Shown: positions 1 to 48,317, counted from the first letter of the stretch. The stretch: DNA of 48,317 nt from a virus (IMGVR_UViG_3300037193_000503:1-48317), one strand, 5' to 3'. Numbers and translations are program-made. Notes: a model not told the origin generated them from the letters alone.

Positions 1-141
1 CAGGTCTCGACGCTGAACACGTGCGGTGTTCAGCACCAGATCGAGAAGAAGTGGAACAAGCCGGGCAGGCCCCACATGTCTACCCTGGGGGGCTCGGCGT
101 TCCACCTTCTCGCGGAGCACGAGGTGCTTGTCGAGAACGGC
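1..141. repeat. Terminal direct repeat, left copy
   Basis: Identical over 141 bases to 48177-48317. A gene reads through the junction without interruption when the ends are joined, so the repeat marks circular closure. A length of exactly 141 equals a common maximal assembly k-mer, so it is more likely an assembly overlap of a circular contig than a biological terminal repeat. Confidence 0.95.
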
Positions 142-825
142 GTGGAGGGCGCGTTCGTCCCGGAGGTGGAGGACGCCCTGGAGTCGGTCATCTCCCGGGC
201 CCTCGTGGACTCGCCGTACACCCGGGAGGAGATCCGGGTCAGCAGGTCCCTCCCGGCCGGGTACTCGAAGCGGGACTACCCGAACGGCGCGGACGAGAGG
301 TTCATGCGTGACGCCATCCCCCGCTGGTTGCAGACGTGGCGCCTGTGGCGCAAGTCCATCCCGTACTCGGTCTGGTTCCTCCCGGAGTCGGGGGACCCGG
401 CCCTGGAGGTCGAACTCGACTTCGAGTTGGGCGGCTACCGGGTGAAGGCGTACGTGGACGCCATCTTCCAGCACAACATCACGGGCGAACTTCTCCCGGT
501 GGACTGGAAGGCCGGGGCCCGGCACATCTCGGGCAACCAGCAGATCGGCACGTACAAGGTCGGCATCCAGGAGGTGTTCGGTCTCACGGCCAACTCGGGG
601 GCGTTCTACTACGCCCGCGAGGGTCAGGCGGAGATGCACAACCTTCAGCACTGGACGAAGGAACGGCTCGACGTCATCTACCGCCACTCGGGGGCGATGA
701 TCGAGAACGGGCTGTACATCCCGAACTTCGAGTCGTGCGCTTACATGTGCTCCGTGAAGGACTACTGCCCGTACGTGGGTGGCAAGTGGTCCGACCAGGT
801 GCAGATCGTGGGCGTGAACGCCTAG
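1..825 (+). CDS. RecB/Cas4-like PD-(D/E)XK exonuclease (5' end lies at 48150)
   Basis: This is the main part of a 283-residue protein whose first nine codons lie at 48150-48176. It looks like a single-domain PD-(D/E)XK nuclease of the RecB C-terminal/Cas4 type, which degrades or processes DNA ends. Visible signs are the LSHSQ start with a conserved Cys (codon at 22-24), an Asp in the KAYVDAIF strand, the PVDWK catalytic strand near 500, and QIGTYK (the Q-x-x-x-Y motif). Three further Cys (CAYMC and YC) lie near the C-terminus at 730-770. One N-terminal plus three C-terminal Cys is the pattern of the 4Fe-4S cluster in AddB/Cas4 nucleases. It is followed directly by a promoter and the tRNA segment. 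A role in recombination or in processing replication products is inferred. Confidence 0.85.
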   Translation, partial: QVSTLNTCGVQHQIEKKWNKPGRPHMSTLGGSAFHLLAEHEVLVENGVEGAFVPEVEDALESVISRALVDSPYTREEIRVSRSLPAGYSKRDYPNGADERFMRDAIPRWLQTWRLWRKSIPYSVWFLPESGDPALEVELDFELGGYRVKAYVDAIFQHNITGELLPVDWKAGARHISGNQQIGTYKVGIQEVFGLTANSGAFYYAREGQAEMHNLQHWTKERLDVIYRHSGAMIENGLYIPNFESCAYMCSVKDYCPYVGGKWSDQVQIVGVNA

Positions 826-828
826 GGG

Positions 829-857
829 TTGCACACTGCACCGGGGTGTGTTATGCT
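829..857 (+). promoter_or_regulatory. Sigma70-type promoter of the RNA segment
   Basis: TTGCAC (829-834), a 17-base spacer, and TATGCT (852-857). The spacer ends in GGGGTGTG, shared with promoters at 2756 and 14617 and with the minus-strand promoter at 47814. It starts four bases after the nuclease stop codon and would transcribe the structured RNA/tRNA segment and the genes beyond. Confidence 0.75.
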
Positions 858-866
858 GTAGCCAGA

Positions 867-886
867 CGGGAGGGAAACGCCTCCCG
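867..886 (+). other. 5' leader hairpin
   Basis: CGGGAGG (867-873) and CCTCCCG (880-886) form a perfect 7-bp stem with loop GAAACG. It lies at about +4 of the transcript predicted from the promoter at 829-857 and is not followed by a T run, so it reads as a 5' stabilising or processing hairpin rather than a terminator. Confidence 0.5.
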
Positions 887-961
887 CAACCTACGACCAA
901 ATCGTGGGGCCTGACACTGACAACAGAATCGTGGTAGGGTGAGACGCACACCACTACCGCA

Positions 962-1021
962 AGCGCTCGCAGGCAAGCCGCCCCTTGTGGGGGTAGACCG
1001 GGTTCGATCTCGGGAGCGCAC
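962..1021 (+). other. tRNA-like fragment with T-arm and acceptor pairing
   Basis: GCGCTC (963-968) pairs with GAGCGC (1014-1019) like an acceptor stem. CCGG-GTTCGAT-CTCGG at 998-1013 resembles a T arm, but with a 6-base loop or a G-G mismatch. Between them CCC-CTTGTGG-GGG could be an anticodon arm (TTG). The element is only about 60 bases long, too short for D arm, anticodon arm and variable loop together. It may be a decayed tRNA or an unusual structured RNA. Confidence 0.35.
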
Positions 1022-1104
1022 TCCGCGACTGCGATGCGGAACCCAGAACAGAACTGTGATAGATAGCAATATCCCCGGTGGACGCGTGGCGAAAGCCGGG
1101 GTCT

Positions 1105-1176
1105 CCCCTCTTGGTGCAACGGGTAGCACGCCGGATTGAAAATCCGGAGATGCAGGTTCGAGTCCTGCGGAGGGGG
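1105..1176 (+). tRNA. tRNA-Phe (GAA)
   Basis: A full cloverleaf can be drawn. Acceptor 1105-1111 pairs with 1169-1175 (last pair T-G). D stem GTGC/GCAC has loop AACGGGTA. The anticodon stem CCGGA/TCCGG is perfect, with loop TTGAAAA giving anticodon GAA. A 4-base variable loop is followed by T stem GCAGG/CCTGC with loop TTCGAGT. The discriminator is G1176 and no CCA is encoded. It is the only fully canonical tRNA in this segment. Confidence 0.9.
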
Positions 1177-1363
1177 CCGCCCCGCGATCGCCGGTTCGCT
1201 GCCGGGTACACGGGGAAAGCCCCGGGCTGTATCTCCCAGACTTGGGGATGGTAAACTGCCGGAGCGGTTTCGGGATCCGATGCCGCGCCGAAGAACGGCA
1301 GCGCTGGTGAGTATCGAGGAGAGAGGCTGTGACCAGCAACGGCCGCCGCACCCGTAGTGCGGA

Positions 1364-1434
1364 TGGAGGAGTTGCCCACCGGCCTGATCGGCCACGGTGG
1401 GGGGTTCATCCGGGTTCGAGTCCCGACACTCCAC
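1364..1434 (+). other. tRNA-like fragment with T-arm, no clear anticodon arm
   Basis: GGG-TTCGAGT-CCC at 1412-1424 is a typical T arm, and TGGAG (1364-1368) pairs with CTCCA (1429-1433). The middle is occupied by a strong hairpin, CCCACCG (1375-1381) with CGGTGGG (1395-1401), which leaves no room for a normal anticodon arm. The length of about 71 bases is tRNA-like. It is probably a degenerate tRNA or a tRNA mimic. Confidence 0.35.
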
Positions 1435-1435
1435 T

Positions 1436-1478
1436 GGAATCGCGAACGGTTGGCTTTTAAACCGGCTCTAGCGATTCC
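1436..1478 (+). other. Two-stem RNA element
   Basis: GGAATCGC (1436-1443) and GCGATTCC (1471-1478) form a perfect 8-bp outer stem. Inside it CGGTT (1447-1451) and AACCG (1460-1464) form a second stem with loop GGCTTTTA. The element lies between two tRNA-like structures and could be a processing spacer or a minimal structured RNA. Confidence 0.4.
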
Positions 1479-1481
1479 TTT

Positions 1482-1634
1482 CGGGAGTTGGTGTAATGGC
1501 CCCTTCGGGGGTGGCGTGGTTGCATATCGTGTCGTCTGGTGGGTACCCAGTTCGGGGCGACAGACGTTACTGCAACGTGGCTAAGCACGGCCCTCATGGG
1601 AGGGCTGGTAGAGGTTCGATTCCTCTACTTCTGG
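1482..1634 (+). tRNA. Possible interrupted tRNA-like element (CAT in a noncanonical anticodon loop)
   Basis: CGGGAGT (1482-1488) pairs over seven positions with ACTTCTG (1627-1633; two G-U pairs). D stem GTGT (1491-1494) matches GCAC (1585-1588), and the T arm AGAGG/CCTCT has loop TTCGATT (1610-1626). If these belong together, about 81 bases (roughly 1500-1580) are inserted in the D loop. The insert folds on itself: GTTGCA with TGCAAC (1571-1576), and CGTCTG with CAGACG (1561-1566). A contiguous alternative is a 74-base tRNA at 1561-1634, with one acceptor mismatch and a 3-bp D stem. In either reading the anticodon stem GCCCT/AGGGC closes on only six bases, CATGGG, so function is uncertain. 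Confidence 0.4.
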
Positions 1635-1680
1635 CGCAGAACATGTTCATGCAAGACCCGACCAGGGAAGGAATCCCACC

Positions 1681-2067
1681 ATGAAGTCCGTCAGTGAGGA
1701 ACTGGCCGAGTACGTCGGCCGAACCGGCGCCGAGGAGTTGGCGCCCCTGATCCTCGAAGTCGAGGGCATGGAGCGTGCACTGGTGATGTTCACCAAGTAC
1801 GTGTACACCGCCACGCAGGAGGGCCGCCGACTCATCCAGGAGGCCGACCGCGTCATGTCCGACGGTCAGACCCCGGAGCGTCGCGCCGAGGTGGACAAGG
1901 CCGCCCAGGAGGCCCTCGCCAACGCCAAGAAGCAGCACGAGGCTGCCCATCAGGCGAAGATGGAGTCCATCACCAAGCGCCTGGAGGAGGCCGAGGCCGC
2001 GGGCGACGAGGCGGAGATCGCCAAGGTCGTCAACGAGACCCTCGAACAGTTGTTCGGCAAGGCCTGA
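1681..2067 (+). CDS. Hypothetical coiled-coil protein
   Basis: 128 residues, highly charged and Ala/Glu rich, predicted almost entirely helical. From about residue 60 to the end it is a continuous heptad-like stretch rich in Glu, Ala and Lys. No catalytic motif is visible. AAGGAA precedes the ATG. Its stop overlaps the next start (TGATG), so it is translationally coupled to the 66-residue gene that follows. It is the first gene after the tRNA segment and probably shares the promoter at 829-857. Function unknown; a structural or binding role would fit. Confidence 0.7.
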   Translation: MKSVSEELAEYVGRTGAEELAPLILEVEGMERALVMFTKYVYTATQEGRRLIQEADRVMSDGQTPERRAEVDKAAQEALANAKKQHEAAHQAKMESITKRLEEAEAAGDEAEIAKVVNETLEQLFGKA

Positions 2068-2267
2068 TGGCTGTCGAGGTGTACGACGAGCCCCGCGAGG
2101 GGCTCGTCCCTGCGACGATCCACTCCTACGACCAGGAGCGTGATGTGTACACGGTCTCGGTCGGTGATACGGTGGGGCTGGAGATCCCGGCGAAGGGCGT
2201 CCTGTTCGAGCCGGACTTCGACTTCGATGACTACGACGACGACTACCTGGGAGGGTACGAAGGATGA
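2067..2267 (+). CDS. Small acidic protein, possible SH3-like fold
   Basis: 66 residues. The first 45 have alternating beta-type segments (GLVPATI, DVYTVSVGDTVGLEI) like other small SH3/KOW-like proteins of this genome. The C-terminus is an extremely acidic tail (DFDFDDYDDDY). The start overlaps the upstream stop, and the end overlaps the start of the next gene by four bases. An acidic tail could mimic DNA or bind a basic partner; that is inference. Not recognised further. Confidence 0.65.
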   Translation: MAVEVYDEPREGLVPATIHSYDQERDVYTVSVGDTVGLEIPAKGVLFEPDFDFDDYDDDYLGGYEG

Positions 2268-2689
2268 CAGACAACACCGACAAGATCACCGTCACGCTGA
2301 AGGCGGACGGTTCGGCCCCGTGGATTGTTCTCCACGCGGCCAGCGCCGAGGAGGCTCACAGCCTGCTGGGTGCCGTCTACTCGGGTGAGCAGAACCTGGC
2401 CGAGCACGCCGCCGCCGCGAGCGCCGTCGTGACCCTGTCCTGGTCGGAGGAGAAGAAGCGCCACCAGGGCAACGGGCCCGTCGAGACGGTGACCAACGCC
2501 GTCGGCGGGCAGGTCCAGGCGCAGGCCGCCGCCGCCCCGGCGGGTGGCATGCCGAACGCCCCCACGTGTGTGCACGGCGAGATGGTGCACCGCTCGGGCG
2601 AGAAGAACGGCCGGGCCTGGTCCGGCTGGTTCTGCCCCACCCCGAAGAACACGCCGGGACAGTGCTCCCCGCAGTTCAACAAGGGCTAA
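2264..2689 (+). CDS. Hypothetical protein with C-terminal zinc-knuckle
   Basis: 141 residues. The first 90 are mixed alpha/beta and Ala rich. The last 40 hold C-x2-H-G (PTCVHGEM) and WFCP...GQC, a short Cys/His module common at the C-terminus of actinophage DNA-metabolism proteins. It ends a three-gene coupled run and is followed at once by a strong terminator hairpin. Possibly a single-strand DNA-binding or recombination accessory protein, but this rests only on the zinc module and the context. Confidence 0.65.
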   Translation: MTDNTDKITVTLKADGSAPWIVLHAASAEEAHSLLGAVYSGEQNLAEHAAAASAVVTLSWSEEKKRHQGNGPVETVTNAVGGQVQAQAAAAPAGGMPNAPTCVHGEMVHRSGEKNGRAWSGWFCPTPKNTPGQCSPQFNKG

Positions 2690-2698
2690 GCGTTTCCC

Positions 2699-2737
2699 AA
2701 CAACCCCTGTTTCTCCTCGTGAGAAACGGGGGTTGTT
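2699..2737 (+). terminator. Terminator hairpin fused to the next promoter
   Basis: The arm at 2699-2715 pairs with 2721-2737 over 17 positions (one T-G pair) around loop CTCGT, followed by TCTTGTCT. The downstream edge of the stem supplies the -35 box TTGTTT (2733-2738) of the next promoter. Confidence 0.85.
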
Positions 2738-2761
2738 TCTTGTCTCGGGGTGTGCTACGCT
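2733..2761 (+). promoter_or_regulatory. Promoter giving a leaderless mRNA
   Basis: TTGTTT (2733-2738), 17-base spacer ending GGGGTGTGC, and TACGCT (2756-2761). The downstream ATG at 2768 lies seven bases after the -10 box, where transcription should begin, so the mRNA is predicted to be leaderless. Confidence 0.75.
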
Positions 2762-2767
2762 TCTCAC

Positions 2768-3091
2768 ATGACGACTCACAACGAGAACAAGAACACCGCG
2801 CGACTCACGTCGATCAAGGCGCCCGCTGCCTTCAAGGGCAAGACGAACGTGTACGAGGTGGACCCGCCGTACTGGGGCCGCTCGAAGGTCGTCGTCTCGC
2901 AGGTCGAGTACGGCAGCATGGTCGGCGGCCCGGAGACGGGCGTCTTCCCCGCCACTGAGGACGGGGACATGGACACCATGGCCCTGTTCGTGCACGGGGT
3001 CCTCGGTGGCGAGGGTCCGGTCGCCTTCGCCGGTCAGGACGACAAGGGTGCGCTCGCCCTGGCGGGCTACGAGGTCGTCGAGGGTGACTGA
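2768..3091 (+). CDS. Hypothetical protein, leaderless single-gene unit
   Basis: 107 residues starting MTTHNENKNT. The start was chosen at 2768 because it coincides with the transcription start expected from TACGCT at 2756-2761; there is no Shine-Dalgarno sequence. An upstream in-frame start at 2750 would lie inside the promoter. The product is acidic with no recognised motif. It stands alone between two terminator-like hairpins, the usual form of an independently expressed early phage gene. Function unknown. Confidence 0.65.
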   Translation: MTTHNENKNTARLTSIKAPAAFKGKTNVYEVDPPYWGRSKVVVSQVEYGSMVGGPETGVFPATEDGDMDTMALFVHGVLGGEGPVAFAGQDDKGALALAGYEVVEGD

Positions 3092-3107
3092 ACCTCGTGA
3101 TCTGGGA

Positions 3108-3137
3108 CCCCACCCCATCTTCTGGATGGGTGTGGGG
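3108..3137 (+). terminator. Terminator-like hairpin
   Basis: CCCCAC-CCCATC (3108-3119) pairs with GATGGG-T-GTGGGG (3125-3137), with one bulged T. No long T run follows, so termination may be partial and let transcripts continue into the RNA ligase gene, for which no clear promoter of its own is visible. Confidence 0.55.
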
Positions 3138-3184
3138 CTCCTGCTTGTAGTTGTTGTAGTGACCACTCTCGGAAGGATCTACCC

Positions 3185-4516
3185 GTGACTCTCACCCTAG
3201 AGGGTAACCCGAACTACGCCGCGGTCATCCACGAATACGATCCCGCGAACGAGGTCCCGCTGCCGAACCGTGACCGGATCGTCGGCTACAAGGTTCTCGG
3301 CTACCAGACCCTGGTCGGCAAGGGCGCCTACAAGAAGGGCGACCTGGTGGTCGTCTTCGGTGCGGAGACCCAGTTGTCCGAGGCGTACGCCACGTTCAAC
3401 AACCTGCACCGGCACGAGCACCTGAACGCGGACCCGACACAGAAGGGCTACCTGGAGGACAACCGCCGGGTGAAGGCGATCCGCCTGGGTGGCCACCGGT
3501 CGGACGCCATGGTCATGCCGTGGGAGTCCCTGGCCCAGGCCCTTGGCGAGGGGCACGTGATCTCAAAGGCGAACGCAGGCGTCGCCTTCGACCACGTGAA
3601 CGGCGTCGAGATCTCCCGCAAGTACGTCAAGCCCAGCACCGGCACCGGCCGGTCCATGGCGAACCGCCAGGGCCAGAAGAAGGTCCGCGTCTCGACCGAG
3701 CACTTCCCGGAGCACTTCTACACCCCGAACGGTTTCCGCTACCCGCAGCACCAGCCCGACGACTACGTCTTCGTCACGCAGAAACTCCACGGGACGAGCG
3801 TCCGCATGGGCCGTGTGCCCGTGGCGCGGGACCTGAAGTGGTACGAGCGTCTGGCGCAGCGGCTCGGCGTGAAGGTGCGGACCCACGAGTACGGCGTGGT
3901 CGTCGGCTCCCGCCGCGTCACCAAGTCGGTGGACGGCAAGGTCGAGGGCGAGAAGAACCACTGGTATGAGGGTGGGGACATCTGGACCACGGTCACCAAG
4001 CCGATGCACGACCTCATCCCGGAGAACTTCCTGGTGTTCGCTGAGATCATCGGGTGGACCCCGGACGGTGCACCCATCCAGCCCATGTACACGTACAACC
4101 TGCCCGAGGGCCAGGCCGCCGTGTACATTTACCGGGTGGCCACGGTCAACGGCCAGGGCGACGTCGTGGACCTGCCGTGGCGGGCCGTGCAGAAGTTCGC
4201 CGAGGCCCGGGGCTGGCTGACCGTGGCGGAACTGGACTCGGACATCTTCGAGGTGGTCGAGGACGTGCTGCCGCAGTACATGGACCTCAGGTTTTCCACC
4301 GAACTGACCGTCACCAGTGGCTCGCGCGTGGAGGAGGTCCGCTTCCCCGGCACGGTCCCGCTGTCCGATCCGAAGACGGTGGACGAGGGCGTCGTGGTCC
4401 GCAGCGACAACGGCTTCACGCCGACGGTGGCCAAGTACAAGAGCCCGATCTTCCTCGGGCACGAGAGCGCCATGATGGACCGGGCTGACGCCGTGGACAC
4501 CGAGGAGGAGGGCTGA
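3185..4516 (+). CDS. ATP-dependent RNA ligase, DraRnl/Rnl5-like
   Basis: 443 residues from GTG; GGAAGG lies about eight bases upstream. Nucleotidyltransferase motifs are in order: motif I KLHGTS with nucleotidylated Lys200, GSRR, the FAEIIGW strand (about 281-287), motif IV EGVVVR (from Glu401) and motif V AKYKSP (Lys417/Lys419). The 150-residue N-terminal part before motif I is compatible with the OB-type N-domain of Deinococcus-type RNA ligases (Rnl5). The enzyme seals 3'-OH/5'-phosphate RNA ends through AMP intermediates. The kinase-phosphatase that prepares such ends is encoded at 45145-46071 on the other strand, making a complete RNA-repair pair, probably against host anticodon nucleases. 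Confidence 0.88.
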   Translation: MTLTLEGNPNYAAVIHEYDPANEVPLPNRDRIVGYKVLGYQTLVGKGAYKKGDLVVVFGAETQLSEAYATFNNLHRHEHLNADPTQKGYLEDNRRVKAIRLGGHRSDAMVMPWESLAQALGEGHVISKANAGVAFDHVNGVEISRKYVKPSTGTGRSMANRQGQKKVRVSTEHFPEHFYTPNGFRYPQHQPDDYVFVTQKLHGTSVRMGRVPVARDLKWYERLAQRLGVKVRTHEYGVVVGSRRVTKSVDGKVEGEKNHWYEGGDIWTTVTKPMHDLIPENFLVFAEIIGWTPDGAPIQPMYTYNLPEGQAAVYIYRVATVNGQGDVVDLPWRAVQKFAEARGWLTVAELDSDIFEVVEDVLPQYMDLRFSTELTVTSGSRVEEVRFPGTVPLSDPKTVDEGVVVRSDNGFTPTVAKYKSPIFLGHESAMMDRADAVDTEEEG

Positions 4517-4746
4517 TGGCGACCACCCGGAACGGCCGTCGGCACTACGGGTTGGCCGATGAGTTCTGGGTCGCCAAGGTAACCGACCTGGAGTATCCTG
4601 ACCACGACCCCCAGTGGTATGGGCCCTACGCTACGCGCGGTATGGCCACCGGTGCAGTGTCCCACTTCGCCGCCCGCCCAGAGTTGTGGGGGGTCGAGTT
4701 CTACCGCACGTTCACCAGTTGGGACACCGTCAACCCGGAGGCGTAG
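4516..4746 (+). CDS. Hypothetical protein
   Basis: 76 residues, starting within the stop of the RNA ligase gene (TGATG) and so coupled to it. Rich in aromatics (WYGPYATRGMA, WGVEFYRTF), which suggests a small folded domain. Its last codons carry the GGAGG that serves the TTG start of the helicase gene. Function unknown. Confidence 0.65.
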   Translation: MATTRNGRRHYGLADEFWVAKVTDLEYPDHDPQWYGPYATRGMATGAVSHFAARPELWGVEFYRTFTSWDTVNPEA

Positions 4747-4747
4747 T

Positions 4748-5611
4748 TTGTACCGAGCACACAAGGCCGTCACCCTGGCGGCCAAGACGGGGGAACCCCT
4801 GCCCCATGTAGATTTCCTTCAGGACATGTACGCCATGGGGAACGAGTTCCACAAGGGAACCGTCGTCATGATCGCCGGTATGCCAGCGGCCATGAAGTCC
4901 ACGTTCGTGCTCAACCTCATGCACCGGATGGGCGTCGGCTGCCTGTACTTCTCGGCAGACTCCGACGCCGCCACCCAGTTGTCCCGGCTGGGTGGTTCCA
5001 TCCTGCAAGAGGAGCACCGCAACATCCGTAAGAACCTCGACGGGCCCGGCCAGTCGTACTACTCCTCCGCTCTGGAGGACACCAAGGTGCAGTTCGTGTT
5101 CGACTCGCAGCCGGACGCGTACGACATCGAGGCTGAGATCGACGCCTGGGTGGAGTTGTACGACGAGTACCCGGAGGTCATCGTGATCGACAACCTCCGC
5201 AACATCTTCGTGGGCGACGCCTCGAACGAGCACGGCGGCTACAAGATGATCCAGCAGAAGTTGATCGACATCAGCCGTGACACGGGGGCGTGCGTCATCA
5301 CGATGCACCACATGAAGGAGGGCGGTGGCCGCAAGGCCACGGACCCTGCCGCCCGGTCTGCGGTTGACGGCATGGTGAACCAGTTGCCGAACCAGATCAT
5401 CTCTGTCGCCCGGGACGGCGACGAGTTCCGGATGTGTGTCGTGAAGGACCGCGAGGCCCCCGACCACCCGGAAGCGGAGGAGGAGCACTGGGTCCGCTTG
5501 CGTGTGGACGCACCGCGTGCTACCTTCTACCACAAGCAGAGCATGTCCGAGGCGGTCCGGGTCATCGAAGAGAACTGGACGCCGACCGGCATTCTGGAAA
5601 GGACACCATGA
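4748..5611 (+). CDS. DnaB-like replicative helicase ATPase (RecA fold)
   Basis: 287 residues. The start is TTG at 4748: GGAGG at 4737-4741 is correctly spaced, and no ATG occurs before the conserved region. Walker A is GMPAAMKST (44-52), unusual in having Ala where Gly is common. Walker B is the EVIVIDN strand near residue 145, with ITMHH further on as a likely sensor strand. It lacks the N-terminal domain of full DnaB, like many short phage RecA-fold helicases. With the primase at 7602-8586 it should form the phage primosome. ATGA overlap with the next gene. Confidence 0.8.
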   Translation: MYRAHKAVTLAAKTGEPLPHVDFLQDMYAMGNEFHKGTVVMIAGMPAAMKSTFVLNLMHRMGVGCLYFSADSDAATQLSRLGGSILQEEHRNIRKNLDGPGQSYYSSALEDTKVQFVFDSQPDAYDIEAEIDAWVELYDEYPEVIVIDNLRNIFVGDASNEHGGYKMIQQKLIDISRDTGACVITMHHMKEGGGRKATDPAARSAVDGMVNQLPNQIISVARDGDEFRMCVVKDREAPDHPEAEEEHWVRLRVDAPRATFYHKQSMSEAVRVIEENWTPTGILERTP

Positions 5612-5820
5612 CCAATCTCCGCACCGAGGTCCCCATCGACCCCACCATGGGACCGTACCTGTGGATCTCGTGGGACAAGTCCACCCGCCTCCCCGCCGAT
5701 GTCATCCTCGGGGGCGGCCTGAAGGTCGAAGTGCACCTGCCCGATGTGATCGAGCGCCTTCGCCACCTGGCCGACGAACTGGCCGACGTGAATCGAGACC
5801 TCCAGAGTGGTAGCAAGTAA
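5608..5820 (+). CDS. Hypothetical protein
   Basis: 70 residues from ATG at 5608, overlapping the helicase stop (ATGA). The first half is beta-like (GPYLWISWD); the C-terminal half is a probable amphipathic helix (VIERLRHLADELADVNRDL). It may be a helicase or primase accessory by position only. A longer reading upstream would run through the helicase gene and is rejected. Confidence 0.6.
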   Translation: MTNLRTEVPIDPTMGPYLWISWDKSTRLPADVILGGGLKVEVHLPDVIERLRHLADELADVNRDLQSGSK

Positions 5821-6223
5821 GAAGAAGGTCTGCCGCGACTGCTCGCCCGGGACCCCGCTGCGCAAGGCGGGGTACCCGGGCCCTCGGTGTCTAGAACACC
5901 ATCGCGCGTTCGTCAAGGCCCAGCGTGACCGGGCCCACGACCGGCGCGTAGAGCAGGCGTACGGGCTGGCCCCTGGCGAGTACCAGGAACTGCTGGACTT
6001 CCAGGGCGGCGTGTGCGCCCTGTGCAAGCGGCCCTTCGCGACGAAGCGGGGGGCGGTGGACCACAACCACAAGACCGGCCGGGTGCGAGGCATCATCCAC
6101 GGGTGGGAGAACACCCTGGTGGGCCGGATTCACGACTCGCTTGACTGGGCCAGGGCTCTCGTGGAATACTTGGAGCAGTCGCCAGCCGAACGGGCTGGCC
6201 TCGACCGCAAACCAGGAGACTGA
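5807..6223 (+). CDS. Endonuclease VII-family (HNH) recombination nuclease
   Basis: 138 residues from GTG. The core is CALCKR (Cys70, Cys73) followed by VDHNHKTG (Asp85-His88) and RGIIHGWEN, the pattern of recombination endonuclease VII, which cuts branched DNA such as Holliday junctions before packaging. A further Cys cluster lies at residues 9, 12 and 28. Odd point: the second CxxC pair usual after the RG of this family is replaced by IHGW, so zinc binding must differ or use the N-terminal cysteines. The gene overlaps the end of the upstream gene by 14 bases. Confidence 0.85.
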   Translation: MVASKKKVCRDCSPGTPLRKAGYPGPRCLEHHRAFVKAQRDRAHDRRVEQAYGLAPGEYQELLDFQGGVCALCKRPFATKRGAVDHNHKTGRVRGIIHGWENTLVGRIHDSLDWARALVEYLEQSPAERAGLDRKPGD

Positions 6224-6224
6224 C

Positions 6225-6422
6225 ATGAAGTACACAGTGCGCCGGGTGCGCAACAACAAGGCCCGGTTCCCGTGGCTGGTGCGCAACCCCGAGGGTGTCA
6301 CCGTGCACCGCTCCAGCGACTGGACCCACGCCCAGAACATCGCCGTGATGTTCGCGAACCGGCACGCGTTCCACGAGTACCTCCAGCGGACGAACGACGA
6401 GTGGCTGGAGCCGACAGCATGA
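6225..6422 (+). CDS. Hypothetical protein
   Basis: 65 residues from ATG at 6225, with AGGAG six bases upstream. A beta strand-like, basic N-terminus (YTVRRVRNN) is followed by an acidic, aromatic C-terminal helix. No family recognised. It begins a coupled run of three tiny genes with four-base overlaps. Confidence 0.6.
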   Translation: MKYTVRRVRNNKARFPWLVRNPEGVTVHRSSDWTHAQNIAVMFANRHAFHEYLQRTNDEWLEPTA

Positions 6423-6562
6423 GGGGGCGGGCGTACTATGACCCGGAGTTCGGCGAGTCGTTCTTCATCCCGGAGGAGAAGGTCACCGTCCGCCTCTGGG
6501 TGCGGAGCCTGTTCTACACGACGCTCCTGCGTCTCGCCTACCGCGGGGTGCGGCGACGGTGA
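6419..6562 (+). CDS. Small membrane-associated protein
   Basis: 47 residues, ATG overlapping the previous stop (ATGA). The second half (VRLWVRSLFYTTLLRLAYR) is a hydrophobic/amphipathic helix flanked by Arg, suggesting membrane association. It ends in an Arg cluster and overlaps the next GTG start. Function unknown. Confidence 0.5.
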   Translation: MRGRAYYDPEFGESFFIPEEKVTVRLWVRSLFYTTLLRLAYRGVRRR

Positions 6563-6753
6563 CGGACCTCGACATACTCATCAAGCAGGCCGCTCAGCGC
6601 ATCGAGTGGGCACCCGACTGGTACAGCCGGAAGGTGGCCCGCCAGGCGTGGATCGACCTCCTGACGGAGCGTGAGCAGAAGCGACGCGCGGAAGCCGAGA
6701 ACGTGGAGCAAGAGTCCCCGGTAATCCAGGATCGGCTCGACCTTGGATTATAG
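6559..6753 (+). CDS. Hypothetical helical protein
   Basis: 64 residues from GTG, overlapping the previous stop by four bases (GTGA). Entirely helical and charged (IDLLTEREQKRRAEAENV). It is the last gene before a promoter-containing hairpin. Function unknown. Confidence 0.55.
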   Translation: MTDLDILIKQAAQRIEWAPDWYSRKVARQAWIDLLTEREQKRRAEAENVEQESPVIQDRLDLGL

Positions 6754-6775
6754 GTGTGTACGATTTGTTTCACCC

Positions 6776-6799
6776 GCCCGGGGGTTGACACCCCCGGGC
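6776..6799 (+). terminator. Hairpin with a -35 box as its loop
   Basis: GCCCGGGGG (6776-6784) and CCCCCGGGC (6791-6799) are a perfect 9-bp stem whose six-base loop is exactly TTGACA, the -35 box of the next promoter. It is followed by TTCGTC. It may both end the upstream transcript and embed the promoter. Confidence 0.75.
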
Positions 6800-6814
6800 T
6801 TCGTCATGTAGATT
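6785..6814 (+). promoter_or_regulatory. Promoter of 6866 operon
   Basis: TTGACA (6785-6790), 18-base spacer, TAGATT (6809-6814). The expected leader contains a small hairpin, GCAACC-ACTGG-GGTTGC (6826-6842), before the ribosome site. Confidence 0.7.
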
Positions 6815-6865
6815 GAGTTCCAGAAGCAACCACTGGGGTTGCCTCCCCGAAAGAAAGGCGAGACC

Positions 6866-7120
6866 ATGGCGGTTCTGAACCTGGAGCAGCAGACTCCCCC
6901 CACCGACACCACAGTGCTCGGTCGCTACTACCTCCTGGCCCCCACGGAGGAACTGGAGAAGGCCGTGAAGTCCCTCCAGTTCGAACTGGAGATGCGAGCC
7001 AACCGTGACGCCATCGGCGCCAACCAGAAGGCCGTGAGCGCCGCCCGGCGACAGGAGATCGAGGAGGCGCTGGCCTCCGTCGAGAAGGGCGTGTTCGACG
7101 TCGAGGCGGAGGGTCTCTGA
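6866..7120 (+). CDS. Hypothetical protein
   Basis: 84 residues from ATG at 6866, with AAAGG upstream. A short beta-like N-terminus (TVLGRYYLL) precedes a long charged helix (residues 30-80). The start overlaps nothing upstream, consistent with the promoter at 6785-6814 beginning a new unit. Couples to the next gene by TGATG. Function unknown. Confidence 0.65.
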   Translation: MAVLNLEQQTPPTDTTVLGRYYLLAPTEELEKAVKSLQFELEMRANRDAIGANQKAVSAARRQEIEEALASVEKGVFDVEAEGL

Positions 7121-7605
7121 TGCCCCGCAACCGTTCCGTGTACCTGGCCACGTGGAAGAACATCGAGGACGTGTACGAGATCTGGACCGACATGGGCGAG
7201 ATCGACAACACCGACGTCACCGACTACGACGCCCTCCAGGTGCTGAAGGAACTGGACGAGCGTCGTGGGCGCAAGCGGGGACTCCAGCGTGGCGTGAAGT
7301 ACGGCGACCCGTACGAGACCCAGATCTCCCGTGACGAGCGGGCGTCCATCGTGGAGTGGCTGAGCAACCGCTGGAAGTACTCGCCCGTGGTGGACGAGGT
7401 CGCCCTGGCCCGGTTCGCCCACAGCCGCTCGAAGGCCCACTACGACGCCCTGACGCGTCGTGAGCAGCGGCTCGCAGAGCAGCGACTCCCCCCGCAGGAC
7501 GTCACGAACGTCACCCCCGAGGGGTGGACCGGTGAGGAGTGGTCGCTCCTGCGTGGTCGGGCCAACCGCAAGCGGGAGTACCGCAACGAGAAGGCGGCGG
7601 CGTGA
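7120..7605 (+). CDS. Hypothetical protein
   Basis: 161 residues, start overlapping the upstream stop. Strongly charged and mostly helical, with a basic central part (RRGRKRGLQRGVKYG) that could touch nucleic acid. It is directly upstream of the primase gene, whose GTG start overlaps its stop (GTGA), so a replication-accessory role is plausible but unproven. Confidence 0.65.
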   Translation: MPRNRSVYLATWKNIEDVYEIWTDMGEIDNTDVTDYDALQVLKELDERRGRKRGLQRGVKYGDPYETQISRDERASIVEWLSNRWKYSPVVDEVALARFAHSRSKAHYDALTRREQRLAEQRLPPQDVTNVTPEGWTGEEWSLLRGRANRKREYRNEKAAA

Positions 7606-7988
7606 CGCGCGAGCCGGTCCCCCAACTAGACCTGGCCAAGGTGCTCACCTACTACGGGGTGGCGTTTCGGCAAACCAGCGGGTGGCATAATGTGTGTTGT
7701 CCCGTCCACGACGAGCGGAACCCAGACTGCGGGGTAAACCTCGATGCCGGGAAGATCTACTGTCACGCGTGTGGGTTTCGGGGGGATGGGCTAGACCTCA
7801 TCCAGGAGAAGGAAGGCATCGGACTTGTTGAAGCCGTTGAGTTCGCACACCAAGAAGGCTTTGCTCTCGGCCTCGCAGACGTTCGCTCAGGCCCTCCCCG
7901 GAAGTCCCGGGGAAGCCTACCTTCGAGATCGGGGGATCATGGGCCGGACGGCCGAGCGGCTGATGCTCGGCTACGTAGACCCAGATAA
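7602..7988 (+). CDS. DnaG-type primase, zinc-binding N-terminal part
   Basis: Starts at GTG 7602, overlapping the upstream stop. Residues 30-60 are a CHC2-type zinc ribbon: C32-C33-P-V-H36 and C54-H-A-C57, followed by GFRGDGLDLI as in DnaG. Homology-like sequence ends near residue 83 (VEFAHQEG, about 7852); the remaining 40 codons to 7988 look like out-of-frame reading of the TOPRIM frame. The TOPRIM part continues at +1 from about 7853 to 8586. The two would make one 327-residue primase if the ribosome shifts +1 near CACCAAGAA. Confidence 0.75.
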   Translation: MTREPVPQLDLAKVLTYYGVAFRQTSGWHNVCCPVHDERNPDCGVNLDAGKIYCHACGFRGDGLDLIQEKEGIGLVEAVEFAHQEGFALGLADVRSGPPRKSRGSLPSRSGDHGPDGRAADARLRRPR

Positions 7989-8586
7989 CCCGCCGGAGGG
8001 CTGGCAGCGTTACGCTGGCCGCATTGCCATCCCGTACCTGAACATGAAGGGTGACCCGGTGTGGATCAAGTTCCGCGCCACGCCGGGCATCACCCCTGAG
8101 GGTGCGGACAAGTACGCCCAGGAGCCTGGCGGGGGGACACCGCTGTACAACACCCTCGCCCTGTCGGCCCAGGGCGATACCCTGGTCATCGTGGAGGGTG
8201 AGTTCGACACCATCACCATGACCGCTCTGGGGATTCCTGCGGTGGGGATTCCCGGGGCGAACAACTGGAAGTCCCACTTCCCGAGATGTCTCCAGGGCTG
8301 GTCGCGGCTCGTCATGTTCTACGACGACGACAAGCCCGGCAGGGACCTGGTGAAACTCGTGAAGAAGCAGATCCCCGACGTCATTCCGTTGGCCCCACCA
8401 GGGGGCCATCATGACGTGGGTGAAGCGTATGAGGCTGGTTTGGGTGAGGCCATTGTCAGGGCCGCCCGTGGAGAAGAAAGCGAGCAGGACCATGACGACA
8501 ACAGAGCAGCACAAGCCCCGGCACCTGAGGTTGGTGCCGCCGGTTTCAACGGCATCGCCCACCCCGAGAGCGACCCCCCGTTCTGA
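7825..8586 (+). CDS. DnaG-type primase, TOPRIM part (+1 frame)
   Basis: 253 residues if translated from TTG 7825. Conserved sequence starts at KKALLSASQTFAQ and YLRDRGI, as in bacterial primase cores. The TOPRIM domain shows IVEGEFD (catalytic Glu) and MFYDDDKPG (DxD). An internal ribosome site, AGGAGAAGGAAGG, lies eight bases before TTG 7825, so separate translation is a real alternative to frameshifting. The last 35 residues are a low-complexity acidic/Ala-Pro tail that overlaps the next gene. The enzyme lays RNA primers for the helicase encoded at 4748-5611. Confidence 0.78.
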   Translation: MLKPLSSHTKKALLSASQTFAQALPGSPGEAYLRDRGIMGRTAERLMLGYVDPDNPPEGWQRYAGRIAIPYLNMKGDPVWIKFRATPGITPEGADKYAQEPGGGTPLYNTLALSAQGDTLVIVEGEFDTITMTALGIPAVGIPGANNWKSHFPRCLQGWSRLVMFYDDDKPGRDLVKLVKKQIPDVIPLAPPGGHHDVGEAYEAGLGEAIVRAARGEESEQDHDDNRAAQAPAPEVGAAGFNGIAHPESDPPF

Positions 8587-8746
8587 GGAGGTCCGGGAGG
8601 GCCTCCGGGACGCCCGCTTCTCCCTTGGGCGCGCGTACGAGGACTTCATCCGGATGAACCAGGGGTTCACTCAGGAGGGTGACGCGGCCTGGTTCTTCGA
8701 GGAGGCCGTCCGCGAGATGGCCCAGGAGATCGGCGGACCGGCATGA
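8492..8746 (+). CDS. Hypothetical protein
   Basis: 84 residues from ATG at 8492, preceded by AGCAGGA, inside the end of the primase gene (95-base overlap). The N-terminal 35 residues are Pro/Thr/Arg rich and probably disordered; the rest is a helical domain (LGRAYEDFIRMNQ). The overlapping part of the primase is its non-conserved tail, so both frames can be real. Function unknown. Confidence 0.6.
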   Translation: MTTTEQHKPRHLRLVPPVSTASPTPRATPRSEEVREGLRDARFSLGRAYEDFIRMNQGFTQEGDAAWFFEEAVREMAQEIGGPA

Positions 8747-9525
8747 GCGCCCGCATCCTCGTCTTGGATATTGAGACGTCGCCCGCCCTCTACTGGGGGT
8801 ATGGCCTGTTCAACCAGAACCACGGCATCAAGCAGATCGAACGCGAGCCCGAGATCATCGGCTGGGCGACCCGCTGGGAGGACGAGCCCGCCTCGACCTG
8901 TACCTGGTACGACGGCCCGGCCATGGAGGGCTACGCGGCCGACCTCCCGCTCCTCTGGGAGCAGTTGGACCAGGCGACGCACGTCATGCACTTCAACGGC
9001 AAGTCGTTCGACATCCCGTGGGTGAACCACTCGTTCATCAAGCACAAGATCAACAAGGGCCGACCCCCGTCGCCCTACAAGCAGGTTGACCTGATGAAGC
9101 AGATCCGGGGCACGACCCGCAACATCAGCAACAAGTTGGACTGGCTATCCCGGGACCTGTTCGAACTGGAAGGCAAGATCGGGGTCAACGCCCTCGATCA
9201 GTGGATCAAGATGTACCGCGCCTTCCAGGCGGGGGACATGAAGGCGTACGAGAAGGCTCGCGCCGAGATGGCCCGGTACTGCAAGCAGGATGTCAACCTC
9301 CTGCCCAAGATGAAGAGGAAGTACCTGCCGTGGATGAGCGGTCTGGGCATCAACCAGTACAACGGCCTGCTCGACTCGTGCCCCAACTGCGGCGGCGCGA
9401 ACGCCCAGCGGCGGGGGATCTACTCCTCCGGCGCTGGAAACTACCAGCGGTACCGGTGCTCGTGCGGCACGTGGTACCGGGGCAACCGGTCCATCGAGAT
9501 GTCCACCACGAGGAACGCCAAGTGA
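8743..9525 (+). CDS. DEDD-type 3'-5' exonuclease with C-terminal zinc ribbon
   Basis: 260 residues; ATGA overlap with the upstream stop. RNase H-fold exonuclease motifs are in order: ExoI VLDIETSP (residues 6-13), ExoII HFNGKSFDIPW, ExoIII YCKQDVNLL. These supply the four metal-binding acidic residues of PolB-type proofreading and YprB-like exonucleases. The C-terminus has CPNCGG and CSCGTW, a four-Cys zinc ribbon absent from minimal family members. It stands alone without a polymerase domain, so it may act in DNA repair, host DNA breakdown or proofreading in trans. Confidence 0.82.
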   Translation: MSARILVLDIETSPALYWGYGLFNQNHGIKQIEREPEIIGWATRWEDEPASTCTWYDGPAMEGYAADLPLLWEQLDQATHVMHFNGKSFDIPWVNHSFIKHKINKGRPPSPYKQVDLMKQIRGTTRNISNKLDWLSRDLFELEGKIGVNALDQWIKMYRAFQAGDMKAYEKARAEMARYCKQDVNLLPKMKRKYLPWMSGLGINQYNGLLDSCPNCGGANAQRRGIYSSGAGNYQRYRCSCGTWYRGNRSIEMSTTRNAK

Positions 9526-9526
9526 T

Positions 9527-10150
9527 ATGGGGGTGCGCACGATGACGAGGCAAGACGTGAGCGTCCTCTACGAGGTCGCAGGAAGGGCCGCAGCAGCCCA
9601 CGTGAAGGCCCGTGGGCTTCCGGCCCACATGCGAGACGATCTGACGCAGGAGGGCGTCCTGTGGCTCCTGGAGCACCCGCAGCGACTATCCCGCGTGGAG
9701 GGTGAGGACGTCCGCAACACGAGCCAGGTGGTGGCGGAGATCCGGCGCCACTTCGTGACCACGGGCGTGGACCGCCCACCGGGGGCGGTCGAGGACCCGG
9801 CCGACGGCAGGGAGTACACACCCGACATGGTGGCCCTCATCTTCCCGGCGGTGTACGACCCGGAGTACACCCCGTTCCGCGAGCAGGACGAGGCCGCTGA
9901 GCGGTTCTCTGAGCGCGACCCGTCAGAGGCCAACACGTGGCTCGCCATGGTGGCGGACGTGAGCGCCGCCCTGGATGCCTACGGCCGCAAGTCTGACAAC
10001 GTCCGGTACGTGTTCCGCCACGAGATCCTGGGCGAGACGTTCGAGGACATCGGCGTTGCCGAGGGGGTGTCTCGCGAGACGGCCCGGCGCCGACACGCGG
10101 ACGTCCTGGCGTGGATGTCCGACTGGCTGAGCGGAACCCTCGGCGAATAG
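9527..10150 (+). CDS. Sigma-70-like regulator
   Basis: 207 residues from ATG 9527; ATG 9542 is an alternative with GGGGGTG upstream. The N-terminal half has a DDLTQEGVLWLL stretch resembling sigma region 2, and the C-terminus (ETFEDIGVAEGVSRETARRR) is a helix-turn-helix like sigma region 4. It could redirect host RNA polymerase to phage promoters, for example the late promoters, but the region-2 match is weak and it may be only a DNA-binding regulator. A terminator follows directly. Confidence 0.65.
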   Translation: MGVRTMTRQDVSVLYEVAGRAAAAHVKARGLPAHMRDDLTQEGVLWLLEHPQRLSRVEGEDVRNTSQVVAEIRRHFVTTGVDRPPGAVEDPADGREYTPDMVALIFPAVYDPEYTPFREQDEAAERFSERDPSEANTWLAMVADVSAALDAYGRKSDNVRYVFRHEILGETFEDIGVAEGVSRETARRRHADVLAWMSDWLSGTLGE

Positions 10151-10162
10151 TAAACCCTGAGT

Positions 10163-10186
10163 AAGCCCGTCCTTTGGGGCGGGCTT
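10163..10186 (+). terminator. Intrinsic terminator
   Basis: AAGCCCG (10163-10169) pairs with CGGGCTT (10180-10186), with further pairing inside, followed by CTCTTT. It ends the replication-gene transcript. Confidence 0.8.
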
Positions 10187-10218
10187 CTCTTTACCCCAAC
10201 GCTAGGAGTTTTGTACCA

Positions 10219-10488
10219 ATGACCCAAGTTCGAGTGTATGGCCGACCCGACCGCGTGTGCACCAAGTGCATGGCGACCAAGCGGTGGCTGAGGCGCCACG
10301 GCGTCGAGTTCCAGTTCATCAACGTGGACGAGGACCCGGAAGGGTTCGCGTTCGTTCATGACCTCGGCGCCCTGGAGGTCCCCGTCGTGGTGGTGAACCC
10401 CAACGACAAGCACGGCGACATCGAGTGGTGGAGCGGCCACAGAATCCCCCGACTGGAGGCTCTTGCCAAGCGGCTGGAGCAGGAGTAG
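10219..10488 (+). CDS. Glutaredoxin/NrdH-like thiol reductase
   Basis: 89 residues from ATG 10219; AGGAG lies 10 bases upstream. A thioredoxin-fold beginning (VRVYGRPD) is followed by CTKC (a CxxC active site) and the cis-Pro segment EVPVVVV, typical of glutaredoxin/NrdH proteins that reduce ribonucleotide reductase or other disulfides. No reductase gene is present, so it would work with the host enzyme. An upstream reading from 10174 would run through the terminator and is rejected. Confidence 0.8.
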   Translation: MTQVRVYGRPDRVCTKCMATKRWLRRHGVEFQFINVDEDPEGFAFVHDLGALEVPVVVVNPNDKHGDIEWWSGHRIPRLEALAKRLEQE

Positions 10489-10560
10489 GGTGGACGCAGG
10501 AAAGGGACCCCGGCTAGCCGCCTTGCCGCAGGGCGCGGCTCCCCGGCAGGACCACACAGA

Positions 10561-10584
10561 GACCCCCGGTTGACGCCGGGGGTC
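10561..10584 (+). terminator. Hairpin with a -35 box as its loop
   Basis: GACCCCCGG (10561-10569) pairs perfectly with CCGGGGGTC (10576-10584), and the loop is exactly TTGACG, the -35 box of the next promoter. TTCTCGTCT follows. Confidence 0.75.
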
Positions 10585-10598
10585 TTCTCGTCTATCAT
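10570..10598 (+). promoter_or_regulatory. Promoter giving a leaderless mRNA
   Basis: TTGACG (10570-10575), 17 bases, TATCAT (10593-10598). ATG 10606 starts eight bases after the -10 box, which is where transcription should begin. Confidence 0.7.
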
Positions 10599-10605
10599 GG
10601 ACGGC

Positions 10606-11079
10606 ATGGACGACGCGACGTGGAACAGAATCCAGGAGAAGCGGGCACGCAACGCCTACTTCCGTGGGCTCGACGAGGCCGCGCGCAAAGCCCAGGCGCC
10701 AGCCAAGCCCAAGGCACCCCGCGCACGGGCCCCACGGCCCTCCCGGGCCACTGGCGTGGGACGTGGTGGTCGCGAGCAGATCTACACCCACTGCAAGGGG
10801 TGCGGTCGCCCGCTACGGCCCCGGCAGAAGACAGCCACCGACATGCCCGGGACCCGGATGCACTACCGGGGCGGGTACTGCAAGCCCTGCACCAACCCCC
10901 GCAAGGGGATGCTCGGCCGCCCTCAGAAGCGGTCGAGGGTGTGCCGGGTGTGCCAGCGTGGGATGCGCATGTCGTCCCGTGAGAGCCTGGCAGACCGGCC
11001 CGGCACCGTGCCCTACGGTCGAGATGACATGTGCCGCACGTGCGCAAAGAAGGAGGCGATAAACAAGTCACACCAGTAA
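10606..11079 (+). CDS. Tandem zinc-ribbon protein
   Basis: 157 residues from ATG 10606, chosen because it matches the expected transcription start; an ATG at 10597 overlaps the -10 box. After a basic Ala/Pro-rich linker there are two similar modules: CKGCGRPLR...YCKPC and CRVCQRGMR...MCRTC, each with a D-x-PGT segment between the Cys pairs. The repeats suggest internal duplication and nucleic-acid binding. A phage regulator is likely, but the target is unknown. Confidence 0.75.
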   Translation: MDDATWNRIQEKRARNAYFRGLDEAARKAQAPAKPKAPRARAPRPSRATGVGRGGREQIYTHCKGCGRPLRPRQKTATDMPGTRMHYRGGYCKPCTNPRKGMLGRPQKRSRVCRVCQRGMRMSSRESLADRPGTVPYGRDDMCRTCAKKEAINKSHQ

Positions 11080-11116
11080 TGACCACCGGCCCAACTCCCA
11101 CCAGGAGGTAAGCAAC

Positions 11117-11803
11117 ATGCTTCGCAAGATCAGCACTACCATCATTGCCGTGCTCGTCGCGGCTACCACGGCCCTCGTGGCCGCACCTGCCGCCCATGCG
11201 GCACCCGACACCATCATCCAGAACGCCACGCCGTTCACGCGTGGTGACCAGAACGTGTTCCGCGTCAAGATCCACACCGAGTGGGGTAAGAGCGCCAGGA
11301 TCTACTTGGGCGCCCGCAGCCACCAGTGGAAGCCCACCAGGTACGGCTGGGTGGAGTTCCGCGTCGGTAGGCACACGCTGCGGGACAACACACCCACCAC
11401 GGTCACCGTGAAGGTGTACCGCAACTCTCGGGTTCTCTACACCCTCAGGTACCGCATCGCGGACAAGCACGAGACGCGTGGTGAGGCCATCCTCCGTGAG
11501 GCGCGGCAGGAGAAGGGCGACCGGTACCGCTACGGTGGTACTGGGCCCAACGCGTGGGACTGCTCGGGCCTGGTGGCGCACGCGGTGCGTGCTGCCACGG
11601 GTAAGCGACTCCCCCACTCCAGCACCGGCATCCGCAACGCGGGCCAGCGAGTGAAGTCCCCCCGCCCGGGTGATGTCGTATGGACGCCAGGCCACGTGTC
11701 GGTGTATGCTGGGCACGGTAGGGTGGTTGAAGCCGCCCGACCTGGCACCCGGGTCCGTGAGGTCCCCCGGTGGCAGCACAACCCCGTCTATATCCGCTTC
11801 TAG
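11117..11803 (+). CDS. Secreted NlpC/P60 cell-wall peptidase
   Basis: 228 residues; AGGAGGT precedes the ATG. A Sec signal peptide (LRK, hydrophobic core, AHA-AP cleavage after residue 28) is followed by a 75-residue beta domain and an NlpC/P60 domain with catalytic DCSG (Cys149) and GHVSVY (His193). Such enzymes cut peptide bonds in peptidoglycan stems. It is in the early region, away from the lysis genes, and carries its own export signal, so it may alter the host wall during infection (superinfection exclusion or helping release) rather than act in the virion. That role is inference. Confidence 0.85.
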   Translation: MLRKISTTIIAVLVAATTALVAAPAAHAAPDTIIQNATPFTRGDQNVFRVKIHTEWGKSARIYLGARSHQWKPTRYGWVEFRVGRHTLRDNTPTTVTVKVYRNSRVLYTLRYRIADKHETRGEAILREARQEKGDRYRYGGTGPNAWDCSGLVAHAVRAATGKRLPHSSTGIRNAGQRVKSPRPGDVVWTPGHVSVYAGHGRVVEAARPGTRVREVPRWQHNPVYIRF

Positions 11804-11818
11804 GCCCAGGAGGGCACC

Positions 11819-12031
11819 ATGACCGTGATGCTGGAGACTCCGTGCGAGGAGTGCGGGCTTGCCCCGGTGCTCTTTCTGACCACGCATGCACGAACGTTCG
11901 GCCACATCTACAGCATGGCCGGGTTCAAGCACTACGCCCAGACCGGCGTGTGCGAGTGGTGCGCGGAGATCCTCGCCGACTTCGCGGTCATGGGAAAGGG
12001 CGTGCAGGGGTTGCGCCCCGGCGAGAAGTAG
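11819..12031 (+). CDS. Small zinc-binding protein
   Basis: 70 residues; GGAGG lies upstream. CEECG near the start and CEWC near residue 46 could bind one zinc, with His residues between. No DNA-binding helix is obvious. Its last codons contain the promoter of the next gene. Function unknown. Confidence 0.6.
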   Translation: MTVMLETPCEECGLAPVLFLTTHARTFGHIYSMAGFKHYAQTGVCEWCAEILADFAVMGKGVQGLRPGEK

Positions 12032-12039
12032 GCTACGCT
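12011..12039 (+). promoter_or_regulatory. Promoter inside the end of the upstream gene
   Basis: TTGCGC (12011-12016), 17 bases, TACGCT (12034-12039). A start near 12046 gives a 40-base leader with AGGGAG before ATG 12087. Confidence 0.7.
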
Positions 12040-12086
12040 CTACACATCGGGCCACACCAGGTGGCCCCTGAGCAGGGAGAACAACC

Positions 12087-12620
12087 ATGCAGCGCAAGGC
12101 ACTCACCCCCGGCAAGCACTACCTCTACAGCGACAACAGGGACTGGAAGTCCGGGTTCCGCGTCAGCGAGGTCGAGGTGCTGGACACCACCGACTGGTCC
12201 GTCTCCTCCATGTGGAGCGCCCGTCGGGAGCCCTGGGAGTTCACCACCACCACGGGCGAGACGGTGACCGTCCGCGGTTCGTACCTCAACCAGAAGCCCT
12301 ACGCCAGCGAGTCGCACGTGCTCGTGCGGTTCGTCAAGGACGGTCGCATCGGTCTCGTCGCACCCCGCGAACTGCGCGGCGAGTGGGGCGACGCGTCAGC
12401 CGAGTGGGCCGCCACCCAGGCGGCCCAGGCCAGGGAGGCCAAGGCCGAGCGTGAGCGCCGCGCCATGCTGCGCGACCGGGCCGCCGACGCGTCCGACGCC
12501 TTCAAGGAACTGTTCGGGTTCGAGGTGTACGTCTCCAGCGAGGGCCGTGCTCACCTGCGGATCAACGAACTGGAGCGGATGCTCGCCGTGGCCCGGCTGA
12601 ACGCCGCCCCCAAGTCCTGA
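12087..12620 (+). CDS. Hypothetical protein
   Basis: 177 residues. The first 95 are rich in beta-type segments (FRVSEVEVLDTT, SHVLVRFV); 105-145 is a strongly charged helix rich in Ala, Glu and Arg; the last 40 are mixed. No enzyme motif seen. It is a single-gene unit between promoters at 12011 and 12625. Function unknown. Confidence 0.65.
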   Translation: MQRKALTPGKHYLYSDNRDWKSGFRVSEVEVLDTTDWSVSSMWSARREPWEFTTTTGETVTVRGSYLNQKPYASESHVLVRFVKDGRIGLVAPRELRGEWGDASAEWAATQAAQAREAKAERERRAMLRDRAADASDAFKELFGFEVYVSSEGRAHLRINELERMLAVARLNAAPKS

Positions 12621-12624
12621 CGCA

Positions 12625-12653
12625 TTGCTTCCATCGCGATACCGTGGTATCGT
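12625..12653 (+). promoter_or_regulatory. Promoter with a palindromic operator
   Basis: TTGCTT (12625-12630), 17 bases, TATCGT (12648-12653). CGATACC-GT-GGTATCG (12637-12652) is a perfect inverted repeat lying over the spacer and -10 box, where a dimeric repressor would block RNA polymerase. Confidence 0.7.
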
Positions 12654-12703
12654 GGTGGGAGTTGTCCAGCAGGGCAGACCGAAACCGACAGAAGGGCAAG
12701 ACC

Positions 12704-12979
12704 ATGCAGAACCAGTTCCCCCGCAGCACGCGGGCGTACGAGGTGCAGTTCACCCCTAACAGCGTGGCCCGTCTCCGTGGGCTCACCCAGGAGGTGGTGA
12801 AGGTCACCGAGGTTGCCGTCGGCACCAAGGACGCGATCAACAAGGCCAGCCAGAAGTTCGACCTGGACTTCCGCATGGTCACCCACCCGGGCGCGGACGG
12901 GCTCGCCACCGCGTACGCCGACGATGGTGTCATCGTGGGCCAGTTCCAGGCAAAGCGGAGCCGGAAGGGTGCGAACTGA
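12704..12979 (+). CDS. Hypothetical protein
   Basis: 91 residues from ATG 12704 after GAAGGG. Short alpha/beta protein (YEVQFTPNSV, GVIVGQFQ) with a basic C-terminus. The upstream in-frame GTG at 12644 overlaps the promoter and is rejected. If the palindrome at 12637 is an operator, this gene and the next are under specific control. Function unknown. Confidence 0.6.
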   Translation: MQNQFPRSTRAYEVQFTPNSVARLRGLTQEVVKVTEVAVGTKDAINKASQKFDLDFRMVTHPGADGLATAYADDGVIVGQFQAKRSRKGAN

Positions 12980-12980
12980 C

Positions 12981-13493
12981 ATGACCGAGTTCAAGAAGGG
13001 CCAGAAGGTCCGCGTCACGACCAGCAGCGTTCGATACGACGAGCGCGACCCGGCCGCGTTCTTCGAGGGGGACATCCTTACCCTCCTGCGCGACGAGCCC
13101 GACGAGGAGAACGAGTTCTACGCCCGGCGCGACACGGACGGCCAGTCGGGCTACGTGGTCGCCACGGCCATCGAACCGGCACCCCTGGACAAGTCCGGGG
13201 TGAAGCCGGGTGACACCGTGGTGGTGCGTGGCGAGGTGTTCGTCACCAGCCTCAACGAGTCCGTGGTGAAGGTCCACGCGGACACCACCGACCTGCTGGA
13301 GCACGAGCCCGCCGTGGTGACGCCCAAGCCTGGGTACGGCACCGCGGTGGTGGGGGGGGCGCCGCCGGGTCGGTCACCTCAGCCTGGACCAGCGGTTCCA
13401 CTACCTGGCGGGCGGCGGGATCGCGGTCCAGGTGGCCGCGTGGTCGGACTTCCGGCCCGCGCCGAAGTGATCGGCCAACCCTCACGACAGTAA
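12981..13493 (+). CDS. SH3/KOW-like protein, frame broken at a poly-G tract
   Basis: 170 residues as read from ATG 12981. The N-terminus MTEFKKGQKVRV starts like the 60-residue minus-strand protein at 46068-46250 (MTEFKVGDRV). Two SH3-like beta stretches are visible (KGQKVRVT; KPGDTVVVRGEVF). Residues after G8 (13352-13359) are Pro/Arg rich and look like a wrong frame. In the +1 frame the sequence continues as GHLSLDQRFHYL...DFRPAPK and stops at 13470. Seven G would restore one 162-residue protein. Either a sequencing/assembly error or a true slippery tract. Confidence 0.65.
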   Translation: MTEFKKGQKVRVTTSSVRYDERDPAAFFEGDILTLLRDEPDEENEFYARRDTDGQSGYVVATAIEPAPLDKSGVKPGDTVVVRGEVFVTSLNESVVKVHADTTDLLEHEPAVVTPKPGYGTAVVGGAPPGRSPQPGPAVPLPGGRRDRGPGGRVVGLPARAEVIGQPSRQ

Positions 13494-13509
13494 TCTGCCA
13501 ACCTACGAC

Positions 13510-13566
13510 GTGCAGGTGACGCGCGCGGAGTACCTGACAGCCTGGTACAAAGGTTGGTACAAGTAG
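13510..13566 (+). CDS. Possible tiny peptide or read-through extension
   Basis: GTG 13510 starts an 18-codon frame ending AWYKGWYK. It is in the same frame as the restored end of the upstream protein, separated from its TGA (13468-13470) by 13 sense codons, so it could also be a read-through extension. Aromatic-rich and protein-like, but too short to be sure. Low confidence. Confidence 0.25.
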   Translation: MQVTRAEYLTAWYKGWYK

Positions 13567-13605
13567 CAGTGGTGACACTGCTACAGAGCACCCACCACGG
13601 TGGGT
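13563..13605 (+). terminator. Two successive hairpins
   Basis: GTAGCAGT (13563-13570) and ACTGCTAC (13577-13584) form a perfect 8-bp stem. Immediately after, CACCCACC and GTGGGTG form a second. Neither has a T run, but together with the next hairpin they insulate the downstream promoter. Confidence 0.5.
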
Positions 13606-13617
13606 GTGCACAAATTG

Positions 13618-13653
13618 GACGGGCGGTTGGGGTTGACACCCCGGCCGCCCGTC
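13618..13653 (+). terminator. Hairpin carrying a -35 box
   Basis: GACGGGCGG (13618-13626) pairs perfectly with CCGCCCGTC (13645-13653), with GGGG/CCCC nested inside. The apical part contains TTGACA (13633-13638), the -35 box of the next promoter. Confidence 0.7.
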
Positions 13654-13661
13654 TGTATGTT
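13633..13661 (+). promoter_or_regulatory. Promoter of the 68-residue gene
   Basis: TTGACA (13633-13638), 17 bases, TATGTT (13656-13661): the best sigma70-type match in the window. Confidence 0.8.
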
Positions 13662-13704
13662 GGGTGTCAGAAGGGCCGGACGGACCGGCCCGAGAGAGGG
13701 AACC

Positions 13705-13911
13705 ATGGACTTCAACATCGACAACATCATGCGTTTCGAGGGCGGCGAGATGACCGAGGAGGAGATGGTCGAGTTCTTCCAGGCCGGTATCGACTCGGGC
13801 GCCGTCTGGAACCTTCAGGGTTACTACGGACGCACCGCCCTTGCCCTGATCGACGATGGGGCATGCACACCGGCTACGTACGGCATCCCGTCCGTGCCCG
13901 GCCGCCGCTGA
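13705..13911 (+). CDS. Small conserved-looking phage protein
   Basis: 68 residues from ATG 13705 after GAGAGAGGG. An acidic helical N-terminus (MTEEEMVEFFQAGIDSG) is followed by WNLQGYYGRTA. Short proteins with an LQG-x-YGRTA element recur in tailed phages; no function is established that I can name. It is a single-gene unit with its own strong promoter and a terminator after it, typical of a highly expressed early gene. Confidence 0.7.
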   Translation: MDFNIDNIMRFEGGEMTEEEMVEFFQAGIDSGAVWNLQGYYGRTALALIDDGACTPATYGIPSVPGRR

Positions 13912-13923
13912 GCCACAACCGAC

Positions 13924-13949
13924 CAACCCCCGGCGAAAGTCGGGGGTTG
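13924..13949 (+). terminator. Terminator hairpin with GAAA tetraloop fused to the next promoter
   Basis: CAACCCCCG (13924-13932) pairs with CGGGGGTTG (13941-13949) and extends to a C-GAAA-G cap. The last TTG is the beginning of the next -35 box TTGCGT. Confidence 0.8.
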
Positions 13950-13976
13950 CGTCATGTCCAGGGACCGTGGTACGTT
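13947..13976 (+). promoter_or_regulatory. Promoter of the 189-residue gene
   Basis: TTGCGT (13947-13952), 18 bases, TACGTT (13971-13976). The predicted leader has GGCACCGA...TCGGTGCC (13986-14005), a hairpin just before the ribosome site. Confidence 0.65.
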
Positions 13977-14016
13977 CTGACAGTAGGCACCGAAGGTCGG
14001 TGCCGGAGAGGCGACC

Positions 14017-14586
14017 ATGAGGGACCACACCAGCAACATCCGTGACGTGCTCGCCCAGGCCACACCCACGGAGATTGCGGCGGGCCAGCGCTGGTACGAC
14101 GAGGCCATGGAACTGGCAGAGACCCTGTCCGGTAGGGGCAACCCCGAGATGGGGGCCGGTGTCATCGCCGCACTGTCCCCCCTCACCCCGTGGGGCCGCA
14201 ACAAGGAAATGGCGATCCGCGCGTTCGCCGACGGTCACGCGTCCGGCACCCTGGGCAACAGCATCAAGGCCGCCGACCGGATCCTCGGCGGTGAGGACCC
14301 GCTCGACGTTCTCAAGAGCGACAAGGTGCGCAACTTCTACCTCAGCATCATTGGCGACACCGACGCCGTCTGCATCGACCGTCACGCGCTGGAGGTGTAC
14401 CAGGGCAAGCGGTACCGCGACAGTGAGCGGCCCGCCATCGGCAAGCGGCTCTACCGTGAGGCGGCCACCGCCTACCGCGACACGGCGCGGAGCCTGCCCT
14501 ACACCGCCACCCAATTGCAGGCCATCACGTGGCTGGTGTGGCGCCGCATCCACCTGACCGGTACCCGTTACGAGATTCTTCTCTGA
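14017..14586 (+). CDS. Phage protein with a glycosylase-like helical pattern
   Basis: 189 residues. The segment around residues 85-130 (ADRILGG, KVRNFYLSIIGD, VCIDRHALEVY) has the rhythm of HhH-GPD DNA glycosylases, where helices around a conserved Asp bind DNA, but no helix-hairpin-helix or iron-sulfur cysteines are visible. It may be a phage-specific relative in DNA modification or host takeover; this is weak. Single-gene unit with its own promoter. Confidence 0.55.
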   Translation: MRDHTSNIRDVLAQATPTEIAAGQRWYDEAMELAETLSGRGNPEMGAGVIAALSPLTPWGRNKEMAIRAFADGHASGTLGNSIKAADRILGGEDPLDVLKSDKVRNFYLSIIGDTDAVCIDRHALEVYQGKRYRDSERPAIGKRLYREAATAYRDTARSLPYTATQLQAITWLVWRRIHLTGTRYEILL

Positions 14587-14592
14587 CAGGGG

Positions 14593-14622
14593 TTGCACAC
14601 CCCGAAAGGGGTGTGCTACGGT
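14593..14622 (+). promoter_or_regulatory. Promoter with a perfect hairpin/operator in its spacer
   Basis: TTGCAC (14593-14598) and TACGGT (14617-14622), 18-base spacing. GCACACCCC-GAAA-GGGGTGTGC (14595-14616) is a perfect 9-bp inverted repeat covering the spacer. GGGGTGTGC before the -10 box is shared with the promoters at 852 and 2756. Confidence 0.75.
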
Positions 14623-14666
14623 ACTCGTACCAGCCCAGCAAGGGCACCGACGAAAGGGTAGGGACC

Positions 14667-15035
14667 ATGTACATTCAGGCCAACATCGGACGCAACTCGA
14701 AGAACGTCCCCATGAGCGACAGCGCGTGGCAGAAGTTCCAGACGGACACGCGGAGGGCGATCATGGCCGCGATCTACGGACCCAACCCCGCCCTCCCGAT
14801 CCTCCACCTCCAGTCACAGTTCCAGTTCCACACGGGCATCGGTGAGTGGGACGGCGTCACCGAAGAGTCCGCACACATCAGCGTCTACTTCGACACCAAG
14901 CCCGGCCAGGTCAACGCTGCCAAAGTGACCGAGCACATGCGGGACCGTCTCGCCGACCTGGCCCGCGCGTACGGGCAGGATGCCATCGCGTTCATGGTCA
15001 CCGACTCCACCCTCGCGCTCGCAACCGACGACTGA
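14667..15035 (+). CDS. Hypothetical protein
   Basis: 122 residues from ATG 14667. Alternating beta and helical segments (ILHLQSQFQFH, AHISVYFD, LADLARAYGQDAIAFMV) suggest a compact alpha/beta fold. An upstream in-frame reading crosses the promoter and is rejected. Function unknown. The 86 bases after it hold a small ACGGCC-TAC-GGGCCGT-type hairpin. Confidence 0.65.
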   Translation: MYIQANIGRNSKNVPMSDSAWQKFQTDTRRAIMAAIYGPNPALPILHLQSQFQFHTGIGEWDGVTEESAHISVYFDTKPGQVNAAKVTEHMRDRLADLARAYGQDAIAFMVTDSTLALATDD

Positions 15036-15121
15036 GAGAGAGTCGAAACGGCCTACGGGCCGTCGTCCGGGATGGCTACCGGGCCTGATGAGACAGCCAA
15101 ACAGACAGAAGGGCAAGGATC

Positions 15122-15415
15122 ATGCTCCGCACCGAACTCGACAAGGCACGCGAGACCATCATCGCCGCGATGGACGCCGCACGCAAGATCCCCCCAGCCG
15201 TGGGCACCGTCGCCGTCAGCGGATGGACCATCACCCACGCGCTCGCGGACGGCACCACAGCGACGTACGCATACAAGCACGCCGTCGGAGACGAACTCTA
15301 CCTCACCACCACCATCGTGCAGGACGGCGTGCGACGGGTCACCAGCACATCGCTCCACAACGCCAAGGCCGTGCAGAACCACCTCCGGGCCGTGCTCGTA
15401 GACCTGTACAGGTAG
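15122..15415 (+). CDS. Hypothetical protein
   Basis: 97 residues; GGGCAAGGA precedes the ATG. An N-terminal helix (LDKARETIIAAMDAARKI) is followed by four or five beta-type segments (VAVSGWTITH, TATYAYKH, YLTTTIV) and a C-terminal helix. No family recognised. Unlike its neighbours it has no clear promoter and may be transcribed with the 14667 gene. Confidence 0.65.
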   Translation: MLRTELDKARETIIAAMDAARKIPPAVGTVAVSGWTITHALADGTTATYAYKHAVGDELYLTTTIVQDGVRRVTSTSLHNAKAVQNHLRAVLVDLYR

Positions 15416-15439
15416 TAGGCTACAGGACTTTCTTCTCTC

Positions 15440-15475
15440 TACCCCCTTGCGGCTCACACCGTGAGGGGGTAGACT
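15440..15475 (+). promoter_or_regulatory. Promoter overlapped by an inverted repeat
   Basis: TTGCGG (15447-15452), 17 bases, TAGACT (15470-15475). CTACCCCCT (15440-15448) and AGGGGGTAG (15464-15472) pair perfectly and cover parts of both boxes, so the repeat is an operator, a terminator of the upstream gene, or both. Confidence 0.7.
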
Positions 15476-15513
15476 CATGTCAACAGCCCAGCAACCCCAG
15501 GAGTTCGATCCCG

Positions 15514-15693
15514 ATGAACACCACCACCCGCCCCACGAGCATCATCAGCGTCCGCACCCTCAGCGCCATGTACCGGCTCACCCACACACAGTTGGCCGGA
15601 CTGCTCACCCCCGTCCACCACGGCGCAACCTACGTGGACGCCGACTACGCACACCGCGAACTCGCCTCACGCGGCTACACCCCGGAAGCGTGA
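15514..15693 (+). CDS. Hypothetical small protein
   Basis: 59 residues from ATG 15514, with AGGAG ten bases upstream. The body (VRTLSAMYRLTHTQLAGLL) looks like a helix-turn-helix or a short helical bundle, followed by VDADYAHRELASRGY. The ATG at 15477 opens another frame but lies too close to the -10 box and gives a His/Pro/Arg-rich product, so it was not chosen. Possibly a small DNA-binding protein. Confidence 0.6.
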   Translation: MNTTTRPTSIISVRTLSAMYRLTHTQLAGLLTPVHHGATYVDADYAHRELASRGYTPEA

Positions 15694-15698
15694 GCGCC

Positions 15699-15863
15699 AT
15701 GATCGAGACCACCATCACCCTCCTCATCCTCACCACAGCACTCACCTGGTGGGTCGCCACAGACATCACCACCGTGCTCCACCAAGCCAGCACCTACCGC
15801 AAGCACAGCCAGGAACGGGCCAGGATGGCCCGCCAGCAGGCCAACAGCACAACCCCCTACTAG
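15699..15863 (+). CDS. Small single-span membrane protein
   Basis: 54 residues from ATG 15699 (GTG 15690 overlapping the previous stop is possible). Residues 2-24 are hydrophobic (TITLLILTTALTWWVA) and make one membrane span; the rest is a basic helix ending in ARMARQQANS. It is the last gene before the long non-coding region, with a terminator after it. Function unknown. Confidence 0.6.
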   Translation: MIETTITLLILTTALTWWVATDITTVLHQASTYRKHSQERARMARQQANSTTPY

Positions 15864-15878
15864 ACCACCACCACGCAC

Positions 15879-15902
15879 AGCCCGGGCCCCACAGCCCGGG
15901 CT
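15879..15902 (+). terminator. Terminator hairpin ending the early region
   Basis: AGCCCGGGC (15879-15887), loop CCCACA, GCCCGGGCT (15894-15902). A perfect 9-bp GC-rich stem at the boundary between the early genes and the non-coding segment. Confidence 0.75.
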
Positions 15903-16004
15903 TACGTGTGCCCATGGTGCGCCCCCCAATGGTGACACGATAGTCAACTCTCGTAACCTCACCCTTGGTTGTGGTTCGCCTCCATCTACCCATAACATGG
16001 TGTC

Positions 16005-16130
16005 ATTCACGTGTATTGTTGTGTATTATGTATTGTATTACACACACACACCACACACCCACCCAACGCCATTCTTCCACGCACACACGCACCATTCCCC
16101 ACACACAACAACACAGCATTGTCTGTGCAT
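16005..16130. other. AT-rich and CA-rich island, possible replication origin
   Basis: 16011-16040 is only about 23% GC in a genome that is otherwise strongly GC-rich, and holds four TGTATT copies (16012, 16022, 16029, 16034). It is followed by about 90 bases almost without G on the plus strand, with long CACACA runs. No gene fits. AT-rich direct repeats plus strand asymmetry are what an origin with an unwinding element looks like; a packaging site next to the terminase genes is the alternative. Confidence 0.45.
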
Positions 16131-16254
16131 TCCATTGTGCGCATCCCTTTCGACCCGGGGGATGCTAAGGGAGTGGACTTCAACCCCAGAACAAAGGTCT
16201 GAGTTCCCCAGGGTGTACCCCTTTTTTTGTGTGGGGGCCCTGTTGTTTAGGGGG

Positions 16255-16268
16255 TATACTGATACGCT
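16255..16268 (+). promoter_or_regulatory. Possible late promoter -10 elements
   Basis: TATACT (16255-16260) and TACGCT (16263-16268) lie close together after a C-T7 run at 16220-16228. Neither has a well-placed -35 box; TTGTTT at 16243 is too close to the second. A late promoter needing a different factor, perhaps the phage sigma-like protein, is possible. Confidence 0.35.
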
Positions 16269-16325
16269 GGTACTCCTCTATGCCTGGTCCGTATGGTGAG
16301 ATGGGGTGTGTGAGGTGCGTCACGT

Positions 16326-16757
16326 AAGGCTACCCTAAGAACCGCAGGATCGTGCGGCTTGTGAAAGCCTTCACCACTTTCGAGAGCAGTGCTCTTGTGC
16401 GAGAGCACCCGTTGCACGTGGTAGTTACTTAGTGTAACGTCAAGTTACACCGGGTAGTGACCCCAAGGGAACGAACCGGTGGAACGGTGGTTGCCTTTCG
16501 TAACTCGGCCAGACCTATGTCTGGCGGCAGACTACCTTTCCCGGCCGCTCATTCTTCGCGGCAAAAACCCCTTATACTTCATGCCCCTGGGTGGGCAGGG
16601 GCATGAAGGTCCCGTACATTTCCGTGAGGGAAATGTCAATTAGGGGACAGGCACAATGGGGTGCCTGTCCTACAACGGGACCACACCCTCCCGGCCTCTT
16701 TTGATCCGGCCGGTCGAGACCAACCCGATCCTCCCGGGGCTCCTTTAATCCGCCCCG
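16326..16757. other. Array of perfect hairpins in non-coding DNA
   Basis: Successive stems: AAGGCT/AGCCTT enclosing CCGCA/TGCGG (16326-16371); TGCTCT/AGAGCA (16390-16407); GTGTAAC/GTTACAC (16432-16450); CCAGAC/GTCTGG (16509-16524); a 13-bp stem, 16577-16589 with 16596-16608; ACATTTCC/GGAAATGT (16616-16636); GGACAGGCAC/GTGCCTGTCC (16645-16670); CCGGCC/GGCCGG (16691-16713); CGGGGC/GCCCCG (16735-16757). No coding frame of quality runs through. It could be a structured leader or ncRNA, a packaging site, or an origin. Confidence 0.65.
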
Positions 16758-16839
16758 TACGGATCCACCCAACCATCCCCCTGACCCTCTCCCCCCAAGC
16801 GGACTCGCGCAGGGGCCGCGCAGGAGCCGCCCCTCGTGT

Positions 16840-16845
16840 TACGCT
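16840..16845 (+). promoter_or_regulatory. Possible late promoter before the membrane-protein gene
   Basis: TACGCT preceded by CGTGT, like the minus-strand promoter at 47814 (GTGT-TACGCT). No -35 box is recognisable at 16-18 bases. A start near 16852 would give a short leader with TTAGGAGAG before ATG 16870. Confidence 0.45.
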
Positions 16846-16869
16846 CGCCTCCTCAACTTAGGAGAGATC

Positions 16870-17151
16870 ATGGGCTTCATCATCCTCGCGGCGGGCTTCT
16901 ACTTCTGGCTGCTGCTGGTTGCGAACACGACCGGCGCTTGGCGCGCCTTCTGGGCGACCCTGCCGCTGTGGGGGCCGTTCGCTTTCTACGTCACCTACAT
17001 CCTGCTGGAGCGGTTCATCCCGGCGGAGGGCCTGCCCGTCGGGCCGGTGGTGGCGACGGGCGCACTCCTGGCCATCGTGATCCCGTTCGCTTGCTTCGTG
17101 GTGCGCCACATCTTCCGAGTGCTGTCGGGGGAGACTCGCGCCCACGGCTGA
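16870..17151 (+). CDS. Membrane protein with three predicted spans
   Basis: 93 residues; TAGGAGA precedes the ATG. Hydrophobic stretches at about 3-18 (FIILAAGFYFWLLLV), 28-48 (TLPLWGPFAFYVTYILL) and 56-80 (VGPVVATGALLAIVIPF). It is first in the late operon, 18 bases before the terminase gene. A holin-like or exclusion role is possible from topology alone; the lysis genes are elsewhere (35-37 kb). Function unknown. Confidence 0.7.
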   Translation: MGFIILAAGFYFWLLLVANTTGAWRAFWATLPLWGPFAFYVTYILLERFIPAEGLPVGPVVATGALLAIVIPFACFVVRHIFRVLSGETRAHG

Positions 17152-17169
17152 TTCTCTTGGAGGTACCGC

Positions 17170-19122
17170 ATGGTTACTCGCGTCGTGTCCCGACCCGGGA
17201 CGGATGAAGCGAAGGACCATGTGGTCGCTGGCATCGCGAAGGGCAAGACGCTCTCGGTGCTGGCTGGTGAGGTTGGCCGGTCGGTCAAGACTCTGGAGAA
17301 CTGGCGGGCGAAGGACCCGGTGTTCGCGCGGCGGGCTGATGAGGCCCGCGCGATCAAGGACGCCCAGCGCAACGAAGAGGTTGCGGAGGCTGTGGCCCGC
17401 AAGGAAGCGGAGAAGGTCGAGTGGGGCCAGGGGCCTCGGGACATCTCGTTCGAGGACTTCCGTCGCGAGTACCTGGGTCGTGAGACGTACGACCACCAGC
17501 GTGCGTGGATGTGCGCCCTGGAGGGTCGCGAACTCGACGAGGGTCTGCCGGGCACCCTGACTTTGAACAACCCGAAGCGGCTCGTTATCAACGTGCCTCC
17601 GGGGCATTCGAAGTCCACGGTCATCACGGTCGAGTGGATCGTGTACAAGATCTGCATGAACCCGAACACGCACGGTGTCATCATCGGCAAGACCGAGGCG
17701 AAGGCCCGCAAGTTCCTCCACGCGGTGAAGCAGCGCCTGACGGACCGCCGTTGGGCGAAGTTGCAGCAGGCGTACGCCCCTCCGGGTGGTTTCAAGCAGG
17801 CGGGCAACGTGTGGACCGCGAGCATGATCTACGTGGGCCAGCCGGTGGCGTCTGAGGAGAAGGACCCGACGTTGCAGGCGCTGGGCCTGAAGGGTGACCT
17901 TCAGGGCGCCCGCCTTCAGTTCATGGTGTTGGACGACTGTGTGGATATGCAGAACGCCCACCTGTGGGAGGATCAGAAGGAGTGGCTGGACGACATCGCC
18001 CAGTCCCGTCTGTACGGTGGCCAACTGGTTGCCGTGGGCACGCGTGCCGGTAACTACGACTTGTACGCCGCCCTGATGGACGGCGACAACTTCATCTCGG
18101 GCAAGACTTCCTGGTCGCAGTTGAAGCAGCCTGCGGTGATCTCCTACGCGGACAACATCGACGACTGGGAGACCTTGTGGCCCAAGTCGAAGCAGCCGTT
18201 CGACCCCGACGATGACACGTCGGTGCCGGACGAGGATGGCTGGTACCCGACGTGGGACGGCGCGAAGTTGTCGGAGAAGCGCAACTCCATCGACCCGGCG
18301 AAGTGGTCCCTGCTGTACCAGCAGGAGGAGACGAACTCCACCAACACGTTCAAGCGTGAGGCCGTGTGGGGCAGCGTGAACCGGATGCGTAAGCCGGGCC
18401 CGCTGTCGGCGGGAGCCCCCGGGCACCCGCGTACGGGCCGCGAGGGAATGTACATCGTGGGCTCGATGGACCCGAACTTCGGTCAGGGTATCGGCTTCGT
18501 CGTGGTGTACGCGGTGGACCGCACGACGCAGCGCCGCTGGGTGCTGAACGCGTTCATCCAGTCTCGCCCGTCGGCGGAGTGGACGATCCAGACCATCAAG
18601 TCTGTGACGGCCGAGTACGGCGTCAACGGCTGGGTCATCGAGAACAACGGCTTCCAGGGCTTCCTGGTGAACCTGCCGGAGATCAAGAACTTCCTGGCGT
18701 CGCGTGGCGTGAAGATGCAGGGCCACTGGTCCGGCAACAACAAGTTGGACCCGGACTACGGGGTGTCGTCGCTGAGCGGGTTGTTCGGCACGGTGCGCCC
18801 CGGGTTGGGCGCTAATGAGAAGGCGACCCACAACGGCGACAACCTCATCCAACTCCCGGACCCGAGCAAGTCCGAGGGTGTGAAGGTGATGATTGAGCAG
18901 TTGCTGATCTGGGAGCCGGGCAAGTCCGGCAAGGAACTTCCGCAGGACGGCCCGATGGCGCTGTGGTTCGCGGAGATCCGGGCACGGGAGATCCTGGGGT
19001 TCCAGACGAGTGGGGCGATGGCGACGCATCAGCGGCCGTCGAAGTTCGCGACGAAGAATCGCTTGCGAGGCAGGGCCAGTGTTCCGGCCCACGTTTACGA
19101 GGCTGGTGGGTTGAGTGGCTAG
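17170..19122 (+). CDS. terL: Large terminase with HTH-like N-terminal domain
   Basis: 650 residues; GGAGG precedes the ATG. Residues 12-60 (VAGIAKGKTLSVLAGEVGRSVKTLENWR) form a helix-turn-helix like that of small terminase subunits. The ATPase has Walker A PPGHSKST (143-150) and Walker B MVLDDCVD. The nuclease domain starts at GSMDPNF (metal-binding Asp) in the C-terminal third. Terminases pump DNA into the prohead and cut concatemers. No separate small terminase is found nearby, so its recognition role may be fused here. The portal GTG overlaps its end by eight bases. Confidence 0.92.
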   Translation: MVTRVVSRPGTDEAKDHVVAGIAKGKTLSVLAGEVGRSVKTLENWRAKDPVFARRADEARAIKDAQRNEEVAEAVARKEAEKVEWGQGPRDISFEDFRREYLGRETYDHQRAWMCALEGRELDEGLPGTLTLNNPKRLVINVPPGHSKSTVITVEWIVYKICMNPNTHGVIIGKTEAKARKFLHAVKQRLTDRRWAKLQQAYAPPGGFKQAGNVWTASMIYVGQPVASEEKDPTLQALGLKGDLQGARLQFMVLDDCVDMQNAHLWEDQKEWLDDIAQSRLYGGQLVAVGTRAGNYDLYAALMDGDNFISGKTSWSQLKQPAVISYADNIDDWETLWPKSKQPFDPDDDTSVPDEDGWYPTWDGAKLSEKRNSIDPAKWSLLYQQEETNSTNTFKREAVWGSVNRMRKPGPLSAGAPGHPRTGREGMYIVGSMDPNFGQGIGFVVVYAVDRTTQRRWVLNAFIQSRPSAEWTIQTIKSVTAEYGVNGWVIENNGFQGFLVNLPEIKNFLASRGVKMQGHWSGNNKLDPDYGVSSLSGLFGTVRPGLGANEKATHNGDNLIQLPDPSKSEGVKVMIEQLLIWEPGKSGKELPQDGPMALWFAEIRAREILGFQTSGAMATHQRPSKFATKNRLRGRASVPAHVYEAGGLSG

Positions 19123-20932
19123 TAACCTGACGTTCGACTCGGGCTTGAAGGCCCGTGTCGATATGCTGCGGGAGAAGTACGGCTACCGCGACGCCGAGGT
19201 CACGCTGGTCACCAACGTCCGTCGAGGCGACTGGAACCTGCTCGACCCGGATGCGTTCTCGGATGCGTACCCTCGCCCGATTGTGGCGAACATGATCGAC
19301 GTGCAGGCGCGGCATGCGGCTGCGGCCCTGAGCCCGCTGCCGTCGATGCGCTGCCGGGCCACGTCCCAGGGGGCGTCGCAGGCGGCGAAGAACCGCGCGG
19401 ACACCCGCACCCGGATCGTGAACCACTACTTCGAGCGGTCCCGCGTGGCCGCCCAGATGCAGAACGGCGCTGACGGTTTCGCGGCCCTCGGTCTGATCGT
19501 GGGCCAGGTGGTCCCGAACTTCGAGGACAAGATGCCGGACATCCTGATCCGCGACTCCCGGAACTTCTACCCCGTGTGGGACGCGAAGGGCCGGACCGTG
19601 GAGGCGGCTCACGTCTTCAACATGCGGGTCGTGGACCTGGTGGCCCAGTACCCGGAGGCGGCGACGCTGCTGGCCCGCACGGACACGAACGGCCGCAAGC
19701 CGTCGAGGAACGAGACCTTGGAGGTCACGCACCACGACGACGGCGACTACATCACCCTCTTCGTGGGTGAGCGTGACGGGCTCGTGCTCCAGCGGATGAA
19801 GAACCCGGTGGGGCGGTGCCTCTTCGTGTGCACGCCTCGCGCGACGGGCGAGGACGGCTACGTCCGGGGCATGTTCGGTGACATGCCGTGGGCCCAGTTG
19901 GCTCGCAACGAGATGCAGATGCTGACGCTGGAGGCGACCGCGAAGGCGGTCCAGGCCCCGGTGGCGGTGCCCCCAGACGTGACGGACATGCCCACGGGCC
20001 CGGATGCTATCATCCGGACGAACGCCCCCCGGGATGTCCACCGTGTCGGGCTGGAGATCCCCCGCGAGGCCTTCATGGCCATCGATCACTTCACCTCGGA
20101 ACTTCGGCAGGGCACGATCACGCCGGAGGCCATGGGTGGCAGCATCGACGCGTCGGTCGTGACCGGTCGCGGCGTGCAGGAGTTGATGGCTGGGTACAGC
20201 CAGCAGGTCGCCATGATGCAGCAGACGCTGGTCGGCTTCTTCGAGGAGTTGGCCTGCCTGTGCTTCAAGGCGGATCAGGCGCTGTGGCCGAACGACGAGA
20301 AGACCGCCGAGGGCGTCAAGGACGGCAACGAGTATAGCATTCGCTACACTCCGGCGAAGGACATCAACGGCAACTACACCGTGGACGTCACTTACGGCAC
20401 GAGCACGGGGCTGGACCCGAACCGCCACCTGGTGTGGCTGTTGCAGTTGGTCAGCGCCGGTCTGTACTCGCGGGACACTGCCCTGCGTGAGTTGCCGTAC
20501 GCAATCAACCCTCAGGACGAGTCCGCGAAGATCATGGTGGAGCAGGGTCGCGATGCGGTCATGGCTGCCGTGTCGGGGCTCGCGCAGGGCATTGGGGCGA
20601 TGGCCCAGAACGGCATGGACCCTGCTCCTATCGTCGCTCAGATCGCTGAGTTCGTGGACGAGTTGGAGAAGGGCAAGCCGATCGAGGAGATCGCCAAGAA
20701 GGTGTTCGCACCGCCCGAGCCGGAGCCAGCAAGCGAGGGGGCCGTTAGCCCCGAAGATCCTATGGCTGCGCTTCTCGGTGGGGCTGGTGGGGCACCTGGT
20801 GGCGAGGAGATGATGGTCCCCGGGCAGGCGCGCGAGGGCCGTCCGGATCTCGCCTCCATGTTCGCTGGCCTCACGGCTGGCGGCGACCCGAACTTGTCTG
20901 GCAGCGTTCAGCGCCAGGCTGTTGCTTTCTAA
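19115..20932 (+). CDS. Portal protein
   Basis: 605 residues from GTG inside the terminase end. Placement after the terminase, the length, and the sequence course (an N-terminal helical region with ARHAAAALSP, a central beta part with YITLFVGERDG, and a long C-terminal helical part around residues 300-420) fit podovirus/siphovirus portals, the 12-fold ring through which DNA enters the head. The last 60 residues are Gly/Pro/Ala rich (GGAGGAPGGE) and probably disordered. Confidence 0.82.
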   Translation: MASNLTFDSGLKARVDMLREKYGYRDAEVTLVTNVRRGDWNLLDPDAFSDAYPRPIVANMIDVQARHAAAALSPLPSMRCRATSQGASQAAKNRADTRTRIVNHYFERSRVAAQMQNGADGFAALGLIVGQVVPNFEDKMPDILIRDSRNFYPVWDAKGRTVEAAHVFNMRVVDLVAQYPEAATLLARTDTNGRKPSRNETLEVTHHDDGDYITLFVGERDGLVLQRMKNPVGRCLFVCTPRATGEDGYVRGMFGDMPWAQLARNEMQMLTLEATAKAVQAPVAVPPDVTDMPTGPDAIIRTNAPRDVHRVGLEIPREAFMAIDHFTSELRQGTITPEAMGGSIDASVVTGRGVQELMAGYSQQVAMMQQTLVGFFEELACLCFKADQALWPNDEKTAEGVKDGNEYSIRYTPAKDINGNYTVDVTYGTSTGLDPNRHLVWLLQLVSAGLYSRDTALRELPYAINPQDESAKIMVEQGRDAVMAAVSGLAQGIGAMAQNGMDPAPIVAQIAEFVDELEKGKPIEEIAKKVFAPPEPEPASEGAVSPEDPMAALLGGAGGAPGGEEMMVPGQAREGRPDLASMFAGLTAGGDPNLSGSVQRQAVAF

Positions 20933-20941
20933 GGAGTGGCC

Positions 20942-21169
20942 ATGGATGAGAACGAGACGTACACGATCAAGCCGGTTCGGCTGAACTGGGCTGACGTGTT
21001 CATGTCCGTGGCGACGTTCGCGAAGGGTGTTGCCGAGGCGGCCCACGATGCGTGGGAGGTCCTGGAGATCTCGTTCGCTGGCCACTCGAACTACATCGCG
21101 GAGAAGCAGGAGTTCCAGCGTGACGCTGGCAGGGCCATCGAGGCCCTGACGAAGGAGAGTGGTGACTGA
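20942..21169 (+). CDS. Hypothetical late protein
   Basis: 75 residues from ATG 20942; AAGGAG ends five bases upstream, which excludes the earlier in-frame GTG that overlaps it. Mostly one or two helices (VFMSVATFAKGVAEAAHDAWEV). Coupled to the next small gene by TGATG. Perhaps a portal or head accessory, from position. Confidence 0.65.
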   Translation: MDENETYTIKPVRLNWADVFMSVATFAKGVAEAAHDAWEVLEISFAGHSNYIAEKQEFQRDAGRAIEALTKESGD

Positions 21170-21321
21170 TGGGTGAGGTCCACGTGGTCCCCCATGAGGA
21201 CCTCGTCTTGCACGAGGTCGCCGGGGATGAGTGCCCCTGCGGCCCCGACCCGCTGTACGACGGCGGGGGCGTCATCTACAAGCACCACTCCTTGGATAAC
21301 CGTGAAGCAGGTGAGGTCTGA
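21169..21321 (+). CDS. Tiny late protein with a CPCGP element
   Basis: 50 residues: ATG overlaps the upstream stop and its own TGA overlaps the next ATG (TGATG at both ends), so it is coupled on both sides. It starts GEVHVVPHEDLVLHEV and contains DECPCGPDPLYDGGG. The perfect spacing and protein-like composition make it real despite its size. Function unknown. Confidence 0.7.
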   Translation: MGEVHVVPHEDLVLHEVAGDECPCGPDPLYDGGGVIYKHHSLDNREAGEV

Positions 21322-21779
21322 TGCCCGCAGGTGGGTACCAGGCGCCCTCGTCCCCCGCGAGGGTTTCCGGTCCGGGCAAGTTCGCCAAGCGGACCGACAA
21401 CCCGCAGGTCGAGGCCCTGGCAACAGAGTACGGTGAGGGTACTGCGATGGCGGACCTGAGGGCTGGCGCCCCGGTCCAGCAGCCACGCAAGGCTACCATC
21501 CAGCCCGACCGGGGGGGCGCTAGTGCCGCCCCCTCACCCCTGGCTGGGTTCGGCGACCCGTCCATGATGACCGATGTCCCGGTGACCGACGGTGCCGCGA
21601 GCGGCCCTGGTGCGGGACTGGAGGCCCTGGGGCTTCCGCAGTCCAGCCAGGAGGAGGCCGCCGCTGATGTGGCGTCCCTCCACCCGGGCTACATCGAGGC
21701 ACTGGTCAAGGCGTCCATGCGTGAGAACGCGACGCCTTCGTTCAAGCGTTACGTCAGGGGTCTCCTGGCGAACCGTTAG
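21321..21779 (+). CDS. Hypothetical head-assembly protein
   Basis: 152 residues, low complexity, rich in Pro, Ala, Gly and Ser in the first 115, with an ordered helical C-terminus (HPGYIEALVKASMRENA). The arrangement of a disordered body with a helical end occurs in head-accessory proteins. Located between portal and the giant virion protein. Function not known. Confidence 0.6.
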   Translation: MPAGGYQAPSSPARVSGPGKFAKRTDNPQVEALATEYGEGTAMADLRAGAPVQQPRKATIQPDRGGASAAPSPLAGFGDPSMMTDVPVTDGAASGPGAGLEALGLPQSSQEEAAADVASLHPGYIEALVKASMRENATPSFKRYVRGLLANR

Positions 21780-21788
21780 GAGATCTAA

Positions 21789-24700
21789 ATGTCCTTCTGG
21801 GACCGCATCGGCGACGCCTTCGACACCGCGAAGGACTACCTCACCAAGGGTGAGGCCACCCCCCTGGGTGCGATCAAGAACATCGCGGAGACGGTGACCG
21901 GCGCTCGCGCCGTCAAGGACGTGGCCCGCACCGTCTTCAAGGCCCCCGTGCCGGAGACGGGTGCGTTCGGCATGGCTGGCGACAGTGCTGTCGGCCAGGC
22001 CGTGCAGTCGAAGGGCACACAGATCCTGACGTGGGCTGACCGCAACGTGTGGACCCCCCCGACGGACTACATCGAGGCCTCGGGCCGGTACTACCAGGAT
22101 GTTGCTACCGACCCTGAGAATCGGGACTTCGGGCAGTACACTATGGCCACGTTCGGCCTGGGTGCGTTCGACCCCCGGTTCCGCGAGGACTACTGGCCTG
22201 CTGTCCGTGCGAACGACTCCTCTATCATGCAGTCTCTGTGGGAGATGGAGCGCGCCGCGCAGGGCGACGAGCAGGCGGGGTTCAAGGACCCGGCGACTGG
22301 CAAGTGGGTTCTGCCGCTGATCGACGACCCGGAGCGTCGGGCCGATCGTGAGGAGTACTTCGACCACGGCGCCCAGAAGTGGGTGACCGGCGTCGGTGAC
22401 GCCGCGTTCTCCGTGGTCACGGACCCCCTGAACGTGGTCACGGGTGGTATCGGGTATGGCGTCAAGCAGGCCACGCGCCTGAGCGGCGAGTCGATCTCTG
22501 CCGCTGCGGCCACGAGCCGTGGCGCCACCGAGGCTACCACGACGATCTCCCGGGGTGCGGCCGGTACGGCCGACGTCACCCGCGGCACGATCCTGGCTGG
22601 CGACACGGCGATTGCCGACGACGCCCAGCGTGCGTTCCTCCGCTCGAAGTTGGGCGATGACGGCGTGCAGTCCCTGTATGAGGACACGCTGTCCGCGCTG
22701 GACACGGCGGGCGACAAGACTAGCGCCTTGACCTCCGTCCTGGAAGCCCGTGGCCTTGACGTCACGAAGGTGCTGGACGACGCCCGCTTCGCGAAGGGTG
22801 ACGGCCGCTTGACGGCCGAGAACGTCCTGACCTCCGCCGGGGATGACCTGATGGAGCGCGAGGGTGTCGAGGCCCTGTTCGAGAAGGGCGACGACGTTTC
22901 GTCCCCGTTCTTCCGTCGGGACTCCGGGGCCATCATCGACCCTGTGTCGGACCGGTTGGGCTGGAACGCCAGCAAGTACCGCTCGAACGTCGAGAAGTTG
23001 ACGGACTACGCCTGGGAGGCCAAGGGCAAGCCGGGCACTGTGGACCAGATCTCCCGCGACTTCGTTCTGGGCCAGTCTTCGGACACGGGCGCCGTCGCTG
23101 ACGCGATGGGCTGGGTGGCCGCTACCGTCTCTGACGAGAAGGTGGCCAAGGGCCTGATGGACGACTTGCAGTACGCTGCCGCCGGTGACGGTGGGGCGCT
23201 GCGTCGCATCGAGGCGTTCAACACCCGGATCGCCCTGGACATCGAGGGCATGTCTTCGCTGGACCGGACGGCCGCGCTGGACGCGATTGCTTCCAGCCCG
23301 CTGAAGACTCCGGCTGACAAGTTGGCTGCCGCGAACACGGACGACCTGTTCCTGCGGATGCGGGCTGAGGTCGAGCCGGAACTGACGGAGATGCTGTCGA
23401 AGTTCTCCCGGTTCCAGGGCTCGGTGGCTCGTGTGCAGAACGCTGGCACCCTGGGTGGGGTTGCCCCTGGCGGCCTGAAGGGCGCGGGTGACATCACTCG
23501 CATCCCGCTGCTGGGCACCTGGCAGCCGTTCAAGTCCCTCCCCCCGGTGCGCGTGCTTGGCGGCACGCACATCCCCGGGCGGATCAAGTTGGACGAGGAC
23601 GAGGCTGTCAACCTGTACAACGGGTGGCTGGACAAGCAGACCCGCAAGTTGGGGCTTGCGTCGTCTGACACGGACAACGCCCTGACGGCGTCCTTCAAGG
23701 ACGACTTCGTGGCCGCGCCTGACGCGGACATCAACCCGGGCCTGTCCCGTGGCGGCCGGGCGACGGCCGTCCACCGCGCGAACCAGGCGTTCAAGAACCG
23801 GCTCATCAAGGTGCACGCCGCCAAGTACGGCGTGGACGAGGACGAGATCCGGCTGTGGATCGACCAGGCTCTGGACACCCGCAACGCGGACGTGAACGCC
23901 ATCGTGCAGGGGGCCCGCCAGGCGGCGGACTCCGGCAGCGCGGTCATCACGCGCCTCGCGGACGGCACCCCGGTGACGACGTCGAACGACCTGACCAAGG
24001 CTATCGGCACCAGCCAGTTCCAGCAGGAAGTGGACCTGGTGGACTGGGCCCAGATGGACTCGTGGCTGAGCAAGCGCTTCAAGCCCGGCTTCACCGAGCG
24101 GGTCGAGAAGGGTATTGCCGAGGAGGCTGGCGAGGGCACCGGCGGCAAGGCCCGCCGGGTCACGAACGAACTGGTCGAAGAGGCGAACGACTTCTGGAAG
24201 GTCGCTTCGCTGTTCCGTGCGGCGTACCCGGTCCGCGTCCAGATGGACACGCAGGCTCGCAACATGGCCACCATGGGCGCCTTGAACTACATGAAGTTCC
24301 TGTTCAAGGGTGTCGGCAACTTCGGGACCAACCTGAAGCGGGTAGACCGCCAGTTGGTGGACCTGGTCGAGCGGAAGCGTGCAGCCTTCGACGAGATGGC
24401 TTACCTCGTGGAGCGCGGCGAGAACGACGAGCGTATCGAGGCGTTGCAGAAGATCCTCGACATGGACCTCGACGACTTCAAGGCGTCGGGTCTGAGTGAT
24501 GCTGAGGGCAAGGTCATCCGCGGCCAGACGTCCCTGAAGAAGGTTCAGGGCGGCGGCGAGTCCATCACCAAGATGGGCGAGTACGACCGTGACCGGTTCG
24601 CGGCCTACCCGATGGGTGATCGCGACCTTCAGAACGCCCTGGGTCAGGGCGTGCAGGAGTCGGTCGAGGGGCTGTACAAGTCGGCCAACGCGTACTTCCA

Positions 24701-26993
24701 GAAGAAGATCCGCAAGGATCTGGGCTACAACTTTGTGGAGTACGGGACTTCTGCGGCCACGCGTAAGGCGTGGACGGAGGGTTACCTGGAGGCGGTCAAC
24801 CATGGCCTTAGAAATGATGCTTCGTTTGGCCGCATGCTTTCTGGTGCTGACGACGATACGATCATTGATTGGATGCGTCGTGACCCTGAGGGTAAGTCCT
24901 ACTTCAAGGAGATGAACCGGTCCAAGCACTTCGAGGACCCGGAGGACTTGGTCGCCCGTCAGCGGGCCCACTTCGACAACCTGATCCCCGACCAGGACAA
25001 GGCCGACCTTGCGGCGGCCCGTGACCTGACGCCGGACGACATCGGCGAGTGGTGGGCTGACGACAAGGTGACACGCCCCTTCGTGCCCGCGAACGTTTCT
25101 GTCGCGGTCGAGAAGACGGGCAAGGCCACCGTGGCCGAGTTGTACGACGCGGGCCGGTCCCAGTACTTCAAGTTCGCGGCGCAGTTGCCCGAGACGTACA
25201 TGGGTCGTCACCCGCAGTACCAGCGGTTCTACAAGGCGAAGATGGAGCAGTTCGTGAATGCCACGGGCCGCGAGAAGACCGACTTCACCCTGAAGGAGAT
25301 CAACGAACTCCGCAAGCGCGCCGATGCGTCGGCTCGCGAGGAGATGGGTCGAATCATGTTCGACACGTCTCACCGTTCGCAGTTCGGGCATCACTTGCGA
25401 TTCGTCTCCCCGTTCTTCTCTGCGTGGGAAGACACGATGTTCAAGTGGTCGCGGATCGCGAAGGAGAACCCGGCGGCGATGTACAACACGCTGATCCGGC
25501 CGTTCGAGTCGCTGACCTCGACGAACAACGTGTACGATTCTGAGGGCAACCGCATCATGCCGAACGGCGAGAAGCGGCGTGTCCTGGAGGACGGTTCGCT
25601 GGGCGAGGTTGTGGGGCACAGCACCGGCATCAACGAGGGCTACATGGTCTTCACGCTGCCGGACTGGATGACTCCCGGCGACCAGGAGACGGACTTTCGC
25701 CTCTCGCGTGGGTCGCTGAACGCGATCTTCCAGGGCGAGGACTGGTGGTCCCCGGGCGTTGGCCCGGCGGTGCAGATCCCGGTCAACGAGGCCATCTCGA
25801 AGGCGTTCCCCGAGTGGGGCGACCAGAACTGGGTGGCTCAGATCCAGCCCTTCGGCCAGACGGACGAGAGCATCATCGAGCAGGCCATGCCTGCCCACCT
25901 GAAGCACTTCTCGAACATGGCCCGCACCATCGCGGGCGATGAGCAGAACGAGGGCTTCGTAGATACGTTCAGTCTTGCGATGCAGGACGAACTGATCCGC
26001 CAGCGCCAGTCGGGCGACATGCTCTCCGAGAAGGAGACGGTGGAGAGGGTCACCAAGGCGACGCGGAACCTGCTCATCCTGAAGTGGCTGGGCGGCTCGG
26101 CTTCCCCCGCTTCGACCATGCCGCAGTCGCGGCTGGACTGGTACCGCAAGGAGTACCGCCGGTACCAGCAGGAGCACGGCAAGGATGCCTTGTCGCAGTT
26201 CCAGCAGGACTACCCGGACTTCACAGAGGTGACCATCTCGTTGAAGAAGAACGAGACGGGCGTTCAGGCGTACGAGAGTGCGCAGAAGGCTGCGGACCCG
26301 TGGAAGGATGAACTGCGTGTCAACCCGGAGATCGGGTGGGCGTTCGCCGGTCCGGACAACTACGGTGGCGAGTTCTCGGACTCGATCTACACGCACCAGG
26401 AGGGCATCGGCTGGCGGACGAAGGAAGACCCTCGGGAGACCTTCGACCGTATCAACATCCAGAAGGGCTGGCAGGACTGGACGAAGTTGTCGAACATCAT
26501 CGACACTGAACTGGACCGTCGCGGCCTGACGTCGCTCCTGTCGAAGGGGGCGGAGGATCTGGTGGCGCTGAAGGCTGAGGCCAGGGCGCAGATCATGCAG
26601 GAGAATCCTTCATGGGCTGACGAGTACAACGCTGGTGGTGGTGGCGCCGACAAGGCGGTCACCTTCTTGAACAAGATGAACGGGGCCCTGGTCCGTAACC
26701 CGGACAGGGTCAAGGGCCGTCAGGACCTGGAGACGTTGCAGACGTACATCCGCGAGCGCGAGGGGCTTCGCGCCGTCATGGCGGAGAACGGCATCTCGTC
26801 TCTCCCGTCGGAGGACGAACTGTCCGAGTTCATGGCTGGGCAGCGGGGCGGGGAACCCGTCCGTTATGCCTTGGCTCAGGCGTGGTACGAGTTCACGGGG
26901 TCTCTGCGCAACGAGTCTCCCGTCTTCGGCGACATGTACTCGCGTGCCGGTCTGGAACGCGATTCTCTTTCTAACCCTGTTGTGGAGGGCTAA
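21789..26993 (+). CDS. Giant virion protein, putative internal/ejection protein
   Basis: 1734 residues; AGGAG precedes the ATG. Long helical regions rich in Ala, Asp, Lys and Arg, a short central Gly-rich part near residue 560, and no tape-measure-like hydrophobic repeats. No lysozyme, peptidase or polymerase motif was seen, which argues against an N4-type virion RNA polymerase. In short-tailed phages giant proteins encoded between portal and capsid are usually head-internal proteins ejected with the DNA; this is the best guess. A roughly 100-base patch near 24800-24900 has clearly lower GC than the rest. Confidence 0.7.
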   Translation: MSFWDRIGDAFDTAKDYLTKGEATPLGAIKNIAETVTGARAVKDVARTVFKAPVPETGAFGMAGDSAVGQAVQSKGTQILTWADRNVWTPPTDYIEASGRYYQDVATDPENRDFGQYTMATFGLGAFDPRFREDYWPAVRANDSSIMQSLWEMERAAQGDEQAGFKDPATGKWVLPLIDDPERRADREEYFDHGAQKWVTGVGDAAFSVVTDPLNVVTGGIGYGVKQATRLSGESISAAAATSRGATEATTTISRGAAGTADVTRGTILAGDTAIADDAQRAFLRSKLGDDGVQSLYEDTLSALDTAGDKTSALTSVLEARGLDVTKVLDDARFAKGDGRLTAENVLTSAGDDLMEREGVEALFEKGDDVSSPFFRRDSGAIIDPVSDRLGWNASKYRSNVEKLTDYAWEAKGKPGTVDQISRDFVLGQSSDTGAVADAMGWVAATVSDEKVAKGLMDDLQYAAAGDGGALRRIEAFNTRIALDIEGMSSLDRTAALDAIASSPLKTPADKLAAANTDDLFLRMRAEVEPELTEMLSKFSRFQGSVARVQNAGTLGGVAPGGLKGAGDITRIPLLGTWQPFKSLPPVRVLGGTHIPGRIKLDEDEAVNLYNGWLDKQTRKLGLASSDTDNALTASFKDDFVAAPDADINPGLSRGGRATAVHRANQAFKNRLIKVHAAKYGVDEDEIRLWIDQALDTRNADVNAIVQGARQAADSGSAVITRLADGTPVTTSNDLTKAIGTSQFQQEVDLVDWAQMDSWLSKRFKPGFTERVEKGIAEEAGEGTGGKARRVTNELVEEANDFWKVASLFRAAYPVRVQMDTQARNMATMGALNYMKFLFKGVGNFGTNLKRVDRQLVDLVERKRAAFDEMAYLVERGENDERIEALQKILDMDLDDFKASGLSDAEGKVIRGQTSLKKVQGGGESITKMGEYDRDRFAAYPMGDRDLQNALGQGVQESVEGLYKSANAYFQKKIRKDLGYNFVEYGTSAATRKAWTEGYLEAVNHGLRNDASFGRMLSGADDDTIIDWMRRDPEGKSYFKEMNRSKHFEDPEDLVARQRAHFDNLIPDQDKADLAAARDLTPDDIGEWWADDKVTRPFVPANVSVAVEKTGKATVAELYDAGRSQYFKFAAQLPETYMGRHPQYQRFYKAKMEQFVNATGREKTDFTLKEINELRKRADASAREEMGRIMFDTSHRSQFGHHLRFVSPFFSAWEDTMFKWSRIAKENPAAMYNTLIRPFESLTSTNNVYDSEGNRIMPNGEKRRVLEDGSLGEVVGHSTGINEGYMVFTLPDWMTPGDQETDFRLSRGSLNAIFQGEDWWSPGVGPAVQIPVNEAISKAFPEWGDQNWVAQIQPFGQTDESIIEQAMPAHLKHFSNMARTIAGDEQNEGFVDTFSLAMQDELIRQRQSGDMLSEKETVERVTKATRNLLILKWLGGSASPASTMPQSRLDWYRKEYRRYQQEHGKDALSQFQQDYPDFTEVTISLKKNETGVQAYESAQKAADPWKDELRVNPEIGWAFAGPDNYGGEFSDSIYTHQEGIGWRTKEDPRETFDRINIQKGWQDWTKLSNIIDTELDRRGLTSLLSKGAEDLVALKAEARAQIMQENPSWADEYNAGGGGADKAVTFLNKMNGALVRNPDRVKGRQDLETLQTYIREREGLRAVMAENGISSLPSEDELSEFMAGQRGGEPVRYALAQAWYEFTGSLRNESPVFGDMYSRAGLERDSLSNPVVEG

Positions 26994-27949
26994 TGGTTGA
27001 CTGGACAGAACTGGCCAGCCGGGCGTCCGGTGGTGGTGGCGCCTCTTCGGGTGGCTCCCCCGGATCTAGTGGGTTCTTCTCGGGCTCAGGCTCGGCGATG
27101 GACTCGCAGATCCCCATGGTGTACCGGGGCAAGGGAACCACTTCTAACCCGGCCGCGGGTGTGGGTGGTACCCGGCCTGCGAGTGACCGAGGGTTCAGTT
27201 CCCCCACGGGCGGTTCTCGCCCGTCGGGGGAGCGCCCCGGGTTTCCCCGCCAGAATCTGAGCGGGACCCGGGAGAAGAGCATCTACGACCCCGCAGACGA
27301 GGTGGCCGCGTCGTTCTACGACATGGACGACGACGCCCGCGCCGAGTGGGGCGACTACCTGGTGAAGATCGGTCTGATCGATCCGGAGGACGCTGACAAC
27401 TTCGAGGTGCTCCAGCAGTTCTGGGACAAGGGTGTGGAGTTGTCTTCCGCGTTCACGGCCCGGGGCAAGGACGTCACGGTGCAGGATGCGCTGGCGACGT
27501 ACGCTGGCTGGGACGGTTCGGGCGAGTCGGCTGCGGCTCGCGCTCGGGCGGCGAAGCAGGCGGAGTCGGAGCCGTTCTCCGGGACCCGCACGCAGCGCAC
27601 GGAGTCGATCAACCTGTCGGATCCGGCGTCGGCGAAGAACCTCGCCAACTACGTGCTGTCGAAGGCTCTGGGCCGGGAGGCCCTGCCGTCGGAGTTCGCG
27701 CAGTACCGCGAGGCGCTGAACGCGTACGAGAAGCAGAACCCGCAGGTGTCCACTACGACGGCCACCTACGAGGAGGGCATCCAGACGGATCAGAAGACGG
27801 TCACCAAGGGTGGCGCTACGTCGGCTGGTGCGGAGCAGACCTTGACGGATCTGGCTCGTGAAGAGGATGACTACGCCGAGTACCAGGCGGCTGGACCGAT
27901 CTGGAACTCGATGCTCGCGGCGCTGGCTTCGCCAGTGTCTCTGGGGTGA
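26993..27949 (+). CDS. Virion-associated protein
   Basis: 318 residues, TAATG overlap with the giant gene. The first 80 residues are Gly/Ser/Pro rich and disordered. Residues 95-165 form a compact acidic domain (DDDARAEWGDYLVKIGLID), followed by an Ala/Arg-rich helix and a C-terminal helical part. The middle domain resembles modules often seen in phage internal proteins, but I cannot name a family. Probably ejected or structural, from context. Confidence 0.6.
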   Translation: MVDWTELASRASGGGGASSGGSPGSSGFFSGSGSAMDSQIPMVYRGKGTTSNPAAGVGGTRPASDRGFSSPTGGSRPSGERPGFPRQNLSGTREKSIYDPADEVAASFYDMDDDARAEWGDYLVKIGLIDPEDADNFEVLQQFWDKGVELSSAFTARGKDVTVQDALATYAGWDGSGESAAARARAAKQAESEPFSGTRTQRTESINLSDPASAKNLANYVLSKALGREALPSEFAQYREALNAYEKQNPQVSTTTATYEEGIQTDQKTVTKGGATSAGAEQTLTDLAREEDDYAEYQAAGPIWNSMLAALASPVSLG

Positions 27950-27955
27950 TGACTG

Positions 27956-28639
27956 ATGGCTGGTGAAGCGTACCGCAAGTCTGTTGCGGACTTCGGGGCT
28001 ACGGGCACTGCCGTGCAGGAGGCTGGGGCCGGTTCGGCCCCGGCGGAGTTCGACTGGTCCTGGGGGACCCCGGTCCCCGAGGTGGATGCCGAGACGTTCC
28101 AGGACGTGTGGAACTCCCGCACGTACGCCACCAAGGAGGACACGCAGGGCTCCCTGGCGGCCCCGCAGATGGCGGGTGGCACCGGGGGAGGGTCCGGCGG
28201 TGGTCGGCTCTCTGGCGGCGTCCTGGGCGATCTGTCGGCGGAGCAGTCGGAGAACGCTCGGATCATCATCAAGGTGGGTCAGGAGCGCGGGCTGTCCCGC
28301 TACGCGCAGGCCATCGCGGTGATGACAGCCTTGGGCGAGTCAGGCCTGCGGAATCTTGGCTACGGCGACGACATCCACGGGGTGACGAACCCTGACGGCA
28401 CGCCGACGTCGAGCATCGGGATGTTCCAGGAGCAGAAGTGGTTCGGCTCGGTCAAGGACCGGCTGGACCCGTACCAGTCGTCGAACAGGTTCTACGACCG
28501 GCTGCTGGGCGTGGATGGCTGGCAGAACCTGAAGCCGACGATGGCCGCGCATAAGGCGCAGGTGAACGCGGACCCGAACCACTACACGAAGTGGTGGAAC
28601 CAGGCGGCGGGGATTCTCCAGGCCGCGTACGGAGGTTGA
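27956..28639 (+). CDS. Virion lytic transglycosylase-like hydrolase
   Basis: 227 residues. Residues 8-45 (SVADFGATG...EAGAGSAPA...WSWG) are nearly repeated at the N-terminus of the next protein. After a Gly-rich linker, residues 90-227 look like a lysozyme/transglycosylase fold: TALGESGL with candidate catalytic Glu128, then SSIGMFQEQ and a GWQNL end, as in phage SLT-type peptidoglycan hydrolases. It probably makes a hole in the wall during DNA entry, together with the following peptidase. Confidence 0.75.
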   Translation: MAGEAYRKSVADFGATGTAVQEAGAGSAPAEFDWSWGTPVPEVDAETFQDVWNSRTYATKEDTQGSLAAPQMAGGTGGGSGGGRLSGGVLGDLSAEQSENARIIIKVGQERGLSRYAQAIAVMTALGESGLRNLGYGDDIHGVTNPDGTPTSSIGMFQEQKWFGSVKDRLDPYQSSNRFYDRLLGVDGWQNLKPTMAAHKAQVNADPNHYTKWWNQAAGILQAAYGG

Positions 28640-28642
28640 TCC

Positions 28643-29263
28643 ATGGCGGACGAGATCGTGGTTGAGGGCGGGCAGGAGTTCCGCTCTTCGGTCGCGGACT
28701 TCGGCGGCACCGGCTCCGTGAAGGAGGCTGGGGCCGGGTCCGCCCCGGCCGCCTACGACTGGGGCTGGGATGCCCCCGAGCCGGACAGCGAGTCGTCCTT
28801 CGAGGATCTGTGGAAGCAGAAGCGCGGCCCGGTGGAGGAGATGCAGTTCGGCGACATCGCGCCACCCGAGGGTGGCGGCGGTGGCCCGATGGACTTCGCT
28901 GGCGCTGGTGGCGTGGTGAAGGAAGCGATGAAGTATGTGGGCACACCGTACGTCTGGGGCGGCTCGTCGCCGCTCGGCTTCGACTGCTCAGGCTTCACGC
29001 AGTACGTCTTCAAGCAGATGGGCATCAGCCTTCCACGCATTAGCGCACAGCAGGGTACCGGCGGTCAGGGAGTTTCCCGTGACGCTATGCAGGCTGGCGA
29101 TCTTGTATTCTTCGATTGGGGCTCTTCTGGTCACAACATGGGCGCTGACCATGTTGGTATCTACATCGGTGGCGGTAAGTACATTCATGCACCGCAGCCG
29201 GGGCAGGGCGTCAAGATTTCGGAACTCTCGGGCAACTACTGGGCCCGGCGGTACTCTAAGTGA
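28643..29263 (+). CDS. Virion NlpC/P60 peptidase
   Basis: 206 residues. The N-terminal 45 residues match those of the previous protein (SSVADFGGTG...EAGAGSAPA...WGWD), then a Gly-rich linker and an NlpC/P60 domain: FDCSGF (Cys115), ADHVGIY (His170) and YIHAP (His182) as catalytic triad. It cuts peptide cross-bridges of peptidoglycan. The shared tag with the upstream glycan hydrolase suggests both dock at the same virion site and work together at entry. GC is lower around 29030-29200, within the catalytic domain. Confidence 0.85.
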   Translation: MADEIVVEGGQEFRSSVADFGGTGSVKEAGAGSAPAAYDWGWDAPEPDSESSFEDLWKQKRGPVEEMQFGDIAPPEGGGGGPMDFAGAGGVVKEAMKYVGTPYVWGGSSPLGFDCSGFTQYVFKQMGISLPRISAQQGTGGQGVSRDAMQAGDLVFFDWGSSGHNMGADHVGIYIGGGKYIHAPQPGQGVKISELSGNYWARRYSK

Positions 29264-29274
29264 TGAGGTGAACA

Positions 29275-30144
29275 GTGCCTGACAAGATCAACCTACAGGA
29301 TCTTGCCGAGTCCTATGGATTCGCATACACGATGATCCGCTCGAACAACGAACTCTACAACCTGTTCAAGAAGGCCGTCTCGCAGACGTGGGATCAGACC
29401 CGCATCATGACCGAGGTTCGGGCCACGAACTGGTACAAGAAGAACTCGGAGTCGGAGCGCAACGCCGCCGCCTTGAAGGCGTCGGACCCGGCCACGTACC
29501 AGCAGCAGTTGGCTCAGCAGCGGGTGCGGGTCAAGATGATGGCGACCGAGTGGGGCGCCCGGATCTCGAACCAGAAGATCAACGAACTGGCGAACCACGT
29601 CCTGGCTCAGGGCTGGGACGACAACCAACTCCGTTCGGTCATGGGCCGGTACATCAAGTACAGCGACGGCCGCCTGCTCGGGCAGGCTGGCGCGATGGAG
29701 TCGGAGTGGCGCCAGTACGCGGACCAGATGGGTGTGCGGGTTGGTGACCAGCAGGTGCGCCAGTGGGCGGCCATGGCGGTCAACGGGCGCGTGACCCCGC
29801 AGGACGTTCTGTCCCGGATCAAGGAGATGGCCAAGTCGAAGTATGGCGGTCTCGCTGACCGCATCGACGCGGGCGAGACGGTGGAGGCGATTGCCGAGCC
29901 GTACAAGCAGGCGATGGCTGAGATCCTGGAGATCAACCCGGGCGACGTGAACATCCGCCGCGACCGTCAGATCCAGCGGGCGCTGGGCTGGCGGGACAGG
30001 GACAACAAGCCTGGCACGATGGCGGTGTGGCAGTTCGAGGACATGCTGCGCAAGGATCCCCGCTGGGAGAAGACCGACAACGCCAGGGACTCGTACATGG
30101 AGGCAGGCCGTCAGGTGCTGCGCGACATGGGCTTGGCCAACTGA
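29275..30144 (+). CDS. Virion internal protein (putative)
   Basis: 289 residues from GTG. Almost wholly helical and charged (LFKKAVSQTWDQTRIMTEV; QQQLAQQRVRVKMMATEWG), with periodic Trp residues. The composition and the place beside the virion hydrolases fit an ejected internal protein or a core protein of a short-tailed phage. No motif recognised. Confidence 0.6.
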   Translation: MPDKINLQDLAESYGFAYTMIRSNNELYNLFKKAVSQTWDQTRIMTEVRATNWYKKNSESERNAAALKASDPATYQQQLAQQRVRVKMMATEWGARISNQKINELANHVLAQGWDDNQLRSVMGRYIKYSDGRLLGQAGAMESEWRQYADQMGVRVGDQQVRQWAAMAVNGRVTPQDVLSRIKEMAKSKYGGLADRIDAGETVEAIAEPYKQAMAEILEINPGDVNIRRDRQIQRALGWRDRDNKPGTMAVWQFEDMLRKDPRWEKTDNARDSYMEAGRQVLRDMGLAN

Positions 30145-30155
30145 AAGGGGTCTAG

Positions 30156-31010
30156 GTGGCTAAGAAGAAGCAGACGATCCGCCAGGCCCTGACGGGCGGG
30201 GATCGCGACGCGGGTGTGGCGCTGTCCCGGCTGTTCCGGTCGTACGGCATCGTCACTCTCACGGATGAGATCATCCGGTACTTGAAGGACGGCTACTCGT
30301 CCGACACGATCACGCTGATGCTCCAGGAGTCCCCGGAGTACAAGAAGCGGTTCGCTGGCAACCAGATCCGCGAGAAGCGCGGGCTGCCGGTCCTGTCCCC
30401 TGCGGACTACCTGGCGGTGGAGTCTTCGTACAAGCAGATCATGAACCAGGCGGGTCTCCCGCCGGGGTTCTACGACCAGCCGGGGGACTTCGCGAAGTGG
30501 ATCGGGGAGGATGTCTCCCCCACGGAGATCCAGTCCCGGGTGAAGTCGGCGCAGACCTTGATCGACTCGGCGGACCCTGGGGTCCGTTCGCAGTTCGACC
30601 GGTACTACACGCGGGGTGACATGGTCGCCTACGCCCTGGACCGGAAGCGGACGGCGGAGATCTTGGAGCGCCAGGTGCGGGCTTCGCAGATCGGTGACGC
30701 GGTGTCGGATGCTGGCATCCGTGTGGATCGTGGCATGGCTGAGCGGATCGCGGACACGGGCATCGATGCTCAGGCCGCCCGGGTGGGTGGCGCCGAGGCG
30801 CAGTTCCGCCGGGAGAACCTGGGGATGCTGGCGTCCATCGAGGGCGACGTGGAGTACGGCGCTGACGAGGCGGTGCGGGACACGTTCCTGAACGACTCGC
30901 GGGCGGCTGACACTCGCCGCCGGTTGGCGTCGCAGGAGCGGGCCCGGTTCTCGGGTTCGTCCGGTCTGAACGAGACGTCACTGTCCCGTTCGCGCGGCGG
31001 GGCGGTGTAG
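30156..31010 (+). CDS. Virion internal protein (putative)
   Basis: 284 residues from GTG, with AAAGGGG upstream. A basic start (KKKQTIRQ), then helical sequence in the style of the preceding gene (RYLKDGYSSDTITLMLQE; WIGEDVSPTEIQSRV), and a Ser/Arg-rich end. It closes the head-internal block and is followed directly by two tRNAs. Function inferred only from position. Confidence 0.6.
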   Translation: MAKKKQTIRQALTGGDRDAGVALSRLFRSYGIVTLTDEIIRYLKDGYSSDTITLMLQESPEYKKRFAGNQIREKRGLPVLSPADYLAVESSYKQIMNQAGLPPGFYDQPGDFAKWIGEDVSPTEIQSRVKSAQTLIDSADPGVRSQFDRYYTRGDMVAYALDRKRTAEILERQVRASQIGDAVSDAGIRVDRGMAERIADTGIDAQAARVGGAEAQFRRENLGMLASIEGDVEYGADEAVRDTFLNDSRAADTRRRLASQERARFSGSSGLNETSLSRSRGGAV

Positions 31011-31036
31011 GCTGTAGCCACAAGGGTTCGCCCTTG

Positions 31037-31110
31037 GGGCCTGTAGCCCAACTGGCAGAGGCACCGGATTCAAGTCCCGGACAGTGAGGGTTCGACTCCC
31101 TCCAGGCCCA
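31037..31110 (+). tRNA. tRNA with anticodon CAA (Leu codon UUG), class I shape
   Basis: Acceptor GGGCCTG/CAGGCCC (31037-31043 with 31103-31109), perfect. D stem GCC/GGC with loop containing TGG. Anticodon stem CCGGA/CCCGG (one A-C mismatch next to the loop), loop TTCAAGT giving CAA. Variable loop of 5 bases, T arm GAGGG-TTCGACT-CCCTC, discriminator A31110. Bacterial leucine tRNAs normally have a long variable arm, which is missing here. Confidence 0.85.
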
Positions 31111-31191
31111 CTCCGCCTCGTGCGGGTCCTGAGATTCGCTACCTTAGGAAGTGCAAGTTCGCGCACTCTAAACTGCGAGCACAACACAGAA

Positions 31192-31230
31192 AGGCCCTTG
31201 CCGGGGTGGTGCCCGGTGGGGGCTTTTCTT
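31192..31230 (+). terminator. Terminator-like hairpin between the tRNAs
   Basis: AAAGGCCC and GGGGGCTTTT pair around an inner CCGGG/CCCGG stem, ending in TTTTCTT just before the tRNA-Trp gene. One mismatch in the outer stem. Confidence 0.55.
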
Positions 31231-31301
31231 ATGCCCTTAGTTCAGTGGTAGAACGGCGGTCTCCAAAACCGCATGCGGGAGTTCGATTCTTCCAGGGTGT
31301 G
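31231..31301 (+). tRNA. tRNA-Trp (CCA)
   Basis: Acceptor ATGCCCT (31231-31237) with AGGGTGT (31294-31300; two G-U pairs). D stem GTTC/GAAC with loop AGTGGTA. A perfect anticodon stem GCGGT/ACCGC with loop CTCCAAA giving CCA. T stem GGGAG/CTTCC with loop TTCGATT. Discriminator G31301, as in bacterial tRNA-Trp. No CCA encoded. Confidence 0.92.
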
Positions 31302-31372
31302 CCATTCATTCGACCGACCGGCCCGTTTGAATGTCCGTCAAGACCGGTAGTCATCAGAGCAAGACCAATGCC

Positions 31373-31395
31373 CTCCCTCGGCATTGGCTTCGGCT
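31373..31395 (+). other. Leader hairpin before the scaffold gene
   Basis: CCAATGCC and GGCATTGG form a perfect 8-bp stem around CTCCCTC, about 35 bases before the scaffold ATG. No T run, so it is more likely an mRNA stabiliser or processing site at the 5' end of the capsid transcript than a terminator. Confidence 0.5.
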
Positions 31396-31427
31396 GGTGC
31401 AAGTGTACAACAGAGGAGTAGGCCACC

Positions 31428-31925
31428 ATGGCTGATATCTACAACGGAATCGATCTGGACTCTGACGAGTCGGGCCCCAAGGCCCTTCGTGACGCGCTGA
31501 AGGCGCAGAAGAAGCAGAACGAGGAGTTGCAGGCAAAGTACGAGAACCTCTTCAAGGAGAACCGCACGCGTACGGTGCAGGACACCCTGAAGGAGAAGGG
31601 ACTCCCGGCGAAGGTGGCCGGGCTGATTCCGAACGACGCAGACCCGAACGAGTGGCTCACCGAGTACGGTGACATCTTCGGTCTCCAGGTCGAGCAGCAG
31701 GGCGAGCAGGGACAGCAGGACCAGCAGGGCGCAGGTGAGTCCGTCGATCAGTCGGCGGCACTGGCTCAGCAGTTCCAGGCGTTCCAGCAGGCCCAGGCGC
31801 AGGCCACCCCGGGGCAGACCCCGGGCCAGGCCAACCCGCAGGTTGCTGCACTGGAGAAGGCGGGCCTCGAAGGCGGAACGGCTGGAATCATCAACCAGAT
31901 GCGATCCCTTGGGATCGTCGCCTGA
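31428..31925 (+). CDS. Capsid scaffolding protein
   Basis: 165 residues; GAGGAG precedes the ATG. An acidic start (GIDLDSDES), a coiled coil at about 20-55 (LRDALKAQKKQNEELQAKYENL), a Gln-rich low-complexity middle, and a short helical C-terminus. This composition and the position directly before the major capsid gene are typical of scaffolds that shape the prohead and then leave. Confidence 0.8.
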   Translation: MADIYNGIDLDSDESGPKALRDALKAQKKQNEELQAKYENLFKENRTRTVQDTLKEKGLPAKVAGLIPNDADPNEWLTEYGDIFGLQVEQQGEQGQQDQQGAGESVDQSAALAQQFQAFQQAQAQATPGQTPGQANPQVAALEKAGLEGGTAGIINQMRSLGIVA

Positions 31926-31967
31926 TACGCAAGCCACACGGCTTGACTTCACAGAAAGAGTAGGGCA

Positions 31968-32924
31968 ATGACCCTTCCCGGTACCGCTGGTGATTTCACC
32001 AGTTACTCCGGCACTCCGGGTTTGACGGACAACCTTGTCCAGACCGCGTACGATCTGTACGTCCGGTACGCGTTGAACTCGATGCCGATCTTCCGGCAGT
32101 TTGTTTCTGTCCGGCCTGAGCGCCAGCCGCACCCCGGTGACGCTGTCGTTCTTCAGCGCTTCAACTACACCTCGGAGGCCAACGTCACGGCAGGCAAGAC
32201 GCCGCTGACGGAAGAGGCCGACGTCGCGCCGACCAAGTTGCCTGCGACGACCCCGGTGACCCTGACCCCGACCGAGTACGGTCGCGTCGTGTCTCACACC
32301 AAGAAGTTGGCTGGCCGTACCCTCGTCCCGTTCGAGGAGTACAAGGCCCGCTACATCGCGGACGAGGCTGCCAAGGTCATGGACGAGGTCATCCAGGACA
32401 AGTTGAAGGCCGGTATCACCGAGACCACCACCACTGGTGGTGCGGAGAACCTCCTCACCGCCACCGACGTCGTCGAGGCGGGCGACCTGCGTGCGCAGGC
32501 CACGAAGTTCCTGGAGAACAACGTGCCGACCTACGACGGCGAGTTCTACGTGGCCGTCGCTCACCCCCGCGTCATCAACAGCCTCCGGGCTGCTGCGGGC
32601 TCGGGCAACTGGCGCATCGCGAAGGAGTACACGAACGACGGTCTCCTCCGCCTCGCGGGTGAGATGGGCGAGTTCGAGGGCTTCCGGTTCGTGTCGAACA
32701 ACCGCGTCCGCAAGGGCGTGGGCGCTTCGTCTGCGGTGACCTACAACACCTTCTTCTTCGGGCAGGGTGGTCTCGCTGAGGCCGTCGTGACCGAGCCGGG
32801 TGCTGTTGTCGGTCCTCAGGTGGACAACCTTCGCCGGTTCTTCACCCTCGGCTGGTACGCCGACATCGACTGGGCCGTGTACGAGCCCAAGGCGATTGAC
32901 ATCCTGATCTCCGGCGCTGCCTGA
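31968..32924 (+). CDS. Major capsid protein, N4-gp56 family-like
   Basis: 318 residues. Starts TLPGTAGDFTSYSGTPG; then YVRYALNSMPIFRQFVSVRPERQ and the region PATTPVTLTPTEYGRVVSHTKK, the typical course of N4-gp56-type capsid proteins (HK97 fold). The C-terminal part has GWYADIDWAVYEPKAI. It follows the scaffold gene and is followed by a strong terminator, which fits with very high expression. These proteins form the icosahedral head. Confidence 0.88.
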   Translation: MTLPGTAGDFTSYSGTPGLTDNLVQTAYDLYVRYALNSMPIFRQFVSVRPERQPHPGDAVVLQRFNYTSEANVTAGKTPLTEEADVAPTKLPATTPVTLTPTEYGRVVSHTKKLAGRTLVPFEEYKARYIADEAAKVMDEVIQDKLKAGITETTTTGGAENLLTATDVVEAGDLRAQATKFLENNVPTYDGEFYVAVAHPRVINSLRAAAGSGNWRIAKEYTNDGLLRLAGEMGEFEGFRFVSNNRVRKGVGASSAVTYNTFFFGQGGLAEAVVTEPGAVVGPQVDNLRRFFTLGWYADIDWAVYEPKAIDILISGAA

Positions 32925-32938
32925 GTCTGATGTCTAGG

Positions 32939-32962
32939 GGCGGGGCCTTCGGGCCCCGCCCT
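32939..32962 (+). terminator. Strong terminator after the capsid gene
   Basis: GGGCGGGGCC (32939-32948), TTCG tetraloop, GGCCCCGCCC (32953-32962), then TTT. A perfect 10-bp stem. Confidence 0.88.
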
Positions 32963-32985
32963 TTCCGTATGGCCTGGAGGTCGAT

Positions 32986-33315
32986 GTGGCTACGCTGACT
33001 TTCGTGCCGCCCGTGGAGAAGTTCTACGCCAGCAACTCGCACCCGCTTCTGCGGCGCGTTCCGCTGTGGGTGGGCGTCACGGTCCTGAAGGAGAACGGCA
33101 TCTATCGCGAGGTTCGCGACGAGGTTGATCCTGCGGACATCGACGTGGCGGAGGCCGTCTATCTCGGTGGGCACGAGTACGTAATTAGTGAGGAAGAGGC
33201 GGCGGAATTGATCGCCGCCGGGTACGGAATCTACATCAAGTATTCAGGATTCGGTTCCGGCTTTTATGGTTTGGGTTCCTATGGTGTTCCCCAGGAGGGC
33301 GTGAGTAATGGCTGA
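32986..33315 (+). CDS. Hypothetical virion protein
   Basis: 109 residues from GTG with GGAGG upstream. The first 80 residues are alpha/beta (LWVGVTVLKENG; EEEAAELIAAGYG); the last 25 are Gly/Tyr rich (GFGSGFYGLGSYGV). From about 33170 the codons use more A and T at third positions than the capsid gene before it. The stop overlaps the tailspike start. Possibly a neck or tail accessory. Confidence 0.6.
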   Translation: MATLTFVPPVEKFYASNSHPLLRRVPLWVGVTVLKENGIYREVRDEVDPADIDVAEAVYLGGHEYVISEEEAAELIAAGYGIYIKYSGFGSGFYGLGSYGVPQEGVSNG

Positions 33316-35269
33316 TTTCATTCTGCCCTCTGTGGGTGGGGATTTCAATGAGTGGGGCGAGATCCTTAACGGCACCATGCAGAATCTGCGCGATGAGCAG
33401 ACTGCGAACAACACTGCGGTGGCCGGTATCTCGGCTGTCGCGACGACGGCAGCGAACGATTCGGCTTCTGCGTTGACGACTGCTGGCAACGCGGTTGCTA
33501 CGGCGAGCGCGGCGCAGGCTGCGGCGGCTGCCGCGTACGAAACGGTGGACGGCCTTGTGAAGGCCGCTGTGCCCCTGCGAGGGGACGGGGTGGACCCGAC
33601 TGGGGCCACGGACTCTACGGCCGCTGTGCAGGGCATTCTGAACGCCTACGCGGGTCGTGCGGTCCAGGTCATCGCTGGCGATGTCATCCGCATCACGTCA
33701 CAGATCCAGGTTCCGGACAATACGGCCCTGATCGGGCCGGGCGAGATCCGGGTGACGGCTGGCATCGAGCACACCTCGGCCATCCGTCTCGGCTCCGGCT
33801 CCCGGCTGGTGGACGTGAAGTTGACCAACCCGAACCAGATCATCTCCGGGAACACGGGCGGGCGCTCTTATGGCGTGTCCATTCTTGGCAATGATGTCTT
33901 GGTTCAGGGCTGCCTTGTTGACGGTTTCGAGAATGGCATTGCCGTTCTTTCCGGCGGGGAATGGTACAACCACCGGATCATCGGCAACCGCATCAAGGAT
34001 GTGATCGGGTGGAATTCCGTCCCGTCGAACAATGGCACTACTGGCGGTGAAGACCGTGGGGATGGCATTGTTACGTGGGGCGCATTGGCCACCATTGTCG
34101 GCAACATTGTGAATGCGAAGTCGGGTTATGATGCCCGTATCGGCATTCACGCGGAGTCGCTGAAGACTGAGGACGACACCCCTTCGCCCGCTGATGACCG
34201 CATGGTCACGGTCTCCGGGAATATCGTGTACGGAAAGTTCCGGCGCGGTATCACCATCGAGGAGACGAAGCAGGCGGTCGTGACGGGTAACGTCATCTCG
34301 GACTCCACCTGGTGGGGGATCAGCATGATCCTCGGTGAGGGCCACGTCGTCACGGGGAACACGATCCGCTGGACGCGGACCTCCTCGGACACGCAGGGCT
34401 CGAACTACTCGCCCACACGCGGACCTATTGCGATCCTGAAGGGATCGCTGGGCACCCTGGTGCAGGGTAACACCATCGTGCACGCGGACGGTTCGTCGGC
34501 TTCCGGCAGCATCATGCTGTACTCGGAGGGCGTCAGCGACCAGCCGGTGGACTGCATGATCCTGGACAACAACATCCAGTGCGTCGGCACGGGTACGGTC
34601 CAGGACGGCATCCGCTCGGATGGGCTGAACTTCACGCGGCCGGTCATCCGGGGCAACTTCGTCTCGGGCTTCACCCGGTACGGCATCAACATGTACACGG
34701 TGGACTCGCCGGTCGTGGAGTCGAACATCCTGCGGGGTGCGTCCGCGACCATCGGGTACATCAAGCAGAACGCTGGCGGCGACTTCGGCATCTTCCGGTT
34801 CAACCACATCACGGGTTGCGGTACGGGCATGAGCGCGTCGTCGTCTGCGGTGAACGGTGTCATCGAGAACAACTACATCAACTGTGCGACGGCGTTCTTC
34901 TTCGGGGGTACGCCGACCGGTAACCGGGTGGCGTCGAACAAGTTCGGTGCCCTGGTGACGACGTACCAGTTCCCGAACGCGTCGAGCAACTTCCTCTTCA
35001 ACAACCTGGAGTTGCAGGGCACGGTGACGTGGAACCCGGGCACCCTCGCCCCCGGGGCGACGGTCTCGACCACGTGCACGGTGACGGGCGCCACAGCGGG
35101 CAACTCGAACCTGGTCCTGGTGGGCATGCCGGACGGCACGTCTGCCGACGTCCAGGTGACGGGTCACGTGCAGGGTGCGAATACGGTTCGCATCGTGGTG
35201 ACGAACCGTGGGGCCGCGAACGCGACCTTCACCTCCGGCACCTGGAAGGCTCAGGTTCTGGGGCGCTGA
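33308..35269 (+). CDS. Tailspike with beta-helix (pectate-lyase-like) domain
   Basis: 653 residues. The N-terminal virion-anchor part (FILPSVGGDFNEWGEIL) and an Ala-rich coiled stretch (residues 37-80) are followed by AVPLRGDGVDPTGATDST, the usual start of a polysaccharide-processing beta-helix. Then come repeated N-x-I/V turns (GNVISD, GNTIR, NNIQC, GNFVSG, NNYINC) to about residue 560, and a beta C-terminal domain. Such spikes bind and cleave host surface glycans. GC is lower over the first third, which suggests a module acquired by recombination. Confidence 0.83.
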   Translation: MADFILPSVGGDFNEWGEILNGTMQNLRDEQTANNTAVAGISAVATTAANDSASALTTAGNAVATASAAQAAAAAAYETVDGLVKAAVPLRGDGVDPTGATDSTAAVQGILNAYAGRAVQVIAGDVIRITSQIQVPDNTALIGPGEIRVTAGIEHTSAIRLGSGSRLVDVKLTNPNQIISGNTGGRSYGVSILGNDVLVQGCLVDGFENGIAVLSGGEWYNHRIIGNRIKDVIGWNSVPSNNGTTGGEDRGDGIVTWGALATIVGNIVNAKSGYDARIGIHAESLKTEDDTPSPADDRMVTVSGNIVYGKFRRGITIEETKQAVVTGNVISDSTWWGISMILGEGHVVTGNTIRWTRTSSDTQGSNYSPTRGPIAILKGSLGTLVQGNTIVHADGSSASGSIMLYSEGVSDQPVDCMILDNNIQCVGTGTVQDGIRSDGLNFTRPVIRGNFVSGFTRYGINMYTVDSPVVESNILRGASATIGYIKQNAGGDFGIFRFNHITGCGTGMSASSSAVNGVIENNYINCATAFFFGGTPTGNRVASNKFGALVTTYQFPNASSNFLFNNLELQGTVTWNPGTLAPGATVSTTCTVTGATAGNSNLVLVGMPDGTSADVQVTGHVQGANTVRIVVTNRGAANATFTSGTWKAQVLGR

Positions 35270-35664
35270 TGGAGACGATCCTGAGGTTCGGTGCGTACAT
35301 CCAACATCCCCCGTGGGCCAGGTGGGCCCAGCGGGTCATGTTCATCGCCTGCTACGTCCTGATGGGCGTGGCGGGCTACGCAGCCACCACCCTCGCCTTC
35401 CCGGCGAACTACGCGGGCTGGCCCATCATGGCCGGTTCGCTGCTGTCGCTGGTCGGCGTGGTGACGAGGCTGTACCAACTGGAGGCCGTCGGCTTGTGGC
35501 CGACGATCACCGGGCTGTGGGCTTGTGTGGTGTGGTTGCAGTTGCCAGCCCAGGGGGCGATTCTATCCGGCTGGCTGGTGCTGGGCTTTACGCCGATGCT
35601 CGCCGCGAGGCTGCTGACGCTGAACCTGATCGCCCGTGACGAGCGCAGGAAGGCGGAAGCATGA
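35269..35664 (+). CDS. Membrane protein with four predicted spans
   Basis: 131 residues from ATG 35269, overlapping the tailspike stop (TGATG). Hydrophobic segments: RVMFIACYVLMGVAGYA, YAGWPIMAGSLLSLVGVV, GLWACVVWLQL and WLVLGFTPMLAARLL, with a basic C-terminus. It comes before a small one-span protein and the endolysin, so it may be part of the lysis cassette (holin or antiholin), from topology and context only. Confidence 0.65.
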   Translation: METILRFGAYIQHPPWARWAQRVMFIACYVLMGVAGYAATTLAFPANYAGWPIMAGSLLSLVGVVTRLYQLEAVGLWPTITGLWACVVWLQLPAQGAILSGWLVLGFTPMLAARLLTLNLIARDERRKAEA

Positions 35665-35921
35665 CGGCAGTGCAGGCAATCGTGGCCGTGCTTGCCGCCA
35701 TCGGCGGCGTCGGCGGTGTGGTGCAGTTGGTGAACGCGTTCCGCGCCTGGCGCGACGGGGTCAAGCAGCGCGAGGAGGAGGCTGAGGAGCGGCTGGTCAA
35801 GCGGCTCGAAGCCAGGATCGACCGGCTGGAGTTGGAGCGAGCCCAGGACAACGAGTACATCCGGCGCCTGGTGATGGCGCTGGGCACGGCCGGTATCCCG
35901 ATCCCCTCCCGGGCGGAATGA
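35661..35921 (+). CDS. Holin-like protein: one span plus coiled coil
   Basis: 86 residues, ATGA overlap with the previous gene. Residues 3-25 are a membrane helix (AIVAVLAAIGGVGGVVQLV), then a strong charged coiled coil (KQREEEAEERLVKRLEARIDRLELE). This shape is common in small actinophage proteins in lysis cassettes. It ends at a terminator shared with the convergent minus-strand gene. Function likely in lysis, not proven. Confidence 0.65.
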   Translation: MTAVQAIVAVLAAIGGVGGVVQLVNAFRAWRDGVKQREEEAEERLVKRLEARIDRLELERAQDNEYIRRLVMALGTAGIPIPSRAE

Positions 35922-35925
35922 CGAA

Positions 35926-35941
35926 GGGCCCCGTAGGGCCC
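35926..35941. terminator. Bidirectional terminator between convergent genes
   Basis: GGGCC (35926-35930) with GGCCC (35937-35941) around CCGTAG, lying in the 25 bases between the plus-strand gene ending at 35921 and the minus-strand gene ending at 35947. Confidence 0.55.
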
Positions 35942-35946
35942 CTCGG

Positions 35947-36126
35947 TCAGATGCCGTACTGGCTGGCCATCTCGACGAAGAACTTCTGCGTCACGTAGCC
36001 GTTGTCCACCAGCCAGGCGAACATGTCGTCCGGCTGGAGATGCGTGTTGTCCAGGTACTTGATGAACCCTTCACGGGCGTCGAGGACGGTCGAGGGCGGA
36101 ACTTCGGGCTGGTCTGTGTTGCTCAT
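35947..36126 (-). CDS. Small minus-strand protein inside the late region
   Basis: 59 residues starting MSNTDQPEVPPSTVL and ending ASQYGI, with GGAG just upstream of the ATG at 36126. Contains AREGFIKYLDN and MFAWLVDNGYVTQKF, two likely helices. Codon use is like the rest of the genome and the frame fills the gap exactly up to the terminator, so it looks real. It is the only minus-strand gene among the late genes. It could be a moron-type gene with its own expression, or produce a transcript antisense to late mRNA. Function unknown. Confidence 0.7.
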   Translation of the reverse strand: MSNTDQPEVPPSTVLDAREGFIKYLDNTHLQPDDMFAWLVDNGYVTQKFFVEMASQYGI

Positions 36127-36173
36127 TGGGCTCCAATCGGGGCGGGGTCCTACGTGGGTAGGGAGGGGCGGGT

Positions 36174-36181
36174 TACCTCCT
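36174..36181 (+). promoter_or_regulatory. Anti-Shine-Dalgarno-like element upstream of the endolysin
   Basis: ACCTCCTT in the leader of the endolysin gene is the exact complement of a full ribosome-binding site and matches the 3' end of bacterial 16S rRNA. It could pair with the endolysin's own GAGGAG (36239-36244) and delay lysis. Confidence 0.3.
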
Positions 36182-36251
36182 TGTGACCACCATATCGCGA
36201 ATTACTTCACCCCGCTACCTGAAGCAAGATACTTGACAGAGGAGATTTACT

Positions 36252-37169
36252 GTGGCAGAGAACGGACGGCTTCCGGCCGGAGACCTCGCCAAGACTGTCG
36301 TCGGCGTCACGATCCGCAAGGATCTCGTGAAGCAGACCGACCAGTTGGCTCTGGCCTTCTACCGCGAGTTCAAGCGCCCCATGAAGGCGACCGACGGCTA
36401 CCGCTCGTACGAGCAGCAGGTGGACGTCAAGCGGCGTAAGGGCGCCTACGCGGCCACGCCGGGTAAGAGCAACCACGGCTGGGGCCGTGCCATCGACTGG
36501 GCCAGCGACATCAACGTTGACCGGTCGGAGGAGCACCGCTGGATGGAGAAGAACGGTCCCAAGTTCGGGTGGACCAACCCGGAGTGGGCCCGGAACGCCA
36601 CCACGGCGGACGGCCAGTACGAGCCGTGGCACTGGGAGGCTGAGCGCAAGAGCGTGAACGCCCCCTACGTCGGCCTCCCCGGCAAGGACGAGGTTGGCTT
36701 CGGCCAGCGTGGCGCGAAGGTCAAGCAGGTCCAGGAGTTGCTGAAGGACTACGGCTTCAAGCGCCTGGTGGTGGACTCCGACTTCGGCATGACCACGGGT
36801 GACGCGGTCGTGCGGTTCCAGGAGGACAGGGGCCTGGTGCAGGACGGCATCGTGGGTCCGAAGACTCTCGCGGCCCTGAAGGGCGGCAAGGTGGCCAAGC
36901 CGCTGCCCGCCCCGAAGCCCAAGCCGAAGCCTGAGCCCAAGGAGCCGACGCTGCGGCGTGGCGACAAGGGTGCCGAGGTGAAGCGCCTCCAGCAGGGGCT
37001 GACCCGGGTCTTCCCGACGTACGCCACCCTGGCCGCCGATGGCGACTTCGGGTGGAAGACGGAGCGCGCTGTGAAGCGGTTCCAGGTTCGAGCCGGTGGC
37101 CTTCAGGCTGACGGCGTTGTTGGGCCGCGCACTCGCGCCGCCCTGAAGAAGCATGGAGTGGAGTTCTGA
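36252..37169 (+). CDS. Endolysin: M15 peptidase with two peptidoglycan-binding domains
   Basis: 305 residues from GTG; GAGGAG lies seven bases upstream. Residues 1-135 are a D-Ala/L-Ala carboxy- or endopeptidase of the M15/VanY type: SNHGWGRAID (His75, Asp82) and PWHWE (His127) give the zinc site. Two peptidoglycan-binding type-1 repeats follow (about 146-203 and 240-300: RGAKVKQVQELL, RGDKGAEVKRLQQ), joined by a Pro-Lys linker. It breaks the wall at the end of infection. It is followed by a holin-like gene in TGATG overlap. Confidence 0.9.
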   Translation: MAENGRLPAGDLAKTVVGVTIRKDLVKQTDQLALAFYREFKRPMKATDGYRSYEQQVDVKRRKGAYAATPGKSNHGWGRAIDWASDINVDRSEEHRWMEKNGPKFGWTNPEWARNATTADGQYEPWHWEAERKSVNAPYVGLPGKDEVGFGQRGAKVKQVQELLKDYGFKRLVVDSDFGMTTGDAVVRFQEDRGLVQDGIVGPKTLAALKGGKVAKPLPAPKPKPKPEPKEPTLRRGDKGAEVKRLQQGLTRVFPTYATLAADGDFGWKTERAVKRFQVRAGGLQADGVVGPRTRAALKKHGVEF

Positions 37170-37369
37170 TGGACAAGGTCAAGGCTTGGGTGGCTGGCGG
37201 CGTTGCCGTCGTCACCACGTTCCTGACGGGCGTGTCGGTTGCGCTGGAGGACGGCGCTGTCACGCAGAGCGAGTGGCTGACGGTGGCTATCGCCACGGTC
37301 GGTTCGTTCGGTGCGGTGTTCGCTGGCACCTACGCGGCCCCGAAGAACCAGTACAAGGGCGACATCTGA
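37169..37369 (+). CDS. Holin-like membrane protein
   Basis: 66 residues, start overlapping the endolysin stop. Two hydrophobic stretches: VAGGVAVVTTFLTGVSVAL and LTVAIATVGSFGAVFAG, with a short loop between and a polar C-terminus. Directly coupled to the endolysin, so it is the best holin candidate in the genome. Confidence 0.75.
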   Translation: MDKVKAWVAGGVAVVTTFLTGVSVALEDGAVTQSEWLTVAIATVGSFGAVFAGTYAAPKNQYKGDI

Positions 37370-37608
37370 TGTGCCGGTCCGGGTGCGCGACCCAGAATCA
37401 CGCGTCCTGGGGTGAGTGCGCCCGGGCCGCACGCATTGCCGTGTGGGGTCCGGAGCGCAAGACGCACACGGCGTTCGACGCCGAGGTGAACCTGTACGAC
37501 AGGGCGTGGGCTGACGGGCTCGACCCTGAGGGGGTTGACACGAAGTCGGTCATGAAGGCGTACCACGAGGCGGACCTTGCCGCGTCCCTTCCTTCCGTAG
37601 AGGAGTGA
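37369..37608 (+). CDS. Small Cys-containing phage protein
   Basis: 79 residues from ATG 37369 (TGATG with the previous gene). It begins MCRSGCATQNHASWGECARAA with three Cys and His nearby, possibly a small zinc site, then a helix-rich acidic part (LYDRAWADGLDPEGV). Similar short CRSGCxTQNHxSWGEC proteins occur near tail genes of other actinophages; function unknown. Confidence 0.7.
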   Translation: MCRSGCATQNHASWGECARAARIAVWGPERKTHTAFDAEVNLYDRAWADGLDPEGVDTKSVMKAYHEADLAASLPSVEE

Positions 37609-37612
37609 CAAG

Positions 37613-38482
37613 ATGCCCACATTGGGAAAGTTGATCGCGGACATCCGGCACCGGCTTCTCGGTGTGGGCTCTTACGTCGGCAACTCTGCCGAGTTGACCG
37701 AGGACCTGAACGAGGACTCGGTCCTGATCCGGATCGATGACGCGGCGAGGCATTCGCCTGGCGTCTACGAGATCGGCCTGGAGAAGGTCCGTATCCGTGC
37801 GGTGGACGCCTCGTCGGGCACCATGCGGGCGTTCACGTTCGGTCGCGGCTACGACGGCACGACCATCACCTACCACCCGCAGGGGTCGGAGATCACGCGC
37901 TGCGGGCCGTTCCCGTCAGCGACGGTGGCCCAGGAGATCAACAACGTGCTGACCGAGTTCTGGCCCCGCCTGTACGGCGTGGTCACGTACGACGTCGAGT
38001 ATGCGGCACCGTTCGTGATGCCCGCTGACTGTGCGGGGATCATCGGGGTGTTCATCAGCGACCGCACGGCGGTCGATGGTTGGCGCCGCACGGACCGGTA
38101 CCTGTGGGAGCCGGGCTCCGGCAACGGGCTGAAGATTCTGGAGGCCCGGCGGGGTGAGGGCGTCCGCATCCAGTACGCGAAGCAGCCGGTGCTGTTCGAT
38201 CTCGCGGCCGTGGATGTCGTGGATCACGACTGGAACCTGACGGGTCTGCCGGACCGCATGTCGAACCTTCTGACGCTCGGCGTGGCGTACCGGCTGTCGC
38301 CGTTCGCGGACGTCGGCAACCTGTTCAGCGTGGGCCAGGAGGCCCGTGCTGACACGACCAAGCCCCCGCAGCGGGGTGCGACCATCTCGCGTCTGCTTCA
38401 GCAGCAGTACGAGGCGGCGTTGAACAACGAACAGCAGGCGTTGCAGAAGGCGGCGCCCATTCGAGTCCACCGGGAGCGCTGA
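37613..38482 (+). CDS. Head-tail adaptor or tail-tube protein (putative)
   Basis: 289 residues; AGGAG precedes the ATG. Contains TFGRGYDGTTITYHPQGSEI, a beta-hairpin pattern common in adaptors, then EINNVLTEFWPRLYG and a beta-rich middle, and a helical C-terminus. Position first in the tail block and length resemble T7 gp11-type tail-tube A proteins; the match is by pattern only. Confidence 0.6.
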   Translation: MPTLGKLIADIRHRLLGVGSYVGNSAELTEDLNEDSVLIRIDDAARHSPGVYEIGLEKVRIRAVDASSGTMRAFTFGRGYDGTTITYHPQGSEITRCGPFPSATVAQEINNVLTEFWPRLYGVVTYDVEYAAPFVMPADCAGIIGVFISDRTAVDGWRRTDRYLWEPGSGNGLKILEARRGEGVRIQYAKQPVLFDLAAVDVVDHDWNLTGLPDRMSNLLTLGVAYRLSPFADVGNLFSVGQEARADTTKPPQRGATISRLLQQQYEAALNNEQQALQKAAPIRVHRER

Positions 38483-39051
38483 TGCCTACACGTTTCTACA
38501 GTTCCACGTCGGGGCTCATGCAGTTGGTCAGCCCCTTGACCTCCTCGGCCACCACGGCTGCGGTCGATACGGTCGGCGGCCTGCCGGACGTGCCGTTCAC
38601 CTTGGTGCTCGACCCGTCCACCACGGCCGAGGAGATCGTCGATGTCACGGAGGTCTCGGGCGAGACCCTGACGATTGTCCGGGGCATGGACGGCACCTCG
38701 GCGGTGTCGCACTCGGCGGGTGCTGGCGTCCGCCACATGGCTACCGCTCGGGACTTCACGGAGTTCCAGGAGCACATGGATCAGACCACGGAGGTCCACG
38801 GCCTGGCGGCCGGGGCGGCCCTGGTGGGTACGACCACGGCCCAGGTGCTGACCGGGAAGACGTTGGACGGTGCGGAGAACACGTTCGCGAACGTCCCGGG
38901 TACCGCCATCACGGACGGGACCATCCCGGACTCCGCGCTGGACGACGGCATCGACGCTGACACGGTCGGTGGCACCACGATCTACATCCAGTCCGCGACT
39001 CCGTCGCACACGGGCCCGGCGGAGTCTGCCATCTGGTTCGTCCTTTCCTGA
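38482..39051 (+). CDS. Tail structural protein (putative)
   Basis: 189 residues, TGATG overlap. Rich in Thr, Ser, Ala, Val and Gly, mainly beta (FTLVLDPSTTAEEIVDVTEVSG; LTIVRGMDGTSAVSHSAG), with the motif RGMDGTSA...HSAGAGV seen in phage tail proteins that carry collar or fibre repeats. The C-terminal part (AQVLTGKTLDGAENTF) looks like a fibre repeat. Confidence 0.65.
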   Translation: MPTRFYSSTSGLMQLVSPLTSSATTAAVDTVGGLPDVPFTLVLDPSTTAEEIVDVTEVSGETLTIVRGMDGTSAVSHSAGAGVRHMATARDFTEFQEHMDQTTEVHGLAAGAALVGTTTAQVLTGKTLDGAENTFANVPGTAITDGTIPDSALDDGIDADTVGGTTIYIQSATPSHTGPAESAIWFVLS

Positions 39052-39063
39052 TAGGGGGCAGTC

Positions 39064-40461
39064 GTGGCGATTGAGTACGGAGCCACCGAGAACCATCTCC
39101 GGGTGGGCATCGACGTTGACGTCGAGGTCAACACGGCCACCTACCAGCGGGTGAAGTTCCTGTTCTACGCGGACCCTGAGCCGGACGGCTGGGGCTGGAA
39201 CGACGACATGGCCATGAAGATCTCGGGCCATGCCGGTACGTCCACCGTGAACTTCCACAAGAACGCCAACAACAACCAGTTGGTCGCGACCCGCACGGTC
39301 ACGCGGGACAAGGGCTCCGGCTCGTCCAACATCGTGGTGTCGTGCACCATCAGTGGTGCGTTCAACGGCGCCACCCCGTCAGCCTCCCGGACGCATGTCG
39401 TCCCGGCGAAGGCCATCGGGGTTCCGGAGCCGCCCGCCCTGGGGACGCTGGAAGTCCTGGACACGTGGGACTCTGGTGCCACGCTCCAGTGCGGCACGTC
39501 GCGTGACAGCAACGGTGCGGCCGTGGACGACTACCACTTCCAGGTGGCGTCCGGTTCGTCGTTCTCCGGGAACGTGGTGTACTCGGACATCGACGGCTCC
39601 AGGCGTCGCGTGGTCGGGGGGCTAGGGCCGGGCCGGACGTACTGGTTCCGGGTGCGGTGCCACAACTCGCAGGGCTGGGGCAACTTCGGCGTGTCCAAGG
39701 CGTTCAACACGGACATCCGCGTTCCGGACCGGATCCTGGGCCGGAACAACACGGGCACGTTCGCGACGCTGTCCACCCTGAACTGGGGTGTGCCGTTCAA
39801 TGGCGGGGACGACCTGATCCAGTACCAGGTCAGGTACCGCCCGGTGGGCGGCTCGTTCACGGTGCGCGAGGTGTGGGCGCAGGACCAGTCCTTCTACCAG
39901 GCCACCGGCTTGAATCCTGGGACGAACTACGAGTGGCAGGTTCGGGCCAGCAACTCGGCTGGCTGGGGCCCCTGGCAGGACGACTTCGCCACGTTCACCA
40001 CGTCGAGCCTGTGGCCCGACTCCCCGCCCAGGCCGACGGTCAGCAACATCGGCCTCACGGACGGCCGGGTGAACTGGTCGGCACCGGACGCCCGGGGCTC
40101 GACCATCACCGGTTACCAGGTGCAGTGGTCCGTGAACTCCGGCTTCTCCGGGGCGACCACCTCACCGACCCAGTCCGCTTCGGCCCGGTCGTACACGATC
40201 ACGGGCCTGTCGGCTGGCACCCGGTACTACGTGCGGGTGAGGGCCCTGTCGAACGAGGGCAACGGCAACTGGTCCCCGTCGCGGTCGTTCGCGACCACGG
40301 GGCTGACGATCCCGTACCCGATTGTCCGCGAGTGGACGGGCAGCGGCTGGCGCAGGCTGGACCCGGTGAACATCTGGGACGGCACGGACTGGACAGAGAT
40401 CAGTGACGTCAAGTATTGGAACGGCACGACCTGGGTCGATGTGGCCCAGGAACCGTACTAG
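39064..40461 (+). CDS. Tail protein with fibronectin type III domains
   Basis: 465 residues from GTG. Residues 1-115 form a beta domain. Then three FN3-like repeats (about 118-215, 220-315, 320-415) with the usual GLxPGxxYxxxVR strand: GLGPGRTYWFRVRC, GLNPGTNYEWQVRA and GLSAGTRYYVRVRA. The end is Trp rich (EWTGSGWRRLDPVNIWDG), resembling a short surface-binding tag. FN3 modules on virions are thought to help attachment to the cell surface. Confidence 0.83.
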   Translation: MAIEYGATENHLRVGIDVDVEVNTATYQRVKFLFYADPEPDGWGWNDDMAMKISGHAGTSTVNFHKNANNNQLVATRTVTRDKGSGSSNIVVSCTISGAFNGATPSASRTHVVPAKAIGVPEPPALGTLEVLDTWDSGATLQCGTSRDSNGAAVDDYHFQVASGSSFSGNVVYSDIDGSRRRVVGGLGPGRTYWFRVRCHNSQGWGNFGVSKAFNTDIRVPDRILGRNNTGTFATLSTLNWGVPFNGGDDLIQYQVRYRPVGGSFTVREVWAQDQSFYQATGLNPGTNYEWQVRASNSAGWGPWQDDFATFTTSSLWPDSPPRPTVSNIGLTDGRVNWSAPDARGSTITGYQVQWSVNSGFSGATTSPTQSASARSYTITGLSAGTRYYVRVRALSNEGNGNWSPSRSFATTGLTIPYPIVREWTGSGWRRLDPVNIWDGTDWTEISDVKYWNGTTWVDVAQEPY

Positions 40462-40469
40462 GAGGCAGC

Positions 40470-43037
40470 ATGGTGTTCCTGAGTTCGCTGTCCCCTGACA
40501 TCACGGAGGACATCCCCACACCGCTCTCGGGCGGTGGGGGTAAGGCCCTGGCGGCGACGGGCGACGCCCGGTTCGACGTGTCGGTGAACGGCTTGCCGTT
40601 CAACCTGAAGATCACCCCGCAGTTCCCGTACAAGCGCGAGTCGGAGCAGGTCCGCAAGGACCAGTTCGACACGTCGGGCGAGCCGGGCGAGCAGTCCCTG
40701 GCGGCGTGGTGGATCCGGTCGGAGTCGTCGTTCCACCTGGGTGCTGGGATCAAGTACTACGACCCGGGTTCGGACCGCTCCACGACGAACCGGTTCGCGA
40801 CGTCGCAGGGTGTGGACGTCTGGAAGCAGGGCGAGGTTTCGCTGCTGCACGCCATGGAGGTTGACCAGACTGGGCTCACCGAGCCGGTGCACCTGTCCAC
40901 GTTCCGCTCCGGCGGCCAGGACGGCTGGGTGTCGGCGTCGGGTGACAAGTTGTACTGGCGGGGCGGTGGCGCCCCTGGCGGGACGCTGGAGCGCCGTAAC
41001 TACTCCTACAACCCCCGCTGTCTCCAGACGGCCCCGAACGCGCGCACCGGGTGGCTGAACAGTGGCACGGCGACCGGCGTGGACGTCACCACGGTGACGA
41101 CCGGCGGACCCTTCGGATTCGGTTACCGCATGTTCCGGTTCGACACGTCCGGGACTTGGTCGCTGTCGTGTGGCGACCGAGCGTCCGGCACGAACGCCAA
41201 CCCGGTGCACAGCGAGTTCGGCGAGGGTGACGACTACATCGTCTCGCAGTACGTCATGGCCGACTGGGAGGGCGACGAGACCATCACGGCGAACATGTCG
41301 CTGATCTGGTCCAACTCGTCGGGCACCACGATCTCGACCCAGGCGGTCACGGCCAGCCTGGAGAACAACGTGTGGAAGCGGATCGTGATGCGCTTCAATG
41401 GCCGCCCGGCCCTGGCTACGCACTTCCGCATCTCAACGTCGTTCAACTCGACCTCGTCCGTGTCGGACGGCAATGTCCGCATGACGGGCCTCCTGGTCGA
41501 GAAGGGCACCGAACTCCTTCCGTACTTCGACGGCAGCATGGCCGACGCTAACGGGCACGACTACCAGTGGTTCGCGGACCTGACGAACAACGCACGGTCC
41601 AGGGACTTCTGGACGCCGGGTTCCGAGCAGACGCTGGCCGGTACCGGCCTGACGCAGCCCGCCCCGGTGGGCGGCTCCGTGTACGTAGGCCGCACCAACG
41701 CGGTCACCAAGTGGGACATCATCGCTGATGTCGTCACCACCCCGTGGACCTGCACTGGGCAGGCTCGCTGTTGGTGGGTGAAGAACCGCCTGATCGTCGC
41801 GGTAGGTCGCAACCTGTACTGGGTGGATCACACGCAGACGGGCGTGATCGAGACGGCTGCGGCCGGTAACACGACCGCGAAGTTGCTGGCCACTGGCGCT
41901 GACGACACATGGGTGTGGTCGGACGTCAGCGACACGGGTGACGCCATCCTCGCTGCCGGTGCGGGCGAGACGGCTTCGGCCATCTTCGCTATCACCATCG
42001 AGGAGGAGGCTGCGGTGCCGGTGTTCTCCGGCGCCCGCGAGGTGGCCCGCCTGCCGCAGGGCGAGCAGGTTACCTGCATGGGAACCTACCTGGCGTCCTA
42101 CATCGTGCTGGGCACGACGAAGGGCATCCGGGTTGGTGCGACTGGCCAGAGTGGCCAGATCGAACTGGGGCCCGTGATGGTGGAGTTGGTGGACGGGCCG
42201 AGGGACGTGTCGTTCTTCGACAGGTTCGCGTACCTCCCGGTGAGCCGCGCGCTCCCGGACGGCACGAGTGGTGTGGTGAGGGTTGACCTGTCCGAGTCGA
42301 TCATCGGTGAGGCTGGGACCACGGGGCTGTTCCCATGGGCGTGGGACGTGTTCCCGGGTGGTGCCGAGTCGGATGCGACGAGCATCTGCTTCAACGGCAA
42401 CACGGGCCGGGTGGTTCTGGCGGTGGGCCAGAACGTCTACCTGGAGAGCACAACCTTGCTGGAGTCTGGGCACCTGGACACGGGCCTGATCCGGTACGCG
42501 ACCTCGGAGTCGAAGGACTTCCAGAGGGTGCGCATGACCGGGGACATCCGTGGCGGCAAGGTGAAGGTGGAGGCCCTGATCGCTGGGGTCCCGTCGTCGG
42601 TGTACACGTACGGCCTGACCACGGGCCTGGAGGGTGAGGCTACGCTGAACCTCCCGGGTGGCCCCCTGTTCGACGAGTTGGCGTTCCGGTTCACGATCAC
42701 CCGGACGACGGCGGTGTCTCCTATCGTGAACACGCTGAGCGTGAAGTCGATCCCGGCGGTACGCAAGTCCCGCCTCATCACGTTCCCGTTGCAGGTCGCG
42801 GACTTCGAGTCCACGCGGTACGGGAACTCGGTGGGGTATGACGGGTTCGGCATCAACAGGGTGGAGGAGTTGGAGACCCTGGAGAACGCTGGTGCTGCGG
42901 TGCAGATCATTGACCGGCGTTACGACGAGGCCATGGTCGGCACCATCGAGACGCTGGACTTCGCGGGGATGGACTCCCCTGATGGGGAGTACGACAACGA
43001 TGGTGGCATCCTTACCATGGTCGTCAGGGTGAGGTAG
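40470..43037 (+). CDS. Large tail protein, putative distal tail/host-recognition
   Basis: 855 residues from ATG 40470; GGAGG is five bases upstream, and earlier in-frame starts lie inside the upstream gene. Beta-rich throughout; the first 140 residues (STFRSGGQDGWV) could be a virion base, residues 200-370 resemble a carbohydrate-binding sandwich, and 420-780 have repeated W-strand patterns like a beta-propeller (WWVKNRLIVAVGRNLYWVD). Length and position are compatible with T7 gp12-type tail nozzle proteins or a receptor-binding protein. Confidence 0.65.
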   Translation: MVFLSSLSPDITEDIPTPLSGGGGKALAATGDARFDVSVNGLPFNLKITPQFPYKRESEQVRKDQFDTSGEPGEQSLAAWWIRSESSFHLGAGIKYYDPGSDRSTTNRFATSQGVDVWKQGEVSLLHAMEVDQTGLTEPVHLSTFRSGGQDGWVSASGDKLYWRGGGAPGGTLERRNYSYNPRCLQTAPNARTGWLNSGTATGVDVTTVTTGGPFGFGYRMFRFDTSGTWSLSCGDRASGTNANPVHSEFGEGDDYIVSQYVMADWEGDETITANMSLIWSNSSGTTISTQAVTASLENNVWKRIVMRFNGRPALATHFRISTSFNSTSSVSDGNVRMTGLLVEKGTELLPYFDGSMADANGHDYQWFADLTNNARSRDFWTPGSEQTLAGTGLTQPAPVGGSVYVGRTNAVTKWDIIADVVTTPWTCTGQARCWWVKNRLIVAVGRNLYWVDHTQTGVIETAAAGNTTAKLLATGADDTWVWSDVSDTGDAILAAGAGETASAIFAITIEEEAAVPVFSGAREVARLPQGEQVTCMGTYLASYIVLGTTKGIRVGATGQSGQIELGPVMVELVDGPRDVSFFDRFAYLPVSRALPDGTSGVVRVDLSESIIGEAGTTGLFPWAWDVFPGGAESDATSICFNGNTGRVVLAVGQNVYLESTTLLESGHLDTGLIRYATSESKDFQRVRMTGDIRGGKVKVEALIAGVPSSVYTYGLTTGLEGEATLNLPGGPLFDELAFRFTITRTTAVSPIVNTLSVKSIPAVRKSRLITFPLQVADFESTRYGNSVGYDGFGINRVEELETLENAGAAVQIIDRRYDEAMVGTIETLDFAGMDSPDGEYDNDGGILTMVVRVR

Positions 43038-43038
43038 C

Positions 43039-43437
43039 ATGGCTGTCATGACCACACCATCCTGGTTCTCCAGGCCGCTGACGGCGGCTGGCGTGAGAGC
43101 CGTGCAGAGGAAGTTGATGCTGCCGGTGACGGGCGTGCAGGACGCTTCGTTCCGGTTGGCCCTGTCTGGTTTCCAGACGGCCAGGGGACTACCAGTGACA
43201 GGTACAGCCGACGAGGTGACGGCCGAGGCCCTGGGCGAGTCCGAGGAGTACATCCTGCCCCCGTCGTGGTGGACGAAGAACCTCGCCACGGACGGTGCTG
43301 CGGTGCTGCGGTTCTTGGAGCAGCACGACCTGGACTGGGCCTGGTTGGCCCGGTTGCAGGGCAACATGGGCAGGAAGCCTGACGGCCTGATCGACGTTCA
43401 GGTCGCTTGGGAGATGGACAAGTTCATAGCGGCATGA
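43039..43437 (+). CDS. Protein with a peptidoglycan-binding-like repeat
   Basis: 132 residues. Residues 14-62 (LTAAGVRAVQRKLML...FQTARGLPVTGTAD) have the helix pattern of peptidoglycan-binding type-1 domains, as in the endolysin repeats. The rest (WWTKNLATDGAAVLRFLEQHD) is another small helical unit. Last gene of the late operon, ending at a bidirectional terminator. It may help anchor the tail to the wall. Confidence 0.7.
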   Translation: MAVMTTPSWFSRPLTAAGVRAVQRKLMLPVTGVQDASFRLALSGFQTARGLPVTGTADEVTAEALGESEEYILPPSWWTKNLATDGAAVLRFLEQHDLDWAWLARLQGNMGRKPDGLIDVQVAWEMDKFIAA

Positions 43438-43441
43438 AAGA

Positions 43442-43465
43442 ACCCCCGGGCTACGGCCCGGGGGT
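43442..43465. terminator. Bidirectional terminator between late and minus-strand operons
   Basis: ACCCCCGGGC (43442-43451), loop TACG, GCCCGGGGGT (43456-43465): a perfect 10-bp stem with A-rich sequence before and T-rich sequence after, so it can end transcription from both sides. Confidence 0.9.
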
Positions 43466-43481
43466 CTTCTTTCGTTTGGGG

Positions 43482-43739
43482 CTACAGTGCGTCCCACTTG
43501 ATCTTCGTGATGGGGATCTTGCTGATGGCGCACTTGCGGCTGCGGGGGTCAGCCCACCTGGCCATCACGAGACCCTTGTGGGTGTTGCACAGGTTGTGCT
43601 GGTGGCCGCAGGGGATGAAGGTTCCCCTCCACCTGGCGGGGTCGGGACACTGGTCGTAGGCGCAGGGCACGTCTTCGTCCATGATGGCGTCCCAGTCGAT
43701 GTCCGTGTCGAGGTCGGTTCTCTCGTCGAGGATAGTCAT
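43482..43739 (-). CDS. Small zinc-binding protein
   Basis: 85 residues from ATG (43739), overlapping the stop of the gene before it in the operon (ATGA). An acidic N-terminus (DERTDLDTDIDWDAIMDEDV) precedes a Cys/His module: PCAYDQC, IPCGHQHNLC and SRKC, probably two zinc sites. Last gene of the minus-strand operon. Function unknown; a nucleic-acid or protein-binding zinc domain is likely. Confidence 0.7.
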   Translation of the reverse strand: MTILDERTDLDTDIDWDAIMDEDVPCAYDQCPDPARWRGTFIPCGHQHNLCNTHKGLVMARWADPRSRKCAISKIPITKIKWDAL

Positions 43740-44479
43740 GACAGCGCCTCGCGGATATCGGTGAGCACCTGGTCGGCGGTTCGTCCAGAGTGGGCGTTGC
43801 GGGTGTCCCACTCGCGGATGAGGCTCCGCACCCGATCGGCCAGGTCCCACGCCTCGTCCCGAGCGTCCGTCAGGCTCTCAACGAGCGGCACCCACATCGC
43901 GTCGATGTCGCGGCGGGCCCGGTCGCGCTCACCCTTGACCCGCTCGAAGTCGCCCCGGTAAGGACGAGACTCCAACTCCCGCTCCAGCGCGTCCGCCTCT
44001 AGGGCGACGTCACGGAGGTAGCCCTCCTCATGTCGGGTCAGGCCAGCGAGGTTGATGAAGGACCGGATCTTGTCACCTAGCGAGGGCTTCGGGGCGGGCT
44101 GGTGGTCGGTGAGGCGCCACGACGTTCCGACGCCGACCACGAATGGCGTGCTGTGCCCCATCACGCCGAGCGTGAGGTAGATGGTCCAGGCGCCGTGGTC
44201 ATGCTGGATGTCGGTCACGCGTCCGGCGACGGTCGCACCCAGTTCGTCGGAGTCCAGCGTCACGGTGTCGCCCGCCTTGACGTCCTCGGGGTCGATGGTG
44301 ACCGGCTCCGGCGCATCGTAGGTCACGGTGTACGGGGCGTAGGCGCCTTCCAGGTGCTGCACGCCCTCGCCGGGGATCACATCCCCATCGCGGTCCTTAA
44401 TAACCGCCCCCTCAGGCAGGCCCCTCAGGGCCGCGCGAAGGGCGCCGACGTTGTCGTACGTCTTGGTGTGCGTGCTCAT
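43736..44479 (-). CDS. Hypothetical protein with SH3-like and coiled-coil parts
   Basis: 247 residues, ATG at 44479. N-terminal beta part (TKTYDNVGALRAAL; EGAVIKDRDGDVI), then an SH3/KOW-like stretch (VKAGDTVTLD, AGRVTDIQHDH), and from residue 150 a long charged helix region (RDVALEADALERELES; DRARRDIDAM). GGAG at its start is shared with the end of the upstream gene (GGAGCACTCATGA). Function unknown. Confidence 0.65.
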   Translation of the reverse strand: MSTHTKTYDNVGALRAALRGLPEGAVIKDRDGDVIPGEGVQHLEGAYAPYTVTYDAPEPVTIDPEDVKAGDTVTLDSDELGATVAGRVTDIQHDHGAWTIYLTLGVMGHSTPFVVGVGTSWRLTDHQPAPKPSLGDKIRSFINLAGLTRHEEGYLRDVALEADALERELESRPYRGDFERVKGERDRARRDIDAMWVPLVESLTDARDEAWDLADRVRSLIREWDTRNAHSGRTADQVLTDIREALS

Positions 44480-44685
44480 GAGTGCTCCTTCTCCTCAACG
44501 GCAGCCTTGCCGCGTCGGACCAGTTCGTGACCCAGGCGGATGGCAGCATCCCCCGAAAGGGTTACGTCCTCGCCATCGGAGGTTCCGACGACGACGCTTC
44601 CGCCCTGGGATGTGAGCACGTCCACGGCCGTGTCGTGGCCGTCGTTCCAGAAGGAACGCCTGTTAGGGTCCCGCATGGTCTTCAT
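44476..44685 (-). CDS. Member of the small beta-alpha family (minus operon)
   Basis: 69 residues, ATG at 44685. VDVLTSQGGSVVVGTSDGED, then a helix AAIRLGHELVRRGKAAVEE. The pattern of short strands, a Gly turn, one Leu strand and a final helix is shared with the proteins at 46252, 46524, 46718 and 47209. Ends KEHS with the same codons as the next gene upstream, and the same GGAG-ATGA junction. Function unknown. Confidence 0.65.
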   Translation of the reverse strand: MKTMRDPNRRSFWNDGHDTAVDVLTSQGGSVVVGTSDGEDVTLSGDAAIRLGHELVRRGKAAVEEKEHS

Positions 44686-44834
44686 GAGTGCTCCTTCTTC
44701 GCGTGCTGAACAAGTGCGTAGTTGGACCCGAAGTCCTTCTTGCAGGTCTCGCAGTAGGTGCGCGAGGGGCGGAGTTTGGGCCGCTTCTTCAACTGCTCAG
44801 CCAACTCTTCCTCAGGGTTCTTCTTCCCCCACAT
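44682..44834 (-). CDS. C2H2 zinc-finger protein
   Basis: 50 residues from ATG 44834, chosen because AAGGAAGG lies upstream; a longer frame would run through the previous gene. The second half is a classical C2H2 finger: YCETCKKDFGSNYALVQHAKKEH (C-x2-C-x12-H-x4-H, with Phe and Leu in core positions). The N-terminal half is basic and helical. Single C2H2 fingers are unusual in tailed phages and suggest a DNA-binding regulator. Ends KEHS like the next gene. Confidence 0.75.
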   Translation of the reverse strand: MWGKKNPEEELAEQLKKRPKLRPSRTYCETCKKDFGSNYALVQHAKKEHS

Positions 44835-44835
44835 T

Positions 44836-44976
44836 CTACTTGCCTTCCTTGTCGAGGAGTTCGTCGAGGTCCTTCTGGAGCCGTGCGTCCATCTTAGCAT
44901 GGATCTGCTGACGGAGCAAGTCCTGCTGGCGACGGAATTCTTCGGGGCTGTCGTCCTTGCGCTCGGGGATCTTCAT
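44836..44976 (-). CDS. Tiny coiled-coil protein
   Basis: 46 residues, ATG at 44976 overlapping the upstream stop (TGATG). It begins MKIPERKDDSPEEF and is then one long helix with heptads (RQQDLLRQQIHAKMDARLQ). Spacing to both neighbours is exact, so it is probably real. Function unknown. Confidence 0.65.
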   Translation of the reverse strand: MKIPERKDDSPEEFRRQQDLLRQQIHAKMDARLQKDLDELLDKEGK

Positions 44977-45158
44977 CAGACCTTGACCACCTCGGTGTAG
45001 GAGAAGAAGTACAGGAACTTGTCGATCTCGACACTCACCGACAGGACGATGCCGGGCTGGATGTGCCGGACGACACCGGTCTTGCCGACGTGCCGGGAGT
45101 GTCCGATGATGCGGACCGTGTCACCGACCTTGATGGTGTACGGGCTAGAAATCGCCAC
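44976..45158 (-). CDS. KOW/SH3-like small protein
   Basis: 60 residues from GTG (45158), overlapping the kinase gene end by 14 bases. KVGDTVRIIGHSRHVGKTGVVRHI is the typical KOW pattern (VGDxVxIxxG...GxxGxV) of proteins binding RNA or RNA polymerase, such as NusG and ribosomal L24. It ends in a beta strand rich in Phe/Tyr. It could act on transcription or RNA, but partner unknown. Confidence 0.7.
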   Translation of the reverse strand: MAISSPYTIKVGDTVRIIGHSRHVGKTGVVRHIQPGIVLSVSVEIDKFLYFFSYTEVVKV

Positions 45159-46071
45159 GCGCCACCTGCCATGTCGGCAGGCCGATGGCCCGCCACATGT
45201 CCACGACCTGGTCCCGGTCGTCGAGCACGAGTCGTACGTCGTACTTGTCGCGGATCTCGCGCTCGAAGATCTCGTACTTGACCACGTAGTCCGCCCGGTC
45301 GTCGCCCGCCTTGCGCATGAGGAGCGGGGCGCTCTTGGTCCAGGACCCGACCTTCGACGTGAGCCACTTGAGCGTGTCGTCGCGGCACGAGTCCGGCCGA
45401 CCTGACAGGAAGATGATCGTCGGGTCGGACTCGTCGTCGCGCTTGGCGAAGTCCATCATCGCTTCGTACACGGTGTCGTTGACCCGGTCCGTGAGCACCT
45501 TGCTGTAGTCGTACGGCGACCGGCCCTGGTGAACGGCCAGCGTCCCGTCCAGGTCCACGATGATCGCCGCAGAGGGAACCGGACCGTCCCAAACGTACGG
45601 GCTCGCGTACGGCCGGAAGTCCGGCTCCTTGACCTCGGGCAGGTCCACCTTCGGCCACGGCATCGGGTAGCGCTTGGCGAAGTCGTTGATGACTCGGCCG
45701 CCGACGATCTTCTCCTCGCTCTGCCGAGCGTCGTCGCGCATCATGCACTCGGACGGGCCGGTCTCCACGTCCACGATCTCGACCTGGTGCGCGTGACGGT
45801 GAGCGACCTGCACCCAGTCCTTAACGGTCCGCAGCCGGAGGTTCGTGTCGTCCACGACGACGTCCTTGCGCTGCCGCAGGAACGTCTCAACCAGGGCCTT
45901 CTGGGCCTTGGTGACGGCCACCTCGTCCACGTCCGTGTACCGGCCGAAGAGCATGTGCCGGATGTCGTCGCGGTTGACGCGACGCCGGTTGGCCTCGTCG
46001 TCGGCCACCCACTTCTGGGCGAGGGTGGTCTTGCCAGAGCCGGGGTAGCCCCGCATCAGGATGAGGGTCAC
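45145..46071 (-). CDS. Polynucleotide 5'-kinase / 3'-phosphatase
   Basis: 308 residues from GTG; GGAAGGT lies seven bases upstream. The kinase half has P-loop GYPGSGKT (8-15) and NRDD (33-36). The C-terminal half is a HAD phosphatase: VDLDGTLAV with Asp173 and Asp175, then FLSGRPDSCRDD and LVLDDRDQVVDMW. Order and length match T4 polynucleotide kinase, which removes 2',3'-cyclic/3'-phosphates and phosphorylates 5'-OH ends at broken tRNAs. The ligase partner is encoded at 3185-4516 on the other strand. It lies mid-operon between two SH3/KOW-like genes. Confidence 0.93.
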   Translation of the reverse strand: MTLILMRGYPGSGKTTLAQKWVADDEANRRRVNRDDIRHMLFGRYTDVDEVAVTKAQKALVETFLRQRKDVVVDDTNLRLRTVKDWVQVAHRHAHQVEIVDVETGPSECMMRDDARQSEEKIVGGRVINDFAKRYPMPWPKVDLPEVKEPDFRPYASPYVWDGPVPSAAIIVDLDGTLAVHQGRSPYDYSKVLTDRVNDTVYEAMMDFAKRDDESDPTIIFLSGRPDSCRDDTLKWLTSKVGSWTKSAPLLMRKAGDDRADYVVKYEIFEREIRDKYDVRLVLDDRDQVVDMWRAIGLPTWQVARGDF

Positions 46072-46250
46072 GACTCTACCTTCCGGAGGCTGCGCAGCGG
46101 GTGGTGGTCCATCCCCCGGTTGAAGAACTCGCCGTCCCAGCGGACCACGGCGCCGGGCTCGTTGGCCCAGGGCTCCAGCGTGTCGATGGTTCCCTGGGTG
46201 TCGGGCTGGGCGGTGTGGGTGACGCGGTCACCCACCTTGAATTCGGTCAT
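46068..46250 (-). CDS. SH3/KOW-like small protein
   Basis: 60 residues from ATG, four-base overlap with the kinase. Starts MTEFKVGDRV like the protein at 12981, then TIDTLEPWANEPGAVVRWDGEFF, an SH3-like barrel pattern. Function unknown. Confidence 0.68.
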   Translation of the reverse strand: MTEFKVGDRVTHTAQPDTQGTIDTLEPWANEPGAVVRWDGEFFNRGMDHHPLRSLRKVES

Positions 46251-46251
46251 G

Positions 46252-46527
46252 TCAGTAAGCCTCTCCGTCGAAGGTGGAACTGGCGATCAGTTCCTCGTCG
46301 GAAGCGTACCACGCCCACAGGGCGGTGGCAAGAGCGTTCGCGAGGCGCTTGTCGAGTTCGGGTCGGACGGCGATCCCGCCGATCTCCCCACCCCCGTTGG
46401 AGGTGCCGTTGGCGTTGACCTCCATCTTCAGTTCGCCTTCGCGAACCGGGTCCTCGAAGAGGCGGATGGTGAACTTGCCGTCTTCGGTGTCGTCCTCGAA
46501 GAACGAGCCTGTCAGGTTGCCACTCAC
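46252..46527 (-). CDS. Member of the small beta-alpha family (minus operon)
   Basis: 91 residues from GTG. GKFTIRLFEDPV, LKMEVNANGT, IGGIAVRPELDKRLANALATALWAWY: two strands, a Gly/Asn turn, a third strand and a final helix ending in WY, as in its neighbours. The four-base overlap with the gene before it suggests coupling. Function unknown. Confidence 0.65.
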   Translation of the reverse strand: MSGNLTGSFFEDDTEDGKFTIRLFEDPVREGELKMEVNANGTSNGGGEIGGIAVRPELDKRLANALATALWAWYASDEELIASSTFDGEAY

Positions 46528-46721
46528 GGGTTCAGGGCCTCCGTCCTGGTGTACCTCAGGTCCCGGATGAAGTCGTTGACGTCGCGGACGTCAAGATCGA
46601 ACAGGATTTCGCTGTCTTCGCGCGAGACCTTGATGCGCACCACCTGATCGCCGACCTCCGGGCTTAGTTCGAGGCGGGTCCCGTCCTCGGATGCATCGGA
46701 GTAGTAGAACTGCTTGCTCAT
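46524..46721 (-). CDS. Member of the small beta-alpha family (minus operon)
   Basis: 65 residues from ATG 46721 with AGAGGAC upstream. TRLELSPEVGDQVVRIKVSR, then ILFDLDVRDVNDFIRDLRY. It has the same plan as the proteins at 46252 and 46718. Function unknown. Confidence 0.65.
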   Translation of the reverse strand: MSKQFYYSDASEDGTRLELSPEVGDQVVRIKVSREDSEILFDLDVRDVNDFIRDLRYTRTEALNP

Positions 46722-46996
46722 GGTGTCCTCTCTTCGAGCCACTCCGGCTCGTAGAACGAGATGAGGGCCTTGGCGAGTTCCAGGGCCTGCTCACGGTGCA
46801 AGCGTACACCGGAGCGCTTGGTGAAGTCAACACCCTTGGTCTCGATCTCCAGGTCTGCGTTCAGGCCGGGGACGAACTTCAGCCGCAGGACGTTCAGGTC
46901 GCTGGTCTCGACGTCGTACCCGCCCTTGCCGGGGCGCCAGCCCCGGGGCTTGGGCAGGGTGGAGTCGTGCCACTCCCAGGCGAAGATGTCAGTCAT
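46718..46996 (-). CDS. Member of the small beta-alpha family (minus operon)
   Basis: 92 residues from ATG 46996. LNVLRLKFVPGLNADLEIET, then VRLHREQALELAKALISFYE. The strands and the C-terminal helix with aromatic end match the proteins at 46252 and 47209; the N-terminus (MTDIFAWEWHDSTLP) is its own. Overlaps the gene before it by eight bases. Function unknown. Confidence 0.66.
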   Translation of the reverse strand: MTDIFAWEWHDSTLPKPRGWRPGKGGYDVETSDLNVLRLKFVPGLNADLEIETKGVDFTKRSGVRLHREQALELAKALISFYEPEWLEERTP

Positions 46997-47216
46997 CGAC
47001 CTGGTCCTCGATGTGGACGGCGACGATGTGCTCCAGGGCGATCCGGGCCTCGATGGGGGAGCCGTCCGACGGGGCAATGCCCAGCACGAGGTGGGTGCGC
47101 TCCTTGCCGAACCGGAAGGCCATGTCGAGCCGGTCGTACTCCCGCCGTGGCAGGTGGTAGTGGTGGAAGTTTCCGTTCGTCGTCTCGACGAAGACGTTCC
47201 AGAGGGTTTCACCCAT
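46989..47216 (-). CDS. Hypothetical protein
   Basis: 75 residues from ATG 47216 with GGGGTGA upstream. Beta-rich (LWNVFVETTNGNFHHYHL; THLVLGIAPSDG) with a last strand HIVAVHIEDQ. Not obviously a member of the neighbouring family although similar in size. Function unknown. Confidence 0.63.
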   Translation of the reverse strand: MGETLWNVFVETTNGNFHHYHLPRREYDRLDMAFRFGKERTHLVLGIAPSDGSPIEARIALEHIVAVHIEDQVDD

Positions 47217-47496
47217 TGCGCTCACCCCGGCGCTTCTCGTAGCGGTCCTTCTTCGCGGCACGGGAGGCCTCGACCTCGGCCTTCATGGCCGTGATCTCGG
47301 CGCGGTTGCGCTCGCGGTACCACCGGGAGAGGAAGGCGGCCAGGCGGATGGCGTCGTTCTCGTCGAGGTTGTTGCTGCCGTTGGCGCTGATGCGGAGGGT
47401 GCTCGTGTTCAGCGGGTCGATGTAGACGGTCTTCCCGCCCGAGAGCACGACCTTCTCGTGCGACGGGGTCTTCACGTTCATGTCGAACAGGGGCAT
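47209..47496 (-). CDS. First gene of the minus operon; small beta-alpha family
   Basis: 95 residues from ATG 47496; a weak ribosome site (GGAT). KVVLSGGKTVYIDPLNTSTLRISANG, then the helix AIRLAAFLSRWYRERNR and a long basic helical tail (AEVEASRAAKKDRYEKRRG). The core has the plan shared by the proteins at 46252, 46718 and 44476. It has the longest leader of the operon (about 310 bases). Function unknown. Confidence 0.67.
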   Translation of the reverse strand: MPLFDMNVKTPSHEKVVLSGGKTVYIDPLNTSTLRISANGSNNLDENDAIRLAAFLSRWYRERNRAEITAMKAEVEASRAAKKDRYEKRRGERNG

Positions 47497-47807
47497 GGGT
47501 ATCCAATGTCAGAGGGTCTTGCGCTTTCAAGTTTCCGGGAGTAGCCGGTGGCCGTACCGCTCTCACCTGGCCGGAGCCAGAGGGTTGCCGTCTCGGGGCC
47601 CAGTCACGCTGGCGGCTTGGTGACCGCGAGGTTGATGTCCGTCACGTGCCCGGTAGGGCGGTCTCCCGTGACGCGGGTGTCTGGGTGGTGCTTCGTCGGC
47701 CCCGAGGCCGACCTTCGTGCCGGGGTTTCGTGTGCGTCTGGTTTCGTAGTCGTGGCCCCACGGGGGCCTTGGTTTCGTAGCCCGGATACTCACCTCCGGG
47801 AGGGTGT
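47497..47807 (-). other. Structured 310-base leader of the minus operon
   Basis: No convincing gene. Several perfect stems: GTCGGCC/GGCCGAC with loop CCGA (about 47695-47712), GGCCCC/GGGGCC around ACG (near 47760), CTGGC-CGGA-GCCAG (near 47570), and CGTCACG/CGTGACG. On the minus strand CTACGAAACCA occurs twice and CACGAAACC once. A long structured leader suggests control by RNA folding or by a bound protein. Confidence 0.5.
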
Positions 47808-47828
47808 GCGAGTAGCGTAACACACCCT
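47801..47828 (-). promoter_or_regulatory. Promoter and operator of the minus-strand operon
   Basis: On the minus strand, GGGTGTGT-TACGCT has its -10 box at 47814-47819; the same GGGTGTG-N-TACGCT appears at plus-strand promoters. AGGGTGTG (47801-47808) and CACACCCT (47821-47828) are an 8-bp inverted repeat around the -10 box, a likely operator. No clear -35 box at 17 bases. Confidence 0.65.
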
Positions 47829-47872
47829 GGGGCGCGTCAGCGTCACGGGGTGGGTGGCCCTTCTGTGTCGGT

Positions 47873-47888
47873 GGGGTGTGGTTACAAT
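47873..47888 (+). promoter_or_regulatory. Possible plus-strand early promoter
   Basis: GGGGTGTG-GT-TACAAT (-10 at 47883-47888) faces away from the minus-strand promoter at 47814, with a weak -35 box (TTCTGT) 16-17 bases upstream. It would start the transcript of the 57-residue gene and the nuclease. Confidence 0.5.
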
Positions 47889-47904
47889 ACGAGCGGAGCG
47901 AGTA

Positions 47905-47932
47905 TCGGGTTCTCCCTTGGGGTCGAACCCGA
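47905..47932 (+). other. Leader hairpin of the plus-strand early operon
   Basis: TCGGGTTC (47905-47912) and GAACCCGA (47925-47932) form a perfect 8-bp stem shortly after the start expected from TACAAT at 47883. It could be an attenuator or 5' stabiliser. Confidence 0.5.
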
Positions 47933-47983
47933 CCACAACAACAGCGTGGTACACTTAGGTGACCATCTACAGTGGAGGTAGGG

Positions 47984-48157
47984 ATGAAGAGCGAGCATCG
48001 CTGGAGCGCGGACGAGTGGGACGCGTTCTCCCGGTGGGGCCGCCGGTACCTGTGCTACATTCAGAGGGCCGGGGTGCGTAAGAGCATCAAGCGGGCCTCG
48101 CATCGCAAGGATCGCCGGAACGGCAGACGACGAGCCCAGGAGGGCATGGATGAGTGA
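47984..48157 (+). CDS. Small basic protein
   Basis: 57 residues from ATG 47984; GGAGGT is well placed, so the in-frame GTG at 47972 is not needed. An aromatic N-terminus (RWSADEWDAFSRWGRRYL) is followed by a very basic C-terminus (KRASHRKDRRNGRRRAQ). First gene of the plus-strand early operon, overlapping the nuclease start. Probably binds nucleic acid or a host target early in infection; no family known to me. Confidence 0.65.
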   Translation: MKSEHRWSADEWDAFSRWGRRYLCYIQRAGVRKSIKRASHRKDRRNGRRRAQEGMDE

Positions 48158-48317
48158 ACTGAGGCTGTCGCACAGCCAGGTCTCGACGCTGAACACGTGC
48201 GGTGTTCAGCACCAGATCGAGAAGAAGTGGAACAAGCCGGGCAGGCCCCACATGTCTACCCTGGGGGGCTCGGCGTTCCACCTTCTCGCGGAGCACGAGG
48301 TGCTTGTCGAGAACGGC
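48150..48317 (+). CDS. RecB/Cas4-like exonuclease, 5' part (continues at position 1)
   Basis: Start ATG 48150 with AGGAGG upstream. The first 56 codons are present; bases 48177-48317 repeat 1-141, where the rest of the gene is found. MSELRLSHSQ is the conserved beginning of Cas4/RecB-type nucleases. Confidence 0.85.
   Translation, partial: MSELRLSHSQVSTLNTCGVQHQIEKKWNKPGRPHMSTLGGSAFHLLAEHEVLVENG
48177..48317. repeat. Terminal direct repeat, right copy
   Basis: Exact copy of 1-141; see the left copy. Removing it gives a 48,176-bp circle. Confidence 0.95.

Follow-up and report, generated by a model that had tools for sequence, protein, structure and literature searches.

The hairpins that recur at promoters in the early region of this phage genome can, with good probability, be described as compact intrinsic terminator/promoter fusions, in which the loop of a terminator would double as the -35 box of the next promoter. 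The fusion of hairpin and promoter is real and far from chance, and we infer from sequence comparison that the hairpins terminate transcription, that the promoters fire and that they are read by the housekeeping sigma factor of the host.

The window, by which we mean the whole stretch of DNA that was analysed, is a complete virus genome of 48,317 bp with a 141-bp direct terminal repeat. Its terminase is approximately 40% identical to those of the Streptomyces phages FlowerPower and Immanuel3 (Beephvirinae), a resemblance which suggests that the host is probably a Streptomyces-like actinobacterium. In the circular layout, both the modules and the replication genes (helicase, primase, polymerase exonuclease and endonuclease VII) are on the + strand, upstream of the terminase. 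Matches to RNA families across the window comprise only tRNAs and one hammerhead ribozyme, scored at 15041-15102. Gene starts in the window were set by inspection and a few are 1 base off, which affects only the edges of the gaps.

Hairpin-promoter elements in the window

All seven sites listed in the earlier note as fusions of a hairpin with a sigma70-type promoter do carry a strong hairpin overlapping a promoter of the form TTGNNN-(17/18)-TANNNT, and their predicted RNA folds range from -21 to -36 kcal/mol (z of -4.1 to -7.0), with none of 200 shuffles being as stable. In Element A (6776..6814, + strand) the hairpin at 6776-6799 reads GCCCGGGGG-TTGACA-CCCCCGGGC, its loop being the -35 box TTGACA (6785-6790), and a spacer of 18 leads to the -10 box TAGATT (6809-6814). 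Element B (10560..10598, + strand) has the hairpin AGACCCCCGG-TTGACG-CCGGGGGTCT at 10560-10585, with the -35 box TTGACG (10570-10575) as its loop, a spacer of 17, the -10 box TATCAT at 10593-10598 and an ATG at 10606. These two sites had been singled out as those whose loop is exactly the -35 hexamer, which is correct for both, but Element C (13617..13661, + strand), which was filed differently, is a third: the apical loop of its 17-bp hairpin (13617-13654, including G-U pairs) falls within the -35 box TTGACA (13633-13638), followed by a spacer of 17 and the -10 box TATGTT (13656-13661).

The other sites, also on the + strand, are variants of this arrangement. At 2699..2761 the descending arm of a terminator-like 17-bp hairpin (2699-2737) supplies the TTG of the -35 box TTGTTT (2733-2738), with the -10 box TACGCT at 2756-2761 and an ATG at 2768, and at 13924..13976 the descending arm of a hairpin located 12 nt past the upstream stop (13924-13949) does the same for TTGCGT (13947-13952), with TACGTT (13971-13976) as the -10 box. 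At 14589..14622 the spacer between TTGCAC (14593-14598) and TACGGT (14617-14622) is itself a hairpin (14595-14616), for which an alternative 5-bp hairpin, GGGGT-TGCAC-ACCCC, puts the -35 box in the loop. Both the supply of the -35 TTG by a descending stem and the filling of the spacer by a hairpin are thus as originally described. The site at 15438..15475 has a 15-bp hairpin (15438-15473, including G-U pairs) with the -35 box TTGCGG (15447-15452) at the end of its left arm and the -10 box TAGACT (15470-15475) overlapping its right arm. The hairpins had been described as perfect, which the stems at 2699, 13618 and 15440 are only when G-U pairs are counted. A weak and previously unlisted case, read from the sequence, is present at 12007..12039 (+ strand) at the 3' end of the ORF 11819-12031, where GGGG-TTGCG-CCCC (12007-12019) surrounds the -35 box TTGCGC (12011-12016) and the -10 box is TACGCT (12034-12039).

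For comparison, the hairpin at 10163..10192 (+ strand), with a T-rich tail and located 12 nt past a stop, has no promoter and is an ordinary terminator-like site; together with the promoterless hairpins at 15879, 32938 and 43442 it shows that the fused design is not present in every gap. The hairpins of the elements start 8-71 nt past stop codons (124 nt for the one at 13617), in which they resemble the promoterless hairpins at 10163 and 15879. A T-tract directly after the stem is weak or absent at the window elements, and the stems differ in sequence between sites. In the elements at 2699 and 10560 an ATG occurs 6-7 nt past the end of the -10 box (2761 and 10598), which suggests that the mRNAs starting there are probably leaderless; such mRNAs are common in Streptomyces and make up 22% in S. 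avermitilis (PMC8780764). The modules had also been described as separating single genes. This is accurate for 13.6-15.5 kb, to which a one- or two-gene spacing is confined, but approximately 9 ORFs lie between 2699 and 6776 and approximately 7 between 6776 and 10560, and the early modules head multi-gene operons.

Departure from chance in the genome

Of the 75 TTGAC occurrences in the genome (both strands), three (6785, 10570 and 13633) sit within the loops of perfect stems of 5 bp or longer, and each of the three is a -35 box with a -10 box at 17-18 nt. For all three loop-located TTGAC to be promoters the hypergeometric P is 6e-5, and dinucleotide shuffles yielded a mean of 0.003 loop-located promoters, with 0/300 reaching three. 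The early-region gaps hold 11 promoters (a TTGACA-like -35 box, a spacer of 16-18 and a TANNNT -10 box) against 0.7 expected; five share sequence with a perfect stem of 7 bp or longer (0.01 expected) and four have the -35 box in the loop (0.005 expected). None of 400 gap shuffles attained the observed count of promoters, of overlaps or of loop-located -35 boxes. The strict geometry, with the -35 box in the loop, applies to only 3-4 of the approximately 11 early-gap promoters.

Recurrence in other viruses

The earlier note had proposed comparing loop-located -35 boxes with shuffled sequence and searching for them in other phages, and the excess in the window is matched by recurrence in viral contigs. 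A scan for GGGG-TTGACA-CCCC plus a -10 box gave at least 120 matches, and among the matches listed the spacer is exactly 17 in 73/81 sites and a frequent form is GAGGGG-TTGACA-CCCCTC-TTTTTTT-...-TATAAT, which reads as a textbook terminator with the -35 box for its loop and the T-tract for the promoter spacer. The control with non-complementary arms (GGGG..GGGG) gave 77 matches in all. The next pairs are complementary in 67% and 65% of cases with complementary arms (among the matches listed) vs. 23% and 17% with non-complementary arms, and a T-tract occupies the spacer in 72% (again among the matches listed) vs. 7%. When the -10 box was not required, GGGGG-TTGACA-CCCCC occurred at least 119 times in viral contigs, compared to 2 occurrences in the entire collection of the reversed loop between the same arms (GGGGGACAGTTCCCCC); among the matches listed, TANNNT is found at a spacer of 17 in 39/81 and at 18 in 14, over a background of approximately 1.4 per spacer.

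The stem type of Element B (CCCGG-TTGACN-CCGGG) also occurs in other viruses, where TTTTTT and a -10 box at 18 accompany it, and none of the named phages matched the CCCGG-TTGACG group of viruses. The terminator T-tract usually falls within the spacer in viruses of low GC, most of them cyanophages; GC-rich viral examples are without it. S-SM2 carries the element at 46772, between SSM2_055 and SSM2_056 (AGGGCACC-TTGACG-GGTGCCCT-TTTTTT, -10 box TAAATT), and annotated examples occur in ACG-2014f near 31.97 kb and, with one mismatch in the stem, in an Enterococcus Saphexavirus. Streptococcus phage P7631, a BLAST match to the motif, was set aside, as its hairpin has a T-tract but no TTGACA loop. 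Gene context on unannotated contigs was taken from mechanical ORFs.

A pattern that makes no reference to hairpins, TTGACA-N6-TTTTTT-N5-TATNAT, gave 106 distinct viral sequences among the matches listed, and contigs match Synechococcus and Prochlorococcus phages. Since the viral sequences of all scans were deduplicated by a short key only, the contigs are in part related to one another and the P values should be read as nominal. In 36% of the 106 a stem of 5 bp or longer has the -35 box as its loop, compared to 0-7% for nine other hairpin centres, and the flanking bases covary, with z values of 4.4, 4.7, 3.5, 4.4, 2.0 and 6.0 for pairs 1-6. The 18 exact-register stems of at least 4 bp contain 12 different 5-bp arms. 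No case with a hairpin comes after a divergent gene (0/38, against 11/64). Among 1,228 TTGAC promoters unselected for hairpins, stems of 7 bp or longer show a local excess at the -35 centre and also occur upstream and downstream of it, which makes the fusion one among several arrangements.

The clearest case of a module separating single genes is an array in an uncultured tailed phage (G062/L586; 41.6 kb, GC 61%), which has genes for tail tape measure, portal and DNA polymerase proteins. Nine consecutive hairpin-promoter cassettes are present, each with GGGGGG-TTGACA-(A)CCCCCC and a -10 box at spacer 16; the ATG is placed exactly 34 nt from the start of the -35 box. From the layout each element would drive a single ORF, 62-106 aa in length, and in eight cases the stop of the ORF precedes the following -35 box by 14-28 nt. 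The G062 stems are near-identical copies, unlike those of the window, and as in the window the elements are without T-tracts in a GC-rich genome.

Closer to the window, no phage match to the early region was found by megablast, and a protein search with the exonuclease found no relatives in viral contigs. A TerL search returned one 75% relative (L002, 6.6 kb), in which the module is absent at the homologous gap, and many at 35-43%; TTGAC promoters in the TerL relatives show no excess of -35 boxes in loops. The design was not found in the genomes of phiC31, FlowerPower, Immanuel3 and Endor2. The viral-contig comparisons strongly suggest that the -35-in-loop idea generalises beyond this phage to many unrelated viruses. 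As the earlier note maintained, the architecture and not the sequence is repeated, with other viruses sharing the design on stems that differ and covary.

Alternative explanations

Hairpins after stop codons also protect mRNAs, and the hairpins considered here could stabilise the upstream mRNA end or mark a processing site without any termination of their own. The lack of T-tracts in the window, and also among GC-rich viral examples, would agree with such a role, but low-GC viruses have a T-tract directly after the stem, which is the signature of a terminator, and we regard this explanation as unlikely. It is also important to consider palindromic operators, in which the inverted repeats would bind a repressor or activator over the promoter and would not be terminators. 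The inverted repeats do overlap -35 boxes, the promoter at 12625-12653 has a short palindrome across its -10 box, and the nine G062 copies have near-identical arms. The window stems differ in sequence, however, and elsewhere the arms show covariation over many sequences and have T-tracts after them, for which operators have no need, so that operators seem a rather improbable reading. L5-type stoperators, with one short conserved repressor-bound sequence everywhere, are likewise unlike the window, where the stems differ by site.

The suggestion in the earlier note that cruciform extrusion or read-through might influence promoter opening gains no support here, since T-tract, covariation and post-stop position point to an RNA hairpin. 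Extrusion is in principle conceivable for stems of 9-17 bp with small loops, and a supercoil-driven cruciform or a single-stranded, N4-like hairpin promoter could then control opening. The loop is nevertheless a normal double-strand sigma-70 -35 box with a normal -10 box at 17-18, a cruciform needs no T-tract, and stems elsewhere are as short as 5 bp; we therefore give this possibility very little weight. N4-type promoters, with a small extruded hairpin, a 3-nt loop and a virion RNA polymerase, differ from the elements of the window in stem length, in the loop being the -35 box and in the standard -10 box downstream. Least credible of all would be chance, base composition or a host liking for G-rich/C-rich -35 flanks. 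GGGGTTGACACCCC is also found in one Streptomyces chromosomal promoter, but the GGGG..CCCC promoter with its -10 box is present in only 5/61 Streptomyces genomes (approximately 0.5 Gb), four of the five being closely similar and apparently one chromosomal promoter, and the form with non-complementary arms in 0/61. This rarity means that the density of elements in the window is not a host habit, and host promoter preference was ruled out. The shuffles of genome and gaps, the covariation and the scarcity of the reversed loop all stand against chance.

Discussion

A function as RNA hairpin is indicated by the T-tract between stem and -10 box, together with the covarying stems, and a function as promoter by the fixed TTGACA loop and the 17-nt spacing. 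In the favoured reading as a terminator/promoter fusion, the upstream transcript would fold into a GC-rich RNA hairpin soon after the stop codon and would be ended or sharply reduced. The six loop bases would act, as double-stranded DNA, as the -35 box of a sigma-70-type promoter, and the tail region of the terminator as the spacer, after which would come the -10 box and a leader that is short or missing. A stretch of approximately 40-50 bp could in this way punctuate a same-strand gene series and restart transcription at once; as the hairpin loop carries half of the next start signal, stop and start would fit within approximately 45 bases. The proposal of the earlier note that a single element might both terminate the transcript before it and initiate the following one gains strong support from the comparison, in which the T-tract elsewhere usually lies within the promoter spacer, and its interpretation as a whole is partly supported. 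Against the fusion reading, window elements are without a clear T-tract, and a study of S. avermitilis reports that intrinsic termination is not prevalent there (PMC8780764). The absence of the module from L002 and of the design from the four named phages also counts against it, as does the small share of early-gap promoters with the strict geometry.

An open-access literature search on terminator/promoter overlap gave no description of a fused element in phages, and on that literature we regard its novelty as provisional. The early region of Streptomyces phage phiC31 has multiple early promoters, and its terminator and promoter adjoin and are not one element, which is a difference from the window. 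Its genome (AJ006589) gave no TTGACN-16..18-TANNNT site and no -35-in-loop element. The part of PMC8355165 that cites Ingham et al. (1995) describes early Rho-independent terminators of phiC31 without poly-U tails, and on that account phiC31 is like the window in having actinophage early genes punctuated by T-tract-less hairpin terminators, with promoters between genes. Morons of lambdoid and other phages are promoter-gene-terminator cassettes (PMC1524935, PMC2784084), and the G062 array, with its transcriptionally autonomous single-gene cassettes, resembles a chain of morons; the signals of a moron flank its gene separately, whereas here one element would serve both neighbours. For T4-like cyanophages, among which the T-tract form is common, sigma-70 promoters and terminators have been predicted (Sullivan et al., 2010, PMC3037559); in the parts of that paper covered they are separate predictions with overlap unmentioned.

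Plain economy of space would be enough as a benefit of the coupling. Re-use of the terminating RNA polymerase at the fused element is plausible and speculative, by analogy with single-molecule work in vitro in which polymerase stays on the DNA after intrinsic termination and re-initiates downstream in 37-55% of terminations (PMC6978380); coupling of the post-termination polymerase to nearby sense promoters, at which it can re-initiate in vitro, has been proposed (PMC6978322, PMC11347151). Terminator and promoter are separate in that work, with no -35 box within the terminator loop, and the fusion would represent the shortest possible distance between them. Only tentatively would we extend this to a relay, doubtful as it is, in which the polymerase, its RNA released at the hairpin, would re-initiate on the next promoter without leaving the DNA, gene by gene, many unrelated phages having reached the geometry independently.

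Annotation as a rule treats terminators and promoters as two signals, and a recurrent dual element, if true, would alter the calling of phage transcription units and illustrate how phages fit stops and starts into very small gaps. The fixed geometry (loop as -35 box, tail as spacer, -10 box at 17) makes the element easy to search for and to test by one-arm changes, and the fused element would provide a natural setting in which to test how far post-termination recycling of polymerase is of importance in cells.

Related arrangements in other genomes

The nearest relative of the window phage, L002 (75% by the terminase TerL), carries at 2075-2115 a 7-bp hairpin (CCGGCGC...GCGCCGG) whose 15-nt loop encloses a TTGACG promoter, and this element is a loose form of the design in which the -35 hexamer occupies the loop. 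In the uncultured phage G062, nine tandem cassettes at 19356-21892 (loci L729/L730), each consisting of a hairpin-promoter and one ORF of 62-106 aa (with the N-terminus MKTNT in most), adjoin replication genes. Complementary arms also flank the -35, as in the phage elements, in a recurrent promoter of Streptomyces chromosomes (agggg-TTGACA-cccct, then TAGCTT and ctgaatcgtttca), which we found at L405 and at many other Streptomyces loci among L405-L516.

Other elements of the window

The promoter TTGCTT-17-TATCGT at 12625-12653 has its -10 within a short palindrome (CGATACCGTGGTATCG), and it resembles an operator more closely than it does a terminator. Two further promoters, at 829-857 and 14593-14622, have TTGCACAC...GTGTGYTA in common and contain inverted CACAC/GTGTG in their spacers; this motif is a possible shared binding site.

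Within ORF 12981-13493 there is a G run at ~13350-13358, and since a second frame runs on to a stop near 13470, slippage or a sequence error is possible. Directly upstream of the terminase, ~1 kb (15864-16869) has no clear genes and holds stretches rich in TATTG and in GT/CA; it may be the region where the linear genome is packaged or ends.

The only gap without a promoter-hairpin in the local gene stretch, that between ORFs 14667-15035 and 15122-15415, holds a match to the type II hammerhead ribozyme (15041-15102, plus strand; 50.9 bits against an Rfam cut-off of 37). Self-cleavage by this predicted ribozyme may split the messages of the two ORFs.
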